DNA of 47,747 bases from an uncultured Flavobacteriaceae bacterium (lineage in GTDB: Bacteria > Bacteroidota > Bacteroidia > Flavobacteriales > Flavobacteriaceae). The translations under genes and the position numbers were made by a program. Position 1 is the stretch's first letter. Each line of letters opens with the position of its first letter. The notes beneath the pieces were generated by a model that saw nothing but the letters and a program-made list of their open reading frames with translations, was not told the DNA's origin and did not search any database. Positions 1 to 47,747 of this stretch are shown here, piece by piece. Location: positions 1 through 47,747 of the forward strand of contig CAKZOR010000127.1 in the NCBI GenBank assembly GCA_937136755.1, given 5' to 3'.

Positions 1-198
1 ACCACCAATACCATCAGTTACGCGAACAGTTGTGTCGTTGAGTTTAACAAAAGTATGATTAGCTGTTGGGTCATCATTCGATACACCATCGACTTCTACC
101 GTAATATGGTCGTCATCTAGGTAGTCCCAAGTAATCAGATAATCAGTAGTAGTGCCATCAGCCGTATAAGCTGAGACAGAATACTTTACCGTTGGCAT
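1..198 (-). CDS. Phage tail-fibre protein, N-terminal part (partial)
   Basis: The frame opens with ATG at 198 and runs without a stop off the left edge, so 66 residues are visible. The protein begins MPTVKYSVSAYTADGTTTDY and continues with DDDHITVEVDG and a NDTTVRVTD stretch. This pattern (short beta-rich start, 'DGTTTDY', 'ITV.VDG', 'VRV') is what I know from the tail-attachment N-terminal domain of T7-type podovirus tail fibres, including cyanophage and pelagiphage forms. An AGGAAA sequence lies just ahead of the ATG; such a strong SD is unusual for Flavobacteriaceae and is not seen before the other genes here. The receptor-binding part lies outside the window. Family call is from memory of the pattern; host of the phage is unknown. 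Confidence 0.65.
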   Translation of the reverse strand, partial: MPTVKYSVSAYTADGTTTDYLITWDYLDDDHITVEVDGVSNDDPTANHTFVKLNDTTVRVTDGIGG

Positions 199-210
199 TT
201 GATTTTCCTA

Positions 211-603
211 TTATTCTGCGAACACTTCATTAAAGCGTCTGAAGCGTTCTAAACTTTGTTGAGAGATATTAGGTCTTTGTTCGATCAGTTGAGACTTAAT
301 AGTTTCGGATAAGTGTTCTAAAAATACACCTTGGTTTTCAAGTTCAGGCTCAATTTTTGGTCCGTAGGGTACATAAGCATAACAGCTATTATTATCGATA
401 TATTTGATGAGAACTAGTATGTCATCTTCTTTTTTTTCATGACGTTTTGCATTGTTATCCAAAAGATTTCTAGAAACAGTGAGTTCAAATCCAGTAGGAG
501 TAAACCCTTGTTTGCTTTTTACTCTTCCCCAAAAAGGTGTTTGTGGTAAAATATTTGTTGTTTTTAGTTCTTCGACGTCTTTTTTCGCTAAGCTAAAAAT
601 CAT
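211..603 (-). CDS. Chimeric ORF: FemAB-like N-terminus fused to a phage-like C-terminus
   Basis: 130 codons from ATG at 603. Residues about 1-106 resemble the first domain of FemAB-type peptidoglycan-bridge aminoacyltransferases: 'ILPQTPFWGRVKSKQGF', then 'DILVLIKYI' and 'YAYVPYGP'. Such proteins are normally about 340-400 residues. From about residue 107 (base ~286) the expected continuation (a segment like 'N..FIRYD.PW') is absent. Instead there is a short hydrophilic tail ending RFRRFNEVFAE, followed 12 bases on by the phage tail-fibre start. In T7-like phages the gene before the fibre encodes an internal virion protein, so this tail is plausibly the C-terminus of such a gene. The product is unlikely to be functional. 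The breakpoint position is my estimate from where similarity to FemAB stops. Confidence 0.55.
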   Translation of the reverse strand: MIFSLAKKDVEELKTTNILPQTPFWGRVKSKQGFTPTGFELTVSRNLLDNNAKRHEKKEDDILVLIKYIDNNSCYAYVPYGPKIEPELENQGVFLEHLSETIKSQLIEQRPNISQQSLERFRRFNEVFAE

Positions 604-700
604 TGTTTTTTTTACAAAACTAAAAATTTACTTTTGATAAGAAAAACACATGAAATAAATTAGGATCGGAGATTAGTCCATTTTTTTATTTGAAAAATAT

Positions 701-1222
701 TTAGGTCTTGTTTAAATACCTTTCTTTAATAACATTTTTATGGTGTATGGTATGACCAATAATTGCAAAACCAAGAGCTTTTGCAGTTATATCACCACCT
801 TCTGATTTAGCTTTGAAATTATATTGATTTTCAGAAACTCCTTCGTAAAGTTTGATTGTGTTTTTTCGCGCAAATTCAAATTCTTGTATTAATGAATCCA
901 ATTCGATATTAGATACATCTCTATTCTCTACATATAGGTTTTCATTCATGCTAGGTAAAAGGATTGTATCATCCATTCTGATACAAACTAATGCTCTGTA
1001 TGCGAAAACGCGTTCACTGTCAATTATATGTGCAAGCAATTCTTTGATAGACCATTTTCCAGAAGCGTATTTATAATCTCCAAAATCCTTTGGGATAGAC
1101 TTAAAAAAAGAAATTATTTTATCTAAATTTTCATCCATCATAGAAACTAAATCTCCACTTGGAACTAAATCAATATAATTCTTGAAAAATGGGTTGTATT
1201 CGTCTGAAGTTGGTTTGTCCAT
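701..1222 (-). CDS. DinB-like (DfrB/YfiT-type) four-helix protein
   Basis: 173 residues, ATG at 1222, four bases after the stop of the DUF808 gene, so probably co-transcribed with it. It has the DinB superfamily signature: the helix 'GKWSIKELLAHIIDSERVFAYR' region with its conserved His at about residue 66, and a C-terminal 'IGHTIHHKNVIKERY' with two more candidate metal-binding His. Length matches the family (150-180 residues). DinB proteins are metal-dependent four-helix bundles; many act as thiol S-transferases (bacillithiol or mycothiol), and bacillithiol occurs in several Bacteroidota, but the substrate here cannot be read from the sequence. Cytoplasmic; no signal peptide. A -7-like element upstream was not convincing, which also suggests read-through from the preceding gene. 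Confidence 0.8.
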   Translation of the reverse strand: MDKPTSDEYNPFFKNYIDLVPSGDLVSMMDENLDKIISFFKSIPKDFGDYKYASGKWSIKELLAHIIDSERVFAYRALVCIRMDDTILLPSMNENLYVENRDVSNIELDSLIQEFEFARKNTIKLYEGVSENQYNFKAKSEGGDITAKALGFAIIGHTIHHKNVIKERYLNKT

Positions 1223-1226
1223 CTAT

Positions 1227-2093
1227 TTATTTCTTTTTTAATTTCATGATTAATTTAACAACTAATAATGCGATAAATCCTACTACTGTTCCAACAATAA
1301 ATTCGCCCAGTAAAGAAGGGAGGGAAGCAAAAAAATCGTGTATAAAATGAATATTATGAACAAATATTCCTCCTGAAACTAAAAGCATAGCAAATGTTCC
1401 AACAAAAGCTAGCACTCTGATAACGATAGGTAAACTTTTAACTAAACCGATGCCGAAACTTTTAGCCAAATTAGTTTTGTTTCCGCTAAGTGTAATTATC
1501 TTAAATCCTAAATCATCCATTCTAACGAGTAAAGCAACGACACCATAAACTCCAACTGTTGCAAGAAATGCAACAAGAGAAACAACTGGTATTTGTACTT
1601 CAATAGGTTGTTCGATCACTGTTCCAATAGCAATAATGATAATTTCAACAGAGAGAATGAAATCTATTAAAATAGCAGATTTAATTTTTTTCTTCTCAAG
1701 AACCATTAATTCACTTTCAGATAATTCTGTAGGTTTAGTTTTTAGTTTCTTATCTTTTCTATGGAATAAGAATTCATGTATTTTTTCTGCGCCTTCATAT
1801 CCTAAAAAAACACCTCCACAAAGTAAAATAATGACGATAGCAATAGGAAGAAAGGCACTTAAAAGAAAGGCTATTGGAAGAATGATAATTTTATTTAAAA
1901 AAGCCCCTTTTGTTATTTTCCATAAAACTGGTAATTCTCTTGTTGAAACAAACCCTGAAGCTTTTTCTGCATTCACCGCTAGATCATCTGCAAGTATTCC
2001 TGCTGTTTTTTTTGTAGCTACTTTACTAATTGCAGCCACATCATCCATAAGAAGAGCAATATCATCGAGTAAAGCAAAAAATCCTGAAGCCAT
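1227..2093 (-). CDS. DUF808 family inner-membrane protein (YedI-like)
   Basis: 288 residues, ATG at 2093. The N-terminus 'MASGFFALLDDIALLMDD' is the hallmark of DUF808, followed by 'KTAGILADDLAVNAEKASGF'. Five hydrophobic spans are visible at about 69-99 (long, possibly two helices), 139-160, 169-191, 223-247 and 261-283, with a basic cytoplasmic loop near 110-138. Length is usual for the family. The function of DUF808 is unknown; E. coli YedI is its best-known member. The gene is first of a probable two-gene unit with the DinB-like gene, behind the promoter at 2135-2168. Confidence 0.85.
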   Translation of the reverse strand: MASGFFALLDDIALLMDDVAAISKVATKKTAGILADDLAVNAEKASGFVSTRELPVLWKITKGAFLNKIIILPIAFLLSAFLPIAIVIILLCGGVFLGYEGAEKIHEFLFHRKDKKLKTKPTELSESELMVLEKKKIKSAILIDFILSVEIIIIAIGTVIEQPIEVQIPVVSLVAFLATVGVYGVVALLVRMDDLGFKIITLSGNKTNLAKSFGIGLVKSLPIVIRVLAFVGTFAMLLVSGGIFVHNIHFIHDFFASLPSLLGEFIVGTVVGFIALLVVKLIMKLKKK

Positions 2094-2134
2094 ATATTAG
2101 TTTTTTTTAGTGAAATTGTTGTTTTAATCTTTAT

Positions 2135-2168
2135 CAAAAATAAAGAAAAAGAGACTTGAATCATCAAA
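2135..2168 (-). promoter_or_regulatory. Candidate promoter of the DUF808 gene
   Basis: On the minus strand there is a Bacteroidetes-type -7 box TATTTTTG (2142 down to 2135) and a -33 box TTTG (2168-2165), 22 bases apart. The predicted start lies about 35 bases ahead of the ATG. The match to TAnnTTTG is exact, but the spacing is at the long end of what is usual. Confidence 0.4.
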
Positions 2169-2202
2169 TTATAAAGATAATATAGCTGAAGTGTGATTTT
2201 AT

Positions 2203-2296
2203 ATTCAGCCCCTTCAGGGCTGGAGGATGCTGGTTTGGGAATCACATAGGGATACTCCCTATGTTACAGGGAATTACACCCCTTCAGGGTAATGAA
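2203..2296. repeat. Repeat unit A of the CCCTTCAGGG family
   Basis: A roughly 94-base unit starting ATTCAGCCCC and ending CCCTTCAGGGTAATGAA. It contains the perfect 9-bp stem ACATAGGGA/TCCCTATGT with a three-base loop. The unit at 2389-2477 aligns with it over its whole length with scattered differences. Confidence 0.6.
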
Positions 2297-2723
2297 ATAT
2301 ATAGGTTAAATATAATTTATTTGGTAAAAAAGAAAACGATAATTCTTTCAAGTGTTATAAGAAATATCTTTGAAAGTTGAATAGTTTTATTCAGCCCTGG
2401 AAGAGGTTGGTGTGGGTAATCACATAGGGATGGCTCCCTATATTAACGGATATTATACCCTTTCAGGGTAATGAATTGTGTAGAATGTTTTTAGTGATAA
2501 CGATGAGTTTTCTGAAGTGGGAGGAGGTAATCACATTATCGTTAGATGAAGCTTATCGGTATAAAGGCTTCTCTATACTATATATAATACTTTTTGTAAA
2601 GAAAAGCATCTAGGGTTTCTTCTGATTATAGCTATGAGTATCCCTGAAAGGGATTAATCCATTAACGATGGATGAAGTCTATCGGTATGAAGTGCACACA
2701 GAGTAACCCAGCCCTGAAGGGGC
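2208..2723. repeat. MITE-like element with 16-bp terminal inverted repeats
   Basis: The sequence GCCCCTTCAGGGCTGG at 2208-2223 is repeated exactly in inverse orientation at 2708-2723, bounding 516 bp without a plausible gene. Inside are two related units (2203-2296 and 2389-2477), each running from ATTCAGCC through a TCACATAGGGA...TCCCTAT hairpin to a CAGGGTAATGAA end, and a pair of 32-33-base direct repeats (2536-2567 and 2662-2694, sharing GATGAAG and TATCGGTAT). In the first unit ACATAGGGA/TCCCTATGT is a perfect 9-bp stem (2244-2264). CCCTGAAGGG-type palindromes are common intergenic repeats in Bacteroidota. I see no transposase and no clear target-site duplication. It fills most of the 650-base gap between the DUF808 gene and the next lipoprotein gene. 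Confidence 0.6.
2389..2477. repeat. Repeat unit B of the CCCTTCAGGG family
   Basis: Direct, diverged copy of the unit at 2203-2296: it shares ATTCAGCCC at one end, AATCACATAGGGAT and CTCCCTAT in the middle, and TTTCAGGGTAATGAA at the other end. The central stem is shorter (ATAGGGA/TCCCTAT), so this copy is the more decayed one. Confidence 0.55.
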
Positions 2724-2743
2724 GAGATATTATCTACCACTTC

Positions 2744-3499
2744 TTAATCAATCTTCTCAAACTTAATGTCATCTATCCATAATCGTGCAGGGTTATCAGA
2801 CGAGTTTGCTGTAATCCCAATCTCACAGCTGCTATACATTCCTTTAGTACCTTGTTGGAAATAGAGTAGGTCTTTAGGAAGCGTATTGTTGTCTTTCGAA
2901 TCAATGATTAATTCACCATTTTGCCAAAGTCTTACGGTTCCCTTTTTCTTTCGATTAAGTTTTACTTCCCAAACGATTTCAACCCATTCATTTCTTGGGA
3001 AATCAATAGCTGTTGTTTGTGTAATATCCTTTTCATTGAACTTATGTTCTACTCTTAGTTGATTATCGACTAACGCTAATCGCATTCCAGGGCCTGCTCC
3101 AATTGCAGTTTGTTCTTCTAAGTCCATAAGGAATATCCAGTCTAATTTTTGATTTCCTTCAAGGTAATACCAAGCACTTAGTCTTACGGTTTCACCTTTC
3201 CAAAAAGCCATTTTTTGCTTAGCTAAACTAGTTTTTGAAGCACCTTCATTATCTGATTTTGCTGCGGTAAATAAAAGCGATTTATTTCCAGAATGAGCGA
3301 ATGAGGAATCTACTGCTATTGCGTTTCCTTTTCTCGTTAATTGTGTGAAAGACCATAATTCATCATCTGGTATCAATAAATCTTCTAAAGCTGAATAGTT
3401 TTCAAAGTCATCCTCCATATAGTTGGGGCCATCGTAGATTTTTTCTTTGTTACAAGCTATTGCAATAAATCCCAATAAAATTAGATACAAATACTTCAT
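2744..3499 (-). CDS. Lipoprotein with a lectin/polysaccharide-lyase-like jelly-roll domain
   Basis: 251 residues, ATG at 3499. Residues 1-16 form a lipoprotein signal (hydrophobic core, then FIAIAC with Cys16). The remainder looks like one beta-jelly-roll: 'SLLFTAAKSDNEG', 'ETVRLSAWYYLEG', 'PGMRLALVDNQLRVEHKF', 'NEWVEIVWEVKL', 'GTVRLWQNGELIID' and a final 'ARLWIDDIKFE'. This order is typical of concanavalin-like folds in heparin-lyase-I/family-14-like polysaccharide lyases and glycan-binding proteins; I cannot identify catalytic residues with confidence. The gene overlaps the following outer-membrane protein gene's stop by four bases, so the pair is translationally coupled. Function not assigned. 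Confidence 0.65.
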   Translation of the reverse strand: MKYLYLILLGFIAIACNKEKIYDGPNYMEDDFENYSALEDLLIPDDELWSFTQLTRKGNAIAVDSSFAHSGNKSLLFTAAKSDNEGASKTSLAKQKMAFWKGETVRLSAWYYLEGNQKLDWIFLMDLEEQTAIGAGPGMRLALVDNQLRVEHKFNEKDITQTTAIDFPRNEWVEIVWEVKLNRKKKGTVRLWQNGELIIDSKDNNTLPKDLLYFQQGTKGMYSSCEIGITANSSDNPARLWIDDIKFEKID

Positions 3500-3981
3500 T
3501 GCTTTTTATTGTTTAAAGTGTAACCAATAGAAATACCTCCCCAATGTTGAACTTGAAAGTCAATTAAATAGTAGATGAGTGGAGTATAAGCAACTCTATA
3601 AAACCATTTTTTAGATGGGTTTTGATACCTATATCCAATAGAAGCTGTAGTTAAAGCGAAAAAACTTCCTCTAGTCGTTATTGTAACTCCTTGTCCAATA
3701 CCAATATCTAGTTTATGATTGTTCTCGCCTTTTAGCCAATGAACCATTAAAGGGAATACAATGCCGGTACCATTGTTTTTATCGATAGGCGCAAAGCTTA
3801 ATCCTGTTCTCCAAACAAATGTACTTTTAGGTTTAATTAAAAATTCTTTTTCAAAGTTGATAGAGGCAATACCACCGCTTCCAGCAAGCTCAAAACAGAT
3901 TGATTTCTTTTTACTCGTTTCGGTTTGAGCAAAAGAAAAAAAACTGATAAATAAAGAAGTAATAACAACTATTAGTTTCAT
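3496..3981 (-). CDS. Small outer-membrane beta-barrel protein
   Basis: 161 residues, ATG at 3981. A cleavable signal peptide is clear (hydrophobic 'VVITSLFISFFSFAQ', cleavage after Ala-Gln). The mature protein consists of alternating hydrophobic/polar strands with aromatic ends ('TFVWRTGLSFAPI', 'ASIGYRYQNPSKKWFYRVAYTPLIYYLI', 'WGGISIGYTLN'), as in a small 6-8-strand outer-membrane barrel. Its stop overlaps the ATG of the jelly-roll lipoprotein gene by four bases (ATGA), suggesting the two work together at the cell surface. No family name recognised. Confidence 0.6.
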   Translation of the reverse strand: MKLIVVITSLFISFFSFAQTETSKKKSICFELAGSGGIASINFEKEFLIKPKSTFVWRTGLSFAPIDKNNGTGIVFPLMVHWLKGENNHKLDIGIGQGVTITTRGSFFALTTASIGYRYQNPSKKWFYRVAYTPLIYYLIDFQVQHWGGISIGYTLNNKKQ

Positions 3982-4059
3982 TAGTTTGATTTTTAGTCTT
4001 TTAAATAGTTTGTGAAGTTAATAATTCTAGGTAATAACTAAAATTTTATAACTCAGTAA

Positions 4060-4650
4060 TTAATCTTTATTTCGTTCTTTCAAAATAGATTCAATTTCTT
4101 CTAAATTAATATTTTTCGCTTTCAAAAGAATCAAATAGTGGTACAATAAATCTGCAGCCTCGTTTTTAAATAATTCCATATTGTTGTCTTTAGCTTCAAT
4201 AACTAATTCAACTGCTTCTTCTCCTACTTTTTGAGCTACTTTATTGATTCCTCTTTTAAAAAGGCTATTGGTATAAGAGTCTTTATCGTCTTCATCAATT
4301 TTAGAAGAAATAATTTGTTCTAACTCATAAGTAAAACCTTTAGCTGTTTCTTTTGGAAAACAAGAAATCGTTCCTAGGTGACATGTCGGACCTTGAGGGT
4401 TAACCATGAATAAAAGAGTGTCTTTATCACAATCAATATCGTAATTGACAAGTTCTAGAAAGTTTCCGGAAACTTCTCCTTTTGTCCAAAGCCTATTTTT
4501 TGTTCGGCTAAAGAAAGTAATTCGTTTTTCTTGAATAGTTTTGTTAAACGCTTCTTCGTTCATGTAACCTAACATTAAAACTTGAAGCGTAGCATTGTTT
4601 TGAATGATAACAGGAACCAGTCCGTCCCCTTTTTTAAAATCGATATTCAT
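4060..4650 (-). CDS. hisIE: HisIE: phosphoribosyl-AMP cyclohydrolase / phosphoribosyl-ATP pyrophosphatase
   Basis: 196 residues, ATG at 4650. It catalyses steps 2 and 3 of histidine synthesis, removing pyrophosphate from PR-ATP and opening the adenine ring of PR-AMP. The N-terminal HisI domain (about 1-100) has 'LGYMNEEAF', '[14 protein letters not shown]' and the metal-binding Cys in '[10 protein letters not shown]' and '[12 protein letters not shown]'. The C-terminal HisE domain (about 105-196) has '[12 protein letters not shown]' and '[13 protein letters not shown]'. Size and domain order are usual for Bacteroidota. Last gene of the his run; its ATG overlaps the hisF stop by four bases. 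Confidence 0.96.
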
Positions 4651-5402
4651 TTTCTTATAGGTATTTGTTGTTCTATTAAATAATTTTTTAAATCTGGAAT
4701 GGTAATTTCTCCAAAGTGGAAAATGCTAGCAGCAAGTGCTCCTGTTGCCTCTGTTTTTTCGAATACAGTATTGAAGTGTTTCATTTCACCAGCTCCACCT
4801 GAAGCAATAACTGGAATGTTTATGTTTTTAGCTACTTCGTTTGTTATTTGTAGTGAGAAACCAGCTTTTGTACCATCGCTCGTTATGGAGGTTAAAAGAA
4901 TTTCTCCAGCTCCTAAGTTTTCTAACTTTTTTGCCCATTCAATTGTTTTTAAAGAAGTTTCGGTTCTTCCGCCGTGAGTAAATACTTTCCATTCATTACC
5001 TATGAAATTAGTATCTATAGCTGCTACTATGCACTGACTTCCAAATTCATTAGCTATTTCAGTGATTAAACTAGGTGTTTTCACGATAGATGAATTTAAA
5101 CTCACTTTATCTGCACCTGCTTGAATCAGGTTTGCAACATCTTGAACAGAATTGATACCTCCACCTACTGTAAATGGGATGTTGATCTCTTTTGCAATTT
5201 GAGATACTAGTTTTAATAGCGTTTTACGTTTTTCAACAGTTGCAGTAATGTCTAAAAAAACCAATTCATCAGCTCCTTGCTCGACATATTTTTTAGCTAA
5301 TTCAATAGGGTCTCCAGCATCTTTGATGTCAACGAAATTAATTCCTTTAACTGTTCTCCCGTCTTTAATATCTAAACATGGAATAATTCTCTTTTTTAAC
5401 AT
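4647..5402 (-). CDS. hisF: HisF, imidazole glycerol phosphate synthase cyclase subunit
   Basis: 251 residues, ATG at 5402, a (beta/alpha)8 barrel. It uses ammonia delivered by HisH to convert PRFAR into IGP and AICAR. Catalytic acids are in place: Asp11 in '[10 protein letters not shown]' and Asp130 in 'VAAIDTN'. Phosphate-binding loops 'FTVGGGIN' and 'IASGGAG' are present. The start overlaps the end of hisA by seven bases and the stop overlaps hisIE. All expected positions look intact, so this gene is functional on sequence. Confidence 0.97.
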
Positions 5403-6109
5403 AATTCTCGAAGTTGTTTTAAAGAAATTCGACCTTCGTAAAAAGCTTTACCTACAATTGCTCCTTCGCAACCTATTTCTTTTAGTGTTATTAAATCCTC
5501 CATTTTTGAAACCCCACCACTTGCTATTAATTTAACTTTTGATGTTTCTAATATTTCTTGATAGAGTGCATTAGAAGTTCCTGCTAACATTCCGTCTTTT
5601 GAAATGTCAGTACATATCACATACTCTATCCCTTTTTTAGAATAAGCATCAATAAATTCGATGACATCTGTTGATGAAGTTTCTAACCATCCAGAGGTTG
5701 CTATTTTTCGATTATTACAATCAGCTCCTAATATGATTTTTTTAGCCCCATATTGTTTAACCCATTTTTCAAATCGTTGAGGGGCCTTCAAAGCTATGCT
5801 ACCACCTGTAACTTGATTAGCGCCGGATTCAAACGCTATTCTTAAATCACCGTCTGTTTTTAGACCACCACCAAAATCTACCTGAAGCGTTGTTTTTGAG
5901 CAAATTTCTTCTAAGATTTTATAGTTTACTATTTTATTAGATTTTGCCCCATCCAAGTCGACTAAATGTAAATGTGTAATTCCGTTATCTTCAAAAGCTT
6001 TTGCAACCTCTAATGGGTTTTCGTTGTATGTTTTTTGTGTCGAATAATTTCCTTTTGTTAAGCGAACACATTTTCCTTCTATGATGTCAATTGCTGGAAT
6101 AATTCTCAT
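5396..6109 (-). CDS. hisA: HisA, phosphoribosylformimino-AICAR-ribotide isomerase
   Basis: 237 residues when started at ATG 6109, which gives the family's N-terminus '[17 protein letters not shown]' and a four-base overlap with the hisH stop. A longer in-frame extension to 6250 exists but lies inside hisH and has no family similarity. Barrel isomerase carrying out the Amadori step ProFAR to PRFAR. Catalytic Asp8 and Asp130 ('ILGADCN') and the 'DFGGGL' and 'IASGGVS' loops are present. Confidence 0.96.
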
Positions 6110-6684
6110 AATTCTATAAAGGTTTTTAATAATTTTTCTCCTACACTTGCTGATTTTTCTGGGTGAAATTGAGTCGCATAAAAATTGTTTTTTTGAAGAG
6201 CTGCACTTATCGGGTTTATATAATCTGTTACCGCAATTGTTTCTTCGCATAGTTCAGCATAGTAACTGTGAACAAAATAAAAATCTTCGGAAGATTCAAT
6301 TCCTTTAAAAAGATTCCCTTCAGAGGTTTTAAAATTATTCCAACCTATGTGTGGTACTTTAAGTTTAGGAGGAAATAGTTTCACTTTCGTATCAAATATT
6401 CCTAAGCAATCAGTATTTCCTTCTTCCGAATATTTACACATTAACTGTAGTCCTAAACAAATTCCTAGAAAAGGTTGTTTTATCGAACGAATTACTTTGT
6501 CTAATTCTCTTTGTTTTAAATAATTCATTGCAGAACTAGCTTCTCCAACTCCAGGGAAAATAACTTTATCAGCATTTAAAATGGTAGTCTTATCGTCTGT
6601 AATGACACTTTCAACACCAAGTCGATTCAAGGCATTTTGAACTGATTGGATGTTCCCTGCATTGTATTTTATAATTGCAATCAT
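6106..6684 (-). CDS. hisH: HisH, imidazole glycerol phosphate synthase glutaminase subunit
   Basis: 192 residues, ATG at 6684. Class I glutamine amidotransferase that feeds ammonia to HisF. The triad is visible: Cys76 in '[10 protein letters not shown]', His174 and Glu176 in 'TQFHPEKS'. The N-terminal '[13 protein letters not shown]' and 'IFPGVGEA' are also typical. Coupled by ATGA-type overlaps to hisB before it and hisA after it. The order hisB-H-A-F-IE is the usual Bacteroidota one. Confidence 0.96.
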
Positions 6685-7442
6685 AATGTTCCCTTTGTAC
6701 TTGGTATACTGAAATTATCTGTCTTACTAATTGCTATTTTCACTGCTTTAGCAAAAGCTTTGAATATTGCTTCAATTTTGTGGTGTTCATTTTCTCCTTC
6801 AGCTTTAATGTTTAGATTACATTTTGCAGCATCGCTAAAAGATTTAAAAAAGTGCATAAACATTTCGGTAGGCATTTCGCCTATTTTTTCTCTTTTAAAT
6901 AGTGCATCCCAGACTAACCATGGTCTCCCTCCAAAATCAATCGCAACTTGTGCTAAACAATCATCCATTGGTAACAAGAACCCGTATCGTTGAATTCCTT
7001 TTTTGTTTTCTAAAGCTTTTGTAAATGCTTCACCTAAAGTAATGGCTACATCTTCAATGGTATGGTGCTCATCAATTTCTAAATCTCCTTGAACTTGAAT
7101 GGTTAAATCAATTTCACCGTGTTTTGAAATCTGCTCTAGCATGTGGTCGAAAAAACCAACCCCAGTTTGAATATTAGATTTTCCATTTCCATCTAAATTA
7201 ATAGTTACGGAAATTTTGGTTTCTTTTGTTGTTCTCAATACAGTTGCTTGACGTGGAATTTCCTTTAAATAATTATATATTTCCGACCATTTTAAAGTAC
7301 TTAAAATTGCCTTTTCATTCTCTTTGCCAATAAATATTCCTCTAGCATTTAAATTTGTCGCTAACTCTATATCTGTGTTTCTGTCTCCAATTACAAAAGA
7401 GTTTTCTAAATCATACGAACCATAAATGTATTTTTGAAGCAT
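6681..7442 (-). CDS. hisB: HisB, 5'-truncated: IGP dehydratase domain intact, phosphatase domain cut
   Basis: Bacteroidota HisB is normally a fusion of about 380 residues (histidinol-phosphatase plus IGP dehydratase). Here the dehydratase domain (from about residue 65) is complete, with 'DEHHTIED' and 'NEHHKIEA' metal motifs and the SxKGxL-type end. The phosphatase part starts mid-domain. The first available ATG is 7442, but HisB-like coding clearly continues upstream to about 7535 ([12 protein letters not shown], then [14 protein letters not shown]). Similarity then stops and a stop codon follows at 7583-7581. About 75 N-terminal residues, including the catalytic DxDGT motif, are missing, so phosphatase activity must be absent. 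An internal start at 7442 could still give an active dehydratase. hisG, hisD and hisC, usually just upstream, are absent. Confidence 0.9.
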
Positions 7443-7537
7443 ACCTGTGCGAGGTTTTCTCGTCGGAGCATTATCTTCAGGAAAACTTTTATCAATTAAA
7501 ATCTCAGTAAATTCAATTCCTTCATTTTTGACATGGA

Positions 7538-7615
7538 TTAACCCTCCGACTTCTCTGATTTTATTGAAAAAAGCAACGAATTAATAAAAATTAAATTAAT
7601 AATTGCCAATTTCAT
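7538..7615 (-). pseudogene. Possible 5' stub of a secreted protein gene, cut at the hisB junction
   Basis: Minus-strand ATG at 7615 opens 25 codons starting [15 protein letters not shown], a plausible signal-peptide start, and ends at a stop (7540-7538) that lies next to where HisB similarity begins, in a different frame. It sits correctly spaced below a promoter-like sequence. The reading is that a gene's 5' end has been joined to the 3' portion of hisB. It could equally be a chance ORF. Confidence 0.3.
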
Positions 7616-7630
7616 TGCCAAATGATCGTA

Positions 7631-7659
7631 CAAAGTTACCCCAAAGTTAAGTTTACAAA
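7631..7659 (-). promoter_or_regulatory. Candidate promoter with tandem TAACTTTG -7 boxes
   Basis: Minus strand: two exact TAnnTTTG matches, TAACTTTG at 7649-7642 and again at 7638-7631, with a TTTG -33 box at 7659-7656 placed 17 bases ahead of the second. It would drive the stub at 7615 and, by read-through, the truncated hisB and the his genes behind it. Confidence 0.4.
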
Positions 7660-7754
7660 AGAAAAAAAGATATTTATTTCCTTCTATTGCAAAATAAGGG
7701 ATCATACCTAATAAAGGGCAAAAATATTAATGGCTCTGTGAATAAAATATAGCG

Positions 7755-9119
7755 CTAATTCTTCTTTACATAGCGTCCATTTTTAATGACCGCTTGTATA
7801 GAGGTGGTGTTTTTTATATTGATTAATGGGTTCTTTTTTAACAGTAAGATATCTGCTTTTTTACCAATACCTATTGCCCCATAGTCTTCCTCTACCCCCA
7901 ACCATTTGGGACCATTAATTACAGAGGTTTTTAAAGCCTCTAATGGACTTAGTCCAACAGCTACCAGAGATTCAAGTTCCTTGTGAAGTGATGGTCCAGG
8001 ATATACATAAGCATTGTAAGCTCCTGCATCTGAACCAGCCATTAATTGAACTCCGGATTCGTGAAGTTTTAGTGTTAGTTTTCTAAAAAATGCATTTAAA
8101 TTTTTGCGATTAGCACGAGTTTCAGGAGTACTGTTTAATGCGCTTTTAATTCTTCTTTCATAGGTGCTTTTAAAACGAGCGCTTAGTAAGTTAAGGTATT
8201 CATCAGTTGAGTGATCAATCTCATCTAAATAACTCAGTGTATTCCCAATGTGAAGGGTTGGAATCACAAAAACCTCATGCTTCTTCATTTTACTGAATAA
8301 ACGATTAGCGGTAGTGTCATTGTAAGAATTGATCAATAAGGGCATGGCTTGCCAAAACCCAAGTGTACCACGCTGGAATTGTTTTGTGATTTCTAATTCA
8401 TCTTTGGAGCTTCCTTTTAGTATGTAGTAAAGATGCTCTACACCATTCATTCCAGCATCTAAGGCTTGGTTTAAGGTAACACTAAAGGGCATATGACCGG
8501 AGGTTATTAAGCCTCTAGTTTTTGATTTTTTAAGAGCAGATAAAAAGAGGTTTCCATTTAATTTACTGTCGTAGAGTTTAACGAAATTTACCTTGAGTTT
8601 TTCTAAAGAATCTAAAGCCTGATCTAGTTCAGCCTCTGATTCAACCTCCAATGATCCTTGCCAGGTGGGATTTTTACCATCAATTTTAGGACCAGAGGTA
8701 AATATAGTAGGGCCCACTCGTTCATTTTTTGAAATTTCAACCTGCCAATCCTTTATAATAGAAGTAAGATCTCCTCCTGCATCTCTAACAGAGGTAATGC
8801 CATTGTTGATGAGTTGCTCTAAGAACATTTCATTATCTTTTAAAAGGGAAGCTCCTCCCCTAAAGTGAATGTGATTGTCCCACAAGCCCGGTATAGCAAA
8901 GGCTCCCTTTGCATCAATAGTTTCTTTTGCCTTAAATTCCTTTGAGTGGGTATTTTGAATCAAGGCAATACGGTCTTGGTTTATATAGATATTAACATTT
9001 TCAATGTAACCAGTTTCCATATCAATACGATTAACGTCCAGTATGTTTACATCGTAAACAGGCTCTTTAATACATGAAAAAAAGGAGATAGTTAAGAGAC
9101 CAATTAGAATATTTTTCAT
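7755..9119 (-). CDS. Amidohydrolase-superfamily lipoprotein (imidazolonepropionase/prolidase-like)
   Basis: 454 residues, ATG at 9119. Signal with lipobox FFSC (Cys16), so likely membrane-anchored and facing the periplasm. Metal-dependent hydrolase features appear in order: 'GLWDNHIHF' with His83 and His85, 'FVKLYD' with a candidate carboxylated Lys, 'TSGHMPF', 'NGVEHLYY' and 'MAGSDAGAY' with the metal Asp. The C-terminal 'GPKWLGVEEDYGAIGIGKKADILLL' is typical of imidazolonepropionase-like/Xaa-Pro dipeptidase amidohydrolases. Substrate unknown. It stands alone: divergent from the glycan-binding protein gene upstream, and the truncated hisB downstream is probably not its natural neighbour. Confidence 0.85.
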   Translation of the reverse strand: MKNILIGLLTISFFSCIKEPVYDVNILDVNRIDMETGYIENVNIYINQDRIALIQNTHSKEFKAKETIDAKGAFAIPGLWDNHIHFRGGASLLKDNEMFLEQLINNGITSVRDAGGDLTSIIKDWQVEISKNERVGPTIFTSGPKIDGKNPTWQGSLEVESEAELDQALDSLEKLKVNFVKLYDSKLNGNLFLSALKKSKTRGLITSGHMPFSVTLNQALDAGMNGVEHLYYILKGSSKDELEITKQFQRGTLGFWQAMPLLINSYNDTTANRLFSKMKKHEVFVIPTLHIGNTLSYLDEIDHSTDEYLNLLSARFKSTYERRIKSALNSTPETRANRKNLNAFFRKLTLKLHESGVQLMAGSDAGAYNAYVYPGPSLHKELESLVAVGLSPLEALKTSVINGPKWLGVEEDYGAIGIGKKADILLLKKNPLINIKNTTSIQAVIKNGRYVKKN

Positions 9120-9325
9120 AAAAACTAAGATACTAATAAAAAGACATCAGATGCTGGGCGTTTTCTCCAAAACTGCGTGGAGGAAATGATATAAAGTCAA
9201 ATAATACCATTAATACGATTAAGCATCATTTTTATTTAAATCGATTACCTAAACAAAGGTTTTAAAAAAATCATAAATTGAATTATTTTGAAAAGTTTTA
9301 ATTAATTTCGAAAAAAATTTAAAAA

Positions 9326-10978
9326 ATGAAAAAGATATCTCAATTATTTAACACAAAACAGGTGTTTTTATTTGCAAGTGCATTGACTTTAATAGCTTGC
9401 TCAAATGACGACAACGATGAACCTATTATTGATGCAGAACCGGAACCAGTTGGAGTGGTCGTAGAGGGTTGTGATAGTTTTACTGAAGCACTTCCAAGTT
9501 TGAACACAGCAACTATTGACTTTGAATGTAATGGAAATCCCTTTTCTGAAGAAGGTGCTCTATCAGATGCGAATCTGAACGGAACTTGGGGAAGATTTGG
9601 AGGCGCTGCAGGAGTTGAATACTTAGAACTTAATTATGTAGATAATCCTAATCCAGGTACGGTAAACAGTTCTTCAAAAGTATTGAAAATAGAGGAAGAT
9701 GCGGGTATTGAGCCTTGGGCAGGCTTCTTTTTTAATCTCAATGAAAAAATTATCTTCCCTACTGGTCAAGAAGCCATTTCTATTGATGTACACTCAGCAG
9801 CACCAGGACAAAATGTATTGTTAAAAATTGAAGACTCCTCAAATTCAGATAATTTCAAAGAAGCTACAGTAACTACAACAGCCACAGGTGCATGGGAGAA
9901 ATTAGTCTATAATTTTTCTGCTGAGGACAGTAATAAATATGACAGAATTGTAATTATTGCCGCTATAACAACTACAAACAGCGAAGAAACAACTTACTAT
10001 ATAGACAATGTAGCATTCTCTACTCCTGTAGCTGTTGAAGAAGTGAGTAGCCCATCTGCTGCTCCAGCAGCACCATCTTTGGACGCTGCAGACGTATTGT
10101 CTGTATTTAGCGATTCTTACACAGATGTAGCTGGAACAGATTTTAATCCAAACTGGGGACAAAGTACCCAAGTAAGCACAGTAGATTTAGGGGGTAACTC
10201 CGTACTAAAATACGCTGGTTTAAATTACCAAGGAACTGCATTTGAATCCCCATTAAACGTTAGTGGGTACACTTCAATTCACATTGACTACTGGACATCA
10301 GATTCAACTGCATTAAACTTCTTCTTGATTAGTTCAGGAGAAGGAAAAGAAAAAGCCAAAGCTTTAGATGTAAGCAGTCTAGGCGAATGGAAAAGTGTAG
10401 ATATTGCTTTGACTGATTTCTCTGATGTAGTAGATTTAGCAGATGTAATTCAGTTTAAAGTAGATGGAAATGGTACAGTTTTCTTTGATAATATTTATTT
10501 TCACGGTGAAACCCCTGTAGCTTCTTCTCCGGCAGCTGGACCAGAAGCACCAACGGCTGCGGCTGAAGATGTTTTATCCATATTTAGTGATTCTTACACA
10601 GACGTTGAGGGAACTAACTTCAATCCAGATTGGGGACAAAGTACCCAAGTAACCACAGAGCTTTTAGCAGATAATTCTGTGTTAAAATACACCAACCTAA
10701 ACTACCAAGGAACAGAATTTACAGCGCAAGATGTAAGTACTTACAGCAGCATTCATATTGATTACTGGTCTGCAGATCAAACAACGGTAGATTTCTTCCT
10801 AATCAGTAATGAACCTACTACAGAAGTTAAAAAAACGTTAGCCATTACACCAGGAGAGTGGAATAGTATTGATATACCATTAAGTGAGTTCTCTCCAGTT
10901 GAATTGAATAAAGTTTTTCAATTTAAAATTGTTGGCGCAGGAACGATCTTTTTTGACAACATTTACTTCAAGAAATAA
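9326..10978 (+). CDS. Surface glycan-binding lipoprotein with tandem beta-sandwich modules
   Basis: 550 residues, ATG at 9328-9326 region (first base 9326). Lipoprotein signal ending LIACSNDD; the acidic residues after the Cys fit a surface-export signal of Bacteroidota lipoproteins. A first module (about 60-230) is followed by two closely related modules (about 245-395 and 405-550). Both of these contain VLS.FSDSYTDV, then F.P.WGQSTQV, LKY..LNYQGT, SIHIDYW and FFDNIYF. The linkers are Ala/Pro/Ser-rich. Such modules accompany laminarinases in flavobacterial polysaccharide utilisation loci and bind glucan. The GH16 gene follows after about 37 bases, so a shared operon is likely. No SusC/SusD pair is present in the window. 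Binding specificity is inferred from the neighbour. Confidence 0.75.
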   Translation: MKKISQLFNTKQVFLFASALTLIACSNDDNDEPIIDAEPEPVGVVVEGCDSFTEALPSLNTATIDFECNGNPFSEEGALSDANLNGTWGRFGGAAGVEYLELNYVDNPNPGTVNSSSKVLKIEEDAGIEPWAGFFFNLNEKIIFPTGQEAISIDVHSAAPGQNVLLKIEDSSNSDNFKEATVTTTATGAWEKLVYNFSAEDSNKYDRIVIIAAITTTNSEETTYYIDNVAFSTPVAVEEVSSPSAAPAAPSLDAADVLSVFSDSYTDVAGTDFNPNWGQSTQVSTVDLGGNSVLKYAGLNYQGTAFESPLNVSGYTSIHIDYWTSDSTALNFFLISSGEGKEKAKALDVSSLGEWKSVDIALTDFSDVVDLADVIQFKVDGNGTVFFDNIYFHGETPVASSPAAGPEAPTAAAEDVLSIFSDSYTDVEGTNFNPDWGQSTQVTTELLADNSVLKYTNLNYQGTEFTAQDVSTYSSIHIDYWSADQTTVDFFLISNEPTTEVKKTLAITPGEWNSIDIPLSEFSPVELNKVFQFKIVGAGTIFFDNIYFKK

Positions 10979-11015
10979 TATATTTACATTCTAATAACTT
11001 AAAAAAATAGCATTG

Positions 11016-11873
11016 ATGCAAAGCGCTTTCAAACACTCTAAAACAGTCTTATTCATCAATGCTATTTTATTTTTAAGCCTGAGTTCATGCTCAACAGAAG
11101 ATGGTTCAGAACCAGACAATACACCAGTAGAACAAGGCCAATCCCTCACAGAAACAGATAAAGTGGGACTTATATGGTCCGAAGAATTTGAAGGCAGCAA
11201 TTTAGATAATAGCACATGGACCTATGATCTGGGAGATGGTAGTGCCTTTGGGATTCCTGGATGGGGAAATCAAGAAGTACAGACTTATACCGCTTCATCG
11301 AAAAATCTGAAAATAGCCAATGGCTTTTTAACCATCACTGCTCTCAGGGAAAATCTAGATGGAAAATCCTACACTTCAGCTAGAATTAAATCTCAAAATA
11401 AATTCTCATTCAAACACGGACAATTAAAAGTGAGGGCTAAGTTTCCTCAATCTAAAGGAACATGGCCTGCTGTTTGGCTTATGGGAGCCAATTTAGATGC
11501 TGTAGGATGGCCCAATTGTGGTGAAATAGACCTTGTAGAGCAAAATGGCCAAGAAAAGAATAAAGTGCTGGGCACCGTACATTGGAAAAACAACGCAGAC
11601 AATACCAATGCTAAGTTTTCAGATGAAATTACAGCCGCCAATATAGGTGCAGATTTTAAAGAATACAGGCTTATTTGGAACGAAAAAACCATTAAGATGT
11701 ATGTAGAAAGTGTCAAGTATTTTGACATAAACTTAAATGAGTCACTACCTTTTAATCAAGAATTTTTCTTGCTTTTAAATGTAGCCATGGGAGGTAGTTT
11801 AGGAGGTGATATTCCAACCAGTTTTAACCAAGACAGTATGGTCATAGATTACATAAGACTTTACGAAAACTAA
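11016..11873 (+). CDS. GH16 endo-beta-glucanase lipoprotein (laminarinase-like)
   Basis: 285 residues starting at ATG 11016 (a TTG one codon earlier is also in frame). Lipoprotein signal with 'LSLSSCSTEDG' (Cys25), then an acidic linker. The GH16 domain covers about 52-285: 'LIWSEEFEGSNLD', 'YTASSKNLKIANGFLTITA', 'SFKHGQLKVRAKFP' and the catalytic signature 'NCGEIDLVEQNG', with Glu170 as nucleophile, Asp172 and Glu175 as acid/base. The absence of an extra bulge residue (EIDLVE rather than EIDIVE plus Met) is compatible with a beta-1,3-glucanase, but I cannot separate laminarinase from other GH16 activities by eye. It converges on the cytochrome gene with only two bases between the stops. Confidence 0.88.
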   Translation: MQSAFKHSKTVLFINAILFLSLSSCSTEDGSEPDNTPVEQGQSLTETDKVGLIWSEEFEGSNLDNSTWTYDLGDGSAFGIPGWGNQEVQTYTASSKNLKIANGFLTITALRENLDGKSYTSARIKSQNKFSFKHGQLKVRAKFPQSKGTWPAVWLMGANLDAVGWPNCGEIDLVEQNGQEKNKVLGTVHWKNNADNTNAKFSDEITAANIGADFKEYRLIWNEKTIKMYVESVKYFDINLNESLPFNQEFFLLLNVAMGGSLGGDIPTSFNQDSMVIDYIRLYEN

Positions 11874-11875
11874 GG

Positions 11876-12904
11876 CTACTTTACCTTCACAATACCGTAC
11901 TCTTTTTTGTAATAATCAGCAATGGGTCCAAAAGGTCCTAGCTCATGCTGTTCAATTGGAAATGGATCTGCATAAGGACCATAAGGCGTAGACATGGGCT
12001 TTTTAGTCCGGTCTGGAAAATCTGCTGATAAGGCGGCTTTTTCAGGTCTTTGCTGCTGGTTCATATAAGCCGCTACATCATAGGCCTCTTCATCTGTGAG
12101 TAAAGGGTTTTGGTGACTCACCCCAAAAGGCATATTGTATTTAATGAAAGAAGCTGCAGTAAGTAATCTGGTCATTCCAGCACCATTGTTATAACTGTCT
12201 GTACCCCATAAGGGCGGATACAAATATTGTCCTCCTGTTTCTTTAGTTCCCTGCCCATTTTTTTGGTGACACAACACACACTGCTGCTCAAAGACCAGTG
12301 CACCATGGCTTAAATCTGCAGGACGGTTGGGCCACTCCATAGATTTTAAGCCTTTCTCCATGGCATTAGCATATAGGCTATTTCCAACATCCCGGGTTGT
12401 TTCCTTGTTTAACCATCCCAGAAAAGCCACTAAGGCTTTCATTTCTTGAGCGTTAACGTCCAAAGGCTTACCATTCATACTTCTGGTCAGGCAGCCATTA
12501 ATTCGGTCTTCTATGGTGCCTATTTTATTTTCTCTGCCCCTGAATTGCGGGAAACGGTCTAGTACGGTGTTTAAAGGAATGCCAAAGGCTTTGGTGCCTT
12601 CATTGAGGTGACAAGAAATACACTCTAAGTTGTTTCCGGAAAATCTCTTTGATGCATCGGCCACTTGTGGCCCAATCGTTCTAGAGGTATTTACTAAGAC
12701 TTCGTATCCCAACTGTAGTGATGGATCTTGGATAGCATAAACAGCCGCCTCTAAATCCGTTTGGTATTCAGGCACTGCTATAGGCACATATTTTTCAGGC
12801 TTTGCAGCATTAAACAAGGCAATGAAAACAATGACTATGACACCAACATATGCCAATAGTATGACCAAAAGGCTTTGGGCTAATTTTTTAATCTGCTGTT
12901 GCAT
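11876..12904 (-). CDS. TsdA-like dihaem cytochrome c (thiosulfate dehydrogenase family)
   Basis: 342 residues from ATG 12904; a longer in-frame start at 13009 would overlap the DUF2490 gene by 86 bases. Residues about 10-32 form a membrane anchor. Two CxxCH haem sites are present: C95-I-S-C98-H99 and C209-V-L-C212-H213. Between them are 'FPQFRGRENKIGTIEDRINGC' and 'RSMNG', the strongly conserved TsdA signature; the Cys of INGC (138) corresponds to the unusual axial haem ligand of TsdA. A later 'KYNMPFG' gives a candidate second-haem Met ligand. TsdA couples two thiosulfates to tetrathionate, or runs in reverse. An anchored form would pass electrons to the respiratory chain or to a sulfur-oxidising partner not present here. 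Third gene behind yqeY and DUF2490. Confidence 0.8.
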   Translation of the reverse strand: MQQQIKKLAQSLLVILLAYVGVIVIVFIALFNAAKPEKYVPIAVPEYQTDLEAAVYAIQDPSLQLGYEVLVNTSRTIGPQVADASKRFSGNNLECISCHLNEGTKAFGIPLNTVLDRFPQFRGRENKIGTIEDRINGCLTRSMNGKPLDVNAQEMKALVAFLGWLNKETTRDVGNSLYANAMEKGLKSMEWPNRPADLSHGALVFEQQCVLCHQKNGQGTKETGGQYLYPPLWGTDSYNNGAGMTRLLTAASFIKYNMPFGVSHQNPLLTDEEAYDVAAYMNQQQRPEKAALSADFPDRTKKPMSTPYGPYADPFPIEQHELGPFGPIADYYKKEYGIVKVK

Positions 12905-12923
12905 GCTTAAAATTAGGAATTTT

Positions 12924-13616
12924 TTACAAGCGAATAAAGAGAATAGAAGACCAAAGATTTTTTTCCAAAATAGCCCCTTGTTTGTCTTGATGAATGCGCT
13001 GGTAACCACTCACTAAAGTGGCTTTTGGAGACAATAAAGCCCTAAAACCTAGAAAGGTCCAGTTCTGGTTAAAAGTATGGGGGAATAAGTTTTTTGTGAA
13101 CATAAAAACCTCGTTAAAAGCCATGAATTCCAACTTTTTTCCCAAACCTAAAATAGATTTTCTCCATCCAAATCTAACACGAAACCTGCCACCAAAATCA
13201 AATTCAGATGCGGTGTTCTCTACCCACCGCTCTTCTGCCCTCAGCCATCCAAAAAAAGTGCTCTTTTTTAATGGAATGGTATAAAAAACCTGCTGCCAGA
13301 CATTGTGCTCTTTCAAAAAGACCGCTTGCTTTTCAGTATTTAAAAAGGAATAGCCTCCAGATAAAGTAATTTGTGAATTGATCTTTCTAACATAAGAGGG
13401 ACGCAAAATAAATTGCTGCTGACCCCCAAAAATATCTTTAGTCCTATAGTGGGTTTCTAATCGAATACCTTGAACAGAATCTAGCTGATAATCTGCAAAA
13501 ACAGCATTCCAAGTGTAGGTCTCTTGTCCTGAAACCACAGAGGTACTACTCATAAAAAATAAGCCCCCTATTAGTGCCACGCGAGCAAGTGTATTAGCCA
13601 AAGTGTAATTAAGCAT
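12924..13616 (-). CDS. DUF2490 outer-membrane beta-barrel protein
   Basis: 230 residues, ATG at 13616, overlapping the yqeY stop by eight bases. Signal peptide with cleavage near 'VVSGQ'. The mature part matches DUF2490: 'WNAVFADYQLDSVQGIRLETHYR', 'FILRPSYVRKINSQITLSGGYSFL', 'EHNVWQQVFY', 'FGWLRAEERWVE', 'FRVRFGWR' and a last strand ending LFIRL with a terminal hydrophobic residue, as in outer-membrane barrels. Function of the family is unknown. The cytochrome gene starts 19 bases after its stop, so the two are probably co-expressed. Confidence 0.75.
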   Translation of the reverse strand: MLNYTLANTLARVALIGGLFFMSSTSVVSGQETYTWNAVFADYQLDSVQGIRLETHYRTKDIFGGQQQFILRPSYVRKINSQITLSGGYSFLNTEKQAVFLKEHNVWQQVFYTIPLKKSTFFGWLRAEERWVENTASEFDFGGRFRVRFGWRKSILGLGKKLEFMAFNEVFMFTKNLFPHTFNQNWTFLGFRALLSPKATLVSGYQRIHQDKQGAILEKNLWSSILFIRL

Positions 13617-14058
13617 TTAAAAGTGCCTTCACCACTGTTGAGATGGTTTTACCATCTGCTTTTCCAGCCAGTTTTGCGCTTGCCTGACCCATTACCTTAC
13701 CCATATCTTGCATGCCAGTTGCGCCTGTTGCAGCAATGATTTCCGCAACAACTGCTTTAACTTCTTCTTCTGAAAGTTGGGCGGGTAAAAACTGGGCCAA
13801 TACCGCTGCCTCATCTAATTCTGGTTGGGCCAAATCTTCTCTTCCCTGCTCCTTGTAAATGGCTGCTGAATCTTGACGCTGCTTCACTAATTTTTGAACA
13901 ATTTTAATTTCGTCTGCCTCACTCATGGTGGCGCCTGACCCATCTGTTTGGGCCAATAAAAGAGCAGATTTTATAGCTCTTAAAGAAGACAATGCCACCG
14001 TATCTTTGGCGCGCATAGCTTCTTTCATTTTTGTCATTACTGCGTCTTGTAAGCTCAT
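13609..14058 (-). CDS. yqeY: GatB/YqeY domain protein
   Basis: 149 residues, ATG at 14058. 'AVMTKMKEAMRAKDTVALSSLRAIKSAL' and 'VQKLVKQRQDSAAIYKEQGREDL' followed by 'FLPAQLSEEEV' and 'GKVMGQASAKLAGKADGKTISTVVK' make this a standard stand-alone YqeY protein, usual length about 150. The domain is shared with the tail of GatB, where it helps bind tRNA; the role of the free form is unsettled. It follows ftsZ in many Flavobacteriaceae. A hairpin lies between the two, so it may be only partly co-transcribed with the dcw cluster. Confidence 0.92.
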   Translation of the reverse strand: MSLQDAVMTKMKEAMRAKDTVALSSLRAIKSALLLAQTDGSGATMSEADEIKIVQKLVKQRQDSAAIYKEQGREDLAQPELDEAAVLAQFLPAQLSEEEVKAVVAEIIAATGATGMQDMGKVMGQASAKLAGKADGKTISTVVKALLNA

Positions 14059-14084
14059 CCTGTCTGATTTTTTAATAGTGCTAA

Positions 14085-14118
14085 TATAAATAATAAACCC
14101 GAGAACAGTGCCTCGGGT
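14085..14118 (-). terminator. Terminator-like hairpin after ftsZ
   Basis: ACCCGAG (14097-14103) pairs with CTCGGGT (14112-14118): seven perfect pairs around an eight-base loop. In the minus-strand transcript it is followed by TTTATTATTT. It lies 25 bases past the ftsZ stop and 39 bases before the yqeY start. The T run is interrupted, so termination may be partial. Confidence 0.55.
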
Positions 14119-14142
14119 CTATTGGGTGTAAGTGAATTGGTA

Positions 14143-16233
14143 TTAATCTACATTATCGTGTAAGAACGAATTATTACTGCGCAATTGAGTATCTTCATTA
14201 GAATCTGTGCTCAATGTAGTTCTAGAGATCTTACCCTCCGAGGGGCCTTCGGACAAAGAAATACCTTGCCTTTTATAAGCGGGTTCTTTTTCTATCTCTT
14301 CGATCTTATTAATGCTGTTGTTAAATTTATAATTAAAATCTCTTAGCTTTCTTCTTCGCTCGTCTGCACGCTCTTTAAGTAGGGCTTCAATAGGCGCTTC
14401 CATAGGATCCAGTGCTTCCTCTTGAGGTTTTGCTTTTGGAGATTCAACAATTTTCTTTTCAAAAACCATTTCTTCTTCTGGGCGCTCTTGTGTTTCGGGA
14501 GTCGCTTCTTTAGCCGTTCCTAAATGTGCCTCCAGCTCCATATAATCATCTAAGCTGTATCTTTTTTCTCCAGCAGCATTGTATTCCAACACAGGGATTA
14601 CCTCTACAGGGTCTTTAACTTCCATATCCCTAATGTCGTCTCCCAAACTAAATGTAATAGTGGGCGCTTCTTCCTCAGAGACTAATTCTTCCTTTGCAAT
14701 GTCTTGCGCTGAGTAAGATTCTTCAATAGTTTCCTCTGGTGTATTGGAGGAAAGCGAGGCTTCTTCTACTAAAGACTCCTGCTGATCTGCATGATCAATG
14801 GGCAAATCAAAAAGGGTATTTGTAAAATCCATCGTCTCATTTTCACTATAGTCTTCAAAAGTTTCTTCTGCCATTGCTGCTGAGAGATCTTCTGCGTCTA
14901 CTACCTCGAAATCTGCCACTAAAGGCAGGAATGCTTCCTGCTCTGGTGTTGAAGAATGCAAGGACTCTTTGGACCCTTCTACCAGAGTATAAGTTACCTC
15001 CAAATCTAAAATCGCTTGAGTGGTAGGCACCAAAGGATCCGCCTCTTTTACTGGGGCACTTTGTTCAACTTCCTCCATATCAAGGGTGTGAACCACCACT
15101 TCATCACTCGCTTTGGGCTGAGATTCTTCCAAAGGATCTAGAGATTGAAAAGTAGGTTTTTCAGGCGTGAGATTTATAGCCGCACGCTGCTCTTCTTCTA
15201 AAGTGTGAATGATTTTTTTCGATTCTGTATTGACAATATTATTTTGTTGTTCTTGATCAAATCCAGTGGCAATAACAGTAACCGCAATAGCTTCTCCCAA
15301 GGCACTGTCCTCTCCAACACCCATAATGATATTAGCATTATTTCCAGCCTCTGCCTGAATGTATTCATTAATTTCTCCAATTTCATCTATGGTAATCTCT
15401 TGGCTTCCAGATACAATGAGCAACAACACATTTTTAGCTCCCGTAATTTTATTGTCGTTTAAGAGTGGAGAATCTAAGGCCTTAGAAATGGCTTCGTGTG
15501 CCCTACCAGATCCAGAGGCTTGAGAAGATCCCATGATCGCTGTACCAGAATTGGCCAATACGGTTTTGGCATCTCTAAGGTCAATATTTTGAGTGTAGTG
15601 GTGGGTAATTACCTCAGCAATTCCTTTTGCTGCAGTGGCCAATACCTCGTCTGCTTTTGAAAAACCAGCTTTAAAGCCTAAATTCCCATAAACCTCTCTG
15701 AGTTTATTGTTGTTAATGATAATTAACGAATCTACTTGGGATCGCAGATTTTCAATCCCTTTTTGGGCTTGTTCAGAACGCATTTTCCCCTCAAAATGAA
15801 AAGGAATGGTCACAATACCCACAGTTAAAATATCTAATTCTTTGGCTTGTTTGGCAATCATTGGAGCTGCACCAGTCCCTGTACCACCACCCATTCCGGC
15901 GGTAATAAACACCATTTTAGTCGTGGTGTCTAACATGGCTTTAATATCTGTCATACTCTCCAAAGCAGACTGCTCTCCCACCTCTGGGTTAGCGCCTGCA
16001 CCAAGACCTTCTGTAAGCGAAAGTCCTAATTGAATTTTATTGGGTACTGGAGAGTTTTGTAATGCCTGTGCGTCTGTGTTACACACCACAAAGTCAACCC
16101 CGTTAATACCGGACTGGAACATGTGGTTAATTGCATTACTACCTCCGCCGCCAACGCCAATGACTTTAATTACGTTGCTTTGGTTTTTTGGAAGGTCAAA
16201 TGCAATGCTGTCAAATTCGCTGTGATCACTCAT
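14143..16233 (-). CDS. ftsZ: FtsZ, tubulin-like division protein with long C-terminal extension
   Basis: 696 residues, ATG at 16233. The GTPase core covers about 1-325, with the tubulin signature GGGTGTGAAP at about residues 115-124 and 'GVGGGGSNAINHM' near the start. It polymerises into the Z-ring. After the core comes a roughly 310-residue acidic, low-complexity linker, much longer than in E. coli (383 residues in total) but usual for Bacteroidota. A conserved-peptide-like 'EPAYKRQGI' lies about 50 residues from the end and is followed by a further 'LRSNNSFLHDNVD' tail. The gap to ftsA is 27 bases. Followed by a terminator-like hairpin. Confidence 0.97.
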   Translation of the reverse strand: MSDHSEFDSIAFDLPKNQSNVIKVIGVGGGGSNAINHMFQSGINGVDFVVCNTDAQALQNSPVPNKIQLGLSLTEGLGAGANPEVGEQSALESMTDIKAMLDTTTKMVFITAGMGGGTGTGAAPMIAKQAKELDILTVGIVTIPFHFEGKMRSEQAQKGIENLRSQVDSLIIINNNKLREVYGNLGFKAGFSKADEVLATAAKGIAEVITHHYTQNIDLRDAKTVLANSGTAIMGSSQASGSGRAHEAISKALDSPLLNDNKITGAKNVLLLIVSGSQEITIDEIGEINEYIQAEAGNNANIIMGVGEDSALGEAIAVTVIATGFDQEQQNNIVNTESKKIIHTLEEEQRAAINLTPEKPTFQSLDPLEESQPKASDEVVVHTLDMEEVEQSAPVKEADPLVPTTQAILDLEVTYTLVEGSKESLHSSTPEQEAFLPLVADFEVVDAEDLSAAMAEETFEDYSENETMDFTNTLFDLPIDHADQQESLVEEASLSSNTPEETIEESYSAQDIAKEELVSEEEAPTITFSLGDDIRDMEVKDPVEVIPVLEYNAAGEKRYSLDDYMELEAHLGTAKEATPETQERPEEEMVFEKKIVESPKAKPQEEALDPMEAPIEALLKERADERRRKLRDFNYKFNNSINKIEEIEKEPAYKRQGISLSEGPSEGKISRTTLSTDSNEDTQLRSNNSFLHDNVD

Positions 16234-16260
16234 AAATTTGGGTTCTTATATTTTGGTATT

Positions 16261-17586
16261 TTATTCTGCGTTGTCTAAAAAATCTTTCAATTTCTCTGAC
16301 CATTTGTCAAAGATGTTTTTCCTTGGGGCTTTGGCCGCCTCCGGCGCCTTCTCAGCCGATGCTGCTTCAGCAACCTCTTCTTGAACTTCTTCCGTTGCGA
16401 ACTCTGTTAGCGGTTTGTGCTTCGCATCTGAAGCGACCGCACTCATTAATAAGCCTACCCCTGTAGCGTATAATGGCGAAGCAATTTCTTCTTCAGAATC
16501 TCCTGCAAGGTGCTCGTTGGGATACCCAATTCGGGTGTCCATCCCGGTAATGTATTCTACCAGTTGCTTGAGGTGTTTTAGCTGACTTCCTCCACCTGTA
16601 AGCACTATACCACCAATGAGTTTTTTCTTTTGCTCCTCATGGCCGTAATTTTTAATTTCTACATAAACCTGCTCTATAATTTCTACGACTCTTGCGTGAA
16701 TAATTTTAGAGAGGTTCTTTAGGGTAATCTCTTTTGGATCCCTTCCTCTTAATCCTGGAATAGAGACAATTTCATTGTCTTTGTTTTCTCCTGGCCAAGC
16801 AGACCCAAACTTTATTTTCAATAACTCTGCCTGCTTTTCAATAATGGAGCAGCCCTCTTTAATATCTTCTGTAATGACGTTACCCCCAAATGGGATCACG
16901 GCAGTATGGCGTATAATACCATCTTTAAAAATGGCCAGATCCGTAGTACCCCCTCCTATATCTATGAGCGCCACACCAGCTTCTTTTTCTTCCTGACTCA
17001 AGACTGCATTGGCAGACGCTAGAGGCTCAAGGGATATTTCTCCCAGATTTAGACCAGCACTCTTAATGCAGCGAACAATATTTTTTATAGAAGACACCTG
17101 TCCTACAACCACATGGAAATTGGCTTCTAGACGCCCACCATACATACCCATGGGCTCTTTTATTTCTGCCTGACCGTCTACCTTAAACTCCTGGGGTAGT
17201 ACATGAATAATTTCCTCTCCTGGAAGCATCACTAATTTATACACCTGGTTGCAAAGGTTGTCTACGTCTTCATAACCAATCACTTCTTCTGAATTGGCAC
17301 GCGTAATATAATCTGAGTGTTGTAGCGAACGAATATGCTGTCCGGCTATTCCCACAGATACCGTATCTATTTTCAAACCAGAATCTGTTTCTGCTTGTTG
17401 CACCGCTTGCTGAATAGACTCAATGGTTTGTGTAATATTATTCACCACACCTCTGTGAACCCCCAAACTTTTAGATTTCCCAATACCGAGAATTTCTATT
17501 TTACCATACTCGTTCTCCTTCCCAATAATGGCTACGATCTTTGTAGTTCCAATATCTAAGCCAACAGAATAATTTGTCTCTTTCAT
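16261..17586 (-). CDS. ftsA: FtsA, actin-like Z-ring anchor
   Basis: 441 residues from ATG 17586, chosen because the protein then starts 'MKETNYSVGLDIGTTKIVA' as in relatives; an in-frame ATG ten codons upstream (17616) would overlap ftsQ. Actin-fold ATP-binding elements are 'GLDIGTTK', 'ALIDIGGGTTDLAIF' and 'GIVLTGGGSQL'. FtsA tethers FtsZ to the membrane through a C-terminal amphipathic helix; the end here, 'KNIFDKWSEKLKDFLDNAE', fits that role. The Ala/Glu-rich linker before it is poorly conserved. Confidence 0.96.
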   Translation of the reverse strand: MKETNYSVGLDIGTTKIVAIIGKENEYGKIEILGIGKSKSLGVHRGVVNNITQTIESIQQAVQQAETDSGLKIDTVSVGIAGQHIRSLQHSDYITRANSEEVIGYEDVDNLCNQVYKLVMLPGEEIIHVLPQEFKVDGQAEIKEPMGMYGGRLEANFHVVVGQVSSIKNIVRCIKSAGLNLGEISLEPLASANAVLSQEEKEAGVALIDIGGGTTDLAIFKDGIIRHTAVIPFGGNVITEDIKEGCSIIEKQAELLKIKFGSAWPGENKDNEIVSIPGLRGRDPKEITLKNLSKIIHARVVEIIEQVYVEIKNYGHEEQKKKLIGGIVLTGGGSQLKHLKQLVEYITGMDTRIGYPNEHLAGDSEEEIASPLYATGVGLLMSAVASDAKHKPLTEFATEEVQEEVAEAASAEKAPEAAKAPRKNIFDKWSEKLKDFLDNAE

Positions 17587-17599
17587 CTGAGTATTATTA

Positions 17600-18319
17600 T
17601 TAATTTTTGGTGGCAACCACCTGATTTTTAAACCTTACATCTACCAAAGAATAGCTTTGGAGACTATTTTCTTTTAGGGCTTTATTGTAAAAAGCTTTAA
17701 AATTTGAAGTCTTTTCTTGAAGTGCTGTAGCTGCTCCAAGGCGAACTTCAAATTGATCTAACCTACATTGCAACACATAGTCTTGATCTTTAATCACCCT
17801 AATTCCCACAATATTCTTTTTCAAGAAAACATCTCGGGACACAAATTCAATTATTTTATGACAATCAGATAAACTTAGCGCAGAGATATTCCCACTAATA
17901 ATGGGCACTCTAGAAGAATGAAACTCAGAAAGTGGCATAGCCATTCCGCTAGTATCTAAGTAATAAACGGAATCCGTCACTACCCTGGCTTCTGGAGTTC
18001 TCTGTGTAAGTAAGGCCCTAAGTGCCCCATCTACAGTCATATAAACTGTGGCATTCTGAAGCATAGGGTCTTCACTGAGCCACCGCTCAATTGTACTCAA
18101 AGCTACTTTTTCTTTTGGGGCTTTAAAAGCCCCTTTCTGTTTAACTATTAACATTTTATTAACCGCCTCATAGGTAGTGTACAAATTGTCATTCCCAATA
18201 AATTTTAAGTCAATCTCAGTGACTATTCTTCGCTCATTTCTGTAATTAGTAAAAGCGTATAGGCCCACCAAAACAAAGCAGAGGAGAAGCATTTGAAAAA
18301 CCTTTAATACCTTTTTCAT
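17600..18319 (-). CDS. ftsQ: FtsQ-like divisome protein
   Basis: 239 residues, ATG at 18319 inside the last four bases of murC. One N-terminal membrane span ('VFQMLLLCFVLVGLYAFTNY') is followed by a periplasmic region with a weak POTRA-like start ('EIDLKFIGNDNLYTTYEAVNKML') and an FtsQ domain ('LSTIERWLSEDPMLQNATVYMTVDG'; 'RVVTDSVYYLDTSGMAMPLSE'). FtsQ sequences diverge strongly; position between murC and ftsA settles the call. It would bridge early and late division proteins. Confidence 0.88.
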   Translation of the reverse strand: MKKVLKVFQMLLLCFVLVGLYAFTNYRNERRIVTEIDLKFIGNDNLYTTYEAVNKMLIVKQKGAFKAPKEKVALSTIERWLSEDPMLQNATVYMTVDGALRALLTQRTPEARVVTDSVYYLDTSGMAMPLSEFHSSRVPIISGNISALSLSDCHKIIEFVSRDVFLKKNIVGIRVIKDQDYVLQCRLDQFEVRLGAATALQEKTSNFKAFYNKALKENSLQSYSLVDVRFKNQVVATKN

Positions 18320-19656
18320 AACAAAGCCTTTTTAAAATGAACCACTTGTTTTCCTATGTCCCCAGCACCTAAACTCACCAAGACCTCGGGAGGATTTTCT
18401 TTAAGATTTTTCAATACCTCTGCCACAGTCAATTTTGATTTTTTCTTTGAGCTGATCAAACCGAGCAACCACTCAGAGGTGACCCCTTCAATAGCTTGCT
18501 CCCTGGCTGGATAAATATCCAATAAAAACAGGCTGTCGAACTGAGACAAACTGGCCGCAAATTCATGGGCAAAATCTTGGGTGCGCGAATACAAATGCGG
18601 TTGAAAAATGGCGGTGATTTTTTTATTTGGATACTGCGCCCTCAATGTTTGGTATATGGCATTTATAGCCGTTGGATGGTGGGCATAGTCGTCTACATAA
18701 ACCCTATCTGGCCTATTAATCTCATAAGAAAAACGCCTGGCAATTCCCTTAAAGCCCGACAATGCTTTAATTAAATCATGAGCAGGAACCCCCTGAGAAT
18801 AAGCCATGGCAAAAGCCACAAGCGCATTGAGCACATTGTGCTTGCCTGGCATAGGAAAATATACTGCTTTAAAAGTTTCCCTAGGGGTATGAATATTAGC
18901 CAAAGTCCGTCCAGAGACTACTTTTAAATCCGAAATATAATAATCTGAACTCTCCCGTTCCCCATAGCTAATTCCCGGGATAGCCAGGTCTTCATGAACA
19001 AACAAATTTTCCTTCAATGGTACAAGTCCCGCAAAGGAATAAAAGCTGTCTTCGAGCGCTTTGGCAGACTTGTAAATATCTAAATGATCTGCATCTGTAG
19101 AAGTAATACAAGCTACATTAGGAGATAAATTCAAGAACGACCTATCAAATTCGTCTGCCTCTACCACGGTAATTTCCGTGTCTTTAAGCAATAAATTACT
19201 GCCAAAATTATGTGCTATACCTCCCAAAAAAGCGGTGATATTCACCCCTGAAGCATCTAGTAAATAAGCCAGCATGGCAGAAGTAGTTGTTTTTCCGTGG
19301 GTACCAGCTACCGCGTAACAGAAGCTCAATTCAGTAGATTCTCCTAACAAAACAGCCCTTTTAATCATCTTAAAGCCATTGATTTTAAAATAAGAAAACC
19401 AATCGCTGTTTTGCGGAACCGCAGGCGTATAGATCACTTTAGTGACAGCAGGACTATTGAATTCTTTTGGCAACAACGCGCTATTGTCCTCATAAAATAC
19501 CCTAATTCCCAATGACTCTAAAGATGTAGTAATATCCGACTCAGCAAGATCATAACCAACAACACAGCAACCCTTTAAGGCGAAATACTTAGCCAAGGCC
19601 GACATTCCTATACCGCCTATTCCTAAAAAAAAGTATGTGTCTAAAGTATTTTTCAT
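18316..19656 (-). CDS. murC: MurC, UDP-N-acetylmuramate--L-alanine ligase
   Basis: 446 residues, ATG at 19656. Adds L-Ala to UDP-MurNAc in the cytoplasm. Rossmann start 'YFFLGIGGIGMSALAKY', ATP loop 'VAGTHGKTTT' at about 117-126, 'EADEFDRSFL', 'ADHLDIY' and 'YVDDYAHHPTAI' are all characteristic. Separated from murG by 129 bases in which I see no convincing promoter. The ftsQ start lies in its stop (ATGA). Confidence 0.96.
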   Translation of the reverse strand: MKNTLDTYFFLGIGGIGMSALAKYFALKGCCVVGYDLAESDITTSLESLGIRVFYEDNSALLPKEFNSPAVTKVIYTPAVPQNSDWFSYFKINGFKMIKRAVLLGESTELSFCYAVAGTHGKTTTSAMLAYLLDASGVNITAFLGGIAHNFGSNLLLKDTEITVVEADEFDRSFLNLSPNVACITSTDADHLDIYKSAKALEDSFYSFAGLVPLKENLFVHEDLAIPGISYGERESSDYYISDLKVVSGRTLANIHTPRETFKAVYFPMPGKHNVLNALVAFAMAYSQGVPAHDLIKALSGFKGIARRFSYEINRPDRVYVDDYAHHPTAINAIYQTLRAQYPNKKITAIFQPHLYSRTQDFAHEFAASLSQFDSLFLLDIYPAREQAIEGVTSEWLLGLISSKKKSKLTVAEVLKNLKENPPEVLVSLGAGDIGKQVVHFKKALL

Positions 19657-19785
19657 TAATAAAATTGCGCAAAATTCAATCCCGTATATGTAGTATTAAA
19701 ATACGTGAACAGTATTTTTAATGCTCTTTTATGACTAAAGTCTATGCCTTTGCAATGTTGTTTAATAATATTTATACCTGTTGAT

Positions 19786-20886
19786 TTATTTTGGATGTTT
19801 TTCGATGATTTTTTTAATGGTCTTTACAATAGTGTCGGTTGCATGGGGCTTGGCCATTTTTTGCATGGCATCTCGCATAGAGGATTGAAGTGCCAAATCT
19901 TTGGTGACACGCTCAAATACCCCCTGAAAATCATTTTCTAAGTCTGCCTCTTGAATCATTTTACCTGCACCCATAGCAACAACCGCTGCTGCATTTTTTG
20001 TTTGGTGGTCTTCTGCCACGTTAGGCGATGGTATTAATAGGGCTGGTTTCCCCACAAGCATTAATTCAGATACGGCTCCTGCACCTGCCCTTGAAATTAC
20101 ATAGTCCGCAGCAGTATAAGCTAGTGGCATATTTGAAATAAAATCAAATAACTGCACCTTATCCGACTGGAATCTCTTGTATTCATCGTAATACAAAGCG
20201 CCACATTGCCACAACAATTGAATTCCCTGACTGTCAAAATAAGACAATTGACTGGCTATAAATGCATTGATTTTTTTTGCCCCTAAACTCCCTCCTAGCA
20301 CCAATAAGACAGGAAGATTGGACTGAAGCTTAAATTCCATGAGGCCCTTTTCTTTTGGAGGTAATTCGTACTGAATACCCGCTCTTATTGGATTTCCTGA
20401 ATAGACTAGCGCTGTTTCTGGAAAATACTTCTCCATATTGGGATAAGCCACACAAATAGCCTTTGCTTTTTTGGAGAGCCATTTATTGGTCACCCCTGCG
20501 TAAGAATTCTGCTCTTGAATGAGGGTTGGGAATCCCAGCCACTGAGCCATTTTAAGCAAAGGGGCTGAGGCGTAGCCTCCGGTGCCAATCACCAAATCTG
20601 GCCTTACACGCAATAGAATAAAAAAAGACTGCCAAAGACTCCACAGTAACTTGAAAGGAAAAACAAGCAAAGCAACAGATAGTTTTCTAGACAGTCCAGA
20701 AATCCAAAGCCCTTTAATAGCGTATCCGGCCTCTGGAACTTTTTTCATTTCCATTTTTCCCAAAGCCCCTACGAACAAAAATGACGCATTGGGATAAGCC
20801 TTTTCTAGGCCTTGAGCAATGGCAATAGCAGGATAAATATGACCTCCTGTTCCACCTCCAGATAATATGAATTTATAGCTGCTCAC
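19786..20886 (-). CDS. murG: MurG, lipid I GlcNAc transferase
   Basis: 366 residues with a GTG start at 20886 that overlaps the ftsW stop by 14 bases; the resulting start 'SSYKFILSGGGTGGHIYPA' is the family's first glycine-rich loop. Converts lipid I to lipid II on the inner membrane face. 'QEQNSYAGVTNK', 'VLGGSLGAKKIN' and the UDP-GlcNAc site 'SRAGAGAVSELMLVGKPALLIP' are present. GT28 family, usual length. Confidence 0.96.
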   Translation of the reverse strand: MSSYKFILSGGGTGGHIYPAIAIAQGLEKAYPNASFLFVGALGKMEMKKVPEAGYAIKGLWISGLSRKLSVALLVFPFKLLWSLWQSFFILLRVRPDLVIGTGGYASAPLLKMAQWLGFPTLIQEQNSYAGVTNKWLSKKAKAICVAYPNMEKYFPETALVYSGNPIRAGIQYELPPKEKGLMEFKLQSNLPVLLVLGGSLGAKKINAFIASQLSYFDSQGIQLLWQCGALYYDEYKRFQSDKVQLFDFISNMPLAYTAADYVISRAGAGAVSELMLVGKPALLIPSPNVAEDHQTKNAAAVVAMGAGKMIQEADLENDFQGVFERVTKDLALQSSMRDAMQKMAKPHATDTIVKTIKKIIEKHPK

Positions 20887-22069
20887 TTAATATTTCTAAA
20901 GGGTTTGTTGTTTCTTCTGTAACTGCTTCAGGTGCCGTTTGGGCCTTTTTATTACTCGCACTTAGTATAATACCCAGGGCCAAACAAGTCATCCAAATAG
21001 AGGTTCCACCGCTACTAATGAGCGGCAAGGTTTGCCCAGTCACTGGCAAAAGAGATACGGCCACTCCCATATTAATAAAAGCCTGAAATACAATAGGTAA
21101 ACCCACCCCTAAAGCGATGAGTTTAGCAAAAAAAGTAGGTGCCCCATTGGCAATAACTATGATCCTAATGAGTAAAAACAAGTATAGACCCAAAATAATA
21201 AAGCCTCCTATCATACCGTACTCCTCAATAATAATGGCAAAAATAAAATCCGATGAGCTCTGAGGTAAAAAGTTTTTCATCACACTTTTTCCTGCCCCTA
21301 ATCCAAAAACACCTCCGGTGGCAATAGCAATTTTAGCACGCTCTACCTGATAATCTGCCTCGGTAATTTCATCTGAAGAAAAATTTTCAATACGACTCAT
21401 CCAAGTGTCTACCCTATTGGGAAAAAGCCCAGGAAAAGCCTTTGCAGTCATGACAAACAATGCGCCCATAACCAAACCCGTCGTGGCTATCCCTAAAAGG
21501 TATTTAAATGGGTAACCTCCAATAAAACAAAGCATCATGACCATGGAAAAAAGAATAGCAGCCGTAGAAAAATTGGCTGGAAAAACCAAAGCAACTACAC
21601 TAAAAACCGGTAACCACAAGGGCAGTATAGATTCTGTAAACCGAATGGATTGGTCTTTAATTTTAGACAGATACCTCGCTATATAGACCATTAAAACCAC
21701 CATGGCCAAAGTAGAGGTCTGAAAACCTATAGAGGTAAAGGGAATTTTAATCCACCTACTGGCATTGGCACCATCAATGGTACTTCCTTGCGCCAAGGTG
21801 TACACCAATAACAGCAAGACTATAGGCATTCCTATAAGCGAAAGTCCCTTAAAAAAATGAGTGGGTATTTTATGTATTCCAAACATAATGACAAAACCCA
21901 TACCCAATAGAAATGCATGCTTGGCCAAGTGACCTATGGCCGTGCCATTTTGCACCACATTCTCTAAGTTACCACTGGCACTATACACAGGCAAGAAAGA
22001 TATGAGCGCTAACAGCGCTACTACCGCCCACATGGCTTTATCTCCTTGTATGTTTTTAAATATGCCCAA
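20873..22069 (-). CDS. ftsW: FtsW, SEDS-family septal glycosyltransferase
   Basis: 398 residues. The only upstream start that keeps the family's 'FKNIQGDKAMWAVVALL' beginning is TTG at 22069, two bases after the murD stop; the first ATG (residue 13) would remove it. Ten or so membrane spans are visible. SEDS landmarks are 'GANASRWIKIP', 'FSSDEITEADYQVERAKIAIATGG', 'GLGAGKSVMKNFLPQSSSDFIFAIIIEEYG' and 'TGQTLPLISSGGTS'. Works with the FtsI penicillin-binding protein to polymerise lipid II at the septum. Confidence 0.95.
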   Translation of the reverse strand: MGIFKNIQGDKAMWAVVALLALISFLPVYSASGNLENVVQNGTAIGHLAKHAFLLGMGFVIMFGIHKIPTHFFKGLSLIGMPIVLLLLVYTLAQGSTIDGANASRWIKIPFTSIGFQTSTLAMVVLMVYIARYLSKIKDQSIRFTESILPLWLPVFSVVALVFPANFSTAAILFSMVMMLCFIGGYPFKYLLGIATTGLVMGALFVMTAKAFPGLFPNRVDTWMSRIENFSSDEITEADYQVERAKIAIATGGVFGLGAGKSVMKNFLPQSSSDFIFAIIIEEYGMIGGFIILGLYLFLLIRIIVIANGAPTFFAKLIALGVGLPIVFQAFINMGVAVSLLPVTGQTLPLISSGGTSIWMTCLALGIILSASNKKAQTAPEAVTEETTNPLEILSEQL

Positions 22070-22071
22070 TC

Positions 22072-23424
22072 TTATAAGTTTTTAACAGCAGCTTTAAACT
22101 GATCTCCCCTGTCTTCGTAATTTTTAAATAAATCAAAACTCGCACAGGCTGGAGACAACAAAACCGTCTCGCCTTTTTCTGCAATTTTATAGGCTATTTT
22201 AACGGCCTCATCCATAGAAGTCGTTTCTACCAATATATCTGTGGCCTTTGAAAAGACTGATTTTAGGGTGTTATTATCTGTCCCCAAGCAAATAATTGCT
22301 TTCACCTTCTCTCTAACCATGGACATTAATGGCATATAATCATTTCCTTTGTCTACCCCTCCAACAATCCAAACCATAGGCGTTTTAACACTGTCTAACG
22401 CATAGAAAGTGGCATTGACATTGGTTGCTTTTGAGTCGTTAATATAAGTGACATGTTGGATTTTAAGCACTTTTTCTAAACGATGTGGCGCTCCTTGAAA
22501 ATGTTGCACACTATTGCGTATGGTTTCTTTTCTTATCTGAACCAAGGCTGCTGCTGCGGAAGCTGCCATGGTATTTTTAACGTTATGAGTGCCCTCTAGG
22601 GCCAATGTATTGATCTGCATGCTAAATGTTTTTTGGTCCAATGCTATTTCTATGTTTTCGCCTTTTTGACAGGCGCCATTATTAATTGTTTTTTGTGTAC
22701 TAAATGGGATTCTTTTTCCTGTTTCGGGAAACTGAGCTAAAGCAGCCCCAATCACCTCACAATCTGCGTCATAGATTAAATAATCCGTAGGCAATTGATT
22801 CATTGATATGCGAAACTTTGCCGCCGTATAACGATCCATATCATAGCCGTATCGGTCTAAATGATCTGGAGATATATTGGTGATTACAGCGATATGTGGC
22901 CTAAAATTTTCAATATTGTCCAATTGAAAACTACTGAGCTCTAATACGTAGTAATCTATCTTTTTAGCCTCTGGCAAATGGGCTTCATACACCAGTTTCG
23001 CAAAGCTTAGGCCAATATTACCCCCCATAGCGACAGCCTTCCCGTCGGATGTCAAAATATGATGGGTCAGCATGGTGGTGGTGGTTTTGCCGTTACTGCC
23101 AGTAATACCTATTAAAACAGCGTCGGTATAACGAGCCGCAAATTCCACCTCATCAATCACCGGAACCCCTTTCTGGCGCAATGCCAAAACCAAGGGTACC
23201 GTATCTGGAATACCAGGGCTTTTAACCACAAGATCTGCTGCCAAAATAGCGGCTTCACTGTGTCCATTTTCCTCCCAAGGAATCTCATTTTGTACAAGAA
23301 CGTTTTTAAAGGCAGCTTGAATAGTGCCATGATCGGACACCAATACACGGTACCCTTGTTGCTGCCCTAAAAGGGCGGCACCAACACCACTCTCCCCTGC
23401 ACCTAAAACTGCTAGAAATTTCAT
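22072..23424 (-). CDS. murD: MurD, UDP-MurNAc-L-Ala--D-Glu ligase
   Basis: 450 residues from ATG 23424, giving '[19 protein letters not shown]'; the A of the ATG is shared with the mraY stop (TAATG), a tight translational coupling. Adds D-Glu to UDP-MurNAc-L-Ala. ATP loop 'IGITGSNGKTTTT', 'VITNISPDHLDRYGYD', 'APHRLEKVLKIQHVTYINDSKATN' and 'VWIVGGVDKGNDY' are all family motifs. A 19-codon in-frame extension to 23481 lies inside mraY and is not used. Confidence 0.96.
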   Translation of the reverse strand: MKFLAVLGAGESGVGAALLGQQQGYRVLVSDHGTIQAAFKNVLVQNEIPWEENGHSEAAILAADLVVKSPGIPDTVPLVLALRQKGVPVIDEVEFAARYTDAVLIGITGSNGKTTTTMLTHHILTSDGKAVAMGGNIGLSFAKLVYEAHLPEAKKIDYYVLELSSFQLDNIENFRPHIAVITNISPDHLDRYGYDMDRYTAAKFRISMNQLPTDYLIYDADCEVIGAALAQFPETGKRIPFSTQKTINNGACQKGENIEIALDQKTFSMQINTLALEGTHNVKNTMAASAAAALVQIRKETIRNSVQHFQGAPHRLEKVLKIQHVTYINDSKATNVNATFYALDSVKTPMVWIVGGVDKGNDYMPLMSMVREKVKAIICLGTDNNTLKSVFSKATDILVETTSMDEAVKIAYKIAEKGETVLLSPACASFDLFKNYEDRGDQFKAAVKNL

Positions 23425-24641
23425 TATCTCAGTTTTAAGGTCACAATGGTTAAAACGGCCAATAATATCCCCACAATCCAAAATCTACTCACAATTTTAC
23501 TTTCGTGATAGCCCAATTTCTGATAGTGGTGGTGCAATGGTGACATGAGGAAAATACGCACCCCTTCACCGAATTTTTTCTTGGTGTATTTAAAATAGCC
23601 TACCTGCAACATCACAGAGAGTGACTCGGCGAAAAAGACGCCGCACAATAGGGGGATAAGTAATTCCTTTCTGATAATAATGGCAATAACTGCAATAATT
23701 CCACCAATAGTTAAGCTACCCGTATCACCCATAAAAACCTGTGCTGGAAATGCATTATACCATAAGAATCCAACCAGTGCACCTACAAAAGCAGCAATAA
23801 ACACCACCAATTCACCCACCCTAGGGATAAACATAATATCTAAGTAGTCAGAGAAAATAACATTCCCTGAAATCCAAGCAAAGACCCCCAAGGTAACCGC
23901 AATAATCGCAGAGGTTCCCGCAGCCAAACCGTCTATACCGTCGGTGAGATTTGCGCCGTTAGAAACTGCAGATACTATAAAAATGACTACTGGAATAAAA
24001 ATGAGCCAAGCGTATTTCTCAGCACCCTCACCCGCCCAAGAAATCCAATTGCTATACTCTAATTCGTTGTTTTTGGTAAATGGTATAGTGGTTTTAGTAG
24101 ACTTTATTTCAGGTCCTAAAAAACGACTCTTTACCACTTCTGTTTTTTGTACCGCAACCGCCTCTTTCATGGTAACGCCTGGATGAAAATACAAAGTAGC
24201 TCCAACGATAAGCCCAAGAACCACTTGCCCCAAGACTTTAAAAACCCCTTTTAAACCAGCCTTGTCTTTTTTAAAGATTTTAATATAATCATCTACAAAA
24301 CCTATCGCACCCATCCAAAGCGTGGTTACGATGAGTAGCACAATATAAATCTCAGCTAATTTAGCGAAGAGAAAAACAGGTACTAAAGTGGCTATAATGA
24401 TAATTAAGCCACCCATAGTTGGGGTTCCAGCTTTTTGTTTTTGACCAGCCAAACCAAGATCCCTAACGGTCTCGCCTATTTGTTTTAACTGAAGGTATTC
24501 AATGATCTTTTTTCCAAATACTGTTGCAATTAATAGAGAAGTAATAATGGCCAATGAAGCCCTGAAGGTTAAAAACCCAAACAGACTGGCCCCCGGAAAT
24601 TGGTATTGCTTTTCTAAAAATTCAAATAAATAATACAACAT
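23424..24641 (-). CDS. mraY: MraY, phospho-MurNAc-pentapeptide transferase
   Basis: 405 residues, ATG at 24641. Ten-span membrane enzyme that makes lipid I. Key motifs: '[11 protein letters not shown]', '[16 protein letters not shown]' with the Asp pair, '[11 protein letters not shown]' with catalytic Asp, 'MGDTGSL' and '[11 protein letters not shown]'. An insertion of about 60 residues ('[20 protein letters not shown]' to 'AWLIFI') between spans 4 and 5 is usual for Bacteroidota MraY and explains the length over the E. coli enzyme (360). Confidence 0.97.
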
Positions 24642-24666
24642 AGTACTGCGCTTCTATTGGATTAGA

Positions 24667-26130
24667 TTAGTGGTCTAAGAGGTCTAAATGATTCTTTACA
24701 ATGTCATAGTCATCAAAAGGAGTCTTAACACCTTTAATGTCCTGATACTTTTCATGTCCTTTCCCTGCGATTAAAATAATATCCTTTGAAGTGGCCATCA
24801 TACAAGCGGTTTTTATAGCTTGTTTTCTATTTTCAACTACCAAAACTTTTTTTATATCTACTGGGGAAACACCCGCCTCCATCTGTTCAATAATGTCTAT
24901 AGGCGTCTCAGATCTGGGGTTGTCAGAAGTGAGAATTACGGTATCGCTCTTTTCTGCTGCTATTGCTCCCATTAAAGGCCGCTTTCCTTGATCCCTATCT
25001 CCTCCACAACCTACTACCGTAATGAGCTTCTCATTTTTTGTCCTAATCTGGCCTATCGTTGTTAACATATTGTCTAAAGCATCTGGCGTATGGGCATAAT
25101 CCACAATAGCCGTGATCTGACTTTTAGAAATAAAATACTGAAACCTCCCCGCAACATTCTCTAGCGTACTGATATGCTGAAGCACCTCTAGCTTGTTTAA
25201 TCCCAAAAGGCTTGCCGTGGCGTAAATTGCCAACACATTATACGCATTAAACTGGCCTAAAAGTGTGGTCCAAACTTCTTGTTGGTCAATTTTGAGCAAT
25301 TGACCTGAAAGCTGATGCTCTAATATTTGCACCTTAAAATCTGCTACCCCTTTTAGCCCATAGCTCATTTTTTTAGCCTTGGTATTTTGCAGCATAAATA
25401 GGCCATTCTTATCATCTGAATTTACTAGGGCAAAAGCCGTGGCCGAAAGCCCGTCAAAAAGCAGTTTTTTAGTGTCTCTGTAATTGGCAAAAGTCTTGTG
25501 GTAATCTAAGTGATCTTGACTTAGATTGGTAAAAACTGCACCCTCGAAAGTCAATCCCTTAGTACGCATTTGTGCAATTCCATGAGAACTTACCTCCATG
25601 AAACAGTAAGAAAGTCCCTCTGAGACCATTTCATGTAAGTATGCATTAATGGTCCACACATCTGGTGTAGTGTGGGCTGTTTCATAAGATTTCTCCCCCA
25701 CTAAAATTTTAATGGTAGAGATGAGTCCTGAAGGATATCCCGCTTTAGTAAACAAAGCATGTAGTAAGCTGGTCACGGTAGTTTTACCGTTAGTACCAGT
25801 TACCCCAATAAGCGATAGTTTCTTAGACGGATGGTCAAACCAATTGGCCGCCATAACACCTAAAGCTTCTTGACTATCGGGTACCACTACATAAGTCACC
25901 TCAGGATGAGTAAAACCAGGCAAGTCTTCACAAACAATTACAGTGGCCCCTTTTTCAATAGCTGTTTCTATATAATCATGGCCATTTACTTGAACTCCTT
26001 TAGTAGCTACAAAAAGCGATTGAGGCCCAACTTTGCGAGAATCGAAATATACGTCCTTAACCTCCTTAATCGTGCTGCCTTGCAACTGATTAATAGAAAC
26101 GCCGTATAATATGTCTTTTAACACCTTCAT
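24667..26130 (-). CDS. murE: MurE, UDP-MurNAc-L-Ala-D-Glu--meso-DAP ligase
   Basis: 487 residues, ATG at 26130, overlapping the ftsI stop by four bases. 'VYFDSRKVGPQSLFVA' (uracil-binding side), ATP loop 'IGVTGTNGKTT' at about 108-118 and the 'TSDNPRSE' motif are present. DNPR is the mark of meso-diaminopimelate-adding MurE, so the stem peptide carries DAP, as expected for a Gram-negative wall. Confidence 0.96.
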   Translation of the reverse strand: MKVLKDILYGVSINQLQGSTIKEVKDVYFDSRKVGPQSLFVATKGVQVNGHDYIETAIEKGATVIVCEDLPGFTHPEVTYVVVPDSQEALGVMAANWFDHPSKKLSLIGVTGTNGKTTVTSLLHALFTKAGYPSGLISTIKILVGEKSYETAHTTPDVWTINAYLHEMVSEGLSYCFMEVSSHGIAQMRTKGLTFEGAVFTNLSQDHLDYHKTFANYRDTKKLLFDGLSATAFALVNSDDKNGLFMLQNTKAKKMSYGLKGVADFKVQILEHQLSGQLLKIDQQEVWTTLLGQFNAYNVLAIYATASLLGLNKLEVLQHISTLENVAGRFQYFISKSQITAIVDYAHTPDALDNMLTTIGQIRTKNEKLITVVGCGGDRDQGKRPLMGAIAAEKSDTVILTSDNPRSETPIDIIEQMEAGVSPVDIKKVLVVENRKQAIKTACMMATSKDIILIAGKGHEKYQDIKGVKTPFDDYDIVKNHLDLLDH

Positions 26131-28133
26131 GAACGAGATAATTTTAAGGCTACTTTAGTGCCTTTTTCAATAAGCACTCCCGCATTCATAGATTGGCTCA
26201 CCACCTGACCATGGCCATTTACTTCCACCTCACAACCTAAATTCTCTAATAAAGCTACAGCGTCCATACCAGGCATTCCCTTTACATCTGGAATGGTCTG
26301 GCTCGAATGCCCAAGTATAGTTTGATAATTTTCAAAGGATTCATTCACAGCTAAAGAGGCAACTGCCTCTTTAGCCACTTGCACTTCCATAAGTTTAGTG
26401 GTGTACATTTTTTGGGCAATGGCTTTAAAAACTGGCCCAGAAACATCTGCCCCGTAATAGCCAACAGATTTATCTGGTTCATGTATCACTACAATACAAG
26501 AATACTCTGGATTGTCTGCTGGAAAATAGCCCGAAAAAGTGGAGATATATTTTAACTTGTTTGGGTCTCCTGAAGTGTAATCTTTTTGACAAGTACCCGT
26601 TTTGCCAGCCATTGAAAAATTTGGATCATACAACCCGTGGCCTGTACCCCCTTTTTTCTCCACAATTTCTTTTAAGATTTGTTTTACCTGGACCACAGTC
26701 TCTTTAGAACATATAGAAGGATTAATGACCGTTTTACCAAATCGCTTCTCTACAATACCCCCTTTTCTTATTTCTTTGATCAATCTGGGCTTCACCATTT
26801 CTCCATCATTGGCAATAGCGTTGTAAAAAGTCAGGGTTTGTAAAGGGGTCAAAGACACCTCATACCCATGGGACATCCATGCCAAAGAGACCCCAGACCA
26901 TCCTTTATCTCCAGGATACCTGATCACAGGATCTCCCTCTCCCAACACAGGAAGCCCAAGCTTTTCATGCAAATTCATATTGCGCAAACGATCTACATAA
27001 TCACTAGGCCTGTCTTTATAATTTTCATGTATAAGTTTAGCAAATGCTGTATTAGAGGAGACCTTTAATGCCTTTGCTACAGAAATCTGTCCATAACCAC
27101 CATTTTTAGAGTCGTTAACTGTCCGGTCATAAACCCTGTATTTACCACGCTCCGTATCTATTACTGTGGCGGTGTCTACAATTTTATCTTCTAATGCTAC
27201 GACCAAAGACATGAGCTTAAAAGTAGATCCTGGTTCATGAGACTCTCCTATAGCATAATTAAGCCTCTCGTAATAGTGCCCATTGGCATTTCTCCCTAGA
27301 TTTGAAAGCGCCTTTATTTCTCCTGTTTTAGTTTCCATCACTACTACAGTACCGTGATCTGCTTTGTATTTTTCTAACTGAGTCAATAGCGCATGGTGCG
27401 CTATATCTTGAATATTAATATTAATTGTAGTGACAACGTCTGCACCCTCTTCCGGCTCTTTTAGATTACTAGTTCCTATTGGTTTCCACTGACCTTTGGC
27501 AATTTTTTGCTTGAGACGCTTGCCTGCTACGCCTTTTAAATAATCATCAAAAGCACCTTCTAAGCCTACTCGAGTGATATTTCCCTTAGCATCTGAACTC
27601 ACAAAACCCACACTCCTTGCCGCCATCTCTCCGAGCGGATGCTCTCTAACTGTCTTTTGAGTTACCACAAAACCGCCTCTGTAAGGCCCTTTTGAAAACA
27701 ATGGAAAAGATTTAATTCGCTTATAAGACTCATAGCTTAAATTAGAGGCTATTAAGGCATACCTGTTTTTATTGGCCCTTGCTTTTCTGAGTTTTTGCTC
27801 AAAATAATTTGCCGGCTTTTGAAGCAGCACCCCTAAAGAATCTGAAAGCGCAACAAGATTCGTTTCAAAATCCTTAGGCGCCACAGTTACAGCGTCAAAT
27901 CTAATCTCATATCTGGAAACAGAAGTGGCCAATAAACTACCGTCGTCTGAATACAAGCTCCCCCTACTGGGTTCAATTGTCACAATTTTTTCAGTCCTTT
28001 CTAAAGCGAGCTTTCTGTACTTAGCACCATCTGAAACTTGGGTTTTAACTAGAGAAGCGCCAATAGCAATGGAAAACACCACCAAAAGGGCGACCACTAC
28101 ATACAGACGTGTTAAAATTTGTTTCTCTCGCAC
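26127..28133 (-). CDS. ftsI: FtsI/PBP3-type septal transpeptidase with C-terminal PASTA domain
   Basis: 668 residues from a GTG at 28133, five bases after the ftsL stop. Membrane span at about 9-30, then a dimerisation/pedestal region ('EPSRGSLYSDDGSLLATS') and the transpeptidase domain with S303-T-F-K306, the SSN motif at 359-361 and KTG at 511-513. A single PASTA domain closes the protein ('TIPDVKGMPGMDAVALLENLG' region), which E. coli FtsI lacks but Bacteroidota forms usually have. Cross-links septal peptidoglycan with FtsW. Confidence 0.95.
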   Translation of the reverse strand: MREKQILTRLYVVVALLVVFSIAIGASLVKTQVSDGAKYRKLALERTEKIVTIEPSRGSLYSDDGSLLATSVSRYEIRFDAVTVAPKDFETNLVALSDSLGVLLQKPANYFEQKLRKARANKNRYALIASNLSYESYKRIKSFPLFSKGPYRGGFVVTQKTVREHPLGEMAARSVGFVSSDAKGNITRVGLEGAFDDYLKGVAGKRLKQKIAKGQWKPIGTSNLKEPEEGADVVTTININIQDIAHHALLTQLEKYKADHGTVVVMETKTGEIKALSNLGRNANGHYYERLNYAIGESHEPGSTFKLMSLVVALEDKIVDTATVIDTERGKYRVYDRTVNDSKNGGYGQISVAKALKVSSNTAFAKLIHENYKDRPSDYVDRLRNMNLHEKLGLPVLGEGDPVIRYPGDKGWSGVSLAWMSHGYEVSLTPLQTLTFYNAIANDGEMVKPRLIKEIRKGGIVEKRFGKTVINPSICSKETVVQVKQILKEIVEKKGGTGHGLYDPNFSMAGKTGTCQKDYTSGDPNKLKYISTFSGYFPADNPEYSCIVVIHEPDKSVGYYGADVSGPVFKAIAQKMYTTKLMEVQVAKEAVASLAVNESFENYQTILGHSSQTIPDVKGMPGMDAVALLENLGCEVEVNGHGQVVSQSMNAGVLIEKGTKVALKLSRS

Positions 28134-28138
28134 TTTTA

Positions 28139-28462
28139 TTATTTTTTACCCGTTGTTTTTACTACAATTTTCACTGCTGGATTATCTGGAGGATAGATCC
28201 CTAGGTCTGCGACTTTTCTGGCTACACTAGTCTCTAACTGAGCACGCTGCAGCCTTGATCTAAGTCCTACATATTCATTTTTCAAAGCTTTTACTTCCTG
28301 ACTCAGACGAGCAATCTCATACACTTTGCGCTCAGATTCGTGCGCAGCACTGATCATAAGTGCGCCTAAGACTGCTAGATAAATAAAAAAACGCCAGTGT
28401 TTTGGAGCGTCGTCTCCAATAAGAAAAGAACCTTTTAAAATATTAAGCAGCGATTTTCTCAC
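28139..28462 (-). CDS. ftsL: FtsL-like divisome protein
   Basis: 107 residues from GTG 28462, which overlaps the rsmH stop (GTGA). Layout is that of FtsL: a short basic cytoplasmic start, one span ('WRFFIYLAVLGALMISAAH'), then a coiled coil with a leucine-type repeat ('ARLSQEVKALKNEYVGLRSRLQRAQLE' region). Sequence similarity to E. coli FtsL is slight; place between rsmH and ftsI decides the identity. Confidence 0.85.
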   Translation of the reverse strand: MRKSLLNILKGSFLIGDDAPKHWRFFIYLAVLGALMISAAHESERKVYEIARLSQEVKALKNEYVGLRSRLQRAQLETSVARKVADLGIYPPDNPAVKIVVKTTGKK

Positions 28463-29385
28463 TTTTTCTCAGGGGTGTTTTTTGGTTTTTCCGCTACCCG
28501 AAGCTTAGCACTTCGAGAACGGGTGTTTAAACGTTGTTCTTCTTTTGAGGGTATTTGTAAGCCGCCTACCTTTTTTAAAGGCACCTCAAAACGCCCAAAA
28601 ACATCTTTCTCTGGCTCTCCTTCAAATTGCCCTGCACGAATAAAGCGCTTTACCAATCTGTCTTCTAAAGAATGGTAACTCAACACACTTAATCGACCTC
28701 CAGGCAATAGAAGATCTGGCACTTGCATTAAAAATTCTTTAATAACTTGAATCTCTTGATTTACCTCAATTCTAATGGCCTGGTAAATAGGGGCCAATAC
28801 TTTAGCGTCATTAAATCCTTTTAGAAATGGAGCCAAAGCCTCCTTTAACTGAGCAGTGGTTTCAATAGGCTGGCTTTCCCTGTAAGCAATAATCGCTGTG
28901 GCAATGGCCTTTGAATTACGCAAGTCTCCGTATTGGAAAAACATATTGGCCAGATCTTCATGGGCATAGGAACCCACCACTTCTTTTGCAGTGAGCACAG
29001 CATTTTGATTCATTCGCATATCTAAATCTCCCTCAAAGCGCGTAGAAAAACCTCTTGACCCTTCGTCGAACTGATGAGAAGACACCCCAAAATCTGCTAA
29101 AATTCCATTCACTTGCTTAATGCCGTGAAAGCGCAGAAATTGTTTTATGAACCTAAAATTTTCTGGAATGAGGGTGAATCGAGCATCGGCCAATGTATTG
29201 GCCAAAGCGTCTTTATCCTGATCAAAGGCAAACAAACGCCCCTGTGGCCCAAGCTGTCGCAATATCTCTTTGCTATGTCCGCCGCCACCAAATGTGACGT
29301 CTACATAAACCCCATTGGGATCTATGGCCAAACCTGCCACAGTTTCCTGCAACATAACTGGATTATGATAGGCTGTTTTCTCCAT
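28459..29385 (-). CDS. rsmH: RsmH (MraW), 16S rRNA m4C1402 methyltransferase
   Basis: 308 residues from ATG 29385, giving 'MEKTAYHNPVMLQETV'; an in-frame ATG ten codons earlier (29415) is also possible. Either start overlaps mraZ (23 or 53 bases). SAM-binding 'YVDVTFGGGGHSKEIL', 'FAFDQDKDAL', 'GILADFGVSSHQFD' and 'GFSTRFEGDLDMRM' and the C-terminal 'LSYHSLEDRLVKRFIR' are diagnostic. N4-methylates C1402 in the ribosomal P site. Confidence 0.95.
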   Translation of the reverse strand: MEKTAYHNPVMLQETVAGLAIDPNGVYVDVTFGGGGHSKEILRQLGPQGRLFAFDQDKDALANTLADARFTLIPENFRFIKQFLRFHGIKQVNGILADFGVSSHQFDEGSRGFSTRFEGDLDMRMNQNAVLTAKEVVGSYAHEDLANMFFQYGDLRNSKAIATAIIAYRESQPIETTAQLKEALAPFLKGFNDAKVLAPIYQAIRIEVNQEIQVIKEFLMQVPDLLLPGGRLSVLSYHSLEDRLVKRFIRAGQFEGEPEKDVFGRFEVPLKKVGGLQIPSKEEQRLNTRSRSAKLRVAEKPKNTPEKK

Positions 29386-29827
29386 CTCCCATGACTTCTT
29401 CTGCCAGACTTGCAAAGTCCTGTGCTGTTTCCTCTAATACATTTTCATATTGTGCTTTGTCCCAAATCTCAATGATATTGATTGCCGCACTCAAGACCAC
29501 TTCCTGGCTAATTTGAGCAATCCCTATTAAATTTTTTGGAATGAGCAAACGACCACTACCGTCTACCTCTACTACTTTTACTCCCGCAGTAAACCTTCTA
29601 ATAAAATCGTTGTTCTTTTTCACAAATCGGTTTTTCTCATTCATCTTCTCCATCAATAATTGCCATTCCGCCATGGGATACAACTCCAGACAATCTCTAA
29701 AAACCGCTCTTTTAATAACAAATCCTTCTTTCAAAATAGGGGTCAATTGCGACTTTAACGCAACAGGAAGCATTACCCGCCCTTTTACGTCTGCCTTGCA
29801 ATCATATGTACCTATTAGTGAGACCAC
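29363..29827 (-). CDS. mraZ: MraZ, dcw-cluster transcriptional regulator
   Basis: 154 residues. The only reasonable start is GTG 29827, giving 'MVSLIGTYDCKADVKGRVMLP'. Two SpoVT/AbrB-like half-domains are visible, each with its loop motif: 'KGRVMLP' near 15-21 and 'GRLLIPK' near 92-98. MraZ forms ring-shaped oligomers that bind direct repeats ahead of its own gene and modulate the dcw operon. Three such repeats are present just upstream here. Confidence 0.95.
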   Translation of the reverse strand: MVSLIGTYDCKADVKGRVMLPVALKSQLTPILKEGFVIKRAVFRDCLELYPMAEWQLLMEKMNEKNRFVKKNNDFIRRFTAGVKVVEVDGSGRLLIPKNLIGIAQISQEVVLSAAINIIEIWDKAQYENVLEETAQDFASLAEEVMGDGENSLS

Positions 29828-29855
29828 TATCTGTGCTAATTTTAATTAATAAGTT

Positions 29856-29863
29856 CAAATATA
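29856..29863 (-). promoter_or_regulatory. -7 box of the mraZ/dcw promoter
   Basis: TATATTTG on the minus strand, an exact TAnnTTTG match, 29 bases ahead of the GTG start. The -33 position, where TTTG would be expected, is occupied by MraZ boxes and has no good match. This fits a promoter whose polymerase contact is controlled by MraZ. Confidence 0.5.
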
Positions 29864-29875
29864 AAGGATTTTATC

Positions 29876-29900
29876 CCACTTTTTACCACATTTTACCACT
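29876..29900 (-). promoter_or_regulatory. MraZ operator: three GTGG boxes at 10-bp period
   Basis: On the minus strand AGTGGTAAAA, TGTGGTAAAA and AGTGGGATAA follow one another with an exact 10-base period (GTGG at 29899-29896, 29889-29886 and 29879-29876). MraZ is known to bind tandem (G)TGGG/AAAGTG[G/T]-type repeats at about 10-bp spacing, one per subunit. The array lies directly upstream of the -7 box, where bound MraZ would overlap the -33 region. Confidence 0.7.
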
Positions 29901-30007
29901 TTGTTAATAAGTTCTCTTAACTTGCCTCTAAAAAAAGATCAAAGCCTATATTCTAGCTTGCATCTCAAGCCTTTAAAAAGAAGCCATTGGTATTTAAATG
30001 AAATGCC

Positions 30008-30015
30008 TATATTTG
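30008..30015 (+). promoter_or_regulatory. -7 box of the alpha/beta-hydrolase promoter
   Basis: TATATTTG on the plus strand with a TTGG (29987-29990) 17 bases before it as a weak -33 box. It lies 24 bases ahead of the ATG at 30039 and so supports that start over upstream in-frame codons from 29901. Confidence 0.45.
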
Positions 30016-30038
30016 CCAACTTAGGCGTAAACCAAGTC

Positions 30039-30803
30039 ATGACACACCCAATCATCAAAGACGGAAAATACCAATACGTATCCTTAGGAGAAGGCGCACC
30101 CATAGTCATTTTACATGGACTCATGGGCGGGCTCAGCAACTTTCAAGGGGTCATGGATTACTTCCCTGGGAAAGGTTATAGGGTCATTGTGCCTGAATTA
30201 CCTATTTACGACATGCCGCTCTTAAAGACCACCGTTAAAAGCTTTGCGATTTACGTAGATGAGTTTTTAAGGCATTTAAACCTAAAAGACGTGATTCTTG
30301 TGGGGAATTCATTGGGCGGTCATATTGCCTTATTAGAGACCAAGATGGATCCTGAGATTGTTAAAGGCTTAGTGATTACAGGAAGTTCTGGCCTTTACGA
30401 AAGTGCCATGGGCGACGGTTACCCTAAAAGAGGAGACTACGAGTTTATTAAGAAAAAAGCAGAAGAGGTTTTTTATGATCCTGCTGTGGCAACCAAAGAA
30501 ATTGTGGACGAAGTTTTTGCCACTGTCAATGACAGGGTAAAACTGGTTAAGACCTTGGCCATTGCCAAGAGTGCCATTAGACACAATATGTCTAAGGATT
30601 TACCCCTTATGAAAACACCTACTTGTATTATTTGGGGAAGGAACGACGGTGTGACACCTCCGAATGTTGCAGATGAATTTAATGCACTACTTCCAGATTC
30701 AGATTTATTTTGGATCGAAAAATGTGGTCATGCTCCCATGATGGAACACCCAGATACCTTCAATACAATACTGGAGAACTGGCTGGTGGCTAGAGACTTT
30801 TAG
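30039..30803 (+). CDS. Alpha/beta-fold hydrolase
   Basis: 254 residues from ATG 30039, chosen because the protein then begins 'MTHPIIKDGKYQYVSLGEG' as alpha/beta hydrolases of this type do, and because a -7 box lies inside the longer reading. 'VILHGLMGGLSNF' is the oxyanion region, the nucleophile elbow is 'LVGNSLGGHIAL', the acid 'IIWGRNDGVTPP' and the His 'EKCGHAPMMEHP'. Cytoplasmic, no signal. Substrate unknown. engB starts 18-42 bases after its stop, so the two probably share a transcript, an arrangement seen in other Flavobacteriaceae. Confidence 0.85.
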   Translation: MTHPIIKDGKYQYVSLGEGAPIVILHGLMGGLSNFQGVMDYFPGKGYRVIVPELPIYDMPLLKTTVKSFAIYVDEFLRHLNLKDVILVGNSLGGHIALLETKMDPEIVKGLVITGSSGLYESAMGDGYPKRGDYEFIKKKAEEVFYDPAVATKEIVDEVFATVNDRVKLVKTLAIAKSAIRHNMSKDLPLMKTPTCIIWGRNDGVTPPNVADEFNALLPDSDLFWIEKCGHAPMMEHPDTFNTILENWLVARDF

Positions 30804-30845
30804 CCCCACAGTATTGCGTCAATGAGTACAGAGAAAAAAGCATCC

Positions 30846-31460
30846 ATGAAAATTACTTCAGCAGAATTTGTAATGAGCAATGCTCATGTAGAAAAATGCC
30901 CAAAGGATCCTATTCCTGAATACGCCTTTATTGGGCGTTCAAATGTGGGGAAATCTTCATTGATCAATATGCTTACCTCAAAAAAGAGTTTGGCAAAAAC
31001 TTCTGGAAGACCGGGAAAAACACAACTGATTAACCACTTTAAGATAAATCAAAATTGGTTTTTAGTAGATTTACCTGGATATGGATACGCCCGTGTGTCT
31101 AAAAAAGACAAAAAGACTTTTCAAAAATACATTACCGAGTACTTCCTAAAACGCACACAACTTGTTTGTGCCTTTGTACTAGTAGATATTAGACATGAGC
31201 CTCAACCAGTAGACCTTGATTTCATGAGGTGGATGGGGGAAAACGAAATTCCTTTTTGCATCATTTTCACCAAAGCAGACAAATTAAAACCCGCCGTAAT
31301 AGAAGCAAATACAAAGGCCTATAACGATAAGCTAACGGAAGAAATTTTTGAAATAGCCCCAGAACATTTTATTACCTCCTCTTCAAAACATTTAGGAAAA
31401 GAGGAATTACTGGGATATATACATACTATAAACGAGCAGTTCTTTAAAGCGCAAAAGTAA
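30846..31460 (+). CDS. engB: EngB/YsxC, ribosome-biogenesis GTP-binding protein
   Basis: 204 residues from ATG 30846 ('MKITSAEFVMSN'), the start usual in relatives; ATG 30822 would add eight residues. GTPase motifs: G1 'GRSNVGKSSLIN', switch 'KTSGRPGKTQLINHF', G3 'VDLPGYGYA', G4 'FTKADK', G5 'ITSSS'. Essential in many bacteria for 50S subunit assembly. Length standard. Confidence 0.95.
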   Translation: MKITSAEFVMSNAHVEKCPKDPIPEYAFIGRSNVGKSSLINMLTSKKSLAKTSGRPGKTQLINHFKINQNWFLVDLPGYGYARVSKKDKKTFQKYITEYFLKRTQLVCAFVLVDIRHEPQPVDLDFMRWMGENEIPFCIIFTKADKLKPAVIEANTKAYNDKLTEEIFEIAPEHFITSSSKHLGKEELLGYIHTINEQFFKAQK

Positions 31461-31497
31461 TAGCTGGTTGTATTAAGACTCCATTTACTTAATGGTG

Positions 31498-31527
31498 AAG
31501 CGCATAAACGCAACGCTTTTTATTTTA
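31498..31527 (+). terminator. Weak terminator between engB and gldC
   Basis: AAGCG (31498-31502) can pair with CGCTT (31514-31518), followed by TTTTATTTT on the plus strand. Only five pairs with an 11-base loop, but it lies in the correct place 38 bases past the engB stop and between convergent genes. Confidence 0.35.
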
Positions 31528-31538
31528 AAAAACTTAAC

Positions 31539-31883
31539 TTAAGATCCTTTTTTAATCTCGAGCTTTTCTGCAAAATAATCAGAGAAATCTCTCATAGTTG
31601 CCGTCATTTTTTCATCTTGAGTGGCTTTCAAGAACGTGTCTGACATAGCCACTAAAGTTTGATGAAAAAATATTTTCATTTCATCTACTGGCATATCTTT
31701 AGTCCAAAGGTCTATCTTAAGGGATTCTTTGTTTACGCTATCCCAAACGGAAAGCATCATGGCTTTGGCGTCTTCTTTGTCTACACCTCCGTCTTCTGCA
31801 GTCCATTGCAACTTTTCAGGAACCTGGTTCTCATCTAAAGTAACTTTTAAAATAATTTCTGAAGTGTGGGTTTTTTGACTCAT
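31539..31883 (-). CDS. gldC: GldC, gliding-motility protein
   Basis: 114 residues, ATG at 31883. Begins 'MSQKTHTSEIILKVTLDENQVPEKLQW', followed by 'AMMLSVWDS', 'IDLWTKDMPVDEMKIFFHQTLVAMSDTF' and 'MRDFSDYFAEKLEIKKG', which is the GldC pattern throughout. Soluble and cytoplasmic. In Flavobacterium it is needed for efficient gliding but is not part of the essential core. Coupled to gldB by a four-base overlap, as in Flavobacterium johnsoniae. Confidence 0.93.
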   Translation of the reverse strand: MSQKTHTSEIILKVTLDENQVPEKLQWTAEDGGVDKEDAKAMMLSVWDSVNKESLKIDLWTKDMPVDEMKIFFHQTLVAMSDTFLKATQDEKMTATMRDFSDYFAEKLEIKKGS

Positions 31884-32905
31884 TTCTTGGGTTTATAAGA
31901 AGCTTCTTTCAACAGATCTATCGCAGAAACTTCGAGGAGTTTTAATAAATTTTTATCGTGTTTTTCGTAATAAGCTTTGGCCATTTGAAACCCTATAAAC
32001 TGTGCAATTCTAGGAGAAGATTCCCGGTCTAAGGCCAGCTGAAATTTAGAAAATGGCGCAGGAAACAAAAAGCGGTACTCCAAAGCAGTATCTGTACTAT
32101 AAAGGTATTCACGTTCTAAAAAGTAGCGCCAAACCTGTGCTTCATTTTCTACAGCCCATTGGTACTGCGCTTCAGTGTATTTCAGATGTTGGGCTGCAGT
32201 TGCATGGGGCCAAACCAGGGTTTGTAAGAATACTTTTTTGCCCTCATAAACCATTTTATCTAAGAAATACCCGTTACTGCCCTGCGTCACAAAAGGGGCC
32301 ACTAAGGCTGCAGAGAAATCAGTGAGAATGTATTTGGCGTCTAAATCTTGTTTTATGTAATTTGGAAATGATTTGTAGTACTCGTGATCCGGCCCCAAAT
32401 AATGGTCTAGTGCAATGAGCCACATGCTGTCTGTGACCACTACCCTATTTTGAATATCTAAGCCAGAGGTCAATGTACTCAAGGTATAGACTTTAGGCAA
32501 GTACAAGGCCTCATTGGACCCAGTCTTTAAGGAATTAAACAGCAGCTTAAAGTGTGCGTTCAAATGAGACAATTCACTGGTGGTCTCATTAAACGCACCA
32601 AAAACACGACTTATCTCTTTAGAAATTTGCTTTTCAACACTGTCTTTCAATTTGAATTCCCAAATACTATCGGGGGTTTGCTTTGGGAAAAAGAAAGGAT
32701 ACTCGTCCTTTAACCTCTTGAGATCAGACTCATTACTCGCTCCAAATTCAAGGTCAAATCGATGAATCGTTAAGACTTTTTCCAATGCCTTTACGTCACT
32801 TTCAAGCGCTTTGTCGTTACGGCAAGAAACTAAAAAAAAAGCACAGAAAAAACCCAGGATTACACCGTGGGAAAAAGAATTGGTCTTTTGCTTTAATATT
32901 CTCAA
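31880..32905 (-). CDS. gldB: GldB, gliding-motility lipoprotein
   Basis: 341 residues. No ATG lies ahead of the signal peptide, so TTG 32905 is the start. Lipobox 'CAFFLVSCRND'. 'VLTIHRFDLEFG', 'DEYPFFFPKQTPDSIW', 'SLKTGSNEALYLPKVYTL' and 'ALDHYLGPDHEYYKSFPNYIKQ' are typical of GldB. Required for gliding and for T9SS function in Flavobacterium; the exact role is unknown. The His/Asp-rich 'LDHYLG' stretch resembles zinc-type DUF2268 proteases, but the catalytic HExxH is not visible. Transcribed from the promoter at 32928 divergently to nadE. Confidence 0.92.
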   Translation of the reverse strand: MRILKQKTNSFSHGVILGFFCAFFLVSCRNDKALESDVKALEKVLTIHRFDLEFGASNESDLKRLKDEYPFFFPKQTPDSIWEFKLKDSVEKQISKEISRVFGAFNETTSELSHLNAHFKLLFNSLKTGSNEALYLPKVYTLSTLTSGLDIQNRVVVTDSMWLIALDHYLGPDHEYYKSFPNYIKQDLDAKYILTDFSAALVAPFVTQGSNGYFLDKMVYEGKKVFLQTLVWPHATAAQHLKYTEAQYQWAVENEAQVWRYFLEREYLYSTDTALEYRFLFPAPFSKFQLALDRESSPRIAQFIGFQMAKAYYEKHDKNLLKLLEVSAIDLLKEASYKPKK

Positions 32906-32927
32906 GGTAGGGCTTAATTTTATGGCT

Positions 32928-32935
32928 CAAAGTTA
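32928..32935 (-). promoter_or_regulatory. -7 box of the gldB-gldC promoter
   Basis: TAACTTTG on the minus strand, an exact TAnnTTTG match, 22 bases ahead of the TTG start. The -33 region has only T-rich sequence. It supports the TTG start at 32905. Confidence 0.45.
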
Positions 32936-32961
32936 GTCGTTTTAAAATAAATCCACGCTTT

Positions 32962-33750
32962 ATGCAGACAGAAAAAATCATTGATCACATTGTAAATTGG
33001 CTCAAAGAATACGCTCAAAAATCGGGTTCAAAAGGCTTTGTTATTGGGGTCTCTGGCGGAATTGATTCTGCAGTAACATCTACCCTTTGTGCCAAAACAG
33101 GACTGCCCCTGCTTTGCCTAAATATGCCTATTCACCAAGCAGAAAACCAACTAAACAGAGCTAGTAATCACGTGAACTGGTTGCAAAAAAATCATCTGAA
33201 TGTTTCTGTGGAATCCGTAGCACTAACCCCTGTTTTTGATAGCTTAGTAGCGGCATTTCCAGCCGTGAAAAACGAAGAAGAGCGTTTTATGAGTCTCGCC
33301 AACACCAGAGCAAGGCTTAGAATGACTAGCCTGTATTACTTTGCCGCGCTTCACGGATATTTGGTTGCTGGTACAGGAAACAAAGTAGAAGATTTTGGCG
33401 TAGGATTCTATACCAAATACGGAGATGGAGGAGTAGACTTAAGCCCCATTGCAGATCTGCTAAAGACAGAAGTTTTTGCCCTTGGAAAAGCATTAGGGAT
33501 CAATGAGGAAATCTTAGAAGCGGCACCTACGGACGGACTTTGGGGAGACCACAGAACAGATGAGGACCAAATAGGCGCTAGCTACCCTGAATTAGAGTGG
33601 GCTATGAAAATGCAAGACCTAGGAAAAAAATTAGCCCACTTCTCTGGACGTGAAGCTACCGTCTATGAAATTTATACCAGGCTTAACCGCAACAATCAGC
33701 ACAAAATGAACCCTATCCCAGTTTGTGAAATTCCGAAAGAACTTCTTTAA
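32962..33750 (+). CDS. nadE: NadE, NH3-dependent NAD+ synthetase
   Basis: 262 residues, ATG at 32962. Adenylates and amidates nicotinate-adenine dinucleotide to NAD+. ATP-pyrophosphatase loop 'VSGGIDSAVT' at about 30-39, 'GTGNKVEDFGVGFYTKYGDGGVDLSPIADL' and 'EAAPTDGLW' are family motifs. There is no nitrilase/glutaminase domain, so it depends on free ammonia. Divergent from gldB. Confidence 0.95.
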   Translation: MQTEKIIDHIVNWLKEYAQKSGSKGFVIGVSGGIDSAVTSTLCAKTGLPLLCLNMPIHQAENQLNRASNHVNWLQKNHLNVSVESVALTPVFDSLVAAFPAVKNEEERFMSLANTRARLRMTSLYYFAALHGYLVAGTGNKVEDFGVGFYTKYGDGGVDLSPIADLLKTEVFALGKALGINEEILEAAPTDGLWGDHRTDEDQIGASYPELEWAMKMQDLGKKLAHFSGREATVYEIYTRLNRNNQHKMNPIPVCEIPKELL

Positions 33751-33916
33751 AATCATCTAAATAAGCGCCAAACCGTAAATAGACAATAGGTTTTTAGCAT
33801 ATCTTCAGTATAAGAAATCAAATAATTTGTAGGAATTTACCTATAGTGCATGATTTTTTGTACATTTATTTTTTAATTCATTTTTCAAGAATCCCAAATC
33901 TTTAGAAAAATAAACC

Positions 33917-34546
33917 ATGACAAATATACTTATTGCAGACGCGCATCCTATCTTGAGAATGGGACTGAGTATGGTGTTGAATAGTGCAGAAGAATTTTAC
34001 TTACAAGATGCTGTTGCTTCTACCAGCCAACTTTTTAGCGCTATTGAAAAGCAAATTCCCCATATTGTTATATTGGAAATGGATATCCCTGAAATCAATG
34101 GAATTGCCACAATTAGAAGGCTTAAGAAAATAAACAGCAATATTAAAGTACTTATTTTTAGTAGTCAGCCAGAGTCTGTATACGCACTTAGTGCAGTTAG
34201 AGCTGGCGCCTACGGCTACCTTCCCAAAACAGCCAGAATAGATCAGATACTCACAGCGCTCACTCAAATTAGCCAAGGAAAAATTTACCTCACTAATACA
34301 CTCACGGAGCAACTCAAAAAAGAGAAGTCAGGTGAAGAAGAAAAATCTATTTTCAGAAAATTATCGTCTCGTGAAATTGAGGTGCTAAAATTATTGGCCT
34401 CAGGAAAGAAAAATAAAGAGGTGGCAAATGGCTTAGACATTAATGAAAAAACAGTGAGTACTTACAAGGCCAGACTTATGAAGAAATTAAATGTCACTAA
34501 TATAGTAGACATGCTTCAGCAAGCTAAAGCGCTAGAACTTTATTAG
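33917..34546 (+). CDS. NarL/FixJ-type response regulator with Glu at the phospho-acceptor site
   Basis: 209 residues, ATG at 33917. N-terminal receiver domain (1-125) and C-terminal LuxR-type helix-turn-helix (149-209: 'LSSREIEVLKLLASGKKNKE', 'INEKTVSTYKARLMKKL'). In the receiver, the residue aligned with the phospho-accepting Asp is Glu54 ('IVILEMDIPEING'). The acidic pair has become Asp8-Ala9 ('LIADAHPI'), while Ser82 and Lys104 ('GYLPKTA') remain. It is therefore unlikely to be switched by ordinary phosphotransfer and may be constitutively active or regulated otherwise. No histidine kinase gene is nearby. I recall close homologues near dnaG in other Flavobacteriaceae. Targets unknown. Confidence 0.88.
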   Translation: MTNILIADAHPILRMGLSMVLNSAEEFYLQDAVASTSQLFSAIEKQIPHIVILEMDIPEINGIATIRRLKKINSNIKVLIFSSQPESVYALSAVRAGAYGYLPKTARIDQILTALTQISQGKIYLTNTLTEQLKKEKSGEEEKSIFRKLSSREIEVLKLLASGKKNKEVANGLDINEKTVSTYKARLMKKLNVTNIVDMLQQAKALELY

Positions 34547-34634
34547 CAACACACAAGCCTTTCAAGCTTAAAAAGCGATCCTAATAAAGTATTGAAAGAC
34601 AAAACCCTATTTAAGCCCTAAGAGTATACCCTCA

Positions 34635-36623
34635 TTAAGAGAGCACCCTGTTTAATTTTTTATTCAATAAGGTATACAGCTGCAAATAAGACACCAACTC
34701 CTCTTTTACTTCACGATGGTCTTTTTCTATATCTCTAGTCGTCTCCTGCATAACCCCCATACGCTTTTTAATCAAGAAACACCTTAGGCTTAAAATGGTC
34801 TCCGTCACCAATTGAGACACTCCCAAAGCCTTGTTTTTTGGAAAAATATCTTTCTTCTCCCACTGTCCAAGTGAATACTTTTCCTCCTCCATTAATATAG
34901 ACGATATGGCTGCTGAAAGTTCTTCTGACTGGTTTCTGATAAAAACCGTTAGGTCAAAATTTTCTGACTGATTAAAAGATTCTATGAGTTTAAAATAAAT
35001 CCCTTTAAAATGGTCCTGTGTGAGTTCAATCTCATCTTCTTGCAGGTCTAAATAGACCTTTTCAAAAACTTTTTGTTCCACTTTTTTAGGGGTCAAAACC
35101 AATTCTCCAGCCTCGTTAGAGGCTAAAATCAAGTCCTCAAAAGTGGCTTTATGATTTCCATAAAGCAGTAAAATTTCAATGATTTTCTTCTCCAGTATCC
35201 ACTGAACATTTAGCTTTTCTACCTCAGGGGTTTCTGGCTTAACTACTTTAAAACGCTCTTCTGCTGCAGCCCCATTTTTTTGCGCTACACCCTTAGCATT
35301 CGCTTCTTTTTTAGAGACTTGCGCCAAGGTATTATAAAGTACCTGCTCCGAAATATCCATAATTTGGGCACAAGACTGCAAATAGACTTCCCGCTGAATA
35401 GCATCTGGAATTTTAGCAATACTCCCTACAATATCTCGAATGGTTTCTGCTCTTTTTACGGGGTCGTTGGCCGCTTCTTTAACCAAGATAGAAGCCTTAA
35501 ACTGTATAAAATCCTGAGATTCCCTCTCCAAATACGCACTAAGCACCTCTAAGGAGTGCTTTTTAGAAAAGCTATCCGGATCTTCTCCTTCAGGGAAAGT
35601 ACAAATTTTCACATTCATTCCCTGCTCTAAAATAAGATCAATTCCCCTAATAGAAGCCCTGAGACCAGCAGCGTCCCCGTCAAAGAGCACCGTAATATTT
35701 TTAGTCAGACGGCTCAATAGCCTAATTTGATCAGATGTCAATGCCGTACCACTGGAAGACACCACATTGTGAATCCCGGACTGATGCATTTGAATCACAT
35801 CCGTATAACCTTCTACCAAGTAGCAATTGTCCTGCTTCGCAATGGCTTGCTTAGCCATATATATCCCGTAGAGTACTTTACTTTTATTATAAATACCGCT
35901 CTCAGGAGAGTTCAAATATTTGGCCGCCTTTTTATCCTGCGTAAGGATTCTCCCGCCAAAACCAAGTACCCTGCCGCTCATAGAGTGAATAGGAAACATC
36001 ACCCTGCCTTTAAAACGATCAAAAGTCTTAGCGGTGGCTTGCTCATTGGTTGGTTTAACGATAGTCAGCCCTGTAGCCTCCAAGTACTTTAAGTCATACT
36101 TTTTATCAATAGCTGCCTTAGTAAATCCATCCCATTCATCCAAGCAATAACCCAGTCCAAATTTCTTTATGGTTTCATCTGTAAACCCGCGCTCTCTAAA
36201 GTAAGAAAGCCCTATTGCCTGGCCTGCGGCCGATGCCCAAAGGATCTCTGAAAAATACCGCGCTGCAAATTCAGACACCAAATACATACTCTCTCTTTCA
36301 TCCGCTGCCTCCTTTTGCTCGTCTGATTGAATGGTTTCTTCAATCTCAATTTGATATTTTTTGGCCAAGTAACGAATGGCTTCAGGATAAGTAAAGTGCT
36401 CGTGTTCCATGACAAAAGCCACCACATTACCTCCTTTTCCACTAGAAAAATCTTTCCAAATTTGTTTCACAGGAGAAACCATAAAACTCGGAGAGCGCTC
36501 ATCTGTAAACGGACTCAGCCCCTTAAAATTAGCGCCAGATTTTTTTAGCTGAACAAAATCTCCAATGACTTCTTCAATTCTAGCGGTTTCGTAAACTTTA
36601 TCTATGGTATTCTTTGAAATCAA
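34635..36623 (-). CDS. dnaG: DnaG primase lacking zinc-finger ligands
   Basis: 662 residues from TTG 36623 (no in-frame ATG at this position), giving 'MISKNTIDKVYETARIEEVI'. The N-terminal CHC2-like domain (about 1-100) keeps the fold pattern 'GLSPFTDERSPSFMV..VKQIWKDFSSGKGGN', but the four zinc ligands of E. coli DnaG align with Ser37, Thr40, Asp58 and Ser61. The catalytic core and TOPRIM follow: 'FKGRVMFPIHSMSGRVLGFGGR', 'YLVEGYTDVI' (Glu) and 'VLFDGDAAGLRA' (DxD). The C-terminal helicase-binding region is divergent. It makes RNA primers for replication. It is convergent with the response-regulator gene (88 bases between stops). Confidence 0.95.
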   Translation of the reverse strand: MISKNTIDKVYETARIEEVIGDFVQLKKSGANFKGLSPFTDERSPSFMVSPVKQIWKDFSSGKGGNVVAFVMEHEHFTYPEAIRYLAKKYQIEIEETIQSDEQKEAADERESMYLVSEFAARYFSEILWASAAGQAIGLSYFRERGFTDETIKKFGLGYCLDEWDGFTKAAIDKKYDLKYLEATGLTIVKPTNEQATAKTFDRFKGRVMFPIHSMSGRVLGFGGRILTQDKKAAKYLNSPESGIYNKSKVLYGIYMAKQAIAKQDNCYLVEGYTDVIQMHQSGIHNVVSSSGTALTSDQIRLLSRLTKNITVLFDGDAAGLRASIRGIDLILEQGMNVKICTFPEGEDPDSFSKKHSLEVLSAYLERESQDFIQFKASILVKEAANDPVKRAETIRDIVGSIAKIPDAIQREVYLQSCAQIMDISEQVLYNTLAQVSKKEANAKGVAQKNGAAAEERFKVVKPETPEVEKLNVQWILEKKIIEILLLYGNHKATFEDLILASNEAGELVLTPKKVEQKVFEKVYLDLQEDEIELTQDHFKGIYFKLIESFNQSENFDLTVFIRNQSEELSAAISSILMEEEKYSLGQWEKKDIFPKNKALGVSQLVTETILSLRCFLIKKRMGVMQETTRDIEKDHREVKEELVSYLQLYTLLNKKLNRVLS

Positions 36624-36688
36624 TTCAAATGCATTTAGTCCATAAAAGTAACAAATAAAGACCGCTTTAAAAAGGAATAAAAAAATGA

Positions 36689-37666
36689 CTATTTTTCTCG
36701 CTCTACCACGAACCGAACCATGGTAATTAAAGCGCTTTTATAGGCGGAATCTGGATAGTCCGCTAATATTTCAAGGGCTTGTTCTTTGTAGGCATTCATT
36801 TGCGTGGTCGCATAGGAGAGCCCTCCAAGTTCTTTGACAAGTGCTATAAGCTCTTGCACCCTCTTTCTATCTGTATGGTGGTTTTTGACCGTATTAATCA
36901 TCCACCTTTTTTGATCGGGATTCGCCTGCTGTAGCGCGTGAATTAATGGAAGGGTCATTTTTTGCTCTTTAATATCTATTCCTGTGGGTTTTCCAATAGA
37001 TTGGGTCCCATAATCGAACAAGTCATCTTTAATTTGAAAAGCCATACCTATAAGGCTTCCAAATTCCCGCATCTTTTCTACCTCAACAGATCCAGGGCTT
37101 ACAGAGGCTGCCCCCAATGCGCAGCAAGCAGCAATGAGTGTGGCCGTTTTTTGACGGATAATATGGTAATACACCTCTTCTGTAATATCTAACCTTCTAG
37201 CTTTTTCAATCTGTAACAATTCTCCTTCGCTCATTTCGCGAACAGCCACTGATATTATTTTTAAGAGATCAAAATCATCATTATCTATACACAATAACAA
37301 GCCTTTAGAGAGCAAATAATCTCCCACCAATACGGCAATTTTATTTTTCCAAAGAGCGTTAATGGAGAAAAAACCGCGGCGCTTGTCTGAACCATCTACC
37401 ACGTCGTCATGCACTAAAGTAGCCGTATGAATAAGCTCTATCACAGATGCGCCTCGATAGGTGCGCTCATGAACGCTACCGCCAGAAAGCATTTTTGCAG
37501 TTAAAAACACAAACATGGGCCGCATTTGCTTCCCTTTCCTATTGACTATATAATAAGTAATCCTGTTAAGCAGGGCTACCTTTGAACTCATAGACTGAAA
37601 GAACTTTTCTTCGAAAAGAATCATTTCTTCTTCAATAGGCGCTTTTATTTGGTCTGTGATTTTCAA
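36689..37666 (-). CDS. Trans-polyprenyl diphosphate synthase
   Basis: 325 residues from TTG 37666, which restores the usual 'MKITDQIKAPIEEEMILFEE' start. Two Asp-rich motifs: DDVVD ('LVHDDVVDGSDKRRG') and DDLFD ('IKDDLFDY'). 'RKGKQMRPMFVFLTAKML' is the typical isopentenyl-diphosphate site. Condenses isopentenyl units head-to-tail into the long side chain, in this lineage presumably that of menaquinone. Chain length cannot be read reliably. 65 bases separate it from dnaG, the next gene on the same strand. Confidence 0.93.
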   Translation of the reverse strand: MKITDQIKAPIEEEMILFEEKFFQSMSSKVALLNRITYYIVNRKGKQMRPMFVFLTAKMLSGGSVHERTYRGASVIELIHTATLVHDDVVDGSDKRRGFFSINALWKNKIAVLVGDYLLSKGLLLCIDNDDFDLLKIISVAVREMSEGELLQIEKARRLDITEEVYYHIIRQKTATLIAACCALGAASVSPGSVEVEKMREFGSLIGMAFQIKDDLFDYGTQSIGKPTGIDIKEQKMTLPLIHALQQANPDQKRWMINTVKNHHTDRKRVQELIALVKELGGLSYATTQMNAYKEQALEILADYPDSAYKSALITMVRFVVEREK

Positions 37667-37844
37667 AAAATAGGGTGTTATGAAGCGAATTAACGCTAAG
37701 TAAAATTAGGCAATTCAGAGGAAACAACCCGAATATAATAGCACTAATTAATACCCTCGCTAAAGCATCAAAAATCCCCTTCAAGAACATCAATAATTCG
37801 CATGAAAGGCAAACCGAGGTCTACAATTTTCCCAAACCGCTATT

Positions 37845-37872
37845 AAAAAAAATAGCCCGGCGGAGCCGGGCT
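37845..37872 (-). terminator. Intrinsic terminator of pdhA-pdhC
   Basis: AGCCCGGC (37854-37861) pairs perfectly with GCCGGGCT (37865-37872) around a three-base loop. In the minus-strand transcript the stem is followed by A and then eight T. It begins 26 bases past the pdhC stop. The strongest terminator in the window. Confidence 0.88.
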
Positions 37873-37897
37873 AAATAAATGGAATATTGAAGAAAAT

Positions 37898-39541
37898 CTA
37901 GGCCAACATTGTCACTGGATTTTCTAAAAAGGCTTGTAGTGTTTGTAAGAAGGCTGCAGCGGTAGCACCGTCCACAGTTCTATGGTCACAAGCCAAAGTA
38001 ACTTTCATTGTATTTCCAACCACTACAGCGCCACCCTTAACAACTGGCTTCTGAACAATTGCTCCTACAGATAAAATAGCAGAATTGGGTTGGTTAATTA
38101 TAGAGGTAAACTCCTGAATGCCAAACATTCCAAGGTTAGATACTGTAAAAGTACTTCCCTCCATTTCAGCAGGCGTTAACTTCTTATCCCTTGCTTTTCC
38201 AGCTAGGTCTTTTACTGCAGCGCCAATTTGTGACAAACTCTGCTGGTCTGCAAAACGGACCACAGGCACCACCAAACCATCTGGAACAGCAACCGCAACA
38301 CCCATGTGCACATGACTGTTAAAACGGGTAGTGTCTCCCTGCCAAGTCGTGTTAACTTGTGGGTGTTTTTTAAGTGCCATTGCAGACGCCTTTAAGACCA
38401 TATCATTAAAAGACACTTTAGTGTCTGGCAGGTTATTTATTTGAGCTCTGGACGCCATAGCATTGTCCATAGCTATTTCTACCGTTAAGTAATAATGAGG
38501 CGCTGAGAACTTAGACTCCCCTAAACGCTTAGCAATCACCTTACGCATTTGAGAGTTTTTAACCTCAGTAAAATGCTCTTCTCCGGCGACCAATACCGGC
38601 GCTTGAGTAGAGGCAGGTACAGCTGAAGTAGCTGAAGCTGCTTGAGCGGCTACAGGAGTAAAACGTTCTATATCTACTTTTACGATTCTACCTTGCTCTC
38701 CAGAACCTTTCACTTCTGACAACGAAATTCCTTTCTCTTTAGCTAATTTTTTTGCCAAAGGCGATGCGAAAATTCTTCCTGTCTGAACAGATGTATTTTC
38801 CGCAGCCACTGGAGCTTTTGGTGCTGGCGTAGCCACTGGCGTAAATGCTGCTTCATTTGCCGCTACGGGAGCAGATGCAACTGTTGTAGCAGCCGCAGGA
38901 GCAGATGCTGGGTTAAGTGCTGCTGAGATATCGGCCCCATTTGGGCCAATAATAGCTAATAAAGAATCTACTGGCGCAGCTTCTCCTTCTTGAATACCAA
39001 TATGTAAAAGTGTTCCAGTGTTAAAAGACTCAAATTCCATAGTGGCTTTGTCGGTCTCAATTTCTGCTAGAATATCTCCTTCTTCAATGACATCACCTAC
39101 TTTTTTAAGCCATGTAGCTACTGTTCCCTCTTCCATAGTATCTGAAAGTCTAGGCATATTAACCACAATAACTCCTTCTGGCAAAGTCGCAGCTGTTGCT
39201 GGAGCTGTTGTTGCAGCTGGAGCGGCTGCTTCGGCTACGCTGGCCTCAGAAGCCTCTTGTGCCGCTGGAGCACCACCAGACAATAAAGCGCTAATATCTT
39301 CTCCTTTTTCGCCTATAATGGCTAAAAGAGCGTCTACAGGTGCCGCATCTCCTTCTTGAATCCCTATATGAAGTAAAGTTCCTTCATTAAAAGATTCAAA
39401 TTCCATGGTCGCTTTGTCAGTTTCAATTTCTGCTAGAATATCTCCTTCAGAAATAACGTCTCCAACTTGTTTTAACCATTTTGCCACAGTACCTTCTTCC
39501 ATGGTATCACTCAGCCTGGGCATGTTTACTACTATTGCCAT
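37898..39541 (-). CDS. pdhC: PdhC, dihydrolipoyl acetyltransferase (E2) with two lipoyl domains
   Basis: 547 residues, ATG at 39541. Two almost identical lipoyl domains (about 3-78 and 125-200) carry the lipoylated Lys43 and Lys165 in 'EIETDKATMEFES'. Ala/Pro-rich linkers surround them. Then come a peripheral subunit-binding domain (about 257-293, 'FASPLAKKLAKEKGISLSEV') and the acyltransferase domain with 'CDHRTVDGA' near the end (catalytic His, Asp). Core of the pyruvate dehydrogenase complex. Starts six bases after the pdhA stop; ends at a strong terminator. E1-beta and E3 are encoded elsewhere. Confidence 0.95.
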   Translation of the reverse strand: MAIVVNMPRLSDTMEEGTVAKWLKQVGDVISEGDILAEIETDKATMEFESFNEGTLLHIGIQEGDAAPVDALLAIIGEKGEDISALLSGGAPAAQEASEASVAEAAAPAATTAPATAATLPEGVIVVNMPRLSDTMEEGTVATWLKKVGDVIEEGDILAEIETDKATMEFESFNTGTLLHIGIQEGEAAPVDSLLAIIGPNGADISAALNPASAPAAATTVASAPVAANEAAFTPVATPAPKAPVAAENTSVQTGRIFASPLAKKLAKEKGISLSEVKGSGEQGRIVKVDIERFTPVAAQAASATSAVPASTQAPVLVAGEEHFTEVKNSQMRKVIAKRLGESKFSAPHYYLTVEIAMDNAMASRAQINNLPDTKVSFNDMVLKASAMALKKHPQVNTTWQGDTTRFNSHVHMGVAVAVPDGLVVPVVRFADQQSLSQIGAAVKDLAGKARDKKLTPAEMEGSTFTVSNLGMFGIQEFTSIINQPNSAILSVGAIVQKPVVKGGAVVVGNTMKVTLACDHRTVDGATAAAFLQTLQAFLENPVTMLA

Positions 39542-39546
39542 ATCTC

Positions 39547-40542
39547 TTATTTATGTGGTAAAAATGGATAATCTTTTTGCTCGTACACCATGTCGTACAA
39601 TTGCTGTACTGGTGGGTAATCTGAAGCCTCTGCGAAGTCTTCACATTCTTTCACTAAATCTTTAACTCTCTTATCGATAGCTTTAATCTGAGCGTCAGTA
39701 GCGTATTTTTTCTTTTTAATCACATCGAGTACTTGAGTGATAGGGTCAATTTTCTTGTACTCCTCTACCTCATCTTTAGTCCTGTAATGCTGTGCGTCTG
39801 ACATGGAGTGACCTCTGTATCTATAAGTTTTCATTTCTAAAAACGTTGGTCCACCACCACTTCTGGCGCGTTCCACTGCCTTACTCACTTCTTCTGCTAC
39901 TTTGACAGGATCCATTCCATCTACAGGCCCACAGGGCATTTCGTAGCCAAGACCTAGTTTCCAAATATCTGTACTGTAAGAAGTTCTCGCAACAGAAGTA
40001 CCCATGGCGTAGCCGTTGTTTTCACAGATAAAAACTACTGGCAATTGCCACAACATAGCCAAGTTAAACGTCTCGTGAAGCGATCCTTGTCTCACTGCAC
40101 CATCTCCCATATAACAAAGTGTCACGCCATTTTGTTTAAAGTACTTGTCTGCAAATGCCAAACCAGCACCTAATGGAATTTGACCACCTACAATTCCGTG
40201 ACCACCATAAAAACGGTGCTCTTTAGAAAAAATGTGCATAGATCCACCCATACCTTTAGAGGTACCGGTTACTTTTCCATATAATTCAGCCATAACTTTT
40301 TTGGGATCTACTCCCATTCCAATAGGCTGAACGTGATTTCTGTAAGCAGTGATCATTTTATCACAAGTCAAATCCATTGCGTGCAATGAACCCGCTAGAA
40401 CGGCTTCTTGGCCATTGTAAAGGTGAAGGAACCCTCTTACTTTTTGCTGGATGTAAACGGCAGCTAATTTGTCCTCGAACTTTCTCCAGAACAACATGTC
40501 TTCATACCACTTAAGGTAAACCTCTTTAGTTACTTTTTTCAT
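39547..40542 (-). CDS. pdhA: PdhA, pyruvate dehydrogenase E1 alpha subunit
   Basis: 331 residues from ATG 40542, giving 'MKKVTKEVYLKWYEDML'; a 30-codon in-frame extension to 40632 covers the promoter and is not used. 'AYRNHVQPIGMGV', 'GMGGSMHIF', the thiamine-diphosphate motif 'GDGAVRQGSLHETFNLAML..PVVFICENNGYAMGT' and the phosphorylation-loop-like 'YRYRGHSMSD' are characteristic. Pairs with an E1-beta not in this window. First gene of pdhA-pdhC. Confidence 0.96.
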   Translation of the reverse strand: MKKVTKEVYLKWYEDMLFWRKFEDKLAAVYIQQKVRGFLHLYNGQEAVLAGSLHAMDLTCDKMITAYRNHVQPIGMGVDPKKVMAELYGKVTGTSKGMGGSMHIFSKEHRFYGGHGIVGGQIPLGAGLAFADKYFKQNGVTLCYMGDGAVRQGSLHETFNLAMLWQLPVVFICENNGYAMGTSVARTSYSTDIWKLGLGYEMPCGPVDGMDPVKVAEEVSKAVERARSGGGPTFLEMKTYRYRGHSMSDAQHYRTKDEVEEYKKIDPITQVLDVIKKKKYATDAQIKAIDKRVKDLVKECEDFAEASDYPPVQQLYDMVYEQKDYPFLPHK

Positions 40543-40578
40543 ATACTTATATTTATATGTATTCCGTTGGATGGAAAG

Positions 40579-40608
40579 CAAAAATACAGATAAAATGGCT
40601 TCTGCAAA
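40579..40608 (-). promoter_or_regulatory. Promoter of pdhA-pdhC
   Basis: Minus strand: -7 box TATTTTTG (40586-40579) and -33 box TTTG (40608-40605), 18 bases apart, both exact matches to the Bacteroidetes sigma-A consensus. Predicted start about 30 bases ahead of the ATG. The best promoter in the window. Confidence 0.6.
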
Positions 40609-40642
40609 AAAGATTGCTGAAAAAGATAGCACAAAAGCGACA

Positions 40643-40666
40643 TTAAAATACCGATCGGTATTTTAA
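40643..40666. promoter_or_regulatory. Perfect 24-bp palindrome upstream of pdhA
   Basis: A 24-base sequence whose two halves are exact reverse complements, with core AATACCGATCGGTATT. It lies 35 bases upstream of the pdhA -33 box and 52 bases past the cdd stop. Such sites are typical operators of dimeric regulators, TetR-family especially (ACCGATCGGT-like cores). It could instead act as a hairpin in the cdd transcript, but a perfect palindrome with no loop and a long T-run missing fits an operator better. Confidence 0.55.
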
Positions 40667-40717
40667 ACATTTTAAGTGATTGACGTTTAATTGATTAATT
40701 ACAAATTAAGCTCAAAT

Positions 40718-41203
40718 TTATTTTAAAAATTTAGCACTAAATGCGAAGGGTAGTAGGTCTAGAACACTGTTACAACATACAATTTTCCCACTAGCACCCA
40801 TAAAAATAATAGGAATTGAAGTAGATTGTTTCTGCTGGTATTCCGCGAGAGTTTGCCTACAATTCCCACAGGGTGAGGCAGGTGTTTCTGAGGGATCCAA
40901 ATGGGTGTTGGCGGTCACTGCTATGGCTTTGATTGGAACACCTGGATATTGGGCTGAGGCATAAAAAATAGCCACTCGCTCTGCGCAAAGTCCTGAAGGA
41001 TAGGCAGCATTCTCTTGATTATTCCCTCTTACAATAACGCCATTGTCCAACAATACAGCTGCCCCTACGCTGAAATTTGAATAAGGTGCATAAGCATTGG
41101 CTCTGGCCAAAACGGCTTCCTGCATTAGGGATTGAAAAGATGGACTTAGTTCCTCGAGGGTCTCAAAAAGGGAGTATTCAAAAGTATGGGTTTGCACAGG
41201 CAT
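40718..41203 (-). CDS. cdd: Cytidine deaminase
   Basis: 161 residues, ATG at 41203. Homotetrameric-type CDA: 'NAYAPYSNFSVGAAVLLDNG', the zinc/proton site 'GLCAERVAIF' with Cys-Ala-Glu, and 'SPCGNCRQTLAEY' with the other two zinc Cys. Deaminates cytidine and deoxycytidine in pyrimidine salvage. The N-terminal 25 residues exceed the short bacterial form, as is usual in Bacteroidota. Starts eight bases after porV. Confidence 0.94.
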   Translation of the reverse strand: MPVQTHTFEYSLFETLEELSPSFQSLMQEAVLARANAYAPYSNFSVGAAVLLDNGVIVRGNNQENAAYPSGLCAERVAIFYASAQYPGVPIKAIAVTANTHLDPSETPASPCGNCRQTLAEYQQKQSTSIPIIFMGASGKIVCCNSVLDLLPFAFSAKFLK

Positions 41204-41211
41204 AGATTTTT

Positions 41212-42348
41212 TTAATTAGGGGAGTTAAATGACAAGGAAAACCTCAAAGTGTTCTCTAGTGGGTTTCTGACTTGTGCCGTAGAAAAAAGATAAGACAAAT
41301 CTATTTGAAAATTTTTAAATGCAACTCCCGTGCCTAAGGAAAAAAACCGTCTGGATCCTGTAAATTGGGACTCTGTAAAATATCCTGTTCTAAGCATGAA
41401 TATTTTTCTCAATGTATATTCCAAGCCAATTCCTAGGCGCCACTCTTTGAGTTCGTCTGAAAGACCTCCTGGGGCATCTGAAAAAGAATCTAATATACCA
41501 CTGACAAAATCTAATTCTTGAAACTCAGCTAAGTCTGCGCTATCTATGACTCCGTCTTCATTGTAATCTTGAGGCATAGGGACTAGGAATTTATTTAAAT
41601 CAATAGAAACGGCTAACATGCTGTTGGGACCATAAATAAAATCATACCCTAAGCCCAACCCCAAATTAGAAGGTAAAAAATCTTCCTGACCATTGGCATC
41701 ATAAGCAATTTTAGGCCCTAAATTTGAGATATTCAATCCCCACCTCCACCTGCCGTCAAAGGCTGGAAAAGCTTTTATATCTCCCTGGTAAAAGGCAGAA
41801 ACATCTACTGAAAAACTGCTTGCAGCCCTGCTGTCTATACTGGTCTCTTGTGGAAATTTTAAATTAGATCTAATAAAACGTCCAGCCACCCCCATGCTCA
41901 TTCTTGGAGATAGCTTTAAAGCATAACTACCATCTATAGCTATTTCATTGGGCTTTGTGATCACTCCTGGGTCCGAAGCAAACTGCCTTAATTCTATGGC
42001 TCCTAAGGTAAAATACCGCAGGCCTAAAGAAAAAGCCGAGCGGTCCGTTGGTTTTTTAAAATAGTATCCGCTTAAAAGCGCTATATCTGAAATAATACTC
42101 TCTAAGTAAGGCGTGTATCCCAAACCAATTCCTGATTTTTTATCAGAAAAAACATATTTTGAGGCATTCCATTGCATGGAAAAAGCATCTGGAGCTGTAG
42201 CCACACCAACGTCTCCCATTCCTGAGGACCTGGCATCGGATGCAATATTCAAAAAAGGTACCGCAGTTGTTATCACGGAATTTTGCTCCTGAGACAATGC
42301 CTTGGAAAAACCTAAAAAAGTAAATAAAATAACAATGAAAGATTTCAT
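41212..42348 (-). CDS. porV: PorV (LptO), T9SS outer-membrane shuttle protein
   Basis: 378 residues, ATG at 42348. Signal peptide ending 'SKALSQ'. 'AVPFLNIASDARSSGMGDVGVATAPDAFSMQWNASKYVF' at the start of the mature protein and 'LGLRYFTLGAIELRQ' are diagnostic for PorV. FadL-like outer-membrane barrel that collects T9SS cargo and hands it to the attachment complex with PorU. It is normally preceded by porU in Flavobacteriaceae; here the upstream neighbour is the divergent gldJ. Confidence 0.93.
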   Translation of the reverse strand: MKSFIVILFTFLGFSKALSQEQNSVITTAVPFLNIASDARSSGMGDVGVATAPDAFSMQWNASKYVFSDKKSGIGLGYTPYLESIISDIALLSGYYFKKPTDRSAFSLGLRYFTLGAIELRQFASDPGVITKPNEIAIDGSYALKLSPRMSMGVAGRFIRSNLKFPQETSIDSRAASSFSVDVSAFYQGDIKAFPAFDGRWRWGLNISNLGPKIAYDANGQEDFLPSNLGLGLGYDFIYGPNSMLAVSIDLNKFLVPMPQDYNEDGVIDSADLAEFQELDFVSGILDSFSDAPGGLSDELKEWRLGIGLEYTLRKIFMLRTGYFTESQFTGSRRFFSLGTGVAFKNFQIDLSYLFSTAQVRNPLENTLRFSLSFNSPN

Positions 42349-42548
42349 AAAGGATTTAAAAAACTAACGTAACTATACGGTAAATATTGCAGAAATAATA
42401 GTAGTAAAATTACTTTTTAAATAAAATACAATATTCTTTAAAGTAATTCTTTGGTCAAATGAACAATAAATTACATGAAAATGGGTTCTAATAACACAGA
42501 AATGAGATAAAATTTTATTGAATACACTCTAGACTCTCTAATCTATAT

Positions 42549-42556
42549 TATATTTG
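42549..42556 (+). promoter_or_regulatory. -7 box of the gldJ promoter
   Basis: TATATTTG on the plus strand, an exact TAnnTTTG match, 19 bases ahead of the ATG of gldJ. No matching -33 TTTG at the expected distance. The rest of the 226-base gap to porV is AT-rich without a further gene. Confidence 0.45.
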
Positions 42557-42574
42557 TAGGGACAATGCGAAATT

Positions 42575-44206
42575 ATGAAAATTAACTATCAATACTTTAG
42601 TCTCTGCCTTATGGCTTTGACGCTTATAAATACCTCTTGTAAAAAATCTGCTACAAGCAGCTCTGTTTCTAGAGGAACTGGCTGGAAAATAGACAACTAC
42701 AAGACGTTTAAAGAACAAGAAACAGCTCCAGGATTGGTTTTTGTAGAAGGGGGTACCTTTACAAAAGGTAAAGTCCAAGACGACATTATGAAGGATTGGA
42801 ATAATACACCAAGCCAACAACATGTTCAATCTTTCTACATGGATGAGACTGAGGTCACCAATGGTATGTATTTGGAGTACTTAAATTATTTAAAAAAAGT
42901 ATACCCTCCAGAAAATCCTAAATTTAAGGGTATTTACAACGGAGCGCTTCCAGACACCTTAGTTTGGAGAAACAGACTTTCTTATAACGAAGACTTAGTC
43001 ATTAACTACCTTAGACATCCTGCGTATAGTGAATTTCCTGTTGTTGGAGTAAGCTGGATTCAGGCAAACCAATACGCAAAATGGAGGACCAATAGAGTTA
43101 ATGAGGCTATTTTAGAGCGCGAGGGGTTCCTTTCCAAGGACGCCAGATACGCTCCATTAAACGGTAATGCCGCTGCGTTTAACACAGAAGCATACCTCAA
43201 CGTACCCAATTCTACTTATGGAGGTCAAATAGATTCCCTTCAAGGAAGAATGCAAAAAGACACTATAGCTGTTTATGCAAAACTAAGCAGCGGTATTTTA
43301 TTGCCTTCTTACAGACTTCCTACAGAAACAGAGTGGGAATATGCCGCTCAAGCGCAATCTGGAGACAGAGAATACAACAATTACAAAGGGAGGAAAAAAT
43401 ACCCTTGGGATGGTGAATACACCAGAAATACAGACAAAAGAGGTGTTGGTGATCAATTGGCCAATTTTAAAATAGCCAAAGGGGATTATGGTGGTATTGC
43501 TGGGTGGTCAGACGACGGTGGCGCTGTGACTGTTGAAACTAAATTTCATGCCCCAAATAGTTTTGGACTTTATGGCATGGGTGGAAATGTAGCCGAGTGG
43601 GTTGCAGACGTATATAGACCAATAGTAGACGACGAAATTAGTGACTTTAATTACTTTAGAGGAAATGTTTTTAACAAGGCAGCTATTGGAAAAGATGGGA
43701 AAATAAAAGTCGCTATAAATGAGGTAGATTTTGACACCTTACCGAATGGAAAAATTATTGCAAAAACCCTACCTGGCGAAATTGAGAAAACAGCCCTAGA
43801 TCAAAACGACACCTACTTAAGGTCAAATTTTTCTGAAAGCGACAACCGTGGCTATAGAGATGGAGATTTGGCTTCTTCAAGACAATATTACGAGAGGGTA
43901 TCTGATGATAAACCTAAAAGGAACATGTACAATTCTCCTCAAAATAGTGTCACCACAAATGAGAATGGTGAAATGGTTAGAAACTATGACAATTCAGATT
44001 ACAGAAGCACTTTAATCAGTGATGAAGTAAGGGTCTATAAAGGAGGGTCATGGAAAGACAGGGCTTTTTGGTTAGATCCAGCGCAAAGAAGGTATCTGCC
44101 TCAATATATGGCCACGGATTTTATTGGATTTAGATGTGCTATGTCAAGAATTGGCAGTAAATCTAAAATTCAGAATAAGACACCAAAAAACAAGCGTACT
44201 AAATAA
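42575..44206 (+). CDS. gldJ: GldJ, gliding-motility lipoprotein (FGE-sulfatase fold)
   Basis: 543 residues, ATG at 42575. Lipobox 'LINTSCKKS'. The formylglycine-generating-enzyme-like domain is visible: 'GLVFVEGGTFTKG', 'FYMDETEVTNGMYLEYL', 'FPVVGVSWIQANQYAKWRTNRV', 'YRLPTETEWEYAAQAQSGD', 'GMGGNVAEWVADVY' and 'VYKGGSWKDRAFWLDPAQRRYLP..FIGFRCA'. GldJ is a structural/regulatory T9SS-gliding lipoprotein that stabilises GldK and has no known enzyme activity. The C-terminal basic tail ('KSKIQNKTPKNKRTK') is typical. murF starts five bases later. Confidence 0.95.
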   Translation: MKINYQYFSLCLMALTLINTSCKKSATSSSVSRGTGWKIDNYKTFKEQETAPGLVFVEGGTFTKGKVQDDIMKDWNNTPSQQHVQSFYMDETEVTNGMYLEYLNYLKKVYPPENPKFKGIYNGALPDTLVWRNRLSYNEDLVINYLRHPAYSEFPVVGVSWIQANQYAKWRTNRVNEAILEREGFLSKDARYAPLNGNAAAFNTEAYLNVPNSTYGGQIDSLQGRMQKDTIAVYAKLSSGILLPSYRLPTETEWEYAAQAQSGDREYNNYKGRKKYPWDGEYTRNTDKRGVGDQLANFKIAKGDYGGIAGWSDDGGAVTVETKFHAPNSFGLYGMGGNVAEWVADVYRPIVDDEISDFNYFRGNVFNKAAIGKDGKIKVAINEVDFDTLPNGKIIAKTLPGEIEKTALDQNDTYLRSNFSESDNRGYRDGDLASSRQYYERVSDDKPKRNMYNSPQNSVTTNENGEMVRNYDNSDYRSTLISDEVRVYKGGSWKDRAFWLDPAQRRYLPQYMATDFIGFRCAMSRIGSKSKIQNKTPKNKRTK

Positions 44207-44211
44207 TTTTC

Positions 44212-45501
44212 ATGGAGATCTCATCACTCCACGAGCTATTTCTGAAAAACAGAACTGTTTCTACGGACAGTAGAAAAATTGAAAAAGCCTGCCTGTACTT
44301 TGCTTTGTCTGGTGAGCATTTCAATGGAAATGAATTCGCTGTAGAGGCTCTCGAAAAAGGCGCCTCTTATGCTATTGTAGACAATCCATCGCTCAAAGAA
44401 GTTGCAGGGTGTATTTATGTAAAAAACACCTTAGAAACCCTACAAAAACTTGGGACGTATCACAGGAATTATTGCAAGGCAACCGTGATTTCTTTAACAG
44501 GAAGTAACGGAAAAACAACTACAAAAGAGCTTATTTACCAAGTCCTGCAAACCACCTATAAAACGATTGCTACCAAAGGAAACCTTAACAATCATATTGG
44601 TGTTCCGCTAAGTCTTTTGAACATAAAAGAAGATACTGAATTTGCAGTCATAGAAATGGGTGCTAACCACCAAAAAGAAATTGCTTTCTTATGTGAATTA
44701 GCGCAACCGGATTTTGGGTGTATTACCAATTTTGGCAAAGCACACTTAGAGGGTTTTGGCGGAGTTCAAGGGGTTATAAAAGGAAAAAGTGAGCTGTATC
44801 AATTTTTAAAAGCTCATAACAAAACCATACTCTACAATAGTGAAGATCCCATACAAACTGCTGCAATAAGTGAATACCCATACGGAGTTTCTTTTGGAAA
44901 CAATCAAGAGAACACATACCAGACCAACCATCTTGAAAGCAATACTACTGTGAGTTTAGCATTTCAAGGAACCTCAATAAATACCTCCCTGTACGGCGCA
45001 TATAATGTAACAAACTGTATGATAGCAGCGAGCATAGGTCGCTTTTTTGACGTTGAGATGAATGACATAAAATATGCTATTGAAACCTACGAGCCCAATA
45101 ATAACAGGTCTGAACTAAAAAAAATTGGGCAACATCAGGTAGTTTTAGATGCCTACAATGCCAACCCTAGCAGTATGGAAGTGGCTATTAAACATTTCTC
45201 AAACTTGTCTCATCCCGCTTTAAAAAATAAAATAGTTATACTAGGAGATATGTTTGAACTGGGAGACACAGCCGCTCAAGAACACCAAGCCATTGTCAAT
45301 CAGCTAGAACTTTCCAAAATAGATCATATTGTTTTAATAGGTGCTTTATTCCATAACACAAAAAACGGTTTTGAAAGCTACGACAATTTTGAGGCTTTTA
45401 AACAAAAGAACAGCCCCTTCAAATCTGATCCTTCACTTATACTAATTAAAGGATCTAGAGGGATGGCTTTGGAAAGAGTACTTCCTTTACTAGAAGGATA
45501 A
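44212..45501 (+). CDS. murF: MurF, UDP-MurNAc-tripeptide--D-Ala-D-Ala ligase
   Basis: 429 residues, ATG at 44212. 'TVSTDSRKIEKACLYFALSG' (substrate side), ATP loop 'ISLTGSNGKTTTKEL', 'NLNNHIGVPLSLL', 'AVIEMGANHQKEI', 'NFGKAHLEGFG' and 'LDAYNANPSSM' are typical. It completes the UDP-MurNAc-pentapeptide used by MraY. Located outside dcw, in one probable operon with gldJ; this linkage is seen in other Flavobacteriaceae. Convergent with the lipoprotein gene, six bases between stops. Confidence 0.95.
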   Translation: MEISSLHELFLKNRTVSTDSRKIEKACLYFALSGEHFNGNEFAVEALEKGASYAIVDNPSLKEVAGCIYVKNTLETLQKLGTYHRNYCKATVISLTGSNGKTTTKELIYQVLQTTYKTIATKGNLNNHIGVPLSLLNIKEDTEFAVIEMGANHQKEIAFLCELAQPDFGCITNFGKAHLEGFGGVQGVIKGKSELYQFLKAHNKTILYNSEDPIQTAAISEYPYGVSFGNNQENTYQTNHLESNTTVSLAFQGTSINTSLYGAYNVTNCMIAASIGRFFDVEMNDIKYAIETYEPNNNRSELKKIGQHQVVLDAYNANPSSMEVAIKHFSNLSHPALKNKIVILGDMFELGDTAAQEHQAIVNQLELSKIDHIVLIGALFHNTKNGFESYDNFEAFKQKNSPFKSDPSLILIKGSRGMALERVLPLLEG

Positions 45502-45508
45502 GTATTTA

Positions 45509-46267
45509 TTAAGAGTCTGTCCTAAAAGCATATATCTGAGAAAAGGCACTATTTTCTCCATCCGAGCTTTTCACCCTCCAATAGTACACTGTATCCTTTT
45601 CTGCACTTACTTCTAAACTAGTTTCTGTAATGCTTGAGGCAACAGGCTCTTGTAATCCATCTACCTGATCCATATAAACGGTATATGTTAAGGCATCTCC
45701 ATCTGGATCTTCCCCACTCCAACTCAATGATATTTTTCCATCCTCACTCACGCTAACAGTTGCTCCAGAGGCTGGCGATACTAACTCTGTTGGAAAAGGC
45801 GCATAGTTCTCCACCCCATCACCTGCCAAATAAAACTTCCAAGTAGGACTTTGTGCTGTTTCATTAGTCCCTGTTGCCTTAGAAATTACTTGCCATGAAT
45901 ACGGCATACCCTTTTCTAATGTGACCGATCTTTCTGTACCATCAATATTATTGACAACGCTAATCCCTTGGGTGTCTGTATTGGTAATTCTCAAATCATA
46001 CACAGTAGCATTAGTTGCCGCAGCCCATTGAAACAATACAGTGCTTAGAGTGTCTGAAACATCTGTCCCTGTTTCACAAACCTTATTGTTTTCTGGAAGA
46101 CTTAATGCAGCTGAACTTGGTGCTGGAACAGTAACTGGTGGAGGAGTGGGTGTTGGAGTTGGGGTTGGCGTAACCGAAATCCCATCACCGTCTCCACCAC
46201 TACTGCAAGACAACATTAAAGCGAGTACTAAAAAAGTGTAAGTAGAATAGTGGCTTATGCGTCTCAT
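45509..46267 (-). CDS. Lipoprotein with two fibronectin-III-like domains
   Basis: 252 residues, ATG at 46267. Lipobox 'LVLALMLSCSSGG', followed by a Gly/Asp stretch and a Thr-Pro repeat linker ('TPTPTPTPTPPPVTVP'), then two beta-sandwich modules (about 60-155 and 160-252). The second reads 'LVSPASGATV', 'LSWSGEDPDGDALTYTVYMD' and 'YYWRVKSSDGENSAFSQIYAF', a classic Fn3-like end. Probably surface-exposed. Its ATG overlaps the stop of the DUF1501 gene by four bases, so the two are translationally coupled. Function unknown. Confidence 0.75.
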   Translation of the reverse strand: MRRISHYSTYTFLVLALMLSCSSGGDGDGISVTPTPTPTPTPPPVTVPAPSSAALSLPENNKVCETGTDVSDTLSTVLFQWAAATNATVYDLRITNTDTQGISVVNNIDGTERSVTLEKGMPYSWQVISKATGTNETAQSPTWKFYLAGDGVENYAPFPTELVSPASGATVSVSEDGKISLSWSGEDPDGDALTYTVYMDQVDGLQEPVASSITETSLEVSAEKDTVYYWRVKSSDGENSAFSQIYAFRTDS

Positions 46268-47747
46268 AATTTTATAACTTTAAAAGATTCATTAACTGTT
46301 TTACCAATCCCTGTAACAATATATAAACCAGATTTAAATCTACCCATAGGCAATTGTATGGTCCTTGAAGCACCTATTTTATGCGTCCCTCTGTACAAGT
46401 TTGAACCACTGTCAGAAAATATTTCTAACGCAATCTCTTCATCCGTACCAGGTATGGTAATATTTAGATCACTTGCCACTGGATTAGGGAAATATCTGAG
46501 TTTTTCACTCAAAAACAATACTTCTTCAAAAACCCCCTGGCAGTCTAGAGGCGTAGTGACCTTAATCACATTTTTACCAGCCTTAAGTGGGGCGCTAAAA
46601 TAGTTGGAGTGAGAGGCCATCATGACTCCATTTACTTCAACATAGTACACTTCTGAACCACTCAAATTCAATTGAGCACTTTTTGAAAAATAATCTATCT
46701 GTGCTTTACCCTGTAGCGGATCCGGTTCACTAATCTTAGCCTCAAAAGATTGCAAGTAACCTTCTTGCTCCGCAATGCTAATATTGATCGTATAAATACC
46801 CACCTCTAAATCTTCTAAAAGAATCGTATGTTCATTGTCTGAAGATAGACTGTATGTAGTCTCCACACCAGAAATACCTAACTGGTAAGTATATGATGTA
46901 TTTGAAGCACTTACAGCAATCTTTCCATTGTTAGACCCTATACAACTCGCAGAAACAGTCTTCACGGAATAGTTGCTTACAGGTAGTGAAAACAACACAC
47001 AACCATTTAAATCTACCACAGAACCCTCAGGGGTATCTGGACAGTTGTCATTAATATCTGCCACACCATCACCGTCTGTATCTACGTATTCCTTACTGAC
47101 AATTTGAATCTCGTCAAAATCTTTAAATAAAACATCTTTGGCGGTAGTAGGACCACCACCCATCCATTGGTTAATTAGTGAAGTATACACTTGCCTAAAA
47201 TCAAATTCAGATTCAAGGTTGTCTTGCCAAGTAATATTGCTAGGAATATTTGGATTACTCCCAAGAACAGAGGCGTCTACTTTATTTCCAAAAACAAACA
47301 TAGGCGCGGCAGTTCCATGATCGGTGCCATTAGAGCCATTAGAAACAATCGTTCTTCCAAATTCAGAAAAAGTCATGGTTAACACATCATCCGAACGACC
47401 CAGGGCATCTAAATTTTTCATAAAGGAAGTAACCGCATCGTTGAGTTCTTTTAATAAATAAGCATGTTGGCCCTTTGTATTGTCTGAGCTGTCTACCTGT
47501 GTATCATGGGTGTCAAACCCCCCTAACTCAACCATATAAATTCTAGTGTTCAACCCTCCTCCAATCAATCTACTTGCAATTTCTAATTGCTGCCCAATAT
47601 TAGTATTGGGGTAATCAAAAGAATTGCTGACAGACTCATATGCCTTCTTTACTTCTAAACTATACAAGTTAGATTGTTTGGCTATGAGTTGTAAATACTT
47701 TAATTTTTCTCCTTTCTTATCCGACGGATACTCATTGTCAAACTCAT
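46264..47747 (-). CDS. DUF1501 protein with T9SS type A sorting domain (partial, 5' end off window)
   Basis: The frame is open to the right edge; no start lies in the window. The visible part opens with the DUF1501 C-terminal portion ('VELGGFDTHDTQ', 'TMTFSEFGRTIVSNGSNGTDHGTAAPMFVFG'). Then comes a thrombospondin-type-3 Ca-binding repeat ('DTDGDGVADINDNCPDTPEG'), a beta-domain with 'SASCIGSNNGKIAVSAS', and a C-terminal T9SS sorting domain: 'LRYFPNPVASDLNITIPG' to 'LPMGRFKSGLYIVTG..NESFKVIKL'. It would be exported by the T9SS, possibly with help of PorV. Its partner in other Bacteroidota is usually a DUF1800 protein upstream, here outside the window. Ends overlapping the Fn3-like lipoprotein gene. 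Confidence 0.85.
   Translation of the reverse strand, partial: EFDNEYPSDKKGEKLKYLQLIAKQSNLYSLEVKKAYESVSNSFDYPNTNIGQQLEIASRLIGGGLNTRIYMVELGGFDTHDTQVDSSDNTKGQHAYLLKELNDAVTSFMKNLDALGRSDDVLTMTFSEFGRTIVSNGSNGTDHGTAAPMFVFGNKVDASVLGSNPNIPSNITWQDNLESEFDFRQVYTSLINQWMGGGPTTAKDVLFKDFDEIQIVSKEYVDTDGDGVADINDNCPDTPEGSVVDLNGCVLFSLPVSNYSVKTVSASCIGSNNGKIAVSASNTSYTYQLGISGVETTYSLSSDNEHTILLEDLEVGIYTINISIAEQEGYLQSFEAKISEPDPLQGKAQIDYFSKSAQLNLSGSEVYYVEVNGVMMASHSNYFSAPLKAGKNVIKVTTPLDCQGVFEEVLFLSEKLRYFPNPVASDLNITIPGTDEEIALEIFSDSGSNLYRGTHKIGASRTIQLPMGRFKSGLYIVTGIGKTVNESFKVIKL

Follow-up and report, generated by a model that had tools for sequence, protein, structure and literature searches.

The left edge of this contig raises the question of whether a flavobacterium has fused a piece of phage DNA to one of its own genes, or whether the two sequences were joined artificially. 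A preliminary description of the sequence had noted a T7-type tail-fibre start beside a FemAB-like gene that loses its similarity near base 286, and had left open whether an assembly or amplification chimera or a real illegitimate recombination brought them together. The window, that is, the whole stretch of DNA analysed here (47,747 bases), is an entire contig (C127:1-47747) of the organism's own assembly (G000), which is fragmented (1.96 Mb in 151 contigs; completeness 88.8%, contamination 2.1%), and the phage scrap therefore stands at the extreme end of a contig. The evidence now tilts strongly to an artefact because the flavobacterial side of the join is itself a cut fragment, seemingly foreign to the assembly; very probably, the join does not represent a new gene fusion. 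The features on which the argument is built are the following, with the supporting evidence in brackets.

1-198, minus strand: N-terminal 66 amino acids of a roseophage tail-fibre gene corresponding to gp35 of CRP-118, cut by the contig edge (PF03906, amino acid identity, DNA alignment)
211-307, minus strand: 3' end of a roseophage gene corresponding to gp34 of CRP-118, joined in frame with the FemAB head (CRP-118 identity over 67-307, gp34 C-terminus)
286-307: junction 1, about 21 bases in which ETIKSQL of phage gp34 resembles a SETIKPQLP-like FemAB motif (word ranking)
308-603, minus strand: first ~98 codons of a truncated FemAB-family gene of a flavobacterium, here called X (homologues, length of the homologues, PF02388)
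308-7529: fragment of flavobacterium X, GC 32.4%, broken inside genes at both ends (GC, composition, DNA search, second his set)
4060-7529, minus strand: hisIE-hisF-hisA-hisH-hisB of X, with hisB lacking its N-terminal part (gene calls, HisB homologues)
7530-7777: junction 2, where X ends and own-genus sequence begins (hisB break at 7529, DNA match to the same-genus genome G001 from 7777, stop codons in frame between them)
7758-47747: DNA resembling the own genus (amidohydrolase, collinearity; 31001-47747 by base composition only)

Bases 1-307 are DNA of a T7-like roseophage. A gapless alignment places them on Roseobacter phage CRP-118 (OR420741.1, Autographiviridae), from its position 28281 down to 27975, and a chance match is excluded because 302 of the 307 bases are identical (E 2e-151). 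Mismatches occur at positions 40, 46, 55, 65 and 66 (n=5), while identity is complete over 67-307 and collapses from 308 on. The stretch contains the C-terminal end of gp34, a 12-base gap and the start of the tail-fibre gene gp35, in the order and with the spacing found in CRP-118. The fibre reading frame (1-198, minus strand, 66 aa) is open at the contig edge and carries the AGGAAA ribosome site of the preliminary description five bases before its ATG. Its assignment as a T7-type tail fibre held: residues 1-61 match Phage_T7_tail in Pfam (PF03906; E 1e-7, 32.2 bits, cut-off 25.2), the protein also matches PHROG tail-fibre families, and all 66 residues align with CRP-118 gp35 at 98.5% identity (tblastn), placing it with phage proteins and not in a chromosomal family.

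The neighbouring reading frame (211-603, minus strand, 130 aa) is chimeric. It ends, letter for letter, in the C-terminus of phage gp34, ETIKSQLIEQRPNISQQSLERFRRFNEVFAE; what had been described as a short unrelated tail is indeed unrelated to the FemAB family, but is itself phage. CRP-118 gp34 comprises 1,211 aa, of which the window keeps the last part only before FemAB sequence takes over. The gp34 counterpart in the CRP-403 record is annotated as internal virion protein D, and the expectation that the fibre gene would directly follow an internal virion gene was borne out by 211-307 and the 12-base gap to the fibre ATG. Viral relatives share this arrangement. As DNA, window 1-300 matches three of 50,697 phage records, all of them roseophages (98.3%, 75.8% and 68.8%), and a search with the fibre protein retrieved 17 IMG/VR loci, 12 of which match 1-307 as DNA (11 over at least 236 bases, best 82.3%). 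Besides CRP-118, a match to 236 or more bases of 1-307 is shown by CRP-403 and by the 11 IMG/VR loci, which are not all independent (L004 equals L005, and L008 equals L009 over the first 5,198 bases), and gp34 precedes the fibre gene in all 12 of these sequences; the fibre gene therefore follows gp34, not FemAB, in these 12 relatives. Searching viral contigs for FemAB yielded 34 stretches that matched a pattern, none of which was confirmed. The exact 64-base junction sequence, which includes 8 bases beyond the junction, was found in no viral contig, a weak test as the closest fetched IMG/VR locus is 82% identical on the phage side. Within the assembly, nothing except the 307 bases matches CRP-118 positions 1-20000 and 21089-41088 (40 of 41 kb), and the phage collection contains no match to the right contig end (44000-47747).

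A CRP-118-like phage carrying an integrase gene could, in principle, have entered the genome by site-specific prophage integration. In other phages, the attachment site lies beside the integrase gene. The annotated integrase gene of CRP-118 is located at 1644-2648, and the join at phage position 27975 falls inside gp34, more than 25 kb away from it. We rejected prophage integration on account of this distance and assign it a negligible probability, even though the roseophage study credits nine of its ten phages with an integrase gene (PMC11092137). Moreover, neither a tRNA gene (ARAGORN) nor an RNA family (Rfam) was detected within the window, and the host on record for CRP-118 is a Paracoccaceae strain, not a flavobacterium. 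According to the same study, the phage comes from the East China Sea coast, where Roseobacter strain FZCC0023 was used to isolate it in September 2021 (PMC11092137). Judged from the phage, the sample was probably marine.

The other side of the join belongs to a FemAB-family gene of Bacteroidota. The window's own FemAB pieces were uninformative when run against family collections: in Pfam, neither the 98-aa nor the 130-aa protein matches anything up to E 10, leaving the FemAB domain unrecognised in both, a single NCBIfam match falls far below its cut-off, and PHROGs returned nothing useful for the 130-aa protein. Full-length homologues were therefore needed. For residues 1-98, 30 relatives were confirmed in genomes of Bacteroidota, for example from Mariniflexile, Labilibaculum and Lutibacter, at 55-71% identity, and the two full-length relatives that were scanned, L027 and L029, both contain the FemAB domain (PF02388; E 1.7e-33 and 1.9e-31), in line with the FemAB-like N-terminus noted earlier. 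Alignment over open frames took in 29 of the 30 relatives (L056 matched residues 15-98 only and was left out); 27 of these are 364-370 aa long, one has 226 aa and one, running off its contig, 150 aa. The window gene, by comparison, is a truncated member of the family, cut after about 100 codons, and a phage stop codon closes its frame. The aligned homologues leave the 130-aa protein after about residue 107, following SETIKSQL, from where it continues as phage gp34 to its stop. A search with this protein matched one of 40 genomes, the window's own. Both sides of the proposed join of phage DNA to a flavobacterial gene are confirmed. The missing FemAB remainder (query: C-terminal 269 residues of L027) was not found in the own assembly, although this search, run without a positive control, shows little. 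Among 11 same-genus genomes, two gave weak matches to the 98-aa head (E 0.04 and 0.26), with stop codons.

How, then, did the two sequences come together? The proposed break exists, but its position is better described as a range. The phage match ends sharply at base 307, and the break lies there or anywhere within the ~22 bases from 286 to 307 in which both parents look alike. Position 286 marks the left edge of this zone, since the family resemblance of the window protein lasts through SETIKSQL; the right edge is the last phage base. At this site, the FemAB family reads S-E-(S/T)-I-K-P-x-L-P, with variants, and phage gp34 reads I-E-T-I-K-S-Q-L-I. We scored every 21-base word of CRP-118 on both strands (n=82,136) against the FemAB homologues at the junction codon, and the phage word at 286-306 ranked first, with 12.6 of 21 bases matching on average. 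The 29 homologues used for this, which share 55-71% protein identity with the window copy, stand in for X's own sequence past the junction. Over 26 homologues, the same word reached 12.7 of 21 matches versus a mean of 5.3 (sd 1.6), and an equal or better score was obtained for 514 of 37,782,560 pairs of phage word and position among the first 460 of FemAB. Its rank at this codon was 6 with 15-base words and 4 with 25-base words. Because ETIK-QL had already been seen to be shared when the word was picked, the test is supportive rather than independent. The resemblance agrees with joining via a short shared word, be it in software or by template switching.

The flavobacterial DNA that follows the junction apparently is foreign to the genus of the assembly. 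Its GC content is 32.4% (308-7529), as compared to 39.6% for 7530-47747. The tetranucleotide distance of 308-9261 is 0.282, whereas 17 of the 18 control chunks lie at 0.086-0.191 (14 chunks come from nine other stretches of the assembly and four from the right part of the window; the reference included them). The eighteenth chunk, from contig C150, reaches 0.300, so that one contig outside the window is equally deviant in composition, which speaks against clear-cut foreignness. Comparing bases 308-3000 as DNA with the 11 same-genus genomes gave a 32-base match in one of them and nothing more. The his genes are present a second time in the assembly, on contig C45, where HisF is 58% identical to that of the window. 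Ten of the 11 same-genus genomes have a match to the window HisF (best 56-66%, the 66% on a partial match), and the HisF of G219, which belongs to another genus, is 78% identical. Likewise, HisB shares 70-76% identity with other genera versus 62% with the C45 copy, and HisIE 63-69% versus 58%, whereas HisA shows little contrast (other genera 63-67%, same genus 57-64%). On these protein comparisons, the foreign character of the piece is clear for HisF, HisB and HisIE, and weak for HisA. When the fragment was compared with 395 genomes of the order, 364 were scored and 228 matched (own genome included); among the matches listed, the best other one reached 72% over the his genes and no close relative of X was present. 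As for gene content, the 7.2 kb hold the FemAB head, a DinB-like gene, DUF808, a polysaccharide-lyase-like gene and the his genes. We regard 308-7529 as probable contamination that became part of this contig; judged from sequence, a natural acquisition of X DNA by this genus is a possible alternative that counts against this reading.

The right end of the fragment is again a break inside a gene, given that the similarity of all five HisB homologues stops at base 7529. The DNA match to G001 begins at 7777, and the amidohydrolase gene at 7755-9119 is 84% identical at the protein level to its G001 counterpart. Further on, 12001-31000 is collinear with G010 at 94% and with G001 at 93%. A larger extent of the foreign piece, 308-9261, was rejected: its boundary is placed at ~7530, not at 9261, because of the amidohydrolase.

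The closest relative thus changes abruptly at bases 307 and 7529, and at least three sources seem to have been joined head to tail: a roseophage end (1-307), 7.2 kb of a low-GC flavobacterium (308-~7529) and 40 kb of the own genus (~7530-47747). We consider it likely that the contig is a misassembled patchwork whose join was made during assembly, and we infer that software rather than amplification chemistry was responsible. The coding strands of phage gp34 and FemAB share about 21 similar bases (codons E-T-I-K-x-Q-L), and an assembler working at a thinly covered end could have extended through this short word, from phage into FemAB or in reverse. The position of the phage scrap at the extreme end of the contig, together with the lack of matches to the rest of CRP-118 (40 of 41 kb searched) in the assembly, argues for an artefact.

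Alternatively, and in our view rather improbably, the molecules could have been joined before sequencing, by multiple displacement amplification (MDA) or library ligation, and the chimera read faithfully by the assembler. In the MDA version, a displaced 3' end would have met a short complementary stretch on another molecule and primed there anew. All three sources could have been present in a low-biomass sample that was amplified, and complementary priming stretches of up to 21 bp, as reported by Lasken and Stockwell 2007 (PMC1855051), fit junction 1. However, 406 of the 475 chimeras counted there are inversions, in 337 of which the joined segments lie less than 10 kb from each other, and the whole set comes from one E. 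coli cell, whereas different organisms are joined here. Chimeric assembly contigs and amplification chimeras (PMC1855051) likewise join unrelated sources at a short similar stretch, but the window apparently differs from them in having three sources in one contig.

Both sides of junction 1 are intact up to the break, as would also be expected had a flavobacterium taken up roseophage DNA that microhomology then joined to femAB. Short homology is usual in illegitimate end joining too, and counts in favour of such a real recombination. Nevertheless, we regard it as very unlikely. A phage that was isolated in 2021 on a Roseobacter strain (PMC11092137) shares 98.4% identity with the phage part, and the event would therefore have to be very recent. 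In addition, the phage part lies at a contig edge, beside a fragment that itself looks foreign, and two in-gene breakpoints in one contig plus duplicated his genes would call for independent rare events. We give hardly any credence to a living flavobacterium in which microhomology has very recently inserted DNA of a roseophage structural gene and fused FemAB to gp34 in frame; if true, such a case would imply a passage of phage DNA from one phylum to another with no infection involved.

With a misassembled patchwork as the preferred reading, the value of this locus lies in the quality control of this genome. A tail-fibre gene in this place would otherwise suggest a link between flavobacteria and roseophages, and the extra his genes would point to horizontal transfer; a patchwork contig accounts for both more simply. 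The observation that, at a word length of 21, no word of the phage genome resembles the bacterial gene at that codon better than the junction word could serve as a usable signature of such joins. For curation, we propose to trim the first 307 bases and to treat 308-~7529 as probable contamination.

Two other places deserve mention. The contig with the deviant control chunk, C150 (L096; 11,894 bases), has a GC content of 46.8% and a tetranucleotide distance of 0.30 relative to the other sampled contigs; it has no Rfam match and is possibly further contamination of the assembly. Within the window, similarity to three same-genus genomes begins together, at 9262 (G010 and G001) and 9292 (G008). 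At that site (window 9262-9325), G010 carries a different sequence of ~11.7 kb and then matches the end of contig C56 of the own assembly, and the contigs of G001 and G008 end within some 230 and 620 bases of it. The amidohydrolase gene lies on another contig in G001 and was not found in G010 and G008. This may reflect real variation within the genus or a third false join. Next to the site lies a 550-aa gene (9326-10978) that neither Pfam nor NCBIfam recognises. Secondary matches between this gene and its relatives, at 10052-10332 and 10581-10807, suggest that it may contain internal repeats.
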